From: Amphibalanus amphitrite
Lineage: Eukaryota > Arthropoda > Thecostraca > Balanomorpha > Balanidae
NCBI RefSeq assembly: GCF_019059575.1
Contig: NW_024882030.1
Span: 372,001-436,000, forward strand
DNA length: 64,000 bases
Direction: 5' to 3'
Shown: positions 1-64,000 of the stretch, one piece after another
Position numbering within the stretch: position 1 is the stretch's first letter
Layout of the letters: every line of letters starts with the position of its first letter
Made by a program: the position numbers and the translations under genes
Notes under the pieces: model-generated
Told to the model about the DNA's origin: nothing
The model's input: only the letters and a program-made list of their open reading frames with translations
Database searches by the model: none

Positions 1-440
1 AGGTGTCCACTACCACTGGCAGCTACGTAACATGATACGAAGGCATCAAAACTACTTCATAAATGTTCAAATGGCTGCAAAATGCTAAATTCAAAATCAG
101 CTTAACGAAACTATCCTAGAAACATGTTAAACTCGGAAAAGTGCACCGAGGTCATCAAAGGTCAATGACCTGACTTGACCGTAAGGTGACATTGGCATCC
201 GCCCTAATGCGTGGGAGCAACATCATATCACATGTTTGAGCGTTTTAAACCACGAAAAGACTATAAAAGCGCGGATAATGTGAGCCGACATACGCCGAAT
301 CGCTATTCCGGCCAAACATGGCCTCCAACATGGCCAAACAGTCTCGAGAAATAGGCCACAAGTCAAAGTTCACTTGGGTCAGGGTCATGAAATTTTCAGA
401 CTTTGTCACCATGAGGGTACTAAAGTTTCGTCGCGATCGG
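1..440. repeat. Truncated core of a TTAA-type (piggyBac-like) element
   Basis: This stretch matches, in the same orientation, the inner part of the two 1.7-kb elements at 45.5 and 52.3 kb. In reverse orientation it matches the TTAA element at 61.05-61.94 kb. Shared landmarks are the tracts around the words tacgaaggca, accgaggtcatcaaaggtca and cgccgaatcgc. It starts at the window edge and stops abruptly near the word cgcgatcgg, so neither terminus is present. The only open frame (about 318-608) runs out of the repeat and has no homologue I recognise. Confidence 0.75.
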
Positions 441-1329
441 CTTCATGATATAACCTTACACGATAACTTCACACGTCGATCGAGAGTTAAAGCATGGATG
501 AAGGAGAACCAGGGGATGAAGGTTCTTTCATCCATGGTTAAAGTGTGCAATAAGAACTTCTTGGGTGAAGACAAGACCAACACTTTTATCAAGCTCACAG
601 ATTTTTAATGATACGGTATTTTCTTTCTACCTACTACGCCCTTCTCACATTCATTTTTCTTAAGTGTTTTTGGGGACAAAAAATATATGTTGTTCCCCTT
701 TCAGGCTTGGGGGCATGACCCCGTGGCCCCCCTGGATCCGCTAGGCCGAAACTAACTAGGTCGTTTTCAAACGGTCTGATATTTCAGGTCATAGTTTGCA
801 AACGGCCGGTGTTTTCAGGTAGTTTCATATGGCCTGACTGGGCCAGGCCGTTTGCAAACGGACCGAATTTTCATACGGCCTGTAACATATATTCAGATTT
901 CGACATCTGTCGTAGCATCAAATGCTGATGTGGCGCACTCAAAAGCCGGAATTGGTCCTTGGATGCCGTAAGGACCCTTTTAAGAAATAAGTGACCCGAC
1001 TGACCCTTAGAGATTGGCCTGAGCTGTGACCGAAATAAGTCTTTTACCGTTTCGCAGGAAGGGACAAAAAGGTCCCTCATATGCTTCTTGTACAATTACG
1101 AAACAAAACAAGTTTTTTTTTCAACGAAAACTCAGTGAGTTTTCCTAAAAAAAATTATTGCGCATATTCCGTGAATGAAAAGTTGCCGGGTCATGTCAGG
1201 TCAGGCTGCCACAGCAAGTTTGTTAGCTTGACAGTTCAATCGATATATATGCAATAAGACCTTCTCGGGTGACGACAAGACATGACCACACTTTATGATG
1301 GAAGCTAGTAAACCCGGTAGTTTCTCCAT
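441..1329. other. Unassigned DNA with a hAT-like end remnant
   Basis: No gene is seen. Around 640-760 there is a module (cttctcacatt, then a G-run, then ggatccgc) that recurs at about 1755-1860 and 2115-2235 and resembles a hAT end of the cagtggcggatcc type. Around 770-890 there are short palindromic words (gtttgcaaac, ggcctg). Confidence 0.4.
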
Positions 1330-1440
1330 ATTGTGGTGGCATTTGTTCAGAAAAGGTCTGATCTACAATTGTGGCGCCGTTGATACGAATACGCACGGGT
1401 TTGATTATTCGTTTTTCTTGTATTTGCGCCACATGAAAGC
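1330..1440 (+). repeat. Left copy of a perfect 111-bp direct repeat
   Basis: By eye it is identical, base for base, to 2562-2672. It starts attgtggtgg and ends catgaaagc. The 1.12 kb between the copies is a tandemly duplicated repeat. Confidence 0.9.
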
Positions 1441-1502
1441 GCGGGAACCGGGGGGAGGGGGCAGTGGTGGCAGCTTCCCCCCCCCCAACTCTGGGGCCGT
1501 GC

Positions 1503-2240
1503 GGGCGGTGCCCCCACAACTTTCAGACAGAATACCGCTCCTTTTTGCAAATGTTTTCTTTTTTGTTGAAAAAGCCAAGGGATGAAAAATAAGTGGCCTA
1601 AAACCGGCCAGAAAACTATATTTGGGGGATCCTAGGTTGATCTCTATCATGGTGTGACCTCCCCCCCCCTCGTCTAAAAGTAGTTCCCGCGCCCCTGGGT
1701 TTCTCTACGCTATTGAATCACGCTGCTGATTCTAGTAAGTATCTACTACACAACCTTCTCACATTAATTTTTCTTCGAGCGTTTTGGGGGGCCAAAAGAT
1801 ATGTTGGCCCCCTCTTTCAGGCTTTTTGGGCCCATGGCCCCGGTGGCCCTCTTGAATCCGCCAGTGGGGGCGGTGCCCCCACAACTTTCAAACGGAATAC
1901 CGTCCTTTTTTGCAACTGTTTCTTTTTTTGTTGAAAAAGCCAAGGGATGAAAAATAAGTGGCCTAAAACCGGTGAGAAAACTAGATTTGGGGGGACCCTA
2001 GGTTGATCTCTATTATGGTGTGCTCCCCCAGTCTGAAAGTAGTTCCCGCGCCCCTGACTTTCTCTACGCTATTGAATCACGCTGCTGATTCTAGTAGGTA
2101 TCTACTACGCAACCTTCTCACATTAATTTTTCTCCAAGCGTTTTGGGGGGGGCCAAAAGATATGTTGGCCCCCCCTTTCAGGCTTTTGGGGGGGGCCATG
2201 GCCCCTGTGGCCCCCCCCCCCCCTGGATCCGCCAGTGGGC
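1503..2240 (+). repeat. Two tandem units of about 365 bp
   Basis: Unit 1 (1503-1867) and unit 2 (1868-2240) both start gggcggtgcccccac. Both pass through ttgttgaaaaagccaaggg and a C-run, and both end at a hAT-like word ending ccgccagtggg. Differences are scattered, and the G-runs and C-runs differ in length. Confidence 0.8.
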
Positions 2241-2561
2241 TCATATGAGTGCCAAAACAGGGCTCAAATCTGTATGATTTTAAAATCGGGATCAGTTAGG
2301 CGCCCTTTTCGGGCTCAAAGTACATTAGCCCCGAAAGCGGCATCAGTTCGTCTTCCTTTTCGGGCTCAATTCGAGCTGCGTTTTAGGGCTCCATACGACA
2401 TTCCGCCATTCCGTCTTTTGCTGTTTTCAGTGCCATGTGTTGGTGTACCTACCGCCGTGATTTCAAAATGAATGGTAAGTTATTAGTTATCAGTTATCGC
2501 GATCTTTTAGAAAAAATCAAGATGTTGATGCTCATGCCATTTTAATCCCTTATCAATTAAA

Positions 2562-2672
2562 ATTGTGGTGGCATTTGTTCAGAAAAGGTCTGATCTACAA
2601 TTGTGGCGCCGTTGATACGAATACGCACGGGTTTGATTATTCGTTTTTCTTGTATTTGCGCCACATGAAAGC
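2562..2672 (+). repeat. Right copy of the perfect 111-bp direct repeat
   Basis: It is identical to 1330-1440. The flanking sequences differ outside the 111 bp, so the match has sharp ends on both sides. Confidence 0.9.
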
Positions 2673-3597
2673 ATCATATCTGGATTCAGGATGTCAAATA
2701 GTGTAAGAATGTGCAACATTTTTGTCTGGTTTTTCGTGATGATGTGATTGAAGCAATGCTTTCAAGGGTAGGTAAGGATTTTGTAACTTGTTCGTAATGG
2801 TTATCTTGATGCTCAACTAAAATTAATCCTAACCTTGCCTACTAACCTATTAAGTTAAACTTAGTACCAATACCTACCAACCTACAACCTATTTGGATCT
2901 TTCATATACTTATAACATGCTGCTGCTTCTGCTAACATGCTGCGGAATGCTGTTTGACATGATGGAATGCTGGTATGACAGTGTTCCATGTTTCAGAATT
3001 TTAGGTGAATAACCACACATGATGGGGAAAATATTTTCATCATAAAAATATGACAAGTAGCTTTATTTCATCTTTGCTAAAAAATATGTCAAAAGTTTGA
3101 TTCAGCTGCCAGGTTACGCATGACTTGACAGTTGATGCATCTACTCTATATCATTTCATTTCAGATCCTGTGAAGGTTCTGACAAAATCTGAGGTAAAAA
3201 ATGGCATTATGCAGTTTTGCGGAAAGACTAAATCTATCTCATTTTGTCTTCAGTTTTTTATTGGGACACCCAATTGAAATCCAATTTTAGAACACTGTGA
3301 CACCATGCCTGTGTGCCAAGTAAGAGGAAGGGTCTACAAGTATACATCAAGATAACCAATTATGGACAAGTTGAGACTTGAGTCATGAGCTCTTATTTGT
3401 GGTTACAATACCTTCAACTGCATGATTTTGCACAACTTCCATACAGGCATCCAGACTGGAAAAGGTTCACTTCAAGTCCATACTTATTCTGGTGCTTGAA
3501 TATGGCAGTTCAAAGATGGAAGGCATATGATGCTACAAAATGAAAAAAGTAATTCAACTTGCAAAAAATAGGTATTCATATCTATCCTAAACTAAAC
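2673..3597. other. Unassigned AT-rich DNA
   Basis: There is no convincing coding region, RNA gene or repeat boundary. Several cctaacc and cctacc words lead into the minisatellite that follows. Confidence 0.5.
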
Positions 3598-3732
3598 TAA
3601 CCTAAACTTAACTAACCTAATCCAACCCAACCCAACCACCCCAACCAGCCCAGCCCAGCCCAACCCAGCCCAGCCCAGCCCAGCCCAACCCAGCCCAGCC
3701 CAGCCCAGCCCAGCCCAGCCCAGCCCAACCCA
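3598..3732. repeat. CCCAGC/CCAACC minisatellite
   Basis: This is an irregular tandem array of 5-6 bp units (cccag, ccaac). It is not an arthropod TTAGG telomere repeat. Confidence 0.9.
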
Positions 3733-4447
3733 AAACCTACAGTCTAAAACCTAGAGCTAAAACCTGCAGCCCAAACTGGAAAACATCCATATGGTACGCC
3801 GGACGCCCGTGAAGCCATCATGCGCCGAAGTTCGGCGCAAGCTATTTTGCAATTTGCGCTGAAATTTCTGCATTATTTGCGCCGAAGGTTAGTGCCCTTT
3901 TGCGTCAAAATTAAGCCACTTATACAAAAAGCACGTTTACATCTGCTGGCCAAGGTTTTATAAACCAGACAGAACGCTCTGGGCCTTAACCACTCCTGAC
4001 TCCCATGTTTGAGCGTCCAAATTAGTTGATGTTTCCATGGAAGCTGAATACCACAATACGTGTAGCGCACTGTAGCATCGTGCCGTGAAATAAGGCTCGG
4101 GACGGAAGTTCCGGGGTCACAAAAATTGGTGTGGCGGTGTTGTCGCGGCTGGCGGGCGCCAGCAAGGGGTTTAAGTTTACGACACCACTCTTGTTTCAGG
4201 AGAGGTGTCAGCGATTCGAGACTACTTGGGCATGCGGGCAGCGGGGTCGGCGTGGCTGCCTGCGGCTGCGGCCACACATCTTGGCGTCCTGGAGGCGGAG
4301 ATGCTGATGGTGGCATGAGTCATCACTGGCTGCCCGATTTCCATGCTCCAAGACTCGCCGTGAGGGTCGAGGCGGGCGTCGTGCCGATGGAGAGATGAGG
4401 AGGGATGCGCTGGCATCGCGCCTACTGGCGAAGGCGCTCTCCCTCCC
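3733..4447. other. Left flank of the LTR element, unassigned
   Basis: A minus-strand open frame covers 3873-4316, but its composition does not look coding and I recognise no domain. It ends at the tccc target duplication of the LTR element. Confidence 0.4.
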
Positions 4448-5343
4448 TGTAAAGTGCGTTAGTTATTTGCTTATTGATGTTTGTCCTTCGTGAATCGCTT
4501 CTTATGTTTCTAAGGGTTTAGGCTTAATTAGTTCGTAGTCTAGTTATACCTGCGTGGTGGCTATATTTCAATTTCGCATTTCAACGCTCATTACCTTTAC
4601 CGCTCTCCGCTCGCGCTCAGCCCACTGCAGCTGACCCCGCGGCCGGCCGACGACGCGTCATAGTTTATTCATGATCGTGACTCATCGTCTCCAGCACTCT
4701 GCGCCGCGCCGCCGGTGTGTTATCTACAAACGTCAGCTTTTAGTCTGTCTTCTGTCAAACGCGCTCTAGAGACTCTATACCTAGAAGCCAGCCGCTGCCT
4801 GCTAAGTGCCGTCTGATGTCTTTGCAACGTTGCGTAGCCGGATGCACTTAGGACCACGAGACCAGCGTGTGACGCTCTCACTCACGTGACGCATGATTCT
4901 CGATCGTACGACGTGGTGATGACCAATCACAACTGTGCAACCATATATGGAACGGCCAATAGTAAGTCGCCACGCAGGGTTAGAGGGCCACCGCCCTTAG
5001 AATAGGATAGTTCTGCTGAAGTCACCCGATCGGGGGGGACTGGGAGAAGACCTAGAGCCATCATCGGCGTCGGACGTGCTCTCTCTCTCGCTCGAGGAGA
5101 CCTCCGAGCTCCACAGCCGCTGGACACATACCATCTGCTCCGCGTGCTTGTGTAGAGAAGACCCCGGCCGTCACCCACGCCGGACGTGTTTCTGCATCGG
5201 TCTCAACCGATACCGTAGCTGACCATCTCGCTGTGTTGTGCTCGTGAAACAATACACCTGGACTGGCAGAGCATCTCTTCTGGCAAGGGCTGACTACAAC
5301 ACCGGCGCGCCCCGCCCTGGGCACGAGAAACCGCCGTGTTACA
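4448..5343 (+). repeat. 5' LTR of the non-autonomous LTR element
   Basis: It begins TGTAAAGTGCG, ends GTGTTACA and is 896 bp long, the same length as the right LTR. Confidence 0.9.
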
Positions 5344-6142
5344 TTGGTGCCGCTGACGTCGGATCGAACCTGCCGAAGAAGCCGTCTTCTCACTTCCATC
5401 TCCTTCTTCGTGCGCCGACTCTTCAATCTGAACTCTGCCGCTGACGAACTCTGCCGCCGACGAGCACCTATTCAACGCTACTGCGCTCCAGCTGCTACCA
5501 GCCAGCTCTCACGGCTAGTACATCGGCCGACACTTCACTGTGAGCCGCTGAACAATAGCGCTCCAAAAGTGAGTACGCCAAAGCTCAGCACCGTTTATCT
5601 TAATCCGTGCCAGCTCAAGGTACAAGTACCCGTACAAGTACCAGTCATAAAGGGCTCTGAAATCGAACTGTACCAGTCAGGCCCGATCTGCCAGAGTTAT
5701 ACGGCAGCCATCTCAACCAGCGCTCGATCTAAGCCGCTGATAACTCCAACCGACCGTCTCTCGTCATCGAGACAAAGTTTAACAGGAAAGAGAGTTCAAC
5801 TCGCGCTCTCCAACGAGGTCAACTGACGTCATCAGAGAGGTCAACGGACGCTCTTCTACGAGATCGACTTCATCGAGAGGCTTCAAAGGCGCTCAATACC
5901 CAGCGCTACAACCAGACACTCGCGCGTAATCGAAACAGTCCGCCCGGCGCGTAGTTAAAAGTGATAGTGAGAGTGAAAGTGAACTGGCGAACAACCCATC
6001 TTCGGTAACGCCAACAAAGGTACGTCTCGACATCTCCCGAGTGGCACTGGATTTTAATTTTACTTTTGCAAACTAAAAGTTCAGCGTAACGTAAATGGTT
6101 CACTTTATGATTTTGTATTTTTGGCTCTCAGTTGTAGCAATC

Positions 6143-6505
6143 ATGGCTCAATCCAACCCGTCCCACCTGCATGCTCCTGGTTCTGGATCCTCCAAATCGT
6201 CGGTGAAGGTAACAAAGGAAAACCCCAGTGCTTCCCAACGCCAGCCTGCAAAGGACCGAGAGTTGTTAAGAATAAATCCATTTGGCGAAAAACTAGACTT
6301 ATGGCGTGCCGAAATGAACAAAGCTGACCTGTTCGATCTAAGTTCTAGTGAGCGGGCCGAACGCCTAGAGCTATTATCAATTATCAATGAAAGGGATACT
6401 TATCTTGGACGTAAGGATCACGAAACCCAACAGCGACGAGTCAAACAAGCGCCCACTCAACCGGACCCTAAATACCCAGATCTTGAGAAACTCAGATTCG
6501 TGTGA
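6143..6505 (+). pseudogene. Gag-like fragment in the LTR element
   Basis: This is a charged open frame of about 120 residues. It has a Ser/Pro-rich start and a helical segment rich in Leu, Glu and Arg. Its position just inside an LTR element suggests a gag remnant. I recognise no zinc knuckle or capsid motif. Fossil, not a host gene. Confidence 0.45.
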
Positions 6506-8018
6506 TTACTCCGAAAAGCACACGGAATTAGTGCAGTTGATGACTACGCCTGAAATAGGACTACGATGTTGAGATAAGCCCTTATGATGTTGCAAGAATC
6601 TTTTTAGGGAGGCATTTACCTAAGAAAGGAATGAAACTTGTATATTAATTGGTAACCGAGCGCGGTCAAGTCACGCATGGTGACTGATGTTGGTCTGCTT
6701 TTCTGAGTAAAGCCAACAAACGTATGAGACAGGTGCACTGCAAATTTTCAGAACCCTTCAGCAGCAATAGGTGACCCCACTGTAATCTCGCCACAGTTAC
6801 CGGACAGTGGAGAGCATGGACGTTACCGCTGCCACAGAGGCTGTACGATTAAGTCTGAGGTCTCGAGCCTCTCGAAGGGTTGTGTACGACGGAACGTACA
6901 CCAGAGCTGCGTAATAGAAGAGACAAATGTCTATTTTTTTATGAGTGCCCTGCAATCGAGAGACGAAGGTACAATCTGGAACTGATTGTCTGGCAGTTTA
7001 GCTAGCAATCCAAATGACGTTGACGTTCAACAGCCATTTGCCGTGATGTAGCACCACGATTGAGGTGACTCATCGGATTGTTACCGGAAGCTTCCGAATA
7101 CTTAGTTTTTTTTTTTGCATTGATTTGGCTTTCCATAGCCCGCTGTAATAAATGGCCGTTGTGGTAGAGACCGTAGGAGCCACAACGATGCATTGGTCGT
7201 TGTGATTGGGACCATAGGTGTCACAACGGATGCATTGTGGATGGATGTTTTTGAGAATGAATGCTGCTGCTGATAATAACGAATACGCCTATGATTACTA
7301 AAGGCCATATCCTTGACTGCTACTATGCTTTTGCGCTAACCACTACTGCTCTCGCTGCCTGACTACAAACCGTTCCTCCCTTTGTCCTCCCAGCTTCCAT
7401 TTCTCGAGACTATCACGAGCCAGCCATAACTTGACGAGTGTCACATTGTGCTCGGCTCACTAGCAGAGCCGGCACGTGGTAACTGTAAACGATGCACCGG
7501 CATCACTCAGCGCTCAGTCTAGTGCCACAACGGATATGCCGTGACGGGCCACGTATGGCCAGGCGTGAGGTCTCTTTGTTCCTCTTTCCCCAGTGTGCGT
7601 GCAAGTGCAAGTGTTTGTGTATGCACGGCGCCGAGCCTGCATCACAATGGACCGAGGAACTATCCGAATCACCGTATGATTCAGTGTTCCGCACCGAGCG
7701 CAGACGTGCGCTACCAAGCGAAGTGCCCCCGCGCACCAGCAATCCGGGTCACCAGTTGACTCGACGGCCCACGATCCGGGTCACCGCCGAAATAACTGAC
7801 GTCATGGACTACGATAACCGTTTTCGTGAACCGCAACAAGTGCTTCAGTGACGTTCAATGCGTTCACCCGGCCACTTCCCGCCCTCCCGCCCCTGTGTCG
7901 TGTTCTTGTCGCGGATGTGTTTGTGTTCTGCGTGTGACTCCCCCGCTGTGTCCTTCGCCTTCAGGCGTCGGCCTCTGCTTTGTCCTAGCCAAAGCTCTTG
8001 CCATGGGTGGGGGAGGTG

Positions 8019-8914
8019 TGTAAAGTGCGTTAGTTATTTGCTTATTGATGTTTGTCCTTCGTGAATCGCTTCTTATGTTTCTAAGGGTTTAGGCTTAATT
8101 AGTTCGTAGTCTAGTTATACCTGCGTGGTGGCTATATTTCAATTTCGCATTTCAACGCTCATTACCTTTACCGCTCTCCGCTCGCGCTCAGCCCACTGCA
8201 GCTGACCCCGCGGCCGGCCGACGACGCGTCATAGTTTATTCATGATCGTGACTCATCGTCTCCAGCACTCTGCGCCGCGCCGCCGGTGTGTTATCTACAA
8301 ACGTCAGCTTTTAGTCTGTCTTCTGTCAAACGCGCTCTAGAGACTCTATACCTAGAAGTCAGCCACTGCCTGCTAAGTGCCGTCTGATGTCTTTGCAACG
8401 TTGCGTAGCCGGATGCACTTAGGACCACGAGACCAGCGTGTGACGCTCTCACTCACGTGACGCATGATTCTCGATCGTACGACGTGGTGATGACCAATCA
8501 CAACTGTGCAACCATATATGGAACGGCCAATAGTAAGTCGCCACGCAGGGTTAGAGGGCCACCGCCCTTAGAATAGGATAGTTCTGCTGAAGTCACCCGA
8601 TCGGGGGGGACTGGGAGAAGACCTAGAGCCATCATCGGCGTCGGACGTGCTCTCTCTCTCGCTCGAGGAGACCTCCGAGCTCCACAGCCGCTGGACACAT
8701 ACCATCTGCTCCGCGTGCTTGTGTAGAGAAGACCCCGGCCGTCACCCACGCCGGACGTGTTTCTGCATCGGTCTCAACCGATACCGTAGCTGACCATCTC
8801 GCTGTGTTGTGCTCGTGAAACAATACACCTGGACTGGCAGAGCATCTCTTCTGGCAAGGGCTGACTACAACACCGGCGCGCCCCGCCCTGGGCACGAGAA
8901 ACCGCCGTGTTACA
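8019..8914 (+). repeat. 3' LTR of the non-autonomous LTR element
   Basis: It is nearly identical to 4448-5343. It follows a polypurine tract and is followed by the right-hand tccc. Confidence 0.9.
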
Positions 8915-8918
8915 TCCC

Positions 8919-9470
8919 GTCGGAGGACCCGCCGCGTCGTGGCGGAAGCCCCCCCCCCCCAACCGTGACTGAAGTCAGTGACCGGCTGGAGAGAGCGTGG
9001 GGGAGCGGTGTGGGACCACTGGAGTGGCGCTGCCCGCCGAGGCGCGCTTATCCACGAGACTGCCCCCGTAGACGCCAACAGACGGCGTCACGGTCCACCT
9101 GGACCGGCTGCCGATCGGGGCGTCCGCGACAGCGAGGAGGAGTGCTGCGGAGGCGTGCCTGGGAGCGCTCCCCCAGCGTGCGACGTGGGCCTGGGTCGAC
9201 GGGTCTGCGACCGGGGGAGTAATAGGAAGGCGGCGCTGGGGTCCTCACCGAGCACCCAGACAGTACAACATTGGTACTGCGGGAGGCGGCGGGGAGGCTT
9301 TGCTCCATTTACCGATCTGAGATGGTGGCGCTCAAGACGGCAAAGCAACATCTCCTGGAGCACCCGTCTTTCGAGGAAGACCCCATAATCATTTGCTCCG
9401 ACTCGCAGGCGTCGCTGGCGACGCCACGAGGTGGACAAGTGGCCCAGACACCCCCCCCCCTCATCCCCTA
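8919..9470 (+). pseudogene. LINE remnant: RNase H domain
   Basis: One frame near 9185-9230 reads AWVDGSATGGV, like the first catalytic strand of a LINE-type RNase H. A second frame (9271-9420) reads SEMVALKTAKQHLLEH and then IICSDSQASLA, like the Glu and second Asp motifs. The two parts lie in different frames and the rest is stop-ridden, so this is a decayed non-LTR retrotransposon of the RNase H-bearing (I/R1/Jockey-like) kind. It abuts the LTR element, which may have inserted into it. Confidence 0.6.
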
Positions 9471-9479
9471 GGTGCCGCC

Positions 9480-10668
9480 ATCTGAGGGTATATGATGGCC
9501 CTAGTGGCTGTAGGGGGCCGAAGAATCCACCATAGAAGGAGGGCGGCGATAGCCCGATTAAGCTGGGCGTCCAGTGGAGCCTCGGCTCTATCATGGGCAT
9601 TGGGCAAGGACTCTGCGAGCACCCCCGTCTCCTCCATCTTCGACGGCACTCCAGTCAGAAAGCTGTCCCCACCCGAGTTTCCCAGCGGCATGGGCCACAT
9701 GAAACCGAACAGCGCCGAGCCGCTCGACGCTGAGGACCAGGCGAGAGGAACAGTGAAAAGGTGAAACGCTCGAAACGGCGCGCGCCGCCGGCCGAGGGCG
9801 CCGAGCCGGCCCAGGCCGGCTGCGGGTCAAACAGAAGCCGTCTCCGCGGCGGCCGCCCAGTGACAGCGACTCGGACTGACGTCGAGGCACCGCTGCCGCC
9901 TCCGCCGACCAACCCGCCGCCCAGCAAGGGCAGTTTGAAGGCGGCTGCGCCGGTGGAGGTGGCGCGGCCTGGCAGGGGCCGCGGCCGGCCCACTCCCAGC
10001 TACCCGTCCCGCGAGGTGCTCAGTACCACTGACTCGTCCGATTCTGAGGCAGCGCCGTCGGCGGGCCGCCGCCAGCAGTGACGACGACCGGCTGGCGGCG
10101 TTCGCGCGGGACTTGTCCGACTCCTGGTACTCGGACTTGCCGCCCAAACTGGACGCCGGCGGCGTGAGCACCAGCAACGCCAATAAAAAGTCCACCTTCA
10201 TCCGGCTCTTCTCGCACCGTGTCAAAAGGACTACGCCGCGCGGCCGGCCGGCCAACTCGAATGAGCGCAGCGAAGGGCACACGTCCCCGACGGCGGCACT
10301 GGCGCCTCCCGCCGCGCCGCTGCCGGCGTTGCTGGCAACGCCGATCCAGGCCCATCGATTTCTACTGTTTTGTTGCCTACGTGCCGCTGCCGCCGCTCAG
10401 CCAGCACAATGGTGTGCCGGTGTTGCGCTGTCGGATCGAAAAGCGGCTCGTGCAGCGGACGGACGGGTGCGGCCCGCGCGATGAGCCGCCGCCGCACACC
10501 GAGCTGCGCTGCGCGGACGTGAAGGTGGAGCTGGCAGCGGTCTGCTCAGTCCCCCTCGACGGCGTCGACCGGCTCTCCGGCGATTTGCTGCCAGAAACGC
10601 CGCCGCTTCTGGGACCCTGCACCCTGGGACCAAGGTGTCAGAGCGCGGCGCTGCCCGTGAGACGTTAA
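9480..10668 (+). pseudogene. GC-rich broken coding region, possibly a host-gene retrocopy
   Basis: Plus-strand frames with coding-like composition run 9761-10081 (Pro/Arg-rich, ending REVLSTTDSSDSEAAPS), 10113-10330 (DLSDSWYSDLPPKLDAG, then KKSTFIRLFSHRVKR) and 10340-10668 (FVAYVPLPPLSQHNGVPVL). Meaning passes from one frame to another without splice sites, which suggests an intronless decayed copy. The basic, Ser/Asp-rich stretch recalls AF4/FMR2-type transcription elongation factors, but that is only a resemblance. The alternative is a LINE ORF1. It ends at a stop at 10668. Confidence 0.35.
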
Positions 10669-12218
10669 GTTAGCACAGGCAATGTCGTCTGCACTCCTTG
10701 CAGTTCATGTTGAATACACAACCATGGTGCGAAGTAATAGGCGCCGGGTTTTTCAGTTCATAGAACTTTTTCCCTGGCTATTACACCCCACAACCGAACA
10801 CTGACACCTTGCACAAGTATGACTGTGTGTATGAATGTTAATAATTACATGAACCAATGTGTTTTCGGTTCCAGTACCTTCTTTGGGCACTTCGGCAACA
10901 AGTAAGTAATCCGTTAGCTTTGCCACACCTAAGATAGGCTCCCACGTTGTTATTTGCTCCCGGGTTAACATAAACCGGTTTAACGTAACTTTTGCATCCC
11001 GGCCAAAATTGCCGGGTTAACTGTCCCACCGCTCGAGACTGGCGCTAGGCTGGCCGAGCAAAAAAAAAAAGTTTGTCCGCGGCTTCGTCTTATTCGCAGC
11101 TGCTGGACACGGGGGAGGGGGGAGGAGGGGCTGCATCGGACAAAAAGCGGGCTCTGGTATTAACTGGATTTTTTGCCAGCTGGCGCCGTATGGTGGCGCT
11201 AGCAGAGCTTCTTACATATCAATGCTAGATATAAAGGAATACATATTTATCAATCAATTTTTCATTTAAAGCCATTTGAAATATTTATGTCCATCCTACT
11301 ACCGCGCTTAGGTATATCTAAAATTAAATACCTTTCGTGCGTCGCCAGCTGGCCAGCCAGCTGACGCAATCCAGTTTTTACCAAAGCCCCGAAAAGCGAT
11401 GACGTGAGCCCTAATATTGGCTTCACCACACAATTTGAGCCCTCAAACTGGATTCAGGTGAGCTCGAAAATGGGGATCGGGCTGAAAACTGGTTTCATAG
11501 TGAGACTAGTTTTGAAGCTTGACACCGATAATGGGTACTGACTGAGCTCTGTTCCTGCGATCAATGATACCGATTTAAGGGATCGTATGAGCCCATGTGG
11601 CGTTGCTCAGAAAGTATTCTCGAAATGTGCTGTCTGTTTTGAATATGGTACATTAGCCCGAAAACTGGTCTCTGAGACCGAAAATGGGGATACTGTTTTC
11701 TCAGTGTACCCACATACAAAGGAAGACCAAACTGCTTTGTGTGGGCTACCCTTCTAATCGGTCTCTAACAGCGTACGTACCAGCCTCGAGCACAATCCCG
11801 AATCCGGCCCTTTGCACGACCCCCTAATAATCCCCGAGATAACGCGTCCGGTGGAGGTATACATAGGAGAACGGGCACAGGGACGTTGAAAATGAAGAGA
11901 TGCGTAAGCGGCACGTTGTCATGGGCGTGTGCATTAGCACCTCAGCCGTGAAACAAGTAGGTACATTGTACAAACTACAAACAGAACGGCTGGGCCGCTG
12001 GGCGTGCAATAAGACTAAATTTATTTCGCACGGTTCCTACAGAGACCAGTGTTTTTGCAGGCAAAAATTGTTGTATGTAACGTTATGTACTTGCATACGC
12101 CTACGGCTGATATGACCCCATTCGTCTGTCATGAGCACGAATCACGATATATCGGCCCTTGTAATTCTTGGAAAGATGTGGGAGTGGGATATGAAATGTT
12201 CGTGCTGTTGATGCTCAC
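10669..12218. other. Unassigned region downstream of gene copy 1
   Basis: I see no exon of the F-box gene here (no match to its LRR3 or LRR4 exons). From 11.38 to 11.70 kb there are dispersed words such as gagccc and gaaaactgg that also occur at 2.24-2.40 kb, which hints at an old shared repeat. Confidence 0.4.
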
Positions 12219-12362
12219 CCCATATGGCCAGCCCTGTGACTGTGCGGGTCGCTAGAACAGCCACCTGGTCCAGAAGTGTGTCCGTGCCTTGTTTGATACT
12301 GACATCCAGTTCAGACGTCGGCCATCGCGGCACCTTTAATGGTGCCTCGGTCATACCCGATC
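12219..12362 (-). pseudogene. Copy 1, LRR exon 2
   Basis: This 144-bp exon, phase 1 at both ends, follows a ctctccacag acceptor and ends at a GTGAGC donor. It encodes GSGMTEAPLKVPRWPTSELD and then DTLLDQVAVLATRTVTGLAI, an LRR-like Leu pattern. The same-length counterpart in copy 2 is 39149-39292. Confidence 0.75.
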
Positions 12363-12547
12363 CTGTGGAGAGCAACACAATCCCCCATCAACACAGGGAA
12401 GAGAAACATCGTCACCAACCAGCGAGACAATAGCTTTTTTTATTTAGCCTACCTACGTCATTCACGACAGCCAGACTCACAAAGCGATAACTTTATCAGG
12501 TCCGTGCTGACGAAAAAAGCGCTAGTAACTAACGCATTCCTCCAAAT

Positions 12548-12809
12548 TAGTGATGTCAATTACGGAAAATCGGAATACCGATACCAAACCAAAAACCAAC
12601 CAAAACCGTGGAGAAATACCGAAGCCAAACCAACTTGGGAACATGAGGAAAATACCACCTTTTTGCCGATTTCTTAGCCTCTTAAACATTAGCGAGGGTT
12701 CATGATACCAACAAAATACCAAACACATTAGGATTGAAATACCAAATACCGAGTTGGTATCGGTTTGGTATCGGTATACCAAAGAGTTGGTATCCGATTG
12801 ACATCTCTG
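12548..12809. mobile_element. Short hAT MITE with perfect 8-bp target duplication
   Basis: The ends are tagtgatgtcaatt and the inverse cagagatgtcaat. The flanks are both ctccaaat (12540-12547 and 12810-12817). The interior is built of ggtat/ataccaa words. It lies in the intron just downstream of LRR exon 1 and is absent from that intron in copies 2 and 3. Related ends occur at 24.88 and 28.73 kb. Confidence 0.9.
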
Positions 12810-12837
12810 CTCCAAATCACCACGAAGCCGTCCTCAC

Positions 12838-13095
12838 CAGTAATGTCCAGTCTCCTCAGCGACTTGGGCAGCAGCCGAAACCACTTGCCGGAGCTGTCCA
12901 CGGGTGGGCTCACATCGAGCCGCTCCAGAGCCTTCAGCGGCTCCAGCAGCGCCTCCAGCTGCCAGTCGCTGATGCCGGCCGGCAGCGTCAGCTCACGCAG
13001 ACTGGAAGCGTTGGCACGCGCCAGCCGACGCAGAGCAGAGACTCTCAGCTTGAAGCCACGGAGGTTGGCCTTCTCTAGAGCATGACAGGTGTCCG
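12838..13095 (-). pseudogene. Copy 1, LRR exon 1
   Basis: This 258-bp exon, phase 1 at both ends, encodes [40 protein letters not shown] and [16 protein letters not shown]. These are leucine-rich repeats. The exon has the same length in copies 2 and 3. Confidence 0.8.
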
Positions 13096-13387
13096 CTGTA
13101 ATACAGCATCACCGTCAGTGAAGAAACCAAATGTTGCTGATCACGGATGTAGAATGTTTGAAAAAGTTACCCCGGCCGGCGACCGAAAGTCAGAAAGACG
13201 ATATGCTCAAATTTTGTCAACGCTTATCAACAAACCCCGATTCTGTGAAATGCTGATTATGATGTACGTGTCACATGACTTTAACCCCCCCCCCCCCAGC
13301 CCCCACAGTGATGATATTGTCAGAACAAGGTATGACAGTTCACACCGCACCAGGTTATGTGCAGTCCATCTCAAACTGAGGACTCAC

Positions 13388-13550
13388 CGACCAGTCGGAG
13401 ATCGGTGTCCGTCTCAGCGGTCGGCGCCTGCAGTTCGGTCACCTTCGGCTGGTCCTGCAGCTTCAACACGAGCTCTAGGCTCGTGGCCGGCGCCGGGACC
13501 TCTCCACCGCGGGTTTGCCGATCGGTTACCTCCCGCCGACAGCCGCTGAC
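13388..13550 (-). pseudogene. Copy 1, F-box exon 2, downstream piece
   Basis: This is the 3' part of the exon. It encodes the Pro/Thr-rich linker ([18 protein letters not shown]) and ends at a GTGAGTC donor. It stops at ccgctgac, the target duplication of the hAT element. The 5' part is at 15358-15392. Confidence 0.8.
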
Positions 13551-15349
13551 CAGTGTTCGCCACGGGCCGGGCCAGCCCAACGGGCCACGGGCCGGGCTGG
13601 GCTACGGGCTGGGCCGGGCCCCCAAATATCATTAGTTAACGGGCTATGGACGGGCCGGGCCAAGAGCTTTGTGCACTATGGGTTTTGCGACTAATGTCAA
13701 TTTAAGAAAATTTGGAAACTGATGCAAACAAAACCCACTGGGAAAATACAAAAACTAAACCAAATTTAAGCAATGTGAAAGAAAACCTACTTGATATTGA
13801 ATTTTGGGAGTCTTGAGAATTATCCAATATCACATCATGTCACACATAGGAGGGTTTTCATAAAAATTCCGCAACCAAAAAGATCAGAGAATCTCTAGCA
13901 TCATTAGTTTGTTAATAAAAGTTAAAATGTAGTCATCAGAATAACTTACTTAGCACTACAACTCCAAAAACTAAGAAGCCACTCAACAATGATGGGCTAC
14001 AGGGCTACATTAAGTTAACACTTATATATGGCGATAGTGAGACAATTCCAACACAGTCTTTTTTCCTTCACCGACGGCTTTTTAACGATCAGAACCTTAA
14101 AAGGATACTCACAAAACACACTGTAAGTAACGAGGAACTCTACAGAGTATTTCGCGATGAAAGCTTCTTTAAATGTCCATAAATTTGTCAAAATAAATCA
14201 CAACAAACCAGCCCCTTCTCAACAAAATGTGCAATCATGGCGGCGGCGCTATGTTTATGTGGCGGCATCTAGGTAGTATACACAACAGTATATCAAATAA
14301 ATACGTTTTTTAAGTGAGTATCAAGGTGAAAACAAAATTAAACAAATAAAAAATAAAACCAAAATCACGAAGTCTGAAAACTCGAACGAAAAACAAAACA
14401 AAAACTTGATCATATATGTTTTATTATACAATTCGTCAGAATCGCTACCTGCCGCAGCTGCGACAATCAAGAAGTGTTCGCTCATTTTCGATTGATGATG
14501 ATGATGCGTACAAGTCGCAAAAGTACCCAATGACATTTCAAGCTTACCATGTTTTCTGCTTACGCTGCTAGCGATATCCATATCTTGAAAAGAGCCTAAC
14601 ATAAAATAGCAAGGAAAGTAGCAGATAGTTGTCCACAGAGATTCGGTTGACACGTGGGCATGAATTGAAAATAGATTAAATCAGTTTTGCTGATAAATGG
14701 ATGGATTTTCTCTTTTTTTTGGAAGACAGTGCTAAAGTTAGTGTCACCTATTTTGTATGCTTTCTCAGGCTTTTGATATTGCAGCATCTATGGAGTGAAT
14801 TTAACAGCAAGGTCAATCTCAGACAGATTCATCAATTCCCATAAGTCAAGCTTTTTTTCTGCTGGTAAGTGCTGGGAAGTATAGAGTATGTTGCAAATAC
14901 TTCCTTCAAGTATGCATTAGAGTCACCAATTATTAATGATAATGTTCACACACATCAGCTTGCAAGATAACTTTACTCATAGAATGTAGTTAATATAATC
15001 ATGTAAACTTTTTATAGGTGTGTAATCATGACCTAATTGACTGAGGTGCTTGCTGTTACTGTTAAAATTTGTGCCATAGGTGCTTGAAATGATTATATTC
15101 ATTGAAAAGAAGGGAGTCATGATTGCCATGTTAATATTCATGCAATTTGAATTGTTCTCAAAATAGTGTAATCAATCATGCTTATTATAGCAATAGACTA
15201 AGACAATAACTAGATTGCTATTTTTGACGGGCCGGGCCGGGCTGGGCTTGGAATATTTGCCAAGAGCGGGCTACGGGCTGGGCCGGGCTCTGAACCCATG
15301 GGCCCGGGCCGGGCTGGGCTGGGGATTTTGGGGCCCGTGGCGAACACTG
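13551..15349. mobile_element. hAT element inside an F-box exon
   Basis: The terminal inverted repeats start CAGTGTTCGCCACGGGCC and are perfect for at least 18 bp. The 8-bp target ccgctgac is duplicated exactly (13543-13550 and 15350-15357). Both ends carry dense ggccgggctgggc words, and the middle is AT-rich without a transposase frame, so it is non-autonomous. Copies 2 and 3 of the gene show the uninterrupted exon. Confidence 0.95.
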
Positions 15350-15357
15350 CCGCTGAC

Positions 15358-15392
15358 GATATCGTCGACAGCGGACCTCCACCGATGGCAGA
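15358..15392 (-). pseudogene. Copy 1, F-box exon 2, upstream piece
   Basis: It follows a gtgccgacag acceptor and encodes VCHRWRSAVDDI once the last base of the previous exon is added. This is the C-terminal half of the F-box. The hAT element begins shortly after. Confidence 0.8.
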
Positions 15393-15675
15393 CTGTCGGC
15401 ACCGAAGGAACAGGGGTATCGGGCGGCATGTCAGCGACAAACATCAAAGTCAAAGTTCAAATACAGACAGCGTTTAAAATTCTATAAAATATAACATCGA
15501 TATTCCATATAATGGCAACCGGAATTCACATAGCTACAAGCCCTTCATTGGCGTTTATATATCCACCCAGACTTTTCCAACTTGCTGAACTCTCAGTTGG
15601 CTAAGGAAACACACCACATTGACTCGGATAATAGTTATTGTGACACACGACCTCGCTAGTCGCCAGGACACTCAC

Positions 15676-15896
15676 CCCGCCTGGCGCGGAACATATCCCT
15701 ACAGTCCATCTTGCTCATCACCATCTTCAGCAGCTCGGTGTCCAGGTGGTAGATGTTGGCCTCGCGAGGCGCGGGCGGCCTCAGCTTACCGGACGCCGGC
15801 CCCATCTCCTCCGTAGTTGGGGTGACGTCACAACTAGTGGTGGCGTCACACTTGTCACAGGTGTCGGCCTTCAGTGAGACCACCTCTTCGCCGTCA
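15676..15896 (-). pseudogene. Copy 1, F-box exon 1
   Basis: This 221-bp exon encodes a Cys/Thr-rich linker and then [25 protein letters not shown], the N-terminal half of the F-box. The acceptor is ttcaccacag and the donor GGGTGAGTG. Confidence 0.8.
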
Positions 15897-16260
15897 CTGT
15901 GGTGAAATGACGTCAGAGTGACGTAGTAAGACGTCATCTATGGTCAGTTATAAGGCAATAATTTCGAGATGTCTTCATTTTACCGAGACAGCACCGTACC
16001 ATGGGCCCACGTAGGTAAGCCCATCCAGTGTCTTACAGACAAACTGTATATGTACACAACCCGGTTGGTTCTTACAGACAAAATGCCCACACAACCGGGT
16101 TGACTCTTACAAACTTTCTACACAACAGGGTTGACTATTACCGACAAACTGTCTACACCAAGTGTCATCCCTTGCAGCCAAAGGCGGCTAACTCTTATAA
16201 CTGTTTACCCTTATCTTCCCCCCCCCTCCCAGTGCCACCCCTTTTGCCTCTCAGCCTCAC

Positions 16261-16657
16261 CCCTGTAGACGGTCGGATGGCGCCGCTCGCCGGCGGACCT
16301 CCTGCCGCAGCTCCTCCACGACGACCTGGCGAGTGGTGCGCTCCTCGAGGACAGCCTGTCGCAGGCGGACCACCTCTTCACGTAGATGGACCACCTCCTG
16401 ACGCAGTGTGGCGTTGTCTCCCTTCAGTGTGGCGTTGTCTCCCTTCAGTGTGGCGTTGTCTCCCTTCAGTGTGGCCACTTCTCCCTCCAGTCCGACCACC
16501 TGTTCACTCAGTGAGTCGCAGTTTTTCTTCAGTGTGGTCAGTTCCCCATCCAAACGGACAATGCCCTCTTGATGGCGATGTGTCATTTCCTCCTTCAGAA
16601 GTGCCATCTGTTCTTTCATCTGGATAAACTTCTCTTGGAGCTGTCCAGTCTCCATTT
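16261..16657 (-). pseudogene. Copy 1, coiled-coil exon
   Basis: This 397-bp exon has an ATG two bases after the acceptor (ttctgttttag). It encodes METGQLQEKFIQMKEQMALL, a long heptad region with three ATLKGDN repeats, and [16 protein letters not shown]. Copies 1 and 3 agree over the whole exon. Copy 2 differs in the first half. Confidence 0.8.
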
Positions 16658-16950
16658 CTAAAACAGAAAACGTACGGTATAAGACTGAGAGAACGGTTTC
16701 ACCTTAAACAGGCTAATGTTCGTAACGGCATGTGTCTATGGCTATTCTGTGAGTATGATTTTTTAACACATACCGTTGTTGGTCGGAAACCCAGGAGTCA
16801 TGACGTCACTAAAACCTCAATCTTAATTTTCCCCACCAATCTGTTTGAAATTTCATCGCAATGAACTTCAATGGATTCCCTACACGCAACCAGAATTTGG
16901 CGCTCCTGCGACGCGGACGTTTTTTTAACGACGAAAAAGTGGGGGTTTAA

Positions 16951-17417
16951 AGGGACACTCCCACCTTAACATTAGTTTTGAGTTGAGATAGCCAAATTGG
17001 TGGCCATGGCCTGCAAATACCGGTTTGGGCACTCACAACATCGACAAATGCTTTAATTCGGAGATATGGAATTTCAAACTTGCAGTTTTCGGATTCTAAG
17101 GGGCTAGTGCATTGGTATGCCCCCTTAGAATTTGTGACGTCAGCGGAGATCTAACGATTTTTAAATCTTTTACTAAAACGTTTGGTAGCACGCGGTGGTA
17201 TATGCTGCTTTGCGCGCAACAAATGCCGCACTTTCAAATTAAGTCGCTAGGAACAGCGGAGATCCCAAAAAGTAAACAAAAGTAAAAGTCTAATATCTTG
17301 AAAACCGGTGAATATTTTTCGATGAAATTTGGTAGATATTCGTTTTCGCTCTTTCTGAACCGAGCGACATCACTTTCGTGCCAATTCATTAACTTTTTTG
17401 AAGGTGGGAGTGTCCCT
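16951..17417. mobile_element. Kolobok/T2-like MITE (TTAA target)
   Basis: The inverted ends AGGGACACTCCCACC are flanked by TTAA on both sides (16947-16950 and 17418-17421). TTAA plus AGGRR termini is the signature of the T2 MITEs of the Kolobok superfamily. The paralogous site near 62129 (gggggtttagctcatcc) lacks the element, which confirms the boundaries. There is no transposase frame. Confidence 0.88.
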
Positions 17418-17629
17418 TTAACTCATCCAGCAGCTCGCGGGTAAAGTAACGAAGTTTTCGAGGCACTATGATGCGGTATACGTAGACCCCTTTCCTCAGC
17501 CCTGATCTGGCCAGTCCCCCGGTCCTCTCATAACGAGTGGATAGGGGCCAGGGGGAGATACGACTCCTGGCGAGGCCTTTATAGAGCTACTTTTTTACGT
17601 CAGAGGCTGGTGTAGGCGTGCTGCGTGAG

Positions 17630-17950
17630 TTTTTGTTTGTTTGTTTTGTTGGGTTAGGCCCTTTCGGTCCAATGAGACCATTTCAGAGCCGGGAGGATGA
17701 TAGGATATAGGGGGAGACATTGGTCTGGGCAGGCACCCTAGTGAGTCGCCGGGGCTGAGCCCGTCCAGAGGACAGGCCACCCAGCCCCAAGGCACTCACT
17801 GCACCCGGCTACGGGGTGCGCTCCCTCGGGAGCAGCGGTGCCGCTCCAAGGGAGCAGCCCGCATGAGATAAAGTTGCCTGTCCAGCCCGGAGGGGGGTTG
17901 CGGCGTGGAGGAGAAGGATTTCTGCATCCTGAGGATAGAAACATGGAACG
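17630..17950 (-). repeat. SINE-like element, copy 1
   Basis: About 320 bp, with a body ending in cctaacccaac and an (AAAC)n tail, which appears as tttgtttgtttg at the left edge. It is absent from the paralogous sequence near 62335, where gtgcgtgag runs straight into ccacag. The 5' start (tctatcctcaggat) is the same as in other copies. Confidence 0.8.
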
Positions 17951-18227
17951 GGAGCCACAGTTGGTTCGTACGAAGTTTCATGTTTGTTTTTCCCCACCCG
18001 CCGTGAACTGAGCAGAGGGTGTTCACGGACTCTCTCGCCGATCACTTCCCTCCACAACCTCCCCCCATCCCCCCCCCCCGCTGACCCCCTGACCCCTGTC
18101 TACCCCCGACACCGAGCACCGGTCACCCGACGCTCGGTGTCGTGTCTCCGTCGGCTGACTCTGTCGTGGATCAGCTCCGTGTCTGTGTGTTCAGGCGGCA
18201 GAAACACAGGTAGAGAGCAACTGGAGC
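17951..18227. other. Duplicated upstream region of gene copies 1 and 3
   Basis: It matches 62338-62640 closely, with shared words such as cgtgaactgagcagagggtg and tccgtgtctgtgtgttcag. It may contain the promoter or 5' UTR of the minus-strand gene. No certain exon is seen. Confidence 0.5.
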
Positions 18228-18269
18228 TGGAGAGAGGGAGGGAGGGAGGGAGGGAGGGAGAGAGGGAGA

Positions 18270-18352
<83 letters not shown>
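18228..18352. repeat. (GA)n microsatellite
   Basis: A gaggga run passes into a long (GA)n run. A matching run lies at the same relative place upstream of copy 3 (62642-62790). Confidence 0.95.
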
Positions 18353-18356
<4 letters not shown>

Positions 18357-18735
18357 CGACCCGCCGTACCGGTCAGATATCAGAGCCGTGGTCCAAATGG
18401 ACGCGATTCCCAGTAATCACTCCGTGGTGAGTCGCGGCCCTCCTTCGCTGTGGATTACCCATCAGCGGTGCTCATCCCAAATCATTGGAAAGCTGATTCC
18501 AAACCGGGATGACAATGGTTTGGTTTCATTATACCACAAACGTTGGTATCCGATTGACATTTCTCAGTTATAATCTATCCGTTCCTGATATAAGGTCTGC
18601 TAGTACGTCGTAACCAGAGGTCAGCATTTATCAGCAATAGCCGTAATAGTTATCCCACGCTATTTTCTAACACCCCGACAACAACTATAACGATTTTATC
18701 AAACGTAATAAGATTAAAGTCATACCGGAAATACG
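18353..18735. other. Duplicated sequence beyond the (GA)n run
   Basis: It matches 62800-63174 with scattered differences. On the plus strand both copies have ATGGACGCG followed about 20 bases later by GTGGTGAG, a possible first exon of a divergent transcript. From about 18480 to 18570 there are ggtatccgattgacat words like the ends of the small hAT MITE family. At the far end gtcatacc is the empty site of the MITE at 63177. Confidence 0.4.
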
Positions 18736-19068
18736 TCGTCAAATCTGACCTGACCGGTATATTAGGGCTTTGACCAGACCAAACTCCTCAGCCAAGCTCC
18801 TCATCCTGGTAGCTGAGACGTCTCCATGGCAACCGCCAGTCGCGCTCAACGGTAGAAAGGGACTTCCCCTCTCCCACGTGCATGGAGCGAACCGCGCCAG
18901 TCGACAAAGGGGACTTCCCCGCGGTAAAACTGAAACTGACGTCCAAATAGTTTTCAGATTGTTAATTTTGCTTCTAACCATGTTTTATGATGTCTTAAAT
19001 ATTGACATTACACTTATTAGTGTAGTAAATTGCCATGATAATCCACTGAGGTAAAGACACTCGATTAA

Positions 19069-19928
19069 AGGTAGTGTGCCACCTTTGAAAGATTTCCCAT
19101 TTTATTTTTCCTAGGATAAGAAGCTTCTGTTTTTACCTAATATCGCAAAAAAAATCAAAAATGGGCCTGGAATAGTGCCTTTTTCGCCTAAAAGTTTTTC
19201 GGTTTTTAGATATGTATAACAACTGTAGTGGGCTCACCTGCAAACAGGCGTCGGGCAACAATCGCGAATGCGGCGCACTTGTGACAATAAGCAAAGGTCA
19301 TTATAGTGTTACGACCATACGACGTACGGGAATGAGTTATCAGCTGTCTAATCGTAGACAACACAATGTCGAGCCTTAAACTGTAAGCCCGTATTGGTAT
19401 TGTTTCTTTTATTTGGCTGTCGAACATTATTTATGGTTTGAAATATGATTTTATGTAAAATAATTGATATGAAAAAGCCGTCTTATAAGTTATGACCCCA
19501 TTTCACCACACGCAAGTGGCAGAAATGACAATGATCAGCTGACGCATTTTTCTTGGCCGAAGTCAGAGCGCGCGGCCCGACGCACCACGCGTATTTGGAA
19601 ATTCCGACCTCGACGAGCATCAGAAGCCACCTAACAGGCGTGTTCGAAACCGCAGGAGATGATGATGAACGGGTTTATCGAAACTTGATTGGATGAGCAT
19701 ATCGGTAATAGCGATTTCAGTGTGTGCATTTATTGTTCATAGTGGTGTGAAATGTGGTTGGGGTACGACCGACAACCCGTCGGGGCGAATTTCGCACTGG
19801 GGTACTCAAAATTTGAAGAATTTAAGACGTTTCCATGAGTTTTGAAGGTATGGATAAGTTCTAAAAATCCGGTTCTCCTTATCTGGGCCATTAACTCCAT
19901 ACGGTCCAAGAAAGCTGGCACACTACCT
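19069..19928. mobile_element. Second Kolobok/T2-like MITE (TTAA target)
   Basis: The inverted ends are AGGTAGTGTGCCASC and TTAA lies on both sides (19065-19068 and 19929-19932). The interior of about 860 bp has no transposase. It has the same layout as the 16951 element but a different sequence. Confidence 0.85.
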
Positions 19929-19932
19929 TTAA

Positions 19933-20454
19933 ACCTAATCTGAGATAATCCAGCATGGTGTATTATCTGAGATAATACACCTACGCAGCACACGGAACAC
20001 AAAGCTCCTCTGGTAGAAGGCTATGCTGGGTTAGGGTGAGGGGTTTATATAGCCTTGGGCTGAGGTCAGACCAAGGCTCAGAGCATTATCTCAATATGTG
20101 TTGCGCAAACAAACATTTCTTGGACTCAGTGCATTGAAAAACATGGAAAAGAACAAAACATGGGTATATCCTTGTATAACTATCGGGACCTCAGCTTCGG
20201 CCATACCTACAACACGCTACACGATACCAAGCGCTGCGAACGAGCCCCTGGAAAATACCGACAAAGACCACACTGTTTCATGTTTGGCCAACCCCTCATC
20301 CCCACAGATGTGTGTGACATTCTGTGTCCTCTCCCTGACCTCACCTCGTCTCCTTTGTCCGACCTGCCCTCTCCTCCGTCCGTACTCGGTACGCCTCTCC
20401 CAGACTGAGACTCCACACGTGCACCGTCCACTGGCAGTCCCAAAGGTCGACAGT
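19933..20454. other. Unassigned DNA
   Basis: A short palindromic tract (gtattatctgagataatac) lies near 19962. The plus-strand frame at 20098-20496 runs into the minisatellite, and I do not consider it a gene. Confidence 0.4.
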
Positions 20455-20640
20455 CCACGGCTGTCTGCCGCCTCTGGTTCCAACAACCGACGATAGGTGG
20501 CAGCAGGTCCACGGCTGTCTGCCGCCTCTGGTTCCGACAACCGACGATAGGTGGCAGCAGGTCCTGGGCTCAGTATGCCACCTTTGGTTCCAGCAACCGA
20601 CGATAGGTGGCAGCAGGACCTGGGCTCAGTATGGGGGAGC
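20455..20640 (+). repeat. 54-bp minisatellite, left array
   Basis: About three units of roughly 54 bp contain ccgacgataggtggcagcag. The same unit in the same orientation forms the larger array at 24.37-24.86 kb. Confidence 0.9.
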
Positions 20641-20706
20641 ATTCATTCTGGCCAGGGTTCATGATGTCCAGGGTCCGTTATGCCCAGTGTCGAAATGGCC
20701 AGTGCC

Positions 20707-21699
20707 TTAACCCTATTCCTGGCGGGCTCCGCCGGGACAAGAAACTGGCGGGGGGGGGCCGATTCCGCCCCCCCCTGAGATCTCGAGAACGAAGCAAGAT
20801 AGCGACAAACGGTAAACGGCATCGGATACGCACGGTCAAGATCTACAATTTTTACTAAGGTCATTTTCAGGTCAGGTCAAAGATGACGTCACAGGGGTCG
20901 AAAAAGTCAAAATGGCGGCGCTAGATATGGAGAGTTTTTCTCGAATAACTTTCGAATTAGTCAAGATAGGAACAAACTAAGGGCATCATCGTGATCCTCT
21001 CGTCAATCCGCATCGAATGATATATATATGTTGACCTCGCAAGGTCAAGGTCAAAGGTTGACCTCAGGTCACGTGACCTCGAGGTCATCATGTATATCAT
21101 TCGATGCGTCTTGACGAGCTGAACACAATGAGACCATCCACGCGTCTGTATCTTGTTCCTGTACGGAGTTATTGGCCAAAAACCTTTGGTGACCTTTGAT
21201 GACGTCACATGACCTCACAGCTGCCCAACAGCAAAACAGACCTCAAGGTAGTGAAGGTTGATCGTATATGAAGTCATGTATGGTATATGGGGCCATTCCG
21301 ACCCGTTTTAGTGGTAAAAACAGGGAGTTGATTTTTCCCCCATTGACTTATAATGGGGAGGTCGCGAAACTGACCTGACCTTAGGTCACCGATATCAAAA
21401 TTCCGAGATATACAAATTGCACATACTGGTACCCTAACTAAAGCCTGAAGAGAAGAAATTGATCGGTCAAAAACTCTAGCTCTGGCGTGATTGCAAACTT
21501 TTCTGAGGTAGGGTCACCAAACCGCCTCTGGTGACCTGACCTGAGGTCAGATCAACTCAAAATTTTCAGACATGTTGCGTAGAAGCCTTTTAGGAAAAGT
21601 CAGAAAATTTGAGCTTCCTAGCTGAACGCGTTTGGGAGAAATAACCAAAAAACCTCAGGGGGGGGGGCTCCTGAGGCCCCCCGCCAGGAATAGGGTTAA
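20707..21699 (+). mobile_element. piggyBac-like TTAA element A
   Basis: It is bounded by TTAA with inverted ends CCCTATTCCTGGCGGG. Each end carries a G-run/C-run hairpin. The core is saturated with AGGTCA and TGACCT words and contains gtcaaaatggcggcgctag and cccattgacttataatgg. No transposase frame is seen. The core is shared with C (same orientation), B (inverted) and D. It sits in a 'ttcatratgtccaggg' repeat. Confidence 0.92.
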
Positions 21700-22065
21700 A
21701 TGGGCCAGAGTTCATAATGTCCAGGGATTGCATGGTCCAAATGCGGCCAACTGGCCGCAGATAGGGTATATTCAAAGAGGCCAGGGTTCATAATGTCCAG
21801 GGCACGATGTGTCCAGTGTTCCAAATGGCCAGGGTTCATAATGTCCAGGGCACGATGTGTCCAGTGTTCAAAATGACCAGAGTTCATAATGTCCAGGGCA
21901 CGATGTGTCCAGTGTTCAAAATGGCCAGTGCCTTGAATAGGCCAGAGTTCATAGTGTCCAGGGATTACATAGTCACTGAAAGTGACGTCATTATGTAAAA
22001 AACACGGAACCAGCTCAATGCGAAGCAGTGCAGTGCCGAAGGCAATGCCTTAGGAGAGATTACAG
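21700..22065. repeat. Tandem repeats with the word ttcataatgtccaggg
   Basis: Units of about 60 bp (gtccagtgttcaaaatg, then gccagagttcataatg) repeat about four times here. They begin before element A (20650-20706) and recur inverted at 24248-24366. Confidence 0.8.
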
Positions 22066-22508
22066 TAGTGGTGTCAATCGGTTACCGAAAAATTCGGTTA
22101 CCGAAAAGATGTGCTGACCGATTCGGTAATCGGTCGGTCAGGCCCCCCCAAAATCGGACATTTTCGGTCACCCTGTCAGTGAAACCATTTTCAAAATAAG
22201 AAAGCATTCCATTTTTACCAAGTTAAATGCAATGTACCCTTAGCCAATGTACCCTGCAATCTACCCTTAGCATAGGTGTAGGAACGTTTTCGAAAGTGGG
22301 GGGGCCAGACTCCCAGAGGCACAAAACCTCACCTACCCCCAAAATCCATTTTCTCCTCGGATTTCGGCCACTTTATTTTCGCAGCATGCTCAAATTGGTT
22401 AAAAAACGTGACCAGAAAAAAAAAATCGACCAAAATCTCGGGGAGACTCCCGTCCAGAAATTATATCTCATGGACGCGTCCCCCTGGCCTCCGTAGCCGC
22501 GTTGGCAC

Positions 22509-23423
22509 CAGGAGCGGATCCAGGAAAACTCCAAGGGGAGGGTCATGAATCGAAGTAGTGCCCCTACCTGTACCCAAAATTAAAACCTCAACTGATTTCG
22601 GCCACTTAATTTTTGTGGTGCCCTATTTTCATTTTTTTATTTATTTGTTTTTGCCCTGGCAGGCCTGTGGTGCCCCTGGCGGGCCTGTGGTGCCCCTGCT
22701 AGGCCGCAGGTGCCCCTGACAGGTTTGTGGTGCCCCTGGAAGGACTGTGGTGCTCCTTACACGAGCCTGAAGTACCAGCGACAGGCCCATGGTGCCTCTG
22801 CGAGGCCGGTGGTGCCCCTGCGAGGCCGGTGGTGCCCCTGCGAGGCCGTGGTGTCCCTGCTAGGCCGCTGGTGCCCCTGGGCCCTGACAGGACTGTGGTG
22901 CTCCTGACAAGCCTGAAGTGTCCCAGACAGGCACGTGATGCCCCTGACAGTCCCAAGGTGCCCCTGCGAGGCCAGTGGGTGCCCCTGGCAAGTCTGTGAT
23001 GCCCCTGGCAGGTCTGTGGTGTCCCTGGCAGACCTGCGGTGCCCCTGCTAGGCTTCTGGTGCCCCTGACAGGCCTGTGGTGCTCTTGAAAGGAATAGAGT
23101 GCTCCTGGGCCCTGACAAGCCTGAGGTGCCCTGACAGGTCCGTGGTGCCCTTGACAGGCCCAAGGTGTCCCTGCGAGGCCGGTGGTGCCCCTGGAAGGGC
23201 CTTTGGTGCCCCTGGAAGACCTGTGGTGCCCCTGACAGGTCTGTGGTGCCCCTGGCAGACCAGTGGTGCTCTTGCTAGGCCGATGGTGCTCCTGTCAGGT
23301 CTGTGGTGCCCCTGTCAGGTCTGTGGTGCCCCTGTCAGGTCTGTGGTGCCCCTGGTAGGCCTGTGGTGCCCCCGGGCCCCAAGGGGGCATGACCCATGTG
23401 ACCCCACCTTGGATCCGCCACTG
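22509..23423. mobile_element. hAT element filled with a minisatellite
   Basis: The ends caggagcggatcc and ggatccgccactg match the common CAGTGGCGGATCC hAT terminus. The target gttggcac is duplicated exactly at 22501-22508 and 23424-23431. The interior is largely an 18-bp-type tandem repeat. Confidence 0.9.
22650..23390 (+). repeat. Minisatellite inside the hAT element
   Basis: This is a degenerate array built on ggtgcccctgncaggcctgt, with about forty imperfect units. Open frames across it on both strands are by-products of the repeat. Confidence 0.9.
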
Positions 23424-24247
23424 GTTGGCACCCATGCGAATTCCAGATGCATCCAAAAACATTTTTTATTACGAGCGAGCGTGAAACGTGAGAAGTGAAA
23501 AGCCAGCAAAAGGTGTGTGTGTGTGGGGGGGGGGCACTTAACATTGCTGGCCACCATTCGAAAGTGGGGGACCATTGCCCCCTGCCCCCTGTTCCTACGC
23601 CTATGCCAGTAACCGATCAACTAATGCAAGGCCGCCTAGCATAAATTGTTAGTTTACGCCGTTTACGCATTCTGCTGCGCCAGTACTGTCTCTCTTTGCA
23701 GCGCGCGCTGCCCCTAAGTTGCCACTTATTGCTTCTGACAAAGTTACCTTTAATTGGGTGGAGGAAAATTGCACTCAATAACGATGAAGCACAAATGGAA
23801 ATCTTCATGGAAGGGCAGGCCAGAGAACCGTCAAGTTTGTTCTTCGGGGTGATACCTACAAATACATTAAAAAGTTCAGCAAAAAGTGGGGGGGCAGTTA
23901 ACATTACTGGCCCCCCACTATGAAAAGTGGGGGGGCCACCGGCCCCCCGTCCCCCCCTGTTCCTACACCTATGACCCTTAGCAATGTAACTTCTACCACA
24001 AAATGTATTTTGCAGTGGCTAAGAATTGACTGAACTTGGACTGAAATGCTATTTCCCATTATTTTGAAACAGAATTTACCAAATAATTTAATTTGGGGGG
24101 TAAAATAATAGCAACTCTAGAATTTCGGTCAAAGTTCGGTCAATTTTTGGCTTGGGATGTTATCGGTCGGTATTCGGTCGGAAATGTTTCCCAAATTTCG
24201 GTTTCGGTCGGTATCGGTCAGCCACTTTTTGGAAAATGACACCACTA

Positions 24248-24366
24248 ATTTGGACCATGTAATCCCTGGACAATATGAACACTGGCCAATTCAAGGCACT
24301 GGCCATTTCGAGCACCGGACACATCATGCCCTGGACATTATGAACCCTGGCCTAAATAATACGCAC
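24248..24366. repeat. Inverted arm of the ttcataatgtccaggg repeat
   Basis: It reads as the reverse complement of units at 21.70-21.98 kb (ctggacattatgaaccctgg). Confidence 0.75.
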
Positions 24367-24855
24367 CCTCAGTATGCCACCTTTGGTTCCAACAACCGAC
24401 GATAGGTGGCAGCGACCTCGGCATTCTGCCGACTCTGGTTCCAACAACCGCCGATAGGTGGCAGCAGGTCCGCGGCTGTCTGCCGCCTCTGGTTCCGACA
24501 ATCACCGATAGGTGGCAGCAGGTCCACGGCTGGCCCACGGCTGCCTGCCGCCTCTGGTTCCGACAACTGACGATAGGTGGCAGCAGGTCCGCGGCTCAGT
24601 CTGCCGCCTCTGGTTCCGACAATCACCGATAGGTAGCAGCAGGTCCACGGCTGCCTGCCGCCTCTGGTTCCGTCAACTGACGATAGGTGGCAGCAGGTCC
24701 GCCGCTCAGTCTGCCGCCTCTGGTTCCGACAACCGACGATAGGTGGCAGCAGGACCTCGGCATTCTGCCGACTCTGGTTCCGACAATCACCGATAGGCGG
24801 CAGCAGGTTCTGGGCTCAGTCTGCCGCCTTTGGTTCCGACAACGGGCGGTAGGTG
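24367..24855 (+). repeat. 54-bp minisatellite, right array
   Basis: About nine units of ccgacgataggtggcagcag type, with some hybrid units. The same family lies at 20455-20640, so the array was probably split by the material now between the two. Confidence 0.9.
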
Positions 24856-25084
24856 GCACTAGTGACGTGACAGGGCAGTGAAGAGAGATGTCAATCTGAT
24901 ACTCAACTTTTTGGTAAACCGGTACATGGGCGTAGGAACAGCTGGAACATTGTGGGTGCATGGGTGCAGAAATCCAGCCATGGCCGGTGAAGCGGGGGGG
25001 GGGGCGACACCCGAGCGAAGGCTCGTTACGAGCTTTGAGGGTGTACCATGTCGAAAAGGTACCAACCGATAAGTGCATTTGGAA

Positions 25085-25407
25085 CACCTATCCGTGCTTC
25101 TATCCTCATGATACTGAAATCCTTCTCCTCCACACCGCCACCCCCTTCCGGGCTGGACAGGCAACTTTATCTCATGCGGGCTGCTCCCTTGGAGCGGCAC
25201 CGCTGCTCCTGAGGGAGCGCAACCCGTAGCCGGGTGCAGTGAGTGCCTTGGGGCTGGGTGGCCTGTCTTCGGACGGGCTCAGCCCCGGCGACTCACTAGG
25301 ATGTCTGCCCAGACCAATGTCTCCCCCTAATTCCTATCATCCTTCCGGCTCTGCAATGGTCTTGTCGACCGAAAGGGCCTAACCCAACAAAACAAACAAA
25401 CAAACAA
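25085..25407 (+). repeat. SINE-like element, copy 2
   Basis: 323 bp, ending in an (AAAC)n tail, with an exact 10-bp target duplication gcatttggaa (25075-25084 and 25408-25417). The fixed start and A-rich tail mark a retroposon. I see no clear tRNA or 5S head. Confidence 0.85.
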
Positions 25408-26284
25408 GCATTTGGAAGCATTGACCCTCGCATGTGTAGGGGGGTCGGATGAAACCCCCCCCCCCCATGGTTGTTCGCAAATAACTCGCGCAAAAAGCGG
25501 CCGATCGCGACGAAACTTTTAGTATGTACCCTCGAGTTGATCAGTTTTACATCTACTCTAAAAATTTCATGACCCTGACCCAAAAGACCTTTGACCTGTC
25601 ACCTGATTCTCGAGACCATGTTCGGCCGGAATGGCGATTTGGCGTATGTCAGCTCACATTATCCGCGCGTTTCCAGTCTTTTTGTGATTGTAGACGTCCA
25701 ACAAACATGTGAAATGATGTCCTTCCCATGCATCACGGTGGGTGTGAAGACTGTGAAGATAACCTGAAGGTCAGGTCAGGTCATTGACCTTTGATGACCT
25801 CGGTTCACTTTTTCGAGTTTTACATGTTTCTAGGCTAGTTTTTGGAGCTGCACTGAAAACACTTTGGAAGAACGTTAAGAACGTACAGGGGTATTTAGAC
25901 CCCTGTGGGGTAAAATGTTATGCCACCGTTTTTCAGAACCTCCATGGTTCTTCACGTAGACGGCTTTGCATTCTCATCAAAAGAATCCACACGATTCTTC
26001 CAAAGACTCTTATGAGGTTTAGGGTTTATAATAAGAGCGTTCTTAGCACCTAGATAAGAACCCCAAAGGGTCTGTGAAGAAGTCCCTGAGGTTTATAGGG
26101 AAACCACTCTGTGTTCTGAATATCGGTTGTAGAACCCTTTCAGTTCTATTGCAATACCGCAAAATCCCCGTTCATTCGTCTATTGAACCTCCCATGCATG
26201 GCTATCGACCTGCGCCGTCACATCTGCTGCGCAAACACAGCATTTGATACACCTTAAAATGTATTACCTTCCTCTTTACTCTGA

Positions 26285-26400
26285 GCAATCAGCCTGCAAG
26301 TCTCCAGTCAGGAACAACCAGCCCGCAACCAGCCCATGCGATCAGCCCGCAACCAGCCCGCATTCAGCCTGCGATCAGCCCGCAATCAGCCTGCAGGAAC
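26285..26400 (+). repeat. Short minisatellite (atcagcccgca units)
   Basis: Repeats of 10-11 bp, variants of caaccagcccg and gatcagcccg. Confidence 0.85.
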
Positions 26401-26559
26401 GCTTTCCATTCGGCCGCGTCACTTGCCTTACACATCCAAGCCAAAGAACTCCAGGAGCCAAATATGAACACATTTTTAGCTTTAGCAAGTGGATGTTTTC
26501 CCAAACACAGTATGTTTGCGCTATCGCCCATGTCAGCAGCCGGGTGGCGATATCGCATT

Positions 26560-26709
26560 CTCCCAAATCACATACAGTTTCTCCTTCCACCACCAGCCTC
26601 AAGCCAGCGTTTTCGACGATGTAGACGTCTCCGCGCGGCGCGCGCCAGGACGCTCTCCTCAGACTCCAGGGCCTCAATCAGAGCGGAGATGGCCTCGTCC
26701 CCTAGAATG
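26560..26709 (-). pseudogene. Exon-like segment carried in the CACTG element
   Basis: After a good acceptor (cgactcttcattctag) the minus strand reads GDEAISALIEALESEESVLA and then RAARRRLHRRKRW. The acidic helix followed by an Arg-rich stretch is faintly like the N-terminus of HARBI1-type proteins. A second frame is also open here. It could be a captured host exon or a transposon exon. I do not recognise the protein with confidence. Confidence 0.3.
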
Positions 26710-28906
26710 AAGAGTCGGGCGGATGCGTTATTCAACAGACAGGGAGTAAAGAAACTTAGATTGACTTCAGAGACCATGAGCCTACTCCAAAAATAAAATA
26801 ATTCACTTGACATATAAAGCGCAATATAGATAAAATATTGCACTAATCAGCACGAACATATGTTTATTAAAATCAGCCAAATTTAGGTATACCTAAATCA
26901 ATTGATCCCAAAATGGCAAGCTGATTCTATTCCTGGTTTATCTTCATTTGGAAGATTTGTCTAAATACCACATGCATAATTTAAGCTATGGGGCATTTAT
27001 ACAACATATAAATACTTACTGCATTGATTGGTCTTGCATATGAATTGTCTTCATCCAATGCATTCATCCATGCATTTGAAGAGCGTTGTGATATTGCTTA
27101 GTATGGTCAATCACAAGTAATATAAATAATACACAACACTTGACAAGCAAAAAATTAACCTTATTTCAGTTCTTCAATATTTGATTGCTTGCCATTCACC
27201 CAGTCTTGCACCAGCCGCTCGTCACTGCACAAAGCGTGATCCAACGCGATCGAAAAATGGCGATCGCTTCCGGTGGACGGTAGAACGTGGTACCGCGGGC
27301 GTGGTCTTGATGAAAGCCATTACACTGATTAAACCACAACCCCTTCTTCTTAAACCCGATGCTAGTTCGTGCAAAACCTTCAAAGGGTTTATCTTTCGCG
27401 CGCTTGGTGTGACGTAATATCACGTGACTAGGGAGAACGAAGAAGAACCGGTGTTGGTCGAGTTGAAGCGCCCCTGGGGCCACTAATATTGCACGCGAAG
27501 AAGCAGCACGTGTCTTCGGTCTATGTGAAACACTGTGTGTGTTCTTCATGAACCAGACGTTCTGCTTCGCCTCTAAGCCAGTTTACCCTAATACCCAAAA
27601 AACCTAAGTGTGGAATATTTTAAGATGCTTTTGCATAACGTTCTTTCAACTTGTTTTCAGTGTGATTTCGAATTTACCATCCATTTGAACGTTTACGAAG
27701 TAGTTTTAGTGCTTTCGTGACATGCTACGACGCCGTCAGTGGTAGTTGACACCTACTATGGATAGCCGGTAGGACGCCTAATGGTTGACCTGACCTGACC
27801 TGACCCGATCTGGCCTAAATGCATGAAGAAATCATCTGTGATCAAAACAAACATCAGATATTTGTGATCAGCACCCCGAAAAACCCGATAACAGCTTCAC
27901 TTTACGCAGTTCTAGCAGGTCCCCATTTTCCCGACTTTTGGAATATTGACCTGACCTGGAAGGTCAACCAATGAAGTAGGACCTTAAAATTGGGTATCAT
28001 CGGCTTCCTCTCGTCACGGGCAACACCCTCGTTTTTTCCGCGAAGCTCTAGCTCGATCAGGGGCCGAACGGCAGGGGGTCCGACCGACCCCCTCCCCCTA
28101 CACATTAGAAGCTGGAAAACGCTGCACACATTCGAGGGCTTATATTGTCAATACTGACTACCGCAAAAAGTAAAAGCGGCCAACTTAGCCATTTTCGAAG
28201 ATATCGGGCTAAAATTTTTGACAGTGGGTCATCGGTTCGGTATGTGTTCAATCACATGCTCCATTTCCTTTTTTCAGCACAAATGTAAGTTTTGAAGACC
28301 ATCACTGATCACAGTAGCAAATGCTTCGAAAGATGGATAGTAGGCAACATATCCTGAATTTGCCGTGCTGCATGGGATGTAGTGTTGATGAAAAAGGGGT
28401 TTTTGGTTCAGATTATTGTGGGTGCAGAATACATTGTCTGCACCCACTGGATAAATATTGTGGGTGCAGCTGCACCCTTGCACCCATGGTTCCTACGCTT
28501 ATGAACCGGTACCAAACCAAATCGATACCAACTTGGTATTTGGTATTTTCATCTTAACATTTTTGGTATTTTGTTGGTATTATGAAACCTCACTAATTAA
28601 TAAGAGGTTGAGAAATTGGTAAAAAGTCGGTATTTCCTTGTGCCCAAGTCGGTTCGGTTTCGGTATTCCCTCACGGTTTTGGTTGGTATTTGGTTTGGTA
28701 TCGGTATTCCGATTTTCCGTAATTGATACCACTAACACGAACACCCTCAAAAGTAAAGGGGGAGTTTGTGCCATCATTGAGCTGGGCTCGGGATACCCGA
28801 GCTCTTATTCCACGCCGGCTTGGCTTTGGAGCCGCCACAGACGGCAGAGGTCAAGGTCACCGCTATATAGGTCAGCTGTGGATTTGCTGCGCCCAGGCAC
28901 CCCCAC

Positions 28907-29903
28907 TTAACCCTATTCCTGGCGGGGGGGCCTCAGGCCCCCCCCCCCCCCTGAGGTTTTTTGGTTATTTCTCCCAAACGCGTTGAGCTAGGAAGCTCAA
29001 ATTTTCTGACTTTTCCTAAAAGGCTTCTACGCAACATGTCTGTAAATTTTGAGTTGATCTGACCTCAGGTCAGGTCACCAGAGGCGGTTTGGTGACCCTA
29101 CCTCAGAAAAGTTTGCAATCACGCCAGAGCTAGAGTTTTTGACCGATCAGTTTCTTCTCTTCAGGCTTTAGTTAGGGTACCAGTATGTGCAATTTGTATA
29201 TCTCGGAATTTTGATATCGGTGACCTAAGGTCAGGTCAGTTTCGCGACCTCCCCATTATAAGTCAATGGGGGGGAAAATCAACTCCCTGTTTTTACCACT
29301 AAAACGGGTCGGAATGGCCCCATATACCATACATGACTTCATATACGATCAACCTTCACTACCTTGAGGTCTGTTTTGCTGTTGGGCAGCTGTGAGGTCA
29401 TGTGACGTCATCAAAGGTCACCAAAGGTTTTTGGCCAATAACTCCGTACAGGAACAAGATACAGACGCGTGGATGGTCTCATTGTGTTCAGCTCGGCAAG
29501 ACGCATCGAATGATATACATGATGACCTCGAGTTCACGTCACCTGAGGTCAACCTTTGACCTTGACCTTTCGAAGTCAACATATATATCATTCGACGCGG
29601 ATTGACGAGAGGATCACGATGATGCCCTTAGTTTGTTCCTATCTTGACTAATTCGAAAGTTATTCGAGAAAAACTCTCTCCATATCTAGCGCCGCCATTT
29701 TGACTTTTTCGACCCCTGTGACGTCATCTTTGACCTGACCTGAAAATGACCTTAGTAAAAATTGTAGATCTTTACCGTGCGTATCCGATGCCGTTTACCG
29801 TTTGTCGCTGCGATGTGTAATTTTTGAGATCTGAAGGGCGGCCGAATCGGCCCCCCCCCCGCCAGTTTCTTGTCCCGGCGGAGCCCGCCAGGAATAGGGT
29901 TAA
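28907..29903 (-). mobile_element. piggyBac-like TTAA element B
   Basis: TTAA lies at both ends, with the same CCCTATTCCTGGCGGG termini and core as A but in inverted orientation. The length is about 997 bp against 993 for A, with few differences. It has no transposase frame. Confidence 0.92.
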
Positions 29904-30043
29904 GCAAAAGCTTTCATAAATGATCAAAACACGTTTGCGAGTGCCATTTCTGTAAAATTTGTGTATTCAACACCTCGTCCTAAGCCTCGCATACACTGAC
30001 AAGAGGTTTAAACACGGTCTATTGTAGAACCTTAGGTACTGAG

Positions 30044-30233
30044 CTAATCTACTTCCCAATCATGTATTTCAATCGCCATCAGCCTGTGCACCATGAGCGA
30101 CACCGAACCGGACATATCTGGTCCAAACCAACCACAGCCGACCGGACCACCGACGGTCCGACACAGTGACGGGCGAGGTCCGATATCGCCCGGACCGGCC
30201 ACCCTCACAGCTAGCTCCAACGACTGGTCTAAA
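30044..30233 (-). CDS. Candidate last exon of gene copy 2
   Basis: An acceptor (gttgtagtttcag) is followed by LDQSLELAVRVAGPGDIG, a Gly/Pro-rich middle and MVHRLMAIEIHDWEVD before a stop. It is GC-rich like the host exons and lies downstream of LRR4 on the same strand. The phase (two bases needed) does not join directly to LRR4, so at least one more exon would be required. It may be unrelated. Confidence 0.35.
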
Positions 30234-30489
30234 CTGAAACTACAACACAGCAGCACAGCGGTGTGAGCCAGCGTGACGTCACGACAACACAGGTGACGTC
30301 ACCACGGCGGTACCTCCGGCACGGTGACAACGGTTTACCGACGGCTGGACAGTGGCCCCGGAGCGTGATACATCTTGGATACTGAACATACCTACTGTCT
30401 ATCAAAGCAGTGTCAACAAACGTAGCAATCTGTGCTCAAATGATCAAGCATTTAGGTGGCCACTTAACCCAAACCAGCCTGGCACGGTG

Positions 30490-31497
30490 TTAACCCGCGC
30501 ACCGACGGGGGTCTGCGCCAACTTAGTACCGACGGGGGGGGGCGGATGACCGCCCCCCCCTGAGATCTCGAGAACGAAGCAAGATAGCGACAAGCGGTAA
30601 ACGGCATCGGATACGCACGGACAAGGTCTACAATTTTTACTAAGGTCATTTTCAGGTCAGGTCAAAGATGACGTCACAGGGGTCGAAAAAGTCAAAATGG
30701 CGGCGCTAGATATGGAGAGGGTTTTTCTCGAATAACTTTCGAAGTAGTCAAGATAGGAACAAACTAAGGGCATCATCGTGATCCTCTCGTCAGTCCGCAT
30801 CGAATGATATATATGTTGACCTCGAAAGGTCAAGGTCAAAGGTTGACCTCAGGTCACGTGACCTCGAGGTCATCATGTATATCATTCGATGCGTCTTGAC
30901 GAGCTGAACACAATGAGACCATCCGCGCGGCTGTATCTTGTTCCTGTAAGGAGTTATTGGCAAAAAACCTTTGGTGACCTTTGATGACGTCACATGACCT
31001 TACAGCTGCCCAACAGCAAAACAGACCTCAAGGTAGTGAAGGTTGATCGTATGTGAAGTCATGTATGGTATATGGGGCCATTCCGACCCGTTTTAGTGGT
31101 AAAAACAGGGAGTTGATTTTTCCCCCATTGACTTATAATGGGGAGGTCGCGAAATTGACCTGACCTTAGGTCACCGACATCAAAATTCCGAGATATACAA
31201 ATTGTAGCTACTAATGACCTAATAACATCCTGCGACTTTCAAAGGCCTCCGACATCTACTGTAGCTCTGGCACGGTGACAAAGTTGCAAAAAAGTGACTT
31301 GAGGTTGGGTCATTCAAAGTGACCTGGTGACCTGACCTTAAAAGTTAGGAGGTTCAAACTTGCACACCATGTGTAAAATTGATGAGAGAATAGTCATACC
31401 AAATTTCGCGGCGCTACGCGCCGCGGTTTTCCCGCTATCCGCGAAAAACCTCAGGGGGGGGCGGATATCCGCCCCCCCCCGTCGGTGCGCGGGTTAA
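30490..31497 (+). mobile_element. piggyBac-like TTAA element C (A core, different ends)
   Basis: The inverted ends CCCGCGCACCGACGGGGG are flanked by TTAA. From the word gagatctcgagaacgaagc onward the first 700 bp follow A almost base for base. The last 300 bp follow D instead, including a palindrome ggcgctacgcgcc. There is no transposase. Confidence 0.92.
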
Positions 31498-31527
31498 AGT
31501 ACCCACGGACCTGAGCCGATGGGACAG

Positions 31528-31843
31528 TTGTTTTTGTTTGTTGGGTTAGGCCCTTTCGGTCGACAAGACCATTGCAGAGCCGGAAGGATGATAGGATTTA
31601 GGGGGAGACATTGGTCTGGGCAGGCACCCTAGTGAGTCGCCGGGGCTGAGCCCGTCCAGAGGACAGGCCACCCAGCCCCAAGGCACTCACTGCACCCGGC
31701 TACGGGGTGCGCTCCCTCGGGAGCAGCGGTGCCGCTCCAAGGGAGCAGCCCGCATGAGATAAAGTTGCCTGTCCAGCCCGGAGGGTGGTTGTGGCGTGGA
31801 GGAGAAGGATTTCAGTATCCTGAGGATAGAAGCACGGATGGGT
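31528..31843 (-). repeat. SINE-like element, copy 3
   Basis: 316 bp, with an exact 10-bp target duplication gatgggacag (31518-31527 and 31844-31853). The tail is at the left edge (ttgtttttgtttgttggg). Confidence 0.88.
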
Positions 31844-31853
31844 GATGGGACAG

Positions 31854-32543
31854 GGCGACTCAAAGCACTTCTGGATATGAAGGTCTAGACGTGCATTGTG
31901 TACAGAACAGCGCTGCCGACGGGACACGGTGCTGCCATCTGTTGTCGAGTTCCGACACCGCTGACGGCACATGAGCGGACGAGGCACCGGGAAGCTAGTC
32001 GTCTAGCCAAAGTACTTCAAACAAATTTTGCTGCGTTTGGGAGGCTTGGTAAGCTTGTCGTATAGAGACTCTGGAAACGGAACACGTCAGATTACACACT
32101 GATTGCTAGTGATGTTACATGGGGCAACTCAAATTGATGACGTCACCTACAGATACATAACTACGAACATAATGACAATGTGTGTATCACTAACCCGGTT
32201 TACATAGGGTTTGTTGCAAGCTTATATCTCCGTCCGTGATGTTGCAAAAGATGCCAATGGTGCTTAACAATTTACAAAATGATCCCCTCTAAATATTTGT
32301 AGACCACTGCATCGAAATTATCGCCAAATTAACGAGCTAGAGCCTCGTCAAATATGCTATGTAAACCGGGTTACTGAGTAATGACGTCATGAGGGCTGAT
32401 ACTGATACTGTGACGTCACTTACGGAGATACACGTCACCAAGCGTGACGTCAGTACTGGTGACGTCACGTGCGTCAGTGCGTGTCCGAGAGGCCGGTGGC
32501 GCCGTGTCGGCTGGTGTGGGTGGTCAGAGACGCCGTCACTTAC
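31854..32543. other. Intron or 3' flank of gene copy 2
   Basis: Nothing certain is seen. It has many tgacgtca words (32.38-32.47 kb). Possible small exons could not be supported. Confidence 0.4.
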
Positions 32544-32686
32544 TGGGGACCAAGAGATCGATGGTACGGGACTGGCCACTGTCACGTCCCAGGTCTGTCT
32601 CGTGCAGGGCGGTCAGGACAGCCTGGCAGTTTTCGAGTGAGGAGGTTAGGAACAGTGTCTTCAGTTTCCTGCATGTCACTGCCATC
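32544..32686 (-). CDS. Copy 2, LRR exon 4
   Basis: After the acceptor tgatctgttgcag it encodes [20 protein letters not shown] and then [14 protein letters not shown], a leucine-rich repeat. The donor is GTAAGTGAC. It enters in phase 2, as the exon 3 donor requires. Confidence 0.75.
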
Positions 32687-35600
32687 CTGCAACAGATCAC
32701 AACAAAACAGAACGGGTCAGTATACGGGACACAGTCACACAGTGGCACCAGCGGTCGACTCGACACGGAAACACCATGTAGTTCCAATGCCTTTCATAAC
32801 AGAACATATGTGCCTCCGGCTATCTCCAGTTTCCAGTCTTGCCCTGCAATTTGCTACGCACGTTTCACACAATACTCTTAGAGCCTTATACCACCCAATA
32901 TTATGTCCATATGCATAGTAATACCAGTCCAGTCCAGTCGTCTGTCTGTCTGTTTGCATGGCATCAACACAACTGTCAGGGCTGTGTGGAGCGCGTGTTG
33001 TCGCCCCGTGTTGTCGTGCTGCGCTGTGGTTGGCTGTCCCCGCCGCCCGGGTCACGTGACGTGGCGACCGGCCGGTCGGGCCGTGCGGCGGGGCCGGGGG
33101 TGAGTGACAATACAGACGCGCCAGCGACCGGGTGTTTGCTGCTGCGTGCGTGGCCACGTGACATGGTGGCAGCGGTTCAGTGATCGCCATGCCTGAGGAC
33201 GCGAAGAGTGCGACGCTTAGTGGCACTGCCACTGTTCCAGTGATCAGAGTGTCATTGTCGGATTTTCCGGTCTACGACGGTAGCTCGGCACCCGACCGTT
33301 TCATCCAGCAGTGCGAGCGGCTGGCGGCCCTCGGGGGCATCGCTGATGGGCAGCTTCAGACCGTCATCGCGGCGCGATGTCGCGGTCTGGCCCTGGAGAT
33401 CGTCGAAGCTGACGGCGAAGTGGTGGACGTCACAGGCCGACTGCGTGCCGCCTTTGGCGCCGGGACATCCGAGTTGGCTGTGTCGCGTCTTGGCTCAGCG
33501 GTCAAGGGCGACGCACCGGTCCTGGAGTACGCCACGCGTATCAAGGAGCTGGTGCGTGATGCGTGCCCCGAGTTTTATGACGCCTCGGGCAAGGTCAAGA
33601 CCATCTGTGTACCGGCCCACAAGGCCGCTCTCTACCGGCATCTTCTGATCGGGCTTTCGCCGCAGGAGAAACTTTTGCTGTCCCGTCAGAACGTGTCCAC
33701 GTTCGACGCCGCCGTGGACGTGCTGCGTCGTGAGGAGACGCTGGCGGAGGCTTTCGGCGAGGAGGAGCGCCGCGCGAGCGCTTGGGTTCAGTGGGCGGAT
33801 CGCGAAGTGATGGGGGTCGGGCGCGGAGACATGATGTCTCCGACTCCGAGCGGTGATCGGAATCAGGAGGATTCCTCGCGCCGTGAACGTGACCGTCCGT
33901 CCGTGGAGCGGGCGCGCCGGAGCCCGAGTCCGGCTCGCGGCTCCTGGGGGCGGTCCCGCGCCGTCGCCGCTGGCGGGCGCTCGGGCGGCTCGCCGTATGC
34001 GCCCTCTCGTGGCGGCCCTCGGGGCTCGCCTCGCCGTGATGACTCGCCGTGGCCGACTCGTCGTGGTGACCCGCGGCGCGCGCCTCGCCGTGGCGACTCA
34101 CCGTGGGCTGCTCGCCGTGGCGACTCGCGACCGGCGCCTCGCCGGGATGACGCGTCGCCTGACAGTGAAGAGGAGTGGCGGCCGGGGCGCCCCGGCGGGA
34201 GACGCGGCTCGCCGGCGCCGCCGGACCGCACACGGAGGGAGGTGCGCTGCTGGTCGTGCCGTGGCTATGGGCATCTGAAGCGGCAGTGCCCAAACGGCTA
34301 CTAGGGCAGCGTGGACGTCGGGTGATGACTCTTCCGACTACTCGGGTAAATGTGAACGGCTTCCTGGTAAGTGACGCACTTTTGGACAGTGGGAGCCAGT
34401 TGTCCTTACTCGATAGTCGTGTCTTTAGTGTCATCGCCCCGAACGCTGAACTGACGGCACCTGCCCGGCTGTTATCGGCTACCGGTCATCACTTGAACGC
34501 GGTAGGGAAATGTGTTTTGCCAGTGCTAATCGCAGATGGTCGAACTAAGGACACGGAGTTCACAGTGGTACATAATTTGTCTCACGACATTGTGCTGGGG
34601 TGGGACTTTATGTCGGAGAATGGAGTTGTTTTGAATTGTTCGCCAGATGCGAGCCAGATTAAAGTCAGGACAAAGAAGCCCATTTCAGTTCCCGCGCGAT
34701 CGGCAGTTTGTCTAAATGTGAAAGTTGATCGGCCCGTGTGTGTTGCGGGGGAATATTTGTTTGTCGGGCAAAGTTCGAATGATGTCGAAATATGTGACTC
34801 GTTACTTACGCCATTTTCCGAGACGGAGATACCACTTTATGTTCGCAATCGTTCCGACCGCGTTATCACGATTCACCGCCGCAGCGTCATTGGTTATTTG
34901 GAGAGCGTCGAGCCCGTGGAGGCCGAGCCTGCCGAGCGCGTCGGGGAGGCTCAGGTGAATGCTGTGTCGGCGGACGACAGTCGCTTTGTCGGGAAGTCCA
35001 CGGCCGACATTCTCTCAGAGTTTGTTGTCGGAGAACCGCTCTCGGCTACTCAGCGTGATCGGCTGGCCGATCTCCTCAGGTCGTATCCCGAGATATTTTC
35101 GCGAAGCTACGCGGATATCGGGACATATAACGGCGGAGACGTTGATTTAGAGCTGTTGCCAGGAGTCCGCCCTCAGTTCGTTAGGCCATACCCTGTCCCG
35201 TGGGCCCGAGAGGACCAGCTCAAGGCCCAGCTGGACGAGCTGCAGTCTTGTGGTGTTATTGAGGAGGGAGAGCCGTCCGACTGGAACAGTCCCATTATTC
35301 TGGTGCCCAAGGGAAAGGACAAGCGTGAATTTAGAATAGTGCAGGATATGCGGTCCTTGAATAAATGTTTGATGCCCAAAACGTTTGTGTTCCCGAATAT
35401 AGATGATTTTATTTTTTCATTAGGCGACTGGAAAATCGCGTCCTCGTTAGATATTAAGTCTGCGTTTTGGAATTTGTGTTTGACGGAAGAGTCCAGTAAA
35501 ATATGCGCATTCTATGCTTTAGGCAAGACATATTATCCCCGTCGCATGCCAATGGGGTGCATGCAGAGTTCGTATTTTTTGCACCTAGTTATGCGCCGAG

Positions 35601-38600
35601 TACTGGGAGACTTGCCTGGCGTTCACATTTATTGTGATGATATTTTGTGTACTAGTTCCTCGATAGAAGATCATTTCCGTTTACTGCATAGCGTCTTCGA
35701 GAGGCTTAGATCAGCCGGTCTCAAAATCGCTCCGGAGAAGTGCAAGCTTTTCCAAACGTCCCTGACATATTTGGGACACCTCATCACGCCGGACGGCATA
35801 TCCATTGATCCCAGCCGTCTCAAGGTGATTGACGAGATGCCCCGTCCGTCTTCTATTAAGCAGGCCAAGCGTGTCCTCGGTTTCTTTGGTTGGTTTCGGA
35901 AGTTTTTCAAGTCTTTCTCGACTGTGGCAGAGCCTTTAGTTGTGTTGAGTAATGCCGATAAGTTCTATTGGAATAGTGAGCTGGAGCAGTGTTTCCTGCA
36001 GCTGAAATCTGAGCTCACTGCTCACGTGGTTCTCAGTTACCCGCGGAAGGATTGTCCGTTTATTCTATATACGGATAGTTCATCGTCGGGATCGGGACAG
36101 GTTCTCTCCCAGATCTGGCCCGATGGCCAGGAGCGGATCGTTGCTTTCAGTGGCAACCGATACAGTCGCGCCCAGCGCAAATGGACTATTTTCGAATTAG
36201 AGCTTTTCAGTTTTATCCAAGGTCTCAAGAAATGGTTCAAGTATTTGGCTGATAATGAGTTCCGATGGATTTGCGATTGTAAGAGTGCTTTGCAAATTCT
36301 GAAAAATAAGGAGTGGATCAATCCCCGCTTGGTCCGCTGGCGAGCGTTCGTCAGCCAGTTTCGTTTTACAACGGAACACAGAGGTGCCTCGCAGATGCGT
36401 CATGTTGATGCACTCTCTCGCCTTCATGAGGACGCTCCGGCCTCTGAGGATGACGCCGAGTCCGATGGCGTGGCGCCGGCGGCTCGGGCGCTGCGGCCGG
36501 AGCCGGTGTCGGGGCCGGAGCCGGTGCGTGTCTCGCGAGGCGGCCGTGGCGCCGCCCGTGGTGCGGCGGGGGGCCGGGCGCGCCGGGCGCTGGGTGACAA
36601 TAACCTCGATGCTGAGCCCCCGATTGTGCCCAGCGAGGCGCGGAGGCAAACAAATGCGACGAGTGCTGAACTCGAAGGATCGCCTTGTGCGTTGGATGGT
36701 GTGCTCAAGGAGCAGCCGGTGGAACCGGAAGCGGCTCGGGAGGTCTTAATGACTACTGCTGACTTTTTAGTCCAGCAGGCTCTCAAGCCGGAATCAGTAA
36801 TCTGGTACCAGAAACACGACCGCAATTGTCGAGCTATTGCGCACCGACTGAAGCACAACAAGTGGCCCAGGTACGCGCCGCCCGTTCTGCGGCGGTTATC
36901 AGCAGACCAGTTCACTTTTCGTAACGGGATGTTATTCCGCGGTGATCAGATTGTCTGGCCTCTGTCTAAACGATTCGAGATGCTCTACAATCATCACGAC
37001 GTATCGCAGCACGCCCATGGAGGCGCCGGGAAGCTGTACGAGCTACTTAGCCGGCACCTCTGGTATCCGGGCCTGCGGTCCGACTGTACCGACTACGTAA
37101 AGAGCTGCACGAGGTGTTGCCAACGGAAGGACACGAGAGCCCATCGCTCGCCTCTGCTGCCCCAGCGAGCTTCATACCCCAATGAAGTACTCGTGATCGA
37201 TATACTTTCCATGCCGAGAGGGAATGTTCACGGATGCTCAATGATTTTAACGTGCGTTGATAAATTTACCGGATATTTGACCTATTATCCACTGCGCTCC
37301 GGCGCCGCAGATTACGTTGTGGAGGCGTTGACACAGCATTTTTTGACCTTCGGTCCCCCTGAGCGCATTGAGAGTGACGCGGGTTCGAACTTGCTGAAAC
37401 ACGGTCATGTCAAGGTCTTGTGTCAACATTTCGGTGTGAATATTCGTGTGAGTGTAGGGTATCATCACGAGGCGGTGGGTGCAGTGGAGCGGCGTCATCT
37501 GGACATTAAACGCCGCTTGCGTGCTGTCTCTGAGTCGGGCGGCGCTGACTGGGAGACACGCTTGTCTGGAGTGGTCTATTCCTTGAACAATGAGATTTGT
37601 GACACTACTGGATACAGCCCGTTTTTTCTGTATTTCCTGCGCCATCCGAATAGTCCGCTGTCACAGCTAGCTAGCGCGCCCAAAAACAAGTATTCGCCAG
37701 ATTTTGTGCACGAAAAACTGCGTCTGTTATCAGCGACCCTTCGGCAGGCTCAGGACCGTCGTGATGAGATGTCTGGTCGTTACCAGCGCCAATTTGACAA
37801 GCGGTATCATGTACGCGATGTTTGTTACCGGGAAGGAGACCGACTTTGGGTGAGAAATGTTACAAGGGCCTCCAAGATGGAGGACCCGTGGGTCGGACCG
37901 TTCATAGTGTCATCGATGGTCGGGCGCAGACATGTTGAATATATCACCGACAGGGGCGTCCGTCGAACCCATGTCCAGAATACAAAGCCGTATGAGGTGC
38001 GCCGCCCGTAGTTCATGTTCGTTGCCGCGCTGCCGTATGTTAAGGTTTATGTTCACTTGTTCGCTGCCTTGTTTATTGTGTGTATCCGTTGCACATTTTC
38101 GTGGAAGGGGGGTAATGTCAGGGCTGTGTGGAGCGCGTGTTGTCGCCCCGTGTTGTCGTGCTGCGCTGTGGTTGGCTGTCCCCGCCGCCCGGGTCACGTG
38201 ACGTGGCGACCGGCCGGTCGGGCCGTGCGGCGGGGCCGGGGGTGAGTGACAATACAGACGCGCCAGCGACCGGGTGTTTGCTGCTGCGTGCGTGGCCACG
38301 TGACAACAACCACCTGAATCAAAAAGTCTGCTTGTGGAGGCCTATTCTTCTGTAAAGAGTTTGTTTCTATTTCCAGTGTCCCCGTGCCCGTATTACTATG
38401 TAAACCTCCAAGGGATACCCAGTTTCTGGGGTTATTGCGGTCTATCCAGATAGGTACACATAAATATCCGCCGTCGCCGTCCGGCCGACTGACCTGCTGA
38501 CCGCTGCCACCTCTGACTGGGTCAGGGCAGGGATGTCCGCGAGGGGCCGGGTGTCTTTGAACTCCAGCGTATCCAGCTGGGAGCAGCCGTGTAGGGCGGA

Positions 38601-41600
38601 CAGCGCAGTGTCGCAAATGACGCCGGATCCGAAAACAGTGACGTCCTTCAAGCTGGTGAGGACAGTCAGGAGGCGTCCCGTCGCTTCCAGTGTCACTGAC
38701 GGTGAGTCTGTAAAACATAAATAAAGATACTTACGCTAACTGGAATGACAAAAGTCAACAATATTCATAGCGAAATACTGAATAGTAGGATGTCTTTTTT
38801 GGTAAGCAGCGAAAGAAAATATTAGTAAACTCGCGCGCTTTTTTGTGCCAAGTAGGATGCAACTGTTAAAAGCAGGCTAACCATTTCCTAACAGCTAAAT
38901 GTTCTTTTTCTAGCATGAGAGGAAAACGAGAAGAACTTTGAAGCAAACACGAGAAAGGAAAAAAGGTAAAGTAAAAATGGTGGCGTCTCCGACGGCCTTC
39001 CTTTTAAGTTTTAAGAGAGAATGCGTTTTGCTTAATTAGGCCCGGTCAAAAATAATGTCACGCGGAGCTTTTGTGCGTGTAATGGCCAACACACCCCTTC
39101 ACAAGCGATCGTCACGACATTCCGGAACATTATGATCCTGCTGCTCACACCGTATGAACAACCCCGTGACTGTGTGGGTCGCCAGAGCAGTCAGCTGGTC
39201 CAGGAGTGTGTCCGTGCCTTTCTGTATACCAACATCCAGCCCAGATGTCGGCCATCGGGGGTGACTCAGCGGCGCTCTAGTCATCCCGGATCCTGTGGAG
39301 AGGGTAAAATTAGCCGTAAACCCGCGCCGTGACGGGAGGGGGAGGGTGGGGGTTTTCATAAACTACGCGCATCTATCTTTTATATTTGCAGAAAATTGAG
39401 AGGATGTTTATCCTCCATTTCTCTATAGAAACTGCCATTTTGACACTTTCAAACGTAGTTTTATGGGTTCCTATTGAAAACTGAATTGGAAAATGACACA
39501 AGTGATCTTAAATTTTACTTATGAAGTCGTATAAGATCGACAGAGGACCAAGGTCATGAGCAGTTTTTCGACGATGGCTTTTGAATTTTGATAGATCGGG
39601 CAATAGACATTGGCAGACACTGAAGCTGTGCTAGCTACTTGAACCTTGAATATGCCACGCTCAACAGAACGGAATCACATGCATGTAAGTTGACCGCCTG
39701 CTATGAAGCTGATCTCGGGTCAATTCGTGAAACTGATATTTTACTGGTCAAACTATCGTTCATCATTCGACGCGTCTCGACAAAACAAGGATCAGATGCT
39801 GGTAAAAGCACTGCCGTTATGTGACAGTGATGCAGTTCATATAATTGATGTTGATGTTGTCAGTGATCATTTGATCATTTGTGAATAGCACCAAATAAGA
39901 ATCATTGATAATGTGCTAACTGACAAACAATCAAGGCGCAATGGGGTTGGGACCTATCTGCATGCTCTGTATGTTTTGGTAAAATAAAAAAGCTCAGAAT
40001 TTTTAATGATTTAATTTAAAATCACTTTGTTAAAAAAAATGCCTAGTTAGTTCAGAAATTAATTATTTGTGGCTGAAAACAACTTGCTTCTGATTGGTCG
40101 GGCTAATCATGACGTCACATGTAGGTATATAACTGTCTGTATATTTGGCGCAGTTGAGACATACATTTTCTATGTATTTTCCTATGGTAAATCGGAGTGA
40201 TTGGTCGTGTTTTCAGTGTCTCTTTATTTTGCGCTGGTATTGCGTGGCTAAGGAGTTTTATCAAGAATGGCATATACTAAAATGTTCCTTTAATAATGGA
40301 GCTTCAATATCTGTGAGTTTTATTGGCAAGCGAAAACTGATTTCGCTGTTATTTTATCTGGAAATTACTCATTTTTTTTTAGGTCAATATTCAAAATATT
40401 TTACGGGAACAAGTTGGCACTTTTCTTGATTTTTGCACTCAAATCGCGTGCGATTCAACTGTATTGGAACTTGCAAAGAAGCTTGGTGATTAATTAACTG
40501 TGTTGTTATGGCACTGTTTGCAAAGCATGGATAATGAAACTCTGCCAAAGACTTAGCTACATAGCAATGCCTCAAGTAATACGCAGGAGGGACAGAATTC
40601 AGAGTCCGATCGAGAAGAATCGGTGCAAATGCTACGAAGACCAGGCAGCTCTGATACAATAGCTAGTCGTCTCACTACTCTCACTCCATTAGACCAGCTG
40701 ATTCCCGACAGCACCGACTCGGATGCAAAGATGGAGCTCATCTTCCAAGCCAGAAACCAGTTCTTTGATGGAAGATGTGATGCCGCCTCTGTCTCTGCTT
40801 TGTTGGCCACTTTGGACGGGGCGGAGCTCCGCTCCTTGCGTGAGCGGTTATTCGCCTGTCATCCAGAAATAGTTCCTTCGTTTGCTGGCCGTTCCCTGAT
40901 TAGGTGCAATACGGGGAGCTGTAATCAGGGAAGTAACTTTCCATATGAAAGGGGTGCAGGTGCACCCCCGTCCCCCATCCACTAGAAGTGCACCCCCATA
41001 GGCTAAGCGGCGCCCCACACGCCGCCCCACACGATTAGCTCTAGAGCAGATGGCGAGGGTGATTTCCCGGCTACATTCCATCTCGGCGTCGTGATGCTTG
41101 TGGGCTTGGAAAGCGTCCAGTCGTATGTAGGGTAGTGTAGGGGTAGGGTTGAGTTCAATAAGGTCCTTACATTTGAAAGGTTTGAACAACCCGCAATCCA
41201 CTTTGGACAATGCCTCAAGCAATGCCTGCACTTCTAGTGGATGGGGGACGGGGGTGCACCTGCACCCCTTTCATATGGAAAGTTACTTCCCTGATTACAG
41301 CTCCCCGTATTGCACCTAATCAGGGAACGGCCAGCAAACGAAGGAACTATTTCTGGATGACAGGCGAATAACCGCTCACGCAAGGAGCGGAGCTCCGCCC
41401 CGTCCAAAGTGGCCAACAAGTATGACCATGTAAGCGAAGTGCTGAAAGAGTTGCGGTGGCTCTCGGCCGAGAATATGTGGCGTCTACAGTCTGTCACGCT
41501 ATTAAAGAAAATCCTCGAGACAGGAGAGCCCGAAGCCCTATCCAACGCGATTGTGTCGCGAGGTAGCGTGCATGGGCGTGATACGCGTCAGGCCGACCTG

Positions 41601-44600
41601 CTCGATTTACCCGTGATTAGAACGGAATCCGGGCGCCGCCGGTTCCTATACGCCACTGTATCGCAGTATAACGCTCTGCCTCAGGCGCTGCGCAATCTCG
41701 GTCACAGGCTCTTTCGGAGGGAGTATCGGAAGCTCCTACTGCGTGAGCAACACGGCGACCCGGCCAGTGTGTAGCGGCGCGGTGGCGCAAATGTGAATAT
41801 GTGTGCAAATGTGATGCGTGTGTGTTGTATGTAATGTTGTGCCCACCTCATTCGTTTCACCTGACTCGGCAGCCAATAATAGCCATTTTCGGATGGATCG
41901 GCTTGCCACGATAAGTACATTACAATACAATACAATACAATCAGCACAACATACCACAAGTTAAATAAAAAAAAACTACCAAACTCCGCCCAACTAATAT
42001 TAATAAACATTACAGCCAAACTAATGGCCTAAATAAAAATATATCTCAAATCCTAACAGTTATCGCGGGTGATGGCGCTATGAGTTGCTATTATCCAAAA
42101 CAGATGCAAATAAACATGTTTGTATGTCCTATGTATGTTTGTTTTAAAAACGTTGCAGCGGCGCTGGGAACTGCAGTCTTAGATCTGGGTATGTTTGGCA
42201 TATGCAACTCTTCATATACACATTAACCCTATTTCGGACGGGGAGGCCTTTCAGGATTTTCTTGTACAATTGCCAAACGCCGCGAGACATTCAGCTCATA
42301 TTTGGTGACTTTTCCTAAATGCTCATTGCGCACATCTCAGCAAAAAAAAAAATGCCGGGTCAGGTCAGGTCAGGTAACCAGAGCGGGTTTGTTGACCCCA
42401 CCTCAGAAAAGTTTGCAAACACGTCAGAGCTTGAGTTTTTCACGAAGTTATTTCCTCTCATCAAGTCTTCAAAACAGTACCTGCAGTATGTATCGTTTGT
42501 ATATCTCAGAATTTTTGATCTGTGACCTGAGGTTAGGTCAGAGTCGTGACCTTTACATTGCAAGCCTATGGAAAAGTATTGAAATGCGACCTGCACCTCG
42601 AGTAAACGAGTCAAAACCACCCAATTCATTAAGAATTGTGACAAATTATCTTATCTGTAATGATCCAGGTGCCATTTACTGACAGGGACACCGGGGAGGG
42701 TTATCTGAGCCGAGATCATGTGGTGATATCTACCATACATCAATGCTCACAATACTTACAATATTGACAATGCTTTTGCTTACAACACTTACAATACTTA
42801 CGATGAGACCAGCAAGCACTCTGCCGTTACAGTTCTAACTTCTGTTTCGAAAACCGACGTTACACACATTCGCTGCCAGCATAACATGTATTGTTTGACA
42901 GTAACAAAATACAATTGACATCTGAACCCCAAACGGACCGCCATCCACATTCCACTCAAATTGTATAACCCTGACCGGTCAGGGCGCGAATGGAGGTCAT
43001 CTCCTGGGCATTACACTCAGCCCTTGCACAAAATATTGACAGGGGGCAGGTAGTCTCTCTTATAGCTGCTGACACCTCTAAAGCTTTTGACAGCGTTGAG
43101 CATGGCCGGCTCGTGGAGAAGCTGGGGCTGGTATGGTATTGACCCCTGGTGGTTTGCCGACTGGCTCAGTGACCGCAAACAGACGGTCAGGGGCGGCTCG
43201 GAGTCCCTCCCGGTTTCCCACGGTGTGGTACAGGGTAGTATTCTTGGACCGATACTTTTTACAGTTTTTACCAACGACCTTCCGTCTCACGTACCGTGCG
43301 GCAGACTGATTATGTACGCGGACGACACACAATTCATTAATACCTGTGGACAGACCAGTATCGGAGAACACGCAGCCGACCTAGAGGTCATGCTCGGGGT
43401 GGTCCAGGCATGGTACAATCAAAACAGCCTGAGGATAAACCCGTCAAAAACAGAACTGATCATGTTCGGAAAAAATCACGGAGCCGATTTTTCTATCCAG
43501 TTTGCCGGTGCAGTAGTTCAGCCATGTGAGAAGGTGAAGGTGCTGGGAGTGGTGCTCGACTCGCGCCTACAGTGGGTGGACCACGTGTCCTTAGTGGTGC
43601 GCCGGTGCTACAGCACCTTATCAGGTCTCTCAAAATTCTCCCATCGGCTGCCGAGTTCGGTCAAAAAACTAGTCGTCGAGTCCCTGGTGTTCCCACACAT
43701 TTTGTACTGCGCTACTGTTTGGGGCGGGTGTAATAAAACCCAAAGACATAGGGTTCAGAAAATTCTAAACCATGCCGCGCAGATCGTGTCGGGATGTTCA
43801 CGTCGGACGCACGTTACGCCACTTCTAGCCCAACTGGACTGGCAGAGCGTGGACTCCCTCATACGCGAGAGAGATATCATTACCGTCCACAAGCTGACAC
43901 ACTCGCATCTGGCTCCTGTCAGACTGAAACACAAGGCGCTGTGAGGTGTCAAGCCGCTGTACCCGGGCTACGGAGGCGGGTCACCTGGAGCTGCCCCAGG
44001 TGCGCTCTGAGCGGGCCCGGCGGCACTTTTGTTTCCGGGCCGCTATGAGCTGGAACGATGCCTCTGATGCTGTCAGGGAGCCAGTAACTGTCGCCACGTG
44101 TCGTGCGAGACTGCGATCAAAGTGAGCTTCTGCACTGTGATGACTGCATTTTAACTCTGTATCAACTTTGTGTATTAATCTGTAGAACGCGTCGCGAGGT
44201 ACAGTGTTTTATAGTTAGGCTGTGATTCTTGAGCGGTGACAATAATATGTAGGTATGTAGAAACCATGTGATCATAATTTGTATGTAGGTACCAATACCA
44301 TACATGATGCTTCAATGTATATTGACGCAAGCTTTAAAACCCACCATGTGGAGGCTTAAGATCGTAAATAAATAAATAAATAAAATATCTCACCTCACAG
44401 TGATCATTACAACAATAGCACCGACTTGATAGTGGATTTCAAAGTACTTGCATCAGCTCTTCCTGCTATTGCAGACGATCATCTCCTCAGGGTAATGTTG
44501 TTCGGGACATGAACGAAGATCGTTTTCGGAGTTTCATAAGTGCTACTGCAACAGCCTGGCACAAAACAGGACTTGTACGCTCTTCTCTGCACTTTGCCCT

Positions 44601-47600
44601 TCAGTATATCACAAAAGAATTGTTTAGAATCCATCTTACGCTTCTTTCACAGTCTCCCTTGCCACCGTAGGGCGTAGATAGATTGCTGTTGCTGATAAGT
44701 TAAGGCACGGTAGATAGAAATTACCTCGGTTCTCAACGCCTTAAGTTATTTTCATAAAAAAGAACAAATAAATGATCAATAAGATGACAGGAATGTAAAC
44801 ATTTTAATCGTAAAGTAGTACAAATATTGGAATGAGCTTTTGCTTTTCAGCATCCTCCGATTCATCATCTTTATCATTTGAAAATTCGAGGTACATAAAA
44901 TGTTTATCACGCGCTCAATGTTAAGTGGGAATATAGTACACGGCAGACACATCAATTTTTGACACTGAACATTTCATCCGTAAATGTTTTGGCATAATTT
45001 AAAGTTAAAAACAGCGCGAATGGCAGAGTGAAGCAAACAACATCTTTCACCCATTGATATAACATGTAATTTGTGGTGCGCCAGATGCGCCATTATTTGT
45101 CAACCGCAGAATGTGACATGTGACGTAACAGCATCAAGAGCATCTTTTTTCAAGAACTTTTCAAAACAAGTTTCCTATCTTTCTTCCCCCATTTCTCTCA
45201 GCATATTGATTTTATGAGGCAATGGTATGCACCATAAATTCTGTGAAAATAGTTTGATCATTTTCATGCATTCTTAAAAAATCGAGTTCCCAACCCCATT
45301 CTTTCCATCAAAGGCGCCGGCGAAAACTTCTGTATTAGCAATCACCGCGAGACTCACAAGCTGAAAATTTCTGAGCCGGCGATCGCAAGAAGATTCACGA
45401 ATCACAAGTCCACAACTTCTGACGCAATGATCCCAGGGAGCCTAACAATTTTTCGGGTTTGTCCGGGTGATTATGGCTCAGTGACCCTGACTGACACATA
45501 GTACGGACCAGCGCACAGTGGGGATTTTTCCGATCTAGCACCTATTTATTCGTAGAGGGCAAACCATAGGTAGAATTGTAGCCAGATTGTGCACAGATGT
45601 TGGCTGGTGTGTCCTGGTGAGAATTTTACCTGTAAATGTGCATAATCAACATAGTATAGGGGGTTCAATTGGACCCCCCGCTCAGCCGTTTGGCCCCTGA
45701 TCAAGCTAGAGCTTCGCGGAAAAGTCAAGCATGCTGCCTATGACGAAATTAGGCCGAATATATCCAATTTCAAAGTCCAAGGTCATAAGCTGACTTTCCA
45801 AGTCAGTTTAATGACCCAACTAAAGTTGGGAAATCGAGACCTCTTGAAACTTCGCAAAGTTAGGGTGTTACGGGGTATTTTGGGGTGCTGATCACGAATT
45901 TCATGTTAGTTTTGATCACAGACGATGTCTTTATGCATTTAGGCCAGGTCGGGTCAGGTCACGTTAGATCAATTAGTAGGCGTCCTGCCGGCCATCCATA
46001 GAAGTGTCACCTACTACTGATAGCTTCGTAACATGGAACGAAGGCACTAGAAATACTTCGTAAATATTCAAATGACTGCTAAATTCGAAATCAGCACCAA
46101 AAACTACCCTAGAAACAAGTAAAACTCGAAAAAGTGAACCAAGGTCATCAAAAGGCCAATGACCTTGACTTGACCTTCACGTGACCTTGACTCCCACCAT
46201 TATGCATGGCACCAACATCATTTCACATATTTGAACGTTTAAAACCACAAAAAGACTGGAAACCGCGGATAATGTGAGCTGGCATACGCCGAATCGCGAT
46301 TCCGGCCAAACATGGTCTCGAGAAATATGCCACAGGTCAAAGGTCAGTTGGGTCAGAGTCATGAAATTTTTAGATTAGATGTAAAATTGATGATCTCGAG
46401 GGTACCGAAAGTTTCGGCGCGATCGGCCGCTTTTTGCGCGAGTAATTTGCGGAATACCATGGGGTTTTATCCGACCCCTTCCCTCTCCCCCTCCCCACAA
46501 GTGCGATGGTTAATAAGGTTACGGTATGTATAATTTACGGTTGTCATCCTATTCCTAATGAATGTGTCTCAGAAAATATGCATCATATAAATCACGAAGT
46601 AAAATTATTCGCCTATGTCCGGAACATACCTGTATCGTGCTGTTTGCCCTAGCGCTCCTCGAGTGGGGTGTTAAGATACTCTAATGTGAATATTCTGTGT
46701 TCAGGCAAGTTTCGGCAGCCAAACTAGGCGTTGTCTTGTGCAGAAGAAAGTGGCGAATTCGATAGGATATATTTCGGAGTGGAAAAGTGTGGAGAACATT
46801 GTTGATTTCCTACATTTATTTAGAATACCATTCCTTCAATATGGTGTCTGTAAGGGTTTTTTGTAAAGGGCATTTTTGTGACCTTAGTAAGGTTGTGGCA
46901 TACTTTCTGTTTGCCATTCCATTCCTAATAAAGGTGCCTTTCAGACGATATGCAACTTGAAGACCTCGCAAGATTAAAACCAACAGGACAGGACAATGAA
47001 ATTGAGCTATACTTTCGGGCCTTGCTGAGCCCATTGAGTAATCACGCATGAGTGTGAACTTTGGGCGCATTTTTCCTAGTTTTGCTGTGGACATACAGAT
47101 AAAACAATGCCATATATAAAAAATTCAGACATTTCTTAGCCCTACTGACACAAAAAATAAACAAAAATCCAAAAAATATTTTTTGAATTAATAGGCGCTA
47201 GATCGGAAAAATCGCCGCGCTGCAGCGCGGCGATTTTTTATCTGAGCTAGCGTGAGGTACGCTAGTAACTAACGCGTTCCAACGTCGCCACATAACCCTT
47301 CTCACCAGTGATGTCCAGTCTCTTCGACGACTGAGGCAGCAGCCGCAGCCACTTGCCGGAGCTGTCCACAGGTGGGCTCACATCGAGCCGCTCCAGAGCC
47401 TTCAGCGGCTCCAGCAGCGCCTCCAGCTGCCAGTCGCTGATGCCGGCCGGCAGCGTCAGCTCACGCAGACTGGAGGCGTTGGCACGCGCCAGCCGGCGCA
47501 GGGCAGAGACCCGCAGCTTAAAGCCGTGCAGGTTGGCCTTCTCCAGATCGTGGCAGGTGGCCGCTGGAATAAAGCAACACAAGTCAGTGAAGAAGTGATC

Positions 47601-49069
47601 GCTCATATGGACAAGGAATAACAGTTACAGCGGGACAAAGCGTACCATGTCGTGTGTAGCGCGTTTCACACAGGACTCACCGACCAGTCGGAGGTCGGTG
47701 TCCGTCTCAGCGGTCGGCGCCTGCAATTCGGTCATCTTCGGCTGGTCCTGCACCTTCAACACGAGCTCTAGGCTCGTGGCCGGCGCCGGGACCTCTCCAC
47801 CGCGGGTTTTCTGATCGGTTAGCTGCCGCCGACAGTCGCTGACGATATCGTCGACGGCGGCCCGCCACCGACGGCAGACTGTCGGCACCGAAGGAACAGG
47901 GGGATCGGGTGGCATGTCAGCGACAAACATCAAAGTCAAAGTTCAAATACAGGCAGCGTTAGAAATTCTAAAAAATATAACATCGATATTCCATATAATG
48001 GCAACCGGAATTCACCTAGCTACAAGCCATTCATTGGAGTTTATATATCCACCCAGACTTTCCCAACTTGCTGAACTCTCAGTTGGCTAAGGAAACATAC
48101 CACATCGACTCGGATGATAGTTATTGTGACACACGACCTCGCCAGTCGCCAGGACACTCACCCCGCCTGGCTCGGAACATGTCCCTGCAGTCCACCCTGC
48201 TCAGCACCATCTTCAGAAGCTCGGTATCAAGGTGGTAGATGTTGGTCTCGCGAGGAGCGGGCGGCCTCAGCTTACCGGACGCCGGCCCAATCTCCTCCGT
48301 AGTTGGGGTGACGTCACAACTGGTGGTGGTGGAGTCACACTTGTCACAGGTGTCGGCCTTCGGTGAGACCACCTCTTCGCCGTCACTGTGGTGAAATGAC
48401 GTCAGAGTGACGTAGTAAGACGTCATCTAAGGTCAGTCATAAGGCGATAATTTCGAGATGTCTTCATTTTACCGAGACAGCACCGTATCATGGACGCCCA
48501 CGTAAGCCCATCCAGTGTCTTACAGACAAACTGTATACACAACCGGGTTGGTTCTTACAGACAAAATGCCCACACAACCAGGTTGACTCTTACAAACTGT
48601 CTACACAACCGGGTTGACTATTACCGACAAACTGTCTACACCAAGTGTCATCCCTTGCAGCCAAAGGCGGCTGCCTCTAATGTTTACTCTTATCTTTGCC
48701 CCCCCCCCCCAGTGCCACCCCTCCTGCCTCTCAGTCTCACCTCTGGGGACGGCCGGATGGCGCCGCTCGCCGGCGGACCTCCTGCCGCAGCTCCTCCACG
48801 ACGACCTGGCGAGTGGTGCGCTCCTCGAGGACAGCCTGTCGCAGGCGGACTACCTCTTCACGTAGATGGACCACCTCCTGACGCAGTGTGGCGTTGTCTC
48901 CCTTCAGTGCGGCGTTGTCTCCCTTCAGTGTGGTCACTTCTCCCTTCAGTGTGGCGTTGTCTCCCTTCAGTACGGCGTTGTCTCCCTTCAGTGTGGCCAC
49001 TTCTCCCTTCAAACCAGCCATCTCTTCACGAAGAGCAGCCAGCTCTCCGCACAGATCTTCTAAGTCCAT
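32544..49069 (-). CDS. Coiled-coil/F-box/LRR protein, copy 2
   Basis: Seven exons on the minus strand are supported by splice sites and matching phases: 48741-49069, 48162-48385, 47681-47878, 47306-47563, 39149-39292, 38494-38707 and 32544-32686. The protein starts [20 protein letters not shown], continues as a heptad coiled coil, then an F-box split by an intron (joined [18 protein letters not shown]), a Pro/Thr-rich linker and at least four LRR-bearing exons. This is the layout of an SCF-type ubiquitin ligase substrate receptor, acting in cytosol or nucleus through Skp1. I see no signal peptide. Introns hold a Ty3/Gypsy element, LINE fragments and other repeats. All seven exons read without a stop, so it may be functional. 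The last exon(s) are uncertain (see 30044). The family is inferred from motifs. Confidence 0.8.
32974..33163 (+). repeat. 5' LTR of the Ty3/Gypsy element
   Basis: 190 bp, GC-rich, identical by eye to 38116-38305. Confidence 0.95.
33189..34304 (+). CDS. gag of the Ty3/Gypsy element
   Basis: A capsid-type N-terminal region is followed by a long Arg/Ser/Gly-rich basic stretch with repeated RRGD-like words and a CCHC zinc knuckle at the C-terminus. It encodes the structural protein of the element and is not a host gene. Confidence 0.9.
   Translation: MPEDAKSATLSGTATVPVIRVSLSDFPVYDGSSAPDRFIQQCERLAALGGIADGQLQTVIAARCRGLALEIVEADGEVVDVTGRLRAAFGAGTSELAVSRLGSAVKGDAPVLEYATRIKELVRDACPEFYDASGKVKTICVPAHKAALYRHLLIGLSPQEKLLLSRQNVSTFDAAVDVLRREETLAEAFGEEERRASAWVQWADREVMGVGRGDMMSPTPSGDRNQEDSSRRERDRPSVERARRSPSPARGSWGRSRAVAAGGRSGGSPYAPSRGGPRGSPRRDDSPWPTRRGDPRRAPRRGDSPWAARRGDSRPAPRRDDASPDSEEEWRPGRPGGRRGSPAPPDRTRREVRCWSCRGYGHLKRQCPNGY
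34175..38011 (+). CDS. pol of the Ty3/Gypsy element
   Basis: An open frame of about 1,280 codons overlaps the end of gag in another frame. Parts in order: aspartic protease (DSGSQ) near residue 70, reverse transcriptase (YCDD) near 490, RNase H near 640-760, a Pro/Arg-rich linker, then integrase with an HHCC zinc-binding region and catalytic core near 930-1110. It looks whole. Confidence 0.92.
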   Translation: MAAGAPRRETRLAGAAGPHTEGGALLVVPWLWASEAAVPKRLLGQRGRRVMTLPTTRVNVNGFLVSDALLDSGSQLSLLDSRVFSVIAPNAELTAPARLLSATGHHLNAVGKCVLPVLIADGRTKDTEFTVVHNLSHDIVLGWDFMSENGVVLNCSPDASQIKVRTKKPISVPARSAVCLNVKVDRPVCVAGEYLFVGQSSNDVEICDSLLTPFSETEIPLYVRNRSDRVITIHRRSVIGYLESVEPVEAEPAERVGEAQVNAVSADDSRFVGKSTADILSEFVVGEPLSATQRDRLADLLRSYPEIFSRSYADIGTYNGGDVDLELLPGVRPQFVRPYPVPWAREDQLKAQLDELQSCGVIEEGEPSDWNSPIILVPKGKDKREFRIVQDMRSLNKCLMPKTFVFPNIDDFIFSLGDWKIASSLDIKSAFWNLCLTEESSKICAFYALGKTYYPRRMPMGCMQSSYFLHLVMRRVLGDLPGVHIYCDDILCTSSSIEDHFRLLHSVFERLRSAGLKIAPEKCKLFQTSLTYLGHLITPDGISIDPSRLKVIDEMPRPSSIKQAKRVLGFFGWFRKFFKSFSTVAEPLVVLSNADKFYWNSELEQCFLQLKSELTAHVVLSYPRKDCPFILYTDSSSSGSGQVLSQIWPDGQERIVAFSGNRYSRAQRKWTIFELELFSFIQGLKKWFKYLADNEFRWICDCKSALQILKNKEWINPRLVRWRAFVSQFRFTTEHRGASQMRHVDALSRLHEDAPASEDDAESDGVAPAARALRPEPVSGPEPVRVSRGGRGAARGAAGGRARRALGDNNLDAEPPIVPSEARRQTNATSAELEGSPCALDGVLKEQPVEPEAAREVLMTTADFLVQQALKPESVIWYQKHDRNCRAIAHRLKHNKWPRYAPPVLRRLSADQFTFRNGMLFRGDQIVWPLSKRFEMLYNHHDVSQHAHGGAGKLYELLSRHLWYPGLRSDCTDYVKSCTRCCQRKDTRAHRSPLLPQRASYPNEVLVIDILSMPRGNVHGCSMILTCVDKFTGYLTYYPLRSGAADYVVEALTQHFLTFGPPERIESDAGSNLLKHGHVKVLCQHFGVNIRVSVGYHHEAVGAVERRHLDIKRRLRAVSESGGADWETRLSGVVYSLNNEICDTTGYSPFFLYFLRHPNSPLSQLASAPKNKYSPDFVHEKLRLLSATLRQAQDRRDEMSGRYQRQFDKRYHVRDVCYREGDRLWVRNVTRASKMEDPWVGPFIVSSMVGRRHVEYITDRGVRRTHVQNTKPYEVRRP
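38116..38305 (+). repeat. 3' LTR of the Ty3/Gypsy element
   Basis: 190 bp, followed by the right-hand acaac target copy. Confidence 0.95.
38494..38707 (-). CDS. Copy 2, LRR exon 3
   Basis: After an acceptor (atttatgttttacag) it encodes [40 protein letters not shown] and [20 protein letters not shown], which is clearly leucine-rich. It ends at a GTCAGT donor in phase 2. Confidence 0.78.
39149..39292 (-). CDS. Copy 2, LRR exon 2
   Basis: This 144-bp exon follows a ccctctccacag acceptor and encodes [20 protein letters not shown] and [20 protein letters not shown]. The donor is GTGAGC. Copy 1 has the same exon at 12219-12362. Confidence 0.78.
39293..40622. other. Intron of copy 2, mostly unassigned
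   Basis: AT-rich, with no recognised element or exon. Frames at 39.6-39.9 and 40.1-40.4 kb are short and lack coding character. Confidence 0.4.
40623..40860 (+). pseudogene. Unrecognised coding-like fragment
   Basis: The frame reads [20 protein letters not shown] and then [20 protein letters not shown], with coding-like composition. It runs into the left arm of the inverted repeat. The source is unknown. It may be the remains of a retroelement ORF or of a host exon. Confidence 0.3.
40802..40992 (+). repeat. Left arm of a perfect 191-bp inverted repeat
   Basis: By eye it is the exact reverse complement of 41227-41417, with a 234-bp spacer between. Confidence 0.95.
41227..41417 (-). repeat. 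Right arm of the perfect 191-bp inverted repeat
   Basis: Its outer end (ggccaac) joins directly to a LINE 3' fragment, and its inner end is the word tgcacttctagtgg. Confidence 0.95.
41409..41945 (+). pseudogene. 3' end of a CR1/L2-like LINE with (ACAAT)n tail
   Basis: The frame encodes [20 protein letters not shown], then [20 protein letters not shown] and a stop at 41774. This matches the C-terminal tail of CR1/L2-type reverse transcriptases (HVTPVLKELHWLP ... WNSLP). It is followed by a 3' UTR and an (ACAAT)n microsatellite at about 41922-41941, as such LINEs have. Everything upstream of this tail is missing. Confidence 0.7.
42223..42690 (+). mobile_element. Truncated piggyBac-like TTAA element
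   Basis: The left end TTAACCCTATTTCGGACGGGG and a core with ggtcaggtcaggtcagg and gtgacctgaggttaggtcag match the A-D family. No right end is found. Confidence 0.65.
42691..42984. other. Unassigned, short acttacaa repeats
   Basis: Around 42745-42805 the word cttacaatact recurs. There is no gene. Confidence 0.4.
42985..44390 (+). pseudogene. 5'-truncated LINE, reverse transcriptase part
   Basis: Reading starts at [20 protein letters not shown], shifts frame near 43.1 kb, and then gives [32 protein letters not shown] (catalytic YADD) and the thumb and C-terminal parts to a stop at 43944. A further frame from about 43.98 kb encodes the C-terminal [20 protein letters not shown]. The 3' UTR ends in a (TAAA)n tail at about 44357-44385. 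It is a CR1/L2/Jockey-like LINE with no endonuclease left, dead on arrival. Confidence 0.8.
44391..45508. other. Unassigned AT-rich intron DNA
   Basis: No gene, tail or terminal repeat is recognised. It ends at the cagcg target copy of the next element. Confidence 0.4.
45514..47222 (+). mobile_element. DNA element H1 with an embedded piggyBac-like core
   Basis: The left end is CACAGTGGGGATTTTTCCGA. The right end is its inverse but with altered tip bases (ttttcc then gatc shared). The 5-bp target cagcg is duplicated (45509-45513 and 47223-47227). From about 45.65 to 46.51 kb it contains a decayed copy of the G-type TTAA core, in inverted orientation. The sister copy at 52317 contains the same insert, so the composite spread as a unit. 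The superfamily is unassigned and no transposase is seen. Confidence 0.8.
47306..47563 (-). CDS. Copy 2, LRR exon 1
   Basis: This 258-bp, phase-1 exon encodes [40 protein letters not shown] and [20 protein letters not shown], which are leucine-rich repeats. Acceptor tgctttattccag, donor GGTGAGAAG. Confidence 0.85.
47681..47878 (-). CDS. Copy 2, F-box exon 2
   Basis: This 198-bp exon completes the F-box: with the preceding base it gives [20 protein letters not shown], followed by [18 protein letters not shown]. Acceptor gtgccgacag, donor GGTGAGTCC. Confidence 0.85.
48162..48385 (-). CDS. Copy 2, F-box exon 1
   Basis: This 224-bp exon encodes a linker with CDKC, then [20 protein letters not shown] and [14 protein letters not shown], the first half of the F-box. 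It is three bases longer than copy 1 and nine longer than copy 3, so the frame is kept. Confidence 0.85.
48741..49069 (-). CDS. Copy 2, coiled-coil exon with start codon
   Basis: The ATG directly follows the acceptor (catttgtgttccag). In copies 1 and 3 it lies two bases after the acceptor. Because the implied phases differ, the start codon is most simply in this exon. It encodes about six heptads of the ATLKGDN type and [20 protein letters not shown]. Confidence 0.8.
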
Positions 49070-49262
49070 CTGGAACACAAATGATAAGTAGGTACAGTCC
49101 ACAGCAGAAGTAATGTGGGGTTTCAGTCATGGGTATGTTCTGCTTCTGAAGCTTAGGAACGATTTACCAGACTACAATAAAACTGTGAATGTAGCTTATA
49201 TGTATTGTCACCCTTGCAGCTGCAACTTTAGCTACTGACATCTTCTTTTCGATCACTCCGCA

Positions 49263-49697
49263 TTAACCCGGCAGTTGCTGGGTTATTTCACTACCCACCG
49301 TTTGCTGGGGGGGGGGGGGCGTTAAACGCCCCCAGCCGATAACTCGCGAACCAATAGGCGCAGCGAAACGCACGAGGCGGCAAACAAAAGAACGCGACGA
49401 GAAGCTTCAGATGAGTACTTTAAAGTTGAATTTTGAGGTCACAGGTCGGGTCAAGGTCAGGTCAAACACCTGAAATCGGGCTTTCAGTAGCATGGACTTC
49501 AGGACTTCGCAATGGGCGCCTCTCGTCATCAGCTCTGTCAAAACGGTGCACAATCCATCATATAAGGCCTACAAGAGTGTCTGCTCCATGTAGGGGTCAG
49601 TCAAGCATAGGTCAGGCCTAGGGTCAAGGTCAGGTCAACCGGGTAGGCAAATATCCCCGAAAATCAAAACTGATATTCGCAGCCTGTGACACATGTT
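49263..49697 (+). mobile_element. piggyBac-like TTAA element E, right side missing
   Basis: It starts TTAACCCGGCAGTTGCTGGG, with a hairpin of G-run, gcgttaaacgc and C-run. The core has ggtcaaggtcaggtcaaac. It runs into element D, and no matching right end is seen beyond D. Confidence 0.7.
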
Positions 49698-50879
49698 TTA
49701 ACCCGCGCCCTGCTGGGGGTCCTGGATTTCCACGCCCTGCTGGGGGGGGGGGGTGTTTGAACACCCCCCTTGTAACTCGGCTCCTGGGCCACGTAGCGAT
49801 ACGCGGAAGGCGGCGTTCGAAAGAGCGTAAAAAATAATGACGAAATCACTTCGGTCAATTTTTTGGTCAGGTCAAAGGTCAGGTCACCAGAGGTCTTTGA
49901 AGGCAAAATTTCGCCGATTTCCAGGTCGAATGTCGAAAATTTCCAAGAAGCCAACGCATAACTCGGGAACCAATAGAGCTACAGCGCCGCGGAAAAGCGC
50001 AATCGATAGCCCTATTAACGCCCTTTCTGAGCAATTCTCTCAGATTTGACCTAACGTCAACGGTTTTGCCTGCAGGGGGCAAAAACTGCAAAAATAGCCG
50101 ATTTTTTCGAAAACAGTTTTTCTGCAATAACTTTTGACCCAAGCCTTGTACGAGCTTACTTTTACCGGCATCGTGTTCCTCTCGTCAAGACGCATCGAAT
50201 GAACTATAATTTGACCTTGAAAGGTCAACTTGAAAATTTGACCTCAGGTCAAGGTCATGACCTGACCGGAAAGGGTATGTTGCATATCAGTCGATCCGTA
50301 TCGTCGAGCTGAACACATCTAAGGCGTTTTCATCGCTCTAGTATGTCTCTATCAAAAGTTATTTGCGAAAAACCATTCGTGACCTAAGATGACCTCAGGG
50401 CATAAACAAGGGTCACGGACACCATTTTCAAGCTCAGTGTGTCTAAATCACTTGTAATTCGGTGTTTGGGAGCGTTTATAATGTCTTTCATCCAAAAGAG
50501 GCGCATTTCAATTTTCTCCCATTGACTTATAATGGGGAGGTCGCAAAATTGACCTGACCTTAGGTCATCGATATCAAAATTCTGAGATATACATTTTGTA
50601 CATGCTATTGCTCTTAGCAATCGCTGAAAGTTTCAAAGCGATCGGTCTCTCGGTGTAGCTATGACAGACATTGAAAGTTTTTATGAGGTGAGGTCACTTC
50701 AAGTGACCTGGTGACCTGACCTTGAACGACCTTGGTCTGAAATTTTCACAACATGTGTAGAATTGATGTATGATAAGGTGTACAAAAAACGGCGGCGCTC
50801 CGCGCCGCCGTTTTTGAGATATTCGCGAAAAACCACAAGGGGGGGTGTTCAAACACCCCCCCAGCAGGGCGCGGGTTAA
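49698..50879 (+). mobile_element. piggyBac-like TTAA element D
   Basis: TTAA lies at both ends, with termini CCCGCGCCCTGCTGGGGG. The end hairpins have the core ggtgtttgaacacc. The core shares ctcgtcaagacgcatcgaat and cccattgacttataatgg with A-C. A palindrome (cggcggcgctccgcgccgccg region) lies near the right end. It is 1.18 kb with no transposase. Confidence 0.9.
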
Positions 50880-51218
50880 AGGACAGGCGCAGGTTCGAGT
50901 CAAACATCGGTTCCGTGTTTCCATCCTCAAGACAGTCAAATCCAAGATACCTAAAAGAAACAGGTAGGTCGGGTGTTTTGAGTAAAGCCCTGGTGACGTC
51001 ACGGACATTTCTTATATGGAGAATTTCGCCTTTAAGGAAAATATTCTACAAACGAAAATTTGTATTTTATAAGCAAAAAATACAGTCTTTCAATTTCAAT
51101 ATGAAACTTATATAACTTAATTACAAAACTTAAAATCCTTTGAGTGTTTGTCCCAACCCCCTGCTATACCCTTGGTCACGTGACTAAAATGATAAACTGC
51201 GTTTTACAATGTTATGAC
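50880..51218. other. Unassigned DNA between two TTAA elements
   Basis: AT-rich, with nothing recognised. Confidence 0.4.
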
Positions 51219-51822
51219 TTAACCCGGCGGCCGCTGGGCCTCCGCGCCACCCGCCGGCCGCTGGGGGGGGGGGGGCATAAAGTTGCCCCCCCTTTACTTC
51301 TGCGACGATATCGTCGCAACGCGAAGAGATAGAGAAGCGAAACTTTGCACACATCTTCCTGAATACCTAGCCGAGGTTGTGTCCAAATTTGGTGTCGATC
51401 CCATTTGAAATGACGTCACAGTGACGTCATAAGTGAAATTATAGATTTGCGACTCTCATATTCCTCACGATACATCACATATATGGGACCGAATATAAAC
51501 GGCCGATTATTGGTCAGAAACTAGATGGAAGTGTAGTAAGATGTTTTAGGATGACAGCAGGTGCTGTCCAGTTCATTTACAGTCGAGTTTCATGCTCAGC
51601 GTCATCAGAAACGGTCCATGTCGGAAAACGACAAAACTTCATGACGTCACTGTGACGTCATCTTAGGTGCTACAACCACCAAACTTTCCTCAAACATTGC
51701 CTAGGTATTCATTTGAAGCTATGCCAAGTTTCGCGTTCATAGCTCATCAGGTTTCGGAGATATTTCACAAAACGTAAAGGGGGGCAACTTTATGCCCCCC
51801 CCCCCAGCGGCTCGTGGGTTAA
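51219..51822 (+). mobile_element. piggyBac-like TTAA element F
   Basis: TTAA lies at both ends. The left terminus is CCCGGCGGCCGCTGGG and the right is its inverse with changes. The G-run/C-run hairpins have cores gcataaagttgc and gcaactttatgc. The 604-bp core has several gtgacgtca words and is not obviously related to A-D. Confidence 0.85.
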
Positions 51823-52189
51823 ACAAGAGTAATAAATATTAAAAGTGTACTATTTATGATGTTTTAGGCAGAAATCGTGTAAATATATCCTTAAATTATA
51901 TATAATCTGTTGAAAAGAAATCACGTGATGTTACCAGATTGTGCTCGGACAGCATCTTCTTGAACTTCGATTTCGAGTACTTTGTACCTCCATAGAGGCC
52001 TAATAACGGACGTTTTCAGTTATAAAATGAAGCGCTGAATCTAATAAGGGCAAAATGTAATCATTTGTTGCCCTTCAGGCTTGGCTATCCAGGCATGAAC
52101 TTTGGCCAGTTTGTGTGCAAAGCCTATGGTAAAGGGAAAACTTCACGCCCAGCTGACGTCACAGACCTCGGCTACCAAATCGTGTCCGG
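51823..52189. other. Unassigned AT-rich DNA
   Basis: I see nothing identifiable up to the split SINE. Confidence 0.4.
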
Positions 52190-52316
52190 TGGGGGTCGGT
52201 CAAATCCTTCTCCTTCACGCCGCAACCCCCTGCTCCGGGCTGGACGGCCAACTCTATCCCCTGCGGGAATGGCTCCACTGGAGCTAGCCTGCAGCCGGGT
52301 GCAGTGAGTGCCAGTG
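52190..52316 (+). repeat. SINE-like element, copy 4, left part
   Basis: It matches the first half of the SINE (ccttctcc...gggctggac...gggtgcagtgagtgc) and is then cut by element H2. The remainder is at 54013-54165. Confidence 0.8.
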
Positions 52317-54012
52317 CACAGTGGGGATTTTTCCGATTTAGCACGTCTTTATTCGTAGAGGGCAAAGCATGGGCAGTATTGTAGCCAGATTGTGCACAGA
52401 TGTTGGCTGGTGTGTTCTGGTGAGAATGTTACCTGTAAATGTGCATAATCAACATAGTATATGGGGTTCAATTGGACCCCCCGCTCAGCCGTTTGGCCCC
52501 TGATCGAGCTAGAGCTTCGCGAAAAAATCAAGCGTGCTGCCTATGACGAGATGAGGCCGAATATATCCAATCTCAAAGTCCAAAGTCATTAGTTGACTTT
52601 CCAAGTCAGTTTAATGACCCAACTAAAGTTGGGAAATGAAGACCTCTTGAAACTTCGTAATGTTAGGGTGTTACTGGGTATTTTGGGGTGCTGATCACGA
52701 ATTTCATGTTAGTTTTGATCACAGACGATGTCTTTATGCATTTAGGCCAGGTCGGGTCAGGTCAGGTCAGATCAACCAGTAGGCGTCCCGCCGGCCATTT
52801 AGGTATAGTAGGTGTCACCTACTACTGACAGCTTCGTAACATGGTACGAAGGCACCACAACTACTTCGTAAATATTAAAATGGTTGCTAAATTCGAAATC
52901 AGCACCAAAAACTACCCTAGAAACAAGTAAAACTCGAAAAAGTGAACCAAGGTCATCAAAGGACAATGACCTTGACTTGATCTTCACGTGACCTTGACAC
53001 CCACCATAATGCATGGCACCAACATCATTTCACATATCCGAACGTTTAAAACCACAAAAAGACTGGAAACCGCGAATAATGTGAGCTGGCATACGCCGAA
53101 TCGCGATTCCGGCCAAACATGGTCTCGAGAAATATGCCACAGGGCAAAGGTCAGTTGGGTCAGAGTCATGAAATTTTTAGGTTAGATGTAAAATGGATGA
53201 TCTCGAGGGCACCGAAAGTTTTGTCGCGATCGGCCGCTTTTTGCACGAGTAATTTGCGGAAAACCATGGGGTTTTATCCGACCCCTTCCCCCTCCCCTCC
53301 CCACAAGTGCGAGGGTGAATAAGGTTACGATATGTATAATTTACACTTGTCATCCTATTCCTAATGAATGTGTCTCAGAAAATCACGAAGTAAAATTATT
53401 CGCCTATGTCCGGAACATACCTATATTGTGCTGTTTGCCCTAGCGCTCCTAGAGTGAGGTATAAGATACTCTAATGTGAATATTCCGTGTTCAGGCAAGT
53501 TTCGGCAGCCAAACTAGGCGTTGTCTTGTTCAGGAGAAAGTGGCGAATTCGATAGGATATGTTTCGGAGTGGAAAAGTGTGGAAAACATGTTGATTTCCT
53601 ACATTTATTTCGAATACCATTCCTTCAATATGGTGTCTGTAAGGGTTTTTGTAAATGACATTTTTGTGACCTTTAGTAAGGTTCTGGCATACTTTCTGTT
53701 TGTCATCCCATTCCTAATAAAGGTGCCTTTCAGAAGATATGCAACTTTAAGACCTCGCAAGAATAAAACCAACAGGACGGGACAATGAAATTGAGCTATA
53801 CTTTCGGGCCTTACTGAGCCCATTGAGTAATAACGCATGAGTGTGAACTTTGGGCGCATTTTTTCCTAGTCTTGCTGTGACATACAGATAAAACAATGCC
53901 ATATATGAAAAATTCAGACATTTCTTAGCCCCACTGACACACAAAAAAAAACAAAAATCCAAAAAAGTTTTTTGGAATTAATACGCGCTAGATCGGAAAA
54001 ATCCCCACTGTG
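52317..54012 (+). mobile_element. DNA element H2, sister of H1
   Basis: The inverted ends CACAGTGGGGATTTTTCCGA are perfect here. The target cagtg is duplicated (52312-52316 and 54013-54017) inside a SINE. It shares its whole interior, including the decayed G-type TTAA core, with H1, with scattered differences. No transposase is seen. Confidence 0.88.
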
Positions 54013-54170
54013 CAGTGGGCTGGTCGGCCTGTCCGACTGGACAGGTTCAGCCAGGTGACTCACTGGGATGCCTGCCCAGACCAATGTCTCGCCCTAATTC
54101 CTACCATCCTTCCGGCTCTGAAATGGTCTTGTCAGACCGAAAGGGCCTAACCCAACAAAACCAAAACAAT
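54013..54170 (+). repeat. SINE-like element, copy 4, right part with tail
   Basis: It continues the SINE from ggctggtcggcctgtc to cctaacccaacaaaacc. Confidence 0.8.
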
Positions 54171-54183
54171 CGAGTCAAGTACG

Positions 54184-54375
54184 GGGATGGCTGATCTGTC
54201 ACTGATTATTCTGCGTGGTTCGGGTCCGTTTTTGTTTGGCCGTGACTGGTTGGCCAAACTTAGGCTGAACTGGCCGGATATTTGTCATGTGTCGACTGAT
54301 GTCTCCATTGACGACTTGGTTACTGAGTATGCCAATGTCTTTAGTTCCGAGTTAGGACGGTATATACGCCAGTAA
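54184..54375 (+). pseudogene. Ty3/Gypsy pol fragment
   Basis: It encodes GSGPFLFGRDWLAKLRLNW, the stretch between protease and reverse transcriptase in Gypsy elements. Broken fossil, only about 190 bp left. Confidence 0.7.
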
Positions 54376-54411
54376 CTGACCGTTCCACCAGCACCCTACG
54401 ACCCTTCTCAC

Positions 54412-54669
54412 CAGTGATATCCAGTCTCTTCAGCGACTTTGGCAGCAGCCGCAGCCACTTGCCGGAGCTGTCCACGGGTGGGCTCACATCGAGCCGCTCC
54501 AGAGCCTTCAGCGGCTCCAGCAGCGCCTCCAGCTGCCAGTCGCTGATGCCGGCCGGCAGCGTCAGCTCACGCAGACTTGAAGCGTTGGCACGCGCCAGCC
54601 GGCGCAGGGCAGAGACCCGCAGCTTGAAGCCGCGCAGGTTGGCCTTCTCCAGGGCGTGGCAGGTGGCCG
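54412..54669 (-). CDS. Copy 3, LRR exon 1
   Basis: 258 bp. Encodes [20 protein letters not shown] and [20 protein letters not shown]. Same phases as the other copies. Confidence 0.82.
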
Positions 54670-55054
54670 CTGGAATAAAGCAACTGACCAGTCAGTGAAG
54701 AAGTGATCGCTCATATGGACAAGGAGTGACAGTTACAGCGGGACAAAGCGTACCAGTTCGTGTGTAACGCGTTTCACACAGGACTCACCGGCCAGTCGGA
54801 GGTCGGTGTCCGTCTCAGCGGTCGGCGCCTGCAATTCGGTCATCTTCGGCTGGTCCTGCACCTTCAATACGAGCTCCAGGCTCGTGGCCGGCGCCGGGAC
54901 CTCTCCACCGCGGGTTTGCTGATCGGTTAGCTCCCGCCGACAGTCGCTGACGATATCGTCGACAGCGGACCGCCACCGACGGCAGACTGTCGGCACCGAA
55001 GGAACAGGGGGATCGGGCGGCATGCCAGCGACAAACATCAAAGTCAAAGTTCAA

Positions 55055-55086
<32 letters not shown>

Positions 55087-58000
55087 GCTTTATTTCAGAC
55101 TCTGGGTCCATACTCTTAAATACTGAGGATTTCAGCCAGTGCAGTGGCAAGACAACCAAATGTCACACAAACAATCATTCGGGCCTGTTTCAGCACTCTC
55201 GCAGAGCTATGTGCTAAAATGAACGTACAGTTGCTGTTGCCAGTGGCGCCTCAGGCGTGAACGGTATTTTACACTCGAATTTTCAGTCTTTTTTACCAGC
55301 TCACTATCACATGTACTCAGCCTGCACATGAAGTTATAGATGCGCTGTCTGATGAGAACAGCACAATGAGGAACACGGTGCACGACACATGTGTGAGAAG
55401 AACTCTCGTACCTAGAAATGCCTAGCATAGTTTTCAATACCGTATGGTAAGCCACCATCAGCCGGCGCAACATACACTGGCGATAATTTGACCACAAGTG
55501 TGCAGTGTACATAGATGAACAAAACGCTGTAAAGAGACGCGCCTTTGCTGCTACCGAGCACATGTGAAAACGACGAATCAGCACATTCCCCTGTTTGTAC
55601 ATTTGTTTACACTGCCGATCTATGTCAAGGTCATCTGAGTAAGCATGATTACTGATGATATGCCCTAAGTATTTTACATGATCAACCTCCTTTAGAGGAA
55701 CACCTTCAATGAACAGCCTTGGCAATATCAAATCTTTCATGTGTTTAGAGCGACAAACCAGTACAACACTTTTCTTTGCATTGTACAAAATATTGCAAGT
55801 TTTTCCGAATTCTCCACACAATGAAATCAGTTTGCTCAACCCTGCAACCGACGGTGATAACAATACCACATCATCTGCGTACATCAGATGATTGATTTTC
55901 GCATCCCCTACCCAGCAACCTACATTCTGTCTATTTAACAAGGAACTCAGACCGTCCATATACACATTAAACAGATATGGGGACAATATGCCACCCTGCC
56001 TAACGCCGTTCGATACCCTAAATTTAAAGGAAATGGCACCACCCCACCGGACACACATTTCCTGACGGGCGTACCAGTACACAAGTACACGAACAATGTA
56101 TATTGGGACTGCTCTATCTCGAAGAATGTCGAAAAGCCTTTTATGCTGTACACGATCGAATGCCTTGCTTGAATCCAAGAAACACATAAATACACTGCCA
56201 TTCATGGACTTGTACAGATCAATAGACTGTTTCAGGAGGTATATGCACTGGTCAGTTCCCATTCCCTTTTTGAAGCCAAACTGATTGGAGGCTGTCAACA
56301 GGTGGTCCTCTATCCGTTCCAAAAGGATTAGTTCTAGCGCTTTACTCATTACGCTAGCTAGCGCAACAGGTCGGTAGTTATCTTTTGCAGTGACCTTACC
56401 AGCTTTATCCTTGATAATCGGCACCAGGACCACCGCCATCATTGATTCTGGGAGAATGCCATGCATAAGTAGTGCTGTGAAGCAAGCGGATAACTTTGAC
56501 AATAAACTTTTCCCCGCATATTTCAAGTTTTCGGCCTGTAAACCATCAATCCCACTAGCTTTCCCACACTTCATTTTTTGGACAGCATCCTGAATCTCGC
56601 CTTCGGACACTCTGATATCACCTACAGACGATTCCCTGTCCTCTTCCCAGAGCGTACCATCTGATGACGGCATCAAATTGAGAAGGCTGGAGAAATGTTT
56701 CCCCCAAAAGTCAGCAATCTCACCCTCACCACACACACCATCAATCACTGATGGTAGGGGAGTACTACTGTTACTCAGCGATCTTATTTCTTTCCAAAAA
56801 GATTTACAGTCATTGTCACATAACTTTTTGGCGATGGCTTCACGTCTCAGAACATTTTCATTTTTCTTAACAAAACGAATGGCATACTTACACCTGGCCC
56901 TGCCTCTGCTGTAGGCATCAAACACTGGGCCATGCTTAGGTTTCCCTGCTTCTTGCCAAAGTCGATACAGGTCCTTTGATTCTTTGTACAGGTCAGAAAC
57001 ATAGTAATTCCATCCAGGGACACATTTGAAAGACTTTCTGGCCCTAGCATCGTTTACAGAATTTTCTGCCTGCAAAAGGGCGTGACATATTTGTTCGTAC
57101 AGCGCTATGCACTCTGCCCTGTGTTCCTCTGAAGTGCAGTTCGGTTCAGAACATGTTATGCCTGGTGCATCAGTTGCAACACCAGTTAACAAATCCTTAC
57201 ATTTATCAGAGTATATCTTAAGAGATTCAGGAGATAACTGGTCCCACTTAGTGCTACTTTGCACATCGTTTTGAACCGCAGTCATCTCTGGTAGCTGTGT
57301 GATATCCATTTTGAGCAATAGCGGCAAATGATCACTTAATGAGGGCTGATCGCCAATTTCCATATCAGAAATAGCAGCATGTGCATCGCTACTGGCAACA
57401 ACATGATCCAACCATGATTGAGTACCCCAAGCGTCGCTTACATACGTAAAACTGTCACCAGGTAACATCGCCTGTGATGATAAATGAAGGCTGTTAGAAT
57501 CACAAAATTGCACTAAGGCAGGGCCAAATAAGCTATTGTGACAATCCTTCATATCAGCATTCCAGTCACCCAAAATTAGAAAGCATGTGGTGTTAAGGTC
57601 GCTGATGATACTTTCTAAAACTCCTAACTGTTCAGCATACTTATCGGTATTCTCACGACACTGAAATGGCATATATACATTAAACACGATGAGACGTTTT
57701 GTGGGCAGAGAAATATCAAGGGCACAGCACCAGTCTAATTCTAAGTCAATAGGTTTCGCAAATGCTGCCATAGACTTCCGAAACAGGATAGCTACACCAC
57801 CAGACGGATGACCAGTGCATATACCATCTCTAAAATCTACTGTTGCACAACCAAAACCATAAAATTCTTCATGAAGACTATTCAGGTGACCTAGCTCCTG
57901 CTTCGAATACCACGTTTCTTGAACACATGCTATGTCCGCGCACTCTAATACATCAACAACATCAGGGCGTAACGATAGGCTTTTACTAGTTTTGGGGAGA

Positions 58001-60944
58001 CCTCGAACATTGAAACTAGCTAATCTCATGCGGATGAGGAGCTTGGGCTGATGGTGGCCCGGTTTTGAGCGTTTGTGATCGGCCCACGCCACCTTCTCAC
58101 ATAGGTGTTCTCGGGCCATAAGTCTGGCTGTATTAGCATGTTTGGCTCCTCGCATCTGCAGCTGACACGAAATGACCTGTAAGTGTCATATCGAGTTTGA
58201 ACGCTCTCAACTCTAACATCACTATCTGCGCCCAGCTTTCCTATCAGGAAAGTTTTGACCATCTCAGGGGACACAGACGTGTGGAATCTAGACACAAAAA
58301 TGTGCGCTCTCCTATGGGACCTACTGTCCACTGTTAACAGTCCAGTGTTTTTCGCCGCGCCAGTTACGCTCCCAGAGGATTCGTTGGTTGCCCTCCCCAC
58401 AGCTGTGGAAGGACTAGCGCTGGGTGACGCTGCAGTCTCATTTTTAGTCACAGGAACCGGTTTTAGCTTACCGTTTACACGTCTCATCGTCAACCAGTCC
58501 TCCTCCTCCTCCCGCTTAGCTGTAGATGACACGACATCTGCATATGAAGTAGCTCCCCTTCTCACTTCAGCTTTATTACTAGGAGAACTGTCGTTGGAGC
58601 TGTTCGAAGCGTTGCGCGAGTCATGGGCCGCGACCGTTGCTGGCTGACTCCCGGAAACAGCAGCAGCAGCTCTTGCAGTAGCTGTATGCGCTGAAGTGAT
58701 GTCAGTCGCAGCAGTCGAGGTCGAGGAAGTCGAGGTCGAAGTCGTAGCTTCTGAAGTAGAGGCTACTGTGACGACAGGAGCAGACATTGCACCAGCAACG
58801 TCATGGTCAGTCACAGCAGTCTTACTCTGGTTGCTCACGATCTGATCAGTCTGGAGCTTGACCTGGCCGACCACTTCCGTGAGCGACTGCACGGCGCACT
58901 GTTGGGCGGTCATACTGTCCTTCAGGAAATCAAGCTCTGACTGCGTTTTCTTGATCTGGCTTAGCAGACAGGAGACATCAAGACTGTCAAAAGAAACCGG
59001 AGGCAGCTTTTGTAGATCACGGGCTACAAACAAGGGGACGTCTGTTCCCTTCTCTTGCATCAGTTTGATTATGTCTTCTAAGTTTTGTTGAGTTTTTTTC
59101 CTCCCAAGTCTTTTCTTAAATCTTGAAGTATCAGCTCCAGCACACAGATCATATAGGAGCCTTTTTGATGCTTCTACATCCGCTTCATTAAATGTGGACT
59201 CACATAGCTGAACAATGGTATCTGGTGGTAAAGTATCAAGCTTGTTCTGAACGAAGCAAAGAAGTTCGTCAATCATGATGTTCTGAGGACCAGCTGAGTT
59301 GCTCATTTCTTCAGTATTTTATCTGTCGAGGTTTGCTTCATACGGGCTCTGTCGTGCAAAACACGAGAATTGCAACGAAAAATCAAGAGCCAATCACGAC
59401 TTTCGCAAGGCTAGGAAAATCAACGCCAAGCGATTTAAGTCAAAATTTTTAACGAGTTAAACGCTGATTAAGCAGCTTAGAATCCACTAAATCGGTATGA
59501 TTCTAGTACAATCGCGTACTACAATTAATGTTCTTTCAGAGCATACCAATTTGATATTACACCGATTACCATATCCGCATTAAATAACCAAAAAACAGGA
59601 GCGCTGCAAAACACGTCCGACCAATCCGACCGACCTTCATGGTTATGATTAATTCATGGTCATAAATACAGGCAGCGTTAGAAATTCTATAAAATATAAC
59701 ATCGATATTCCATATAATGGCAACCGGAATTCACATAGCTCCAAGCCCTTCATCGGCGTTTATATATCCACCCAGACTTTTCCAACTTGCTGAACTCTCA
59801 GTTGGCTAAGGAAACACACCACATCGACTCGGATAATAGTTATTGTGACACACGACCTCGCCAGTCGCCAGGACACTCACCCCGCCTGGCGCGAAACATG
59901 TCCCTGCAGTCCATCTTGCTCATCACCATCTTCAGCAGCTCGGTGTCCAGGTGGTAGATGTTGGTCTCGCGAGGCGCGGGCGGCCTCAAGCTACCGCCTA
60001 CCGGCAGCGCCTCCTCCGCAGTTTGGGTTGTGACGTCACACTTGTCATAATTGTTGTCCTTCAGTGAAGTCAGTTCGCGAGGCTCTTCGTCGTCACTGTG
60101 GCGAAATGACGTCAGTATGACGTGGTGTGACGTCATCAGAGGTCAGTCATTGGGATATAATTTCCAGACGTCTTCTCTTCCGAGACAGCCCCGTACCATC
60201 AATCCACGTGAGCCCATGCAGTGTTCATCCCCCATTTCCAACCTGCAGTGCCATCCTTGCTGCCTCACAGCCTCACAGACAAGACAAACTATCCACAAAA
60301 TAAGGTATAACTACTATTACTGACAAACTGATCACACAACAGTCACTCTTACAGAAAGTTGTCTTCACAACCGGTTAAGTCTTACTGACCGACTATCCGT
60401 ACAGCTGGTTTGAGTTTTACAGACCAACTGTCTACGCCCAGCGTCATATCCTGCAACCAAAGCCGACCTCCTGTTACTAGGTATTTGCCCCTAGTGTCAT
60501 CTCATCGACTAACCCCTGGTGCCACCCCTGCTGCCTCTCAGTCTCACCTCTGCGAACGGTCGGATGGCGCCGCTCGCCGGCGAACCTCCTGCCGCAGCTC
60601 CTCCACGACGACCTGGCGAGTGGTGCGCTCCTCGAGCACAGCCTGCCGCAGGCGGACCACCTCTTCACGTAGATGGACCACCTCCTGACGCAGTGTGGCG
60701 TTGTCTCCCTTTAGTGTGGCGTTGTCTCCCTTTAGTGTGGCGTTGTTTCCCTTCAGTGTGGCCACTTCTCCCTCCAGTCCGACCACCTGTTCACTCAGGT
60801 GGTCGCAGTTTTTCTTCAGTGTGGTCAGTTCCCCATCCAAACGGGCAATGTCCTCTTGATTACGATGTGTCAGTTCCTCCTTCAGAAGTGCCATCTCTTC
60901 TTTCATCTGGATAAACTTCTCTTGGAGCTGTCCAGTCTCCATTT
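54412..60944 (-). CDS. Coiled-coil/F-box/LRR gene, copy 3 (partial)
   Basis: Four exons: 60548-60944 (coiled coil), 59881-60095 (F-box first half), 54789-54986 (F-box second half) and 54412-54669 (LRR1). All have conserved splice sites and open frames. The long intron between the two F-box exons contains a complete LINE. No LRR2-4 exons are found before the next gene copy begins at 49.07 kb, and the sequence after LRR1 is a Gypsy fragment, a SINE and element H2. The copy is therefore probably cut short at its 3' end and may be a pseudogene or encode a shorter protein. Near identity of exons and introns to copies 1 and 2 suggests recent duplication or gene conversion. Confidence 0.75.
54789..54986 (-). 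CDS. Copy 3, F-box exon 2
   Basis: 198 bp. Begins [20 protein letters not shown]. This is the uninterrupted counterpart of the copy-1 exon hit by the hAT element. Confidence 0.83.
55058..55085 (-). repeat. (TATC)n tail of the LINE
   Basis: Seven GATA units on the plus strand form the 3' tail of the LINE, directly beside the target copy aaata. Confidence 0.9.
55207..58029 (-). CDS. LINE ORF2: endonuclease and reverse transcriptase
   Basis: A 940-residue frame starts MRLASFNVRGLPKT at an ATG that overlaps the ORF1 stop (ATGA). The AP-type endonuclease covers about 1-240, with QETW, GDWNAD near 154 and SDHLPL near 230. Reverse transcriptase follows, with KASGIDGLQAENLK, SNGVRQGGILSPYLFNVYMD and catalytic YADD near 717. 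A C-terminal extension of about 150 residues contains Cys and His. There is no RNase H domain, which fits the CR1/L2 side of the LINE tree. The protein nicks the target and primes reverse transcription there. Confidence 0.93.
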   Translation of the reverse strand: MRLASFNVRGLPKTSKSLSLRPDVVDVLECADIACVQETWYSKQELGHLNSLHEEFYGFGCATVDFRDGICTGHPSGGVAILFRKSMAAFAKPIDLELDWCCALDISLPTKRLIVFNVYMPFQCRENTDKYAEQLGVLESIISDLNTTCFLILGDWNADMKDCHNSLFGPALVQFCDSNSLHLSSQAMLPGDSFTYVSDAWGTQSWLDHVVASSDAHAAISDMEIGDQPSLSDHLPLLLKMDITQLPEMTAVQNDVQSSTKWDQLSPESLKIYSDKCKDLLTGVATDAPGITCSEPNCTSEEHRAECIALYEQICHALLQAENSVNDARARKSFKCVPGWNYYVSDLYKESKDLYRLWQEAGKPKHGPVFDAYSRGRARCKYAIRFVKKNENVLRREAIAKKLCDNDCKSFWKEIRSLSNSSTPLPSVIDGVCGEGEIADFWGKHFSSLLNLMPSSDGTLWEEDRESSVGDIRVSEGEIQDAVQKMKCGKASGIDGLQAENLKYAGKSLLSKLSACFTALLMHGILPESMMAVVLVPIIKDKAGKVTAKDNYRPVALASVMSKALELILLERIEDHLLTASNQFGFKKGMGTDQCIYLLKQSIDLYKSMNGSVFMCFLDSSKAFDRVQHKRLFDILRDRAVPIYIVRVLVYWYARQEMCVRWGGAISFKFRVSNGVRQGGILSPYLFNVYMDGLSSLLNRQNVGCWVGDAKINHLMYADDVVLLSPSVAGLSKLISLCGEFGKTCNILYNAKKSVVLVCRSKHMKDLILPRLFIEGVPLKEVDHVKYLGHIISNHAYSDDLDIDRQCKQMYKQGNVLIRRFHMCSVAAKARLFTAFCSSMYTAHLWSNYRQCMLRRLMVAYHTVLKTMLGISRYESSSHTCVVHRVPHCAVLIRQRIYNFMCRLSTCDSELVKKTENSSVKYRSRLRRHWQQQLYVHFST
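58026..59306 (-). CDS. LINE ORF1 protein
   Basis: 426 residues. An N-terminal helical domain (about 1-125) is followed by a probable coiled coil (about 125-175, LLSQIKKTQSELDFLKDS), a long Ser/Thr/Ala-rich low-complexity region, and a C-terminal domain (about 335-410) with AHIFVSRFHTSVSPEMVKTF and LIQPDLWPENTYVRRWRG, typical of ORF1 in CR1/L2-like LINEs. It probably binds the element RNA. The stop codon overlaps the ORF2 start. Confidence 0.88.
   Translation of the reverse strand: MSNSAGPQNIMIDELLCFVQNKLDTLPPDTIVQLCESTFNEADVEASKRLLYDLCAGADTSRFKKRLGRKKTQQNLEDIIKLMQEKGTDVPLFVARDLQKLPPVSFDSLDVSCLLSQIKKTQSELDFLKDSMTAQQCAVQSLTEVVGQVKLQTDQIVSNQSKTAVTDHDVAGAMSAPVVTVASTSEATTSTSTSSTSTAATDITSAHTATARAAAAVSGSQPATVAAHDSRNASNSSNDSSPSNKAEVRRGATSYADVVSSTAKREEEEDWLTMRRVNGKLKPVPVTKNETAASPSASPSTAVGRATNESSGSVTGAAKNTGLLTVDSRSHRRAHIFVSRFHTSVSPEMVKTFLIGKLGADSDVRVESVQTRYDTYRSFRVSCRCEEPNMLIQPDLWPENTYVRRWRGPITNAQNRATISPSSSSA
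59881..60095 (-). CDS. Copy 3, F-box exon 1
   Basis: 215 bp. Encodes SDDEEPRELTSLKDNNYDKC and then [25 protein letters not shown]. The N-terminal linker is the most diverged part between copies, while the F-box half is conserved. Confidence 0.83.
60548..60944 (-). CDS. Copy 3, coiled-coil exon with start codon
   Basis: 397 bp. ATG two bases after the acceptor. Encodes METGQLQEKFIQMKEEMALL, heptads with ATLKGDN repeats, and [20 protein letters not shown]. Ends at a GTGAGAC donor. Confidence 0.83.
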
Positions 60945-61051
60945 CTAAAACAGAAAACGTACGGTATAAGACTGAGAGAACGGTTTCACCTTAAACAGGC
61001 TAATGGTCGTAACGGCATGTGTCTATGGCTATTCTGTGAGTTTATGATTTT

Positions 61052-61942
61052 TTAACCCTCGCCCGTATAGGGGGGGGGGGTCGAACGGACCCCCCCCCAT
61101 GGTTTTTCGCGAATAACTCGCGTAAAAAGCGGCCGATCGCGACGAAACTTTCAGTACCCTCGCGTTAATCAATTTTACACCTACTCTGAAAATTTCATGA
61201 CCCTGACCCCAATGACCTTTGACCTGTGACCTACTTTACGAGACCATGTTTGGCCGGAATCGCGATTCGGCGTATGTCGGCTCGCATTAGCCGCGCGTTT
61301 GCAGTCTTTTCGTGGTTTCAAGCGTTCAAACATGTGATATGATGTTGCCCCCATGCGTTAGGGTGGGTGTCAAGGTCACCTGAAGGTCAGGTCAGGTCAT
61401 TGACCTTTGATGACCTCGGTTCACTTTTTCGAGTTTTACATGTTTCTAGGCCAGTTTTTGCAGCTGAATTCGAATTTAGCAACCATTTGAACATTTACGA
61501 AGTAGTTTTGGTGCCTTCGTAACATGTTACGAAGCTGTCAGAGGCGGTTGACACCTACTAGGAATACCCGGCAGGACCCCTACTGCTTGACTTGACCTGA
61601 CCTGACCCGACCTGGACTAAATGCATGAAGACATCATCTGTGATCAAAACGAACGTGATATTCGTGATCAGCACCCCGAAAAAACCCGTAGCAGCCACAC
61701 TTTACGACGTTCTAACAGGTCCCGATTTTCCCGACTTTTAGGTCATTGACCTGACCTGCAAGGTCAGCCAATGACCGAGGACCATAAAATTAGGTATCAT
61801 CGGCTTCCTCTCGTCACGGGCAACACGCTCGTTTTTTCCGCGAAGCTCTAGCTCGATCAGGGGCGAAACGGCAAGGGGGGGTCCAACGGACCCCCCTTTA
61901 TACGTTCGCGGCTGGAAAAACACCAATACGGGCGAGGGTTAA
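61052..61942 (+). mobile_element. piggyBac-like TTAA element G, with empty-site proof
   Basis: The inverted ends are CCCTCGCCCGTAT, the hairpin cores gtcgaacggac and gtccaacggac, and TTAA lies on both sides. The paralogous sequence near 16760 (gattttttaacacatacc) has a single TTAA and no element, which directly proves a TTAA insertion. The core is full of AGGTCA/TGACCT words. It has no transposase. Confidence 0.95.
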
Positions 61943-62790
<848 letters not shown>

Positions 62791-63174
62791 GGGGAGAGGG
62801 GGGAGTAGACACGGCCCGCCGTACCGGTCCGATCTCCGAGCCGTGGTCCAAATGGACGCGTTTCCCAGTATACAGGCCGTGGTGAGGCACAGCCCTCCTT
62901 CGCTGTGGATTACCCATCAGTGGTGCTCATCCCAAATTATTGGAAAGCCGATACCAAACCGGGATGACAATGGCTTGGATTCATTATACCACAAACGTTG
63001 GTATCCGATTGACATCTCTTAAAGTTAATCTATCCGTTCCTGACATAAGGTCTGCTATTAGGTAACCAGGGGTCAGCAAGAGACATTATAGCTATTCAAC
63101 GCTATTTTCTAACATCCTGACAATAACTTAAACGATTCTATGTATAGAACGTAATAATTAAGATAAAAGTCACA
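62791..63174. other. Duplicated sequence beyond the (GA)n run
   Basis: Counterpart of 18353-18735. Here too ATGGACGCG is followed by GTGGTGAGG on the plus strand (a possible divergent first exon), but there is no further exon in the window. Confidence 0.4.
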
Positions 63175-63176
63175 TA

Positions 63177-63918
63177 GGGGAAGCGGGGGTAACACCGCCC
63201 CCTAAGCTTTTCGCCAAAATGAGAGAATATGTGTGAAGTCTCTTGGTAGTTATTGTCTTGGTTACAATATTTAAACATTTGCTCACGTGTTTTAGGTACT
63301 TATTTTGCATGCTCCTAAAAGGTTTTCATGTATCACGACTTTTAAGTTTTATACAGCTGGCAAGTGCTTGGTCGGGATGCATGAAAAATATAAAGTAAAA
63401 AGTCAAATAAGCTGCTTATTCCCGACTTAGGAACATCTACGAACATAAATAAAGCGTGTCTTTGGAATTTCATCACTTATCACGCTACGAACAGGAAACA
63501 CCGCAACCTCAATTGGGGTAACACCGCCACGGGGTGGCGGTGTTCCCCAATAAGTGATCACAAGCAAAAATCGCCAGCGGCAAGAATGTACTACACGGTT
63601 CAAGCAAACCTATCTTACTGGACAAAGCCGATCAGTTATTTTTCGATGTAATCAAGTACCTAAATCAAAATGAGTCTCTACTTCAAGACATTCAAAAGTT
63701 CTCCCAACTCATCGAATTTTTATAAGAGAATGTGCATTTTTCTTTAAATGCCCACAATGAGCTTCGATTACACTGAAAAACCGGAACACAAATCAGAAGA
63801 CGCTTACCTTCGTGCGGTTAATAGGAAATAACGGATTTTTACACTTAATAGTTCATACTTTCGCCGCCAGATGGGGTGGCGGTGTTTCCCACAGTGGCGG
63901 TGTTCCCCCCGCTTCCCC
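63177..63918. mobile_element. TA-target MITE with GGGGAAGCGGGGG ends
   Basis: The inverted ends GGGGAAGCGGGGGKAACACC are flanked by TA. The copy-1 counterpart (gtcataccgg, near 18722) is the empty site. An internal hairpin at about 63512-63550 repeats the terminal word (ggggtaacaccgcca against tggcggtgttcccc). TA targets fit Tc1/mariner or ISL2EU-type elements. No transposase is present. Confidence 0.85.
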
Positions 63919-63952
63919 TAGGAATAACACCCCGTCAATAAATATAACGATT

Positions 63953-64000
63953 CTAGGGGAGAGTGGGGAAAGATGCCCAGGGTTTGACTATGTCATATAT
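63953..64000 (+). mobile_element. Possible start of a further MITE at the window edge
   Basis: The word taggggagagtggggaaag resembles the G-rich end of the preceding element, but the window stops before a partner end can be seen. Confidence 0.3.

Follow-up and report, generated by a model that had tools for sequence, protein, structure and literature searches.

Four TTAA-flanked elements in a 64,000-nucleotide stretch of the Amphibalanus amphitrite genome (the window) raise the question of how one core can come to stand between different ends. They are A (20707..21699, + strand), B (28907..29903, − strand), C (30490..31497, + strand) and D (49698..50879, + strand), which measure 993–1182 bp, have TTAA on both ends and carry perfect inverted ends of 20–22 nt (a TIR of 20 nt in the 993 bp MITE A). 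No ORF of at least 150 aa overlaps any of them, so they have no transposase gene of their own; they are TTAA-flanked, non-coding elements of the piggyBac type. A and B start with CCCT, C and D with CCCG, and the latter two therefore do not match to the letter the terminal CC[C/T]T rule given for the piggyBac superfamily in a passage of PMC2872659. The autonomous elements of this class start with CCCT, CCCG or CCTT. A and B belong to one family on opposite strands (96.3% identity). C represents a young family, whose 41 listed full-length matches (C itself included; best candidates only) are 99–100% identical. The 40 scored copies of the D family comprise D itself and 39 copies at 95–97% identity; several D copies have CCCGGCTG in place of CCCTGCTG on one side.

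Between A and C, the core is more conserved than the ends. A43–721 aligns with C44–723 at 96.5% over 682 bp, and identity in 50-bp windows is 94–100% from 51 to 700, against 60% in the first window and 50–62% after 700. Only 14 of 628 core sites differ, compared with 123 of 274 in the outer parts (A 1–44 and 714–945), an excess with a chance of about 4e-69 even at three times the core rate. This bears out the observation of an earlier note on this DNA that A–D have a related core with different ends. The note had located the difference in the termini; these do differ, but the A–C difference spans the left 58–69 bp and the right 280 bp. It had also assigned D the same core. D has its own end motif and is 68% identical to C over 745 bp (C285–1008 against D472–1182), a homology that runs through the core and right shell to the right end of C; the match between A and D ends at A836. 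D shares the architecture and is a relative at about 68%; its core is not another copy of the one in A, B and C. The core of A, B and C also contains an imperfect internal inverted repeat rich in AGGTCA/TGACCT (20986..21131 in A, no strand assigned).

Collecting copies across the genome, a check proposed in the note, yielded both parents of A. One is the C family and the other a third family, X, which has the ends of A and another core. X is known from one whole element (L034), a second lacking its first 87 bp (L038), junction counts and one old fragment. L034 has the ends and right arm of A, and its core is 55–80% like that of A, depending on the segment; X, A and C are of near-equal length (1002, 993 and 1008 bp). 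The left X-type shell of A (20707..20764, + strand) comprises the TIR, an inner copy of the family motif and the start of a G-run palindrome, and over A 1–44 it differs from L034 at 0 of 44 sites and from C at 20 of 44. The C-type core follows (20775..21404, + strand), with the 14 differences to C already given and 238/617 to X. In the right X-type shell (21420..21699, + strand), A 714–945 shows 8/232 differences to L034 and 103/230 to C. Taken together, A differs from X by 2.9% over the shell (8/276) and from C by 2.2% over the core, whereas the opposite pairings are far apart (A–X cores 39%, A–C shells 45%). The A–X alignment is loose near the G and C runs, with 6/20 differences in A45–68 and 8/48 in A946–993. 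The left switch of A lies between A58 and A69.

The same structure was found in every A-ended copy tested. A mosaic with two switches, from X to C and back to X, fitted 97.9–98.8% of the 329–333 informative sites in 13/13 copies, computed without the first alignment columns and with an equal result when these were kept; shuffled controls (20 per copy) never exceeded 245 sites. The right switch falls at 696–718 in all 13, within a stretch common to X, A and C, and the left switch at 56–73 in 12 of them, inside the G-run palindrome. The exception is B, in which a longer left X tract moves the switch to element position 103–107, so that A and B differ in their left junctions. A combines an X shell with a C core and stays collinear with each parent; such mosaics, taking their ends from one family and their core from another, explain how the same core comes to be found with different ends.

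Each of the three combinations forms a population of copies. Genome-wide, exact left junctions numbered 1,370 for an X shell with a C core, 2,315 for a C shell with a C core and 201 for an X shell with an X core, the last counted with a shortened X-core word and a spelled-out X end (a word one base longer matched L034 alone; L034 and L038 differ at its last base). X or C shells account for 3,685/3,806 of the left ends with a C core. The class is wider still: a generic right-end pattern had 12,463 genome matches and 0 in the reversed control, and among the first hundred or so right-end places listed, nine kinds of terminus occurred, including one with a single instance. The window itself holds a 604 bp element (51219..51822, + strand) with a GCCGCT motif at three sites, a G-run and a palindrome, an 891 bp element (61052..61942, − strand) with the end motif CGTATA/CGTATT, and a left end (49263..49333, + strand) with TTAACCCGGCAGTTGCTGGG, an inner motif and a G-run palindrome, for which a partner end was looked for and none was found. 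For X and for the C33 element, automatic cutting put the outer motif in the wrong place, as it halted at an inner GG, a bias against the result. L028 and L036 are 92–100% alike over positions 101–800, but the complete 50-bp windows at either extreme reach 56%; compared with each other alone, they look like a second exchange.

We consider it probable that A and B arose by modular replacement of the core, through homologous recombination or gene conversion, in elements built of a shell and a core. The shell consists of the terminal motif, its inner copy, the G-run palindrome and about 280 bp on the right and, judging from known piggyBac biology, would set which transposase moves the element; the core is some 630 bp of non-coding, AGGTCA-rich DNA. 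The interior of an X element would have been swapped for the homologous C-type interior by ectopic homologous recombination or gene conversion, including template switching during gap repair, with transfer probably running from the C-type core into X. The hybrid, of which at least 1,370 copies exist, would then have been amplified, presumably by the transposase that acts on X ends. Because both X ends stay in place, a single event yields the ‘symmetric’ end difference and two end swaps are unnecessary. The note's proposal of modular exchange is thus supported, best read as core replacement between element families; of its symmetric replacement of both ends, the difference is real, but one interior replacement suffices. 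Nothing tested speaks for its other suggestion, escape from a host silencer.

The direction of transfer may also have been the reverse. If A were older, the core of C could have been taken from A, or X could be an A shell that received a foreign core. The core tree leaves 28 of 35 inner branches open and does not settle the direction; in it, an unresolved polytomy beneath the young C clade takes in the A copies together with two C copies, as this polarity would allow, and in the contig-C1 sample A and C are similarly diverse (98.1% among three A copies, 97.9% among five C copies). However, a decayed X-type right half (42223..42709, − strand; end TTAACCCTATTTCGGACGGGG) is X-like both at its end and in its core, being 80% identical to L034 507–847, core part included, and the C–D homology spans core and right shell alike. 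We therefore regard the reverse polarity as unlikely. Two further polarity arguments were dropped. One held that the left palindrome of A is closer to C than to the right one of A; most A copies have CCGATTCGG, like X. The other held that A is more diverse than C, a figure that had included L034; without it, mean identity is 98.7% among A copies and 99.3% among C copies.

Core replacement is also to be set against faster evolution of the ends than of the core, following a change of transposase and without recombination. End motifs do drift over longer times: the 42223 copy has TTTCGGAC in place of TTCCTGGC, D copies vary as described above, and L019 differs in motif from a 93% relative beside C1173. 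Such drift may apply to pairs without an identified shell donor, and some slow change of ends together with cores, as the note had envisaged, exists. For A and C it is contradicted by X: the 44 identical bases at the left end, the few differences in the right arm and the sharp boundaries indicate descent from X and not rapid change of C ends, which makes this explanation very improbable. Still harder to credit, for A and B alike, is insertion of a C element into an X element with later loss of the C ends. Members of these families do lie side by side at several places with one TTAA in common, but A lines up collinearly with each parent and is near-equal to them in length, its switches fall at homologous positions, and the printed junction sequences contain no TTAA or terminal remnant. 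That the core match reflects only repeated AGGTCA words between unrelated families, a low-complexity effect that the note had raised, can be dismissed, since AGGTCA is the top or joint-top hexamer in the six cores tested but agreement at 614/628 core sites, and throughout the windows from 51 to 700, goes far past a hexamer effect.

Sixteen of 116 transposase loci were examined: six with ends of this class, eight with other piggyBac ends (on both sides at C1201, C642, C12 and C103; on one side at C852, C1643, C531 and C2310) and two, C264 and C72, without an assigned end type. Autonomous piggyBac elements with a DDE_Tnp_1_7 transposase at C527, C44, C42 and C1173 have the TAGAACGCC/TCGCACGACC ends of L028/L029, the one at C33 has CCTGGT ends, and the one at C702 has CCCGTT on one end only. 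Autonomous elements, which the note had proposed to look for with each end type, thus carry three other end types of the class; the 16/116 loci examined yielded none with the ends of A, C or D. The transposases linked to class ends are PF13843 matches; Kolobok is another TTAA superfamily. A profile of the C33, C527 and C702 C-termini had its best match in 5lme, a piggyBac transposase (E 0.0069, over the last 25 of 65 positions only), followed by ribosomal protein S14 (0.037), and Pfam gave no above-cut-off match for five transposase C-termini.

The note knew of no description of this pattern for MITEs; a conserved core with variable ends is in fact already known, and there unexplained, from the coral CMITEs of Acropora (Wang et al. 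2010, PMC2872659). According to passages of that paper, these are TTAA-flanked piggyBac-type MITEs whose interior is more conserved between families than their terminal repeats, one copy has an end class not matching its core class, one family has ends in common with an autonomous piggyBac-like element, and the origin of the core is left open and called a mystery. The likeness drawn here is one of architecture; CMITEs are about 100 bp long with a 75-base core, whereas the barnacle elements are about 1 kb and number thousands of copies, with shell donor and core donor identified. The ends recall those of piggyBac (T. ni) and piggyBat, in which, as a passage of PMC11707139 describes, the transposase core reads a short motif close to the tip and two C-terminal zinc domains bind a palindrome next to it on the inner side; left and right layouts differ, and piggyBat has the motif and the palindrome again deeper inside. 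Motif, palindrome, inner motif copy and unlike left and right layouts occur here too, but motif and palindrome vary by family, with the palindrome embedded in long runs of G and C. Among P-element MITEs of Anopheles gambiae, internal deletion and ectopic-template repair have been put forward as the source of chimeric MITEs, one family having ends from two subfamilies; these belong to another superfamily, and the passages of PMC1562414 describe their interiors as without significant identity. Pokey and mPok of Daphnia likewise comprise two piggyBac groups and one MITE group with TIRs like each, but a core common to MITE groups, present here, is not reported in the passages of PMC4912750. In the open-licence literature, we did not find an exchange between identified parent families.

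What the core might do is less clear. AGGTCA is a nuclear receptor half-site, and arrays of it stand at homologous positions in the diverged cores of C, X and D; positions kept between diverged cores suggest a possible function for the core. Aligned blind to the motif, L028 and the element at 61052 gave no confirmation of conserved AGGTCA positions (1/8), and C and L019 only a weak one (3/19, reached by 14 of 1,007 shifts). It is conceivable, although rather doubtful, that the core, instead of being passenger DNA, is a cis-acting array of 15–20 AGGTCA sites which the element needs in order to be mobilised or to survive, and which recombination carries from one shell to another, the shells answering to different transposases. 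If so, these elements would be two-part machines with a replaceable address, the shell, and a reusable engine, the core. The conserved array makes it possible to test a long-standing idea, namely that the interior of a MITE is relevant to its transposition.

The description of the CMITEs (PMC2872659) left open why, in some MITEs, the core persists while the ends change. As both donors of the barnacle hybrid are present in one genome, in hundreds to thousands of copies each, one can read the recombination route directly, date it and put it to the test. By this route, a MITE could change its transposase dependence in a single step.

The window lies on contig C533 of the 807.6-Mb genome. Its four TTAA-flanked elements A (20707–21699, forward strand), B (28907–29903, reverse), C (30490–31497, forward) and D (49698–50879, forward) are 993–1182 bp long with perfect inverted ends, and no ORF of at least 150 aa overlapping them was found. 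Elements built in the same way also occur at 42223, 49263, 51219–51822 and 61052–61942. Across the genome, the generic right-end pattern gave 12,463 matches, compared with none in the reversed control, and nine terminal types, one of them seen once, occur among the right-end matches listed (about the first hundred). The cores of A, B and C contain an imperfect inverted repeat with arms of 42–53 nt that are 79–83% complementary (20986–21131 in A and the equivalent place in B and C). Long ORFs at 33180–38011 and 55207–59306 resemble, as judged by eye, Gypsy-type and LINE-type retrotransposons, respectively.

The earlier note claimed one core with differing ends, and this holds for A and C, whose cores agree at 614 of 628 sites and whose outer parts (A 1–44 and 714–945) agree at 151 of 274. 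The change is not gradual, since identity drops from 94–100% to 50–62% between adjacent 50-bp windows on both sides. The A-type ends are also found around a different core in L034, one of the initial 30 right ends of contig C1, which were picked by position rather than similarity. Its left 44 bases are identical to those of A and its right arm shows 8 differences in 232, compared with 238 in 617 in the core. A second such element, in L038, is 96% identical to L034 over L034 positions 88–1002. The central core of L034, used as a query, returned 1,334 first-look candidates, and the 40 scored (L034 included) were 98–100% identical; 18 of these 40 were on contigs listed for left junctions of this family, 13 with an adjoining A-type left end and 5 without, which may have an altered word or a different end. 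In the window, the decayed fragment at 42223 has 80% identity to L034 507–847 and a related terminus. On this evidence, L034 represents a real family, X, that has a core of its own, and A combines an X shell (outer ends and right arm) with a C core (the interior of about 630 bp).

The mosaic test used 2 X copies, 6 C copies (of 31 distinct ones) and 13 copies with A ends (eight best matches including A, three copies on contig C1, B, and one next to the transposase locus C702). Excluding the first 45 alignment columns, which carry a one-base shift, left 329–333 sites distinguishing X from C, with X represented by L034 alone in the first 87 bases, which L038 lacks. A two-switch model fitted 97.9–98.8% of these sites in every A-ended copy, whereas shuffles (20 per copy) reached at most 245 sites; with the first columns retained, the fit was 98.0–98.9% of 352–356 sites. 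The right switch fell at 696–718 in all 13 copies and the left at 56–73 in 12, the exception being B (103–107). The shell of A has diverged 2.9% from X and its core 2.2% from C, in line with a joining of the two parts at one time. Genome-wide, the C core follows any TTAACC end at 3,806 exact left junctions, 3,685 of which have X shells (1,370) or C shells (2,315), and the X shell adjoins the X core at 201; all these counts are lower bounds, as a single change in the search word drops a copy, and their reversed controls gave 0.

When 44 cores with A or C ends were placed in a tree with two outgroups, 29 C copies grouped as a single clade (100/100) subtended by a short branch. The two remaining C copies and the A copies formed a polytomy, apart from L034, which was placed far outside and so revealed X. 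The direction of transfer is left unsettled by this tree because its bootstrap is unsettled and most of its 31 C rows (26) came from loci picked as best matches. The decayed X fragment, together with the uninterrupted C–D homology, favours a transfer in which an X shell would have received the core of a C-type element. We infer a repair route for this event and a dependence of the hybrid on transposase.

In the part of the coral study considered here, piggyBac MITEs likewise have cores more conserved than their ends, a pattern reported together with one mixed copy and left unexplained there (PMC2872659), and a precedent at odds with the suggestion that this pattern was undescribed for MITEs. 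Ectopic repair has been proposed, in the portion consulted of a P-element study, as the origin of MITEs that are chimeric, as here (PMC1562414). Within the open-licence literature searched, it appears to be new that a successful hybrid, present in thousands of copies, has had its two parents and its junctions identified.

L028 and L036 look like a candidate second case of exchanged ends. Their sequences are 92–100% identical in the windows from 101 to 800, 56% in the outermost complete 50-bp window at either end and 72% and 80% in the windows adjoining these two, and their motifs differ at both ends. L028 shares its shell with an autonomous element, and L036 has, in its right shell, a D-like arm rich in GGCGGCGC. 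Elements also adjoin with one common TTAA (GGGTTAACCC), head to head or next to an autonomous copy, in the flanks of C527 (L091) and C1173 (L101, about 115–119) and at G000:C28:267728-269740 and G000:C6:2136882-2137507. The L037/L038 locus (G000:C1:1715589-1720121) has a pair of D-type right ends, one on each strand, whose tips are 1,533 bp apart, as if two right ends were on one element or two copies were joined.

Autonomous elements, to be sought for each end type according to the earlier note, were recovered for three end types of this class other than those of A, C and D. Flanks were read at 16 of the 116 genome matches to PF13843. Four loci (C527, C44, C42 and C1173) have the ends TTAACCCTAGAACGC.. 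and TTAACCCTCGCACGACC.., the unequal pair of the L028 MITE; C33 (three copies with equal score) has CCTGGT ends and flanks 68–72% D-like; and a CCCGTT end lies to one side of C702. Eight loci carry piggyBac ends of other kinds, two further loci were not assignable, and no partner with A, C or D ends was found among these 16. As the ends are shared and L029 matches C527 at 97.7% identity on one side (391 bp) and at 91% on the other (266 bp), the L028 and L029 MITEs look like deletion forms of a C527-type element. In the L028 family, MITEs and autonomous copies alike have two different termini (TCGCACGACC versus TAGAACGCC), so the inequality is native to this family. The C-termini of C33, C527 and C702 have a Cys/His pattern in common, the second part of which best matched the piggyBac zinc domain 5lme (E 0.0069), followed by ribosomal protein S14 (0.037).

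In the 11 elements compared, the end reads TTAA, CCC (CCT at one end of C33), 4 bases, a family motif of 6–7 bases, a G-run, a palindrome and a C-run, and the motif is repeated about 20 bases further inward at one of the two ends. Motif copies match at a mean of 4.26 of 6 bases within an element versus 2.13 between nine end types, and the within-element mean was reached in 0 of 20,000 permutations; two outer motifs were misplaced by the automatic cut, an error that lowers rather than raises the agreement. Left and right palindromes are similar in most elements (D, for example, has TGTTTGAACA at both ends and L019 has CCATTTTGG at both), but not in X and A. In piggyBac and piggyBat, as described in the part of PMC11707139 used here, the transposase core reads the tip-proximal motif and two zinc domains read the palindrome; by analogy, the ends of these elements would be recognition sites.

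AGGTCA/TGACCT arrays are dense in the cores, with 15–20 sites in about 1 kb: 17–20 in each of A, C, D, X (L034) and L019, compared with about 0.5 expected (200 dinucleotide shuffles each), and 15 in 61052–61942. L028 and L036 have 7–8, and the element at 51219–51822, which is shorter (604 bp) and shares the end build, has none and carries four TGACGTCA instead. AGGTCA is the top hexamer in the six cores tested, tied with others in one of these, L028; its background is 1.1 per kb in the remaining window and 3.55 per kb in the outer flanks of 68 loci, where other repeats may be present. When C is compared with X, 11 of 19 sites remain intact, versus 5% of other hexamers, and site positions are homologous among C, X and D, whose surrounding sequence has diverged to about 55%. 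With the sites masked during alignment, a same-orientation site was met at 9 of 19 (C–X), 11 of 19 (C–D) and 10 of 17 (X–D), scores reached by 1–2 of about 1,000 circular shifts. The corresponding figures were 3 of 19 for C–L019 (14 of 1,007 shifts) and 1 of 8 for L028 and 61052–61942 (144 of 948). MITEs need no promoter, which makes a cis role of the array in movement attractive. Alternatively, the constraint may have been inherited from autonomous ancestors.
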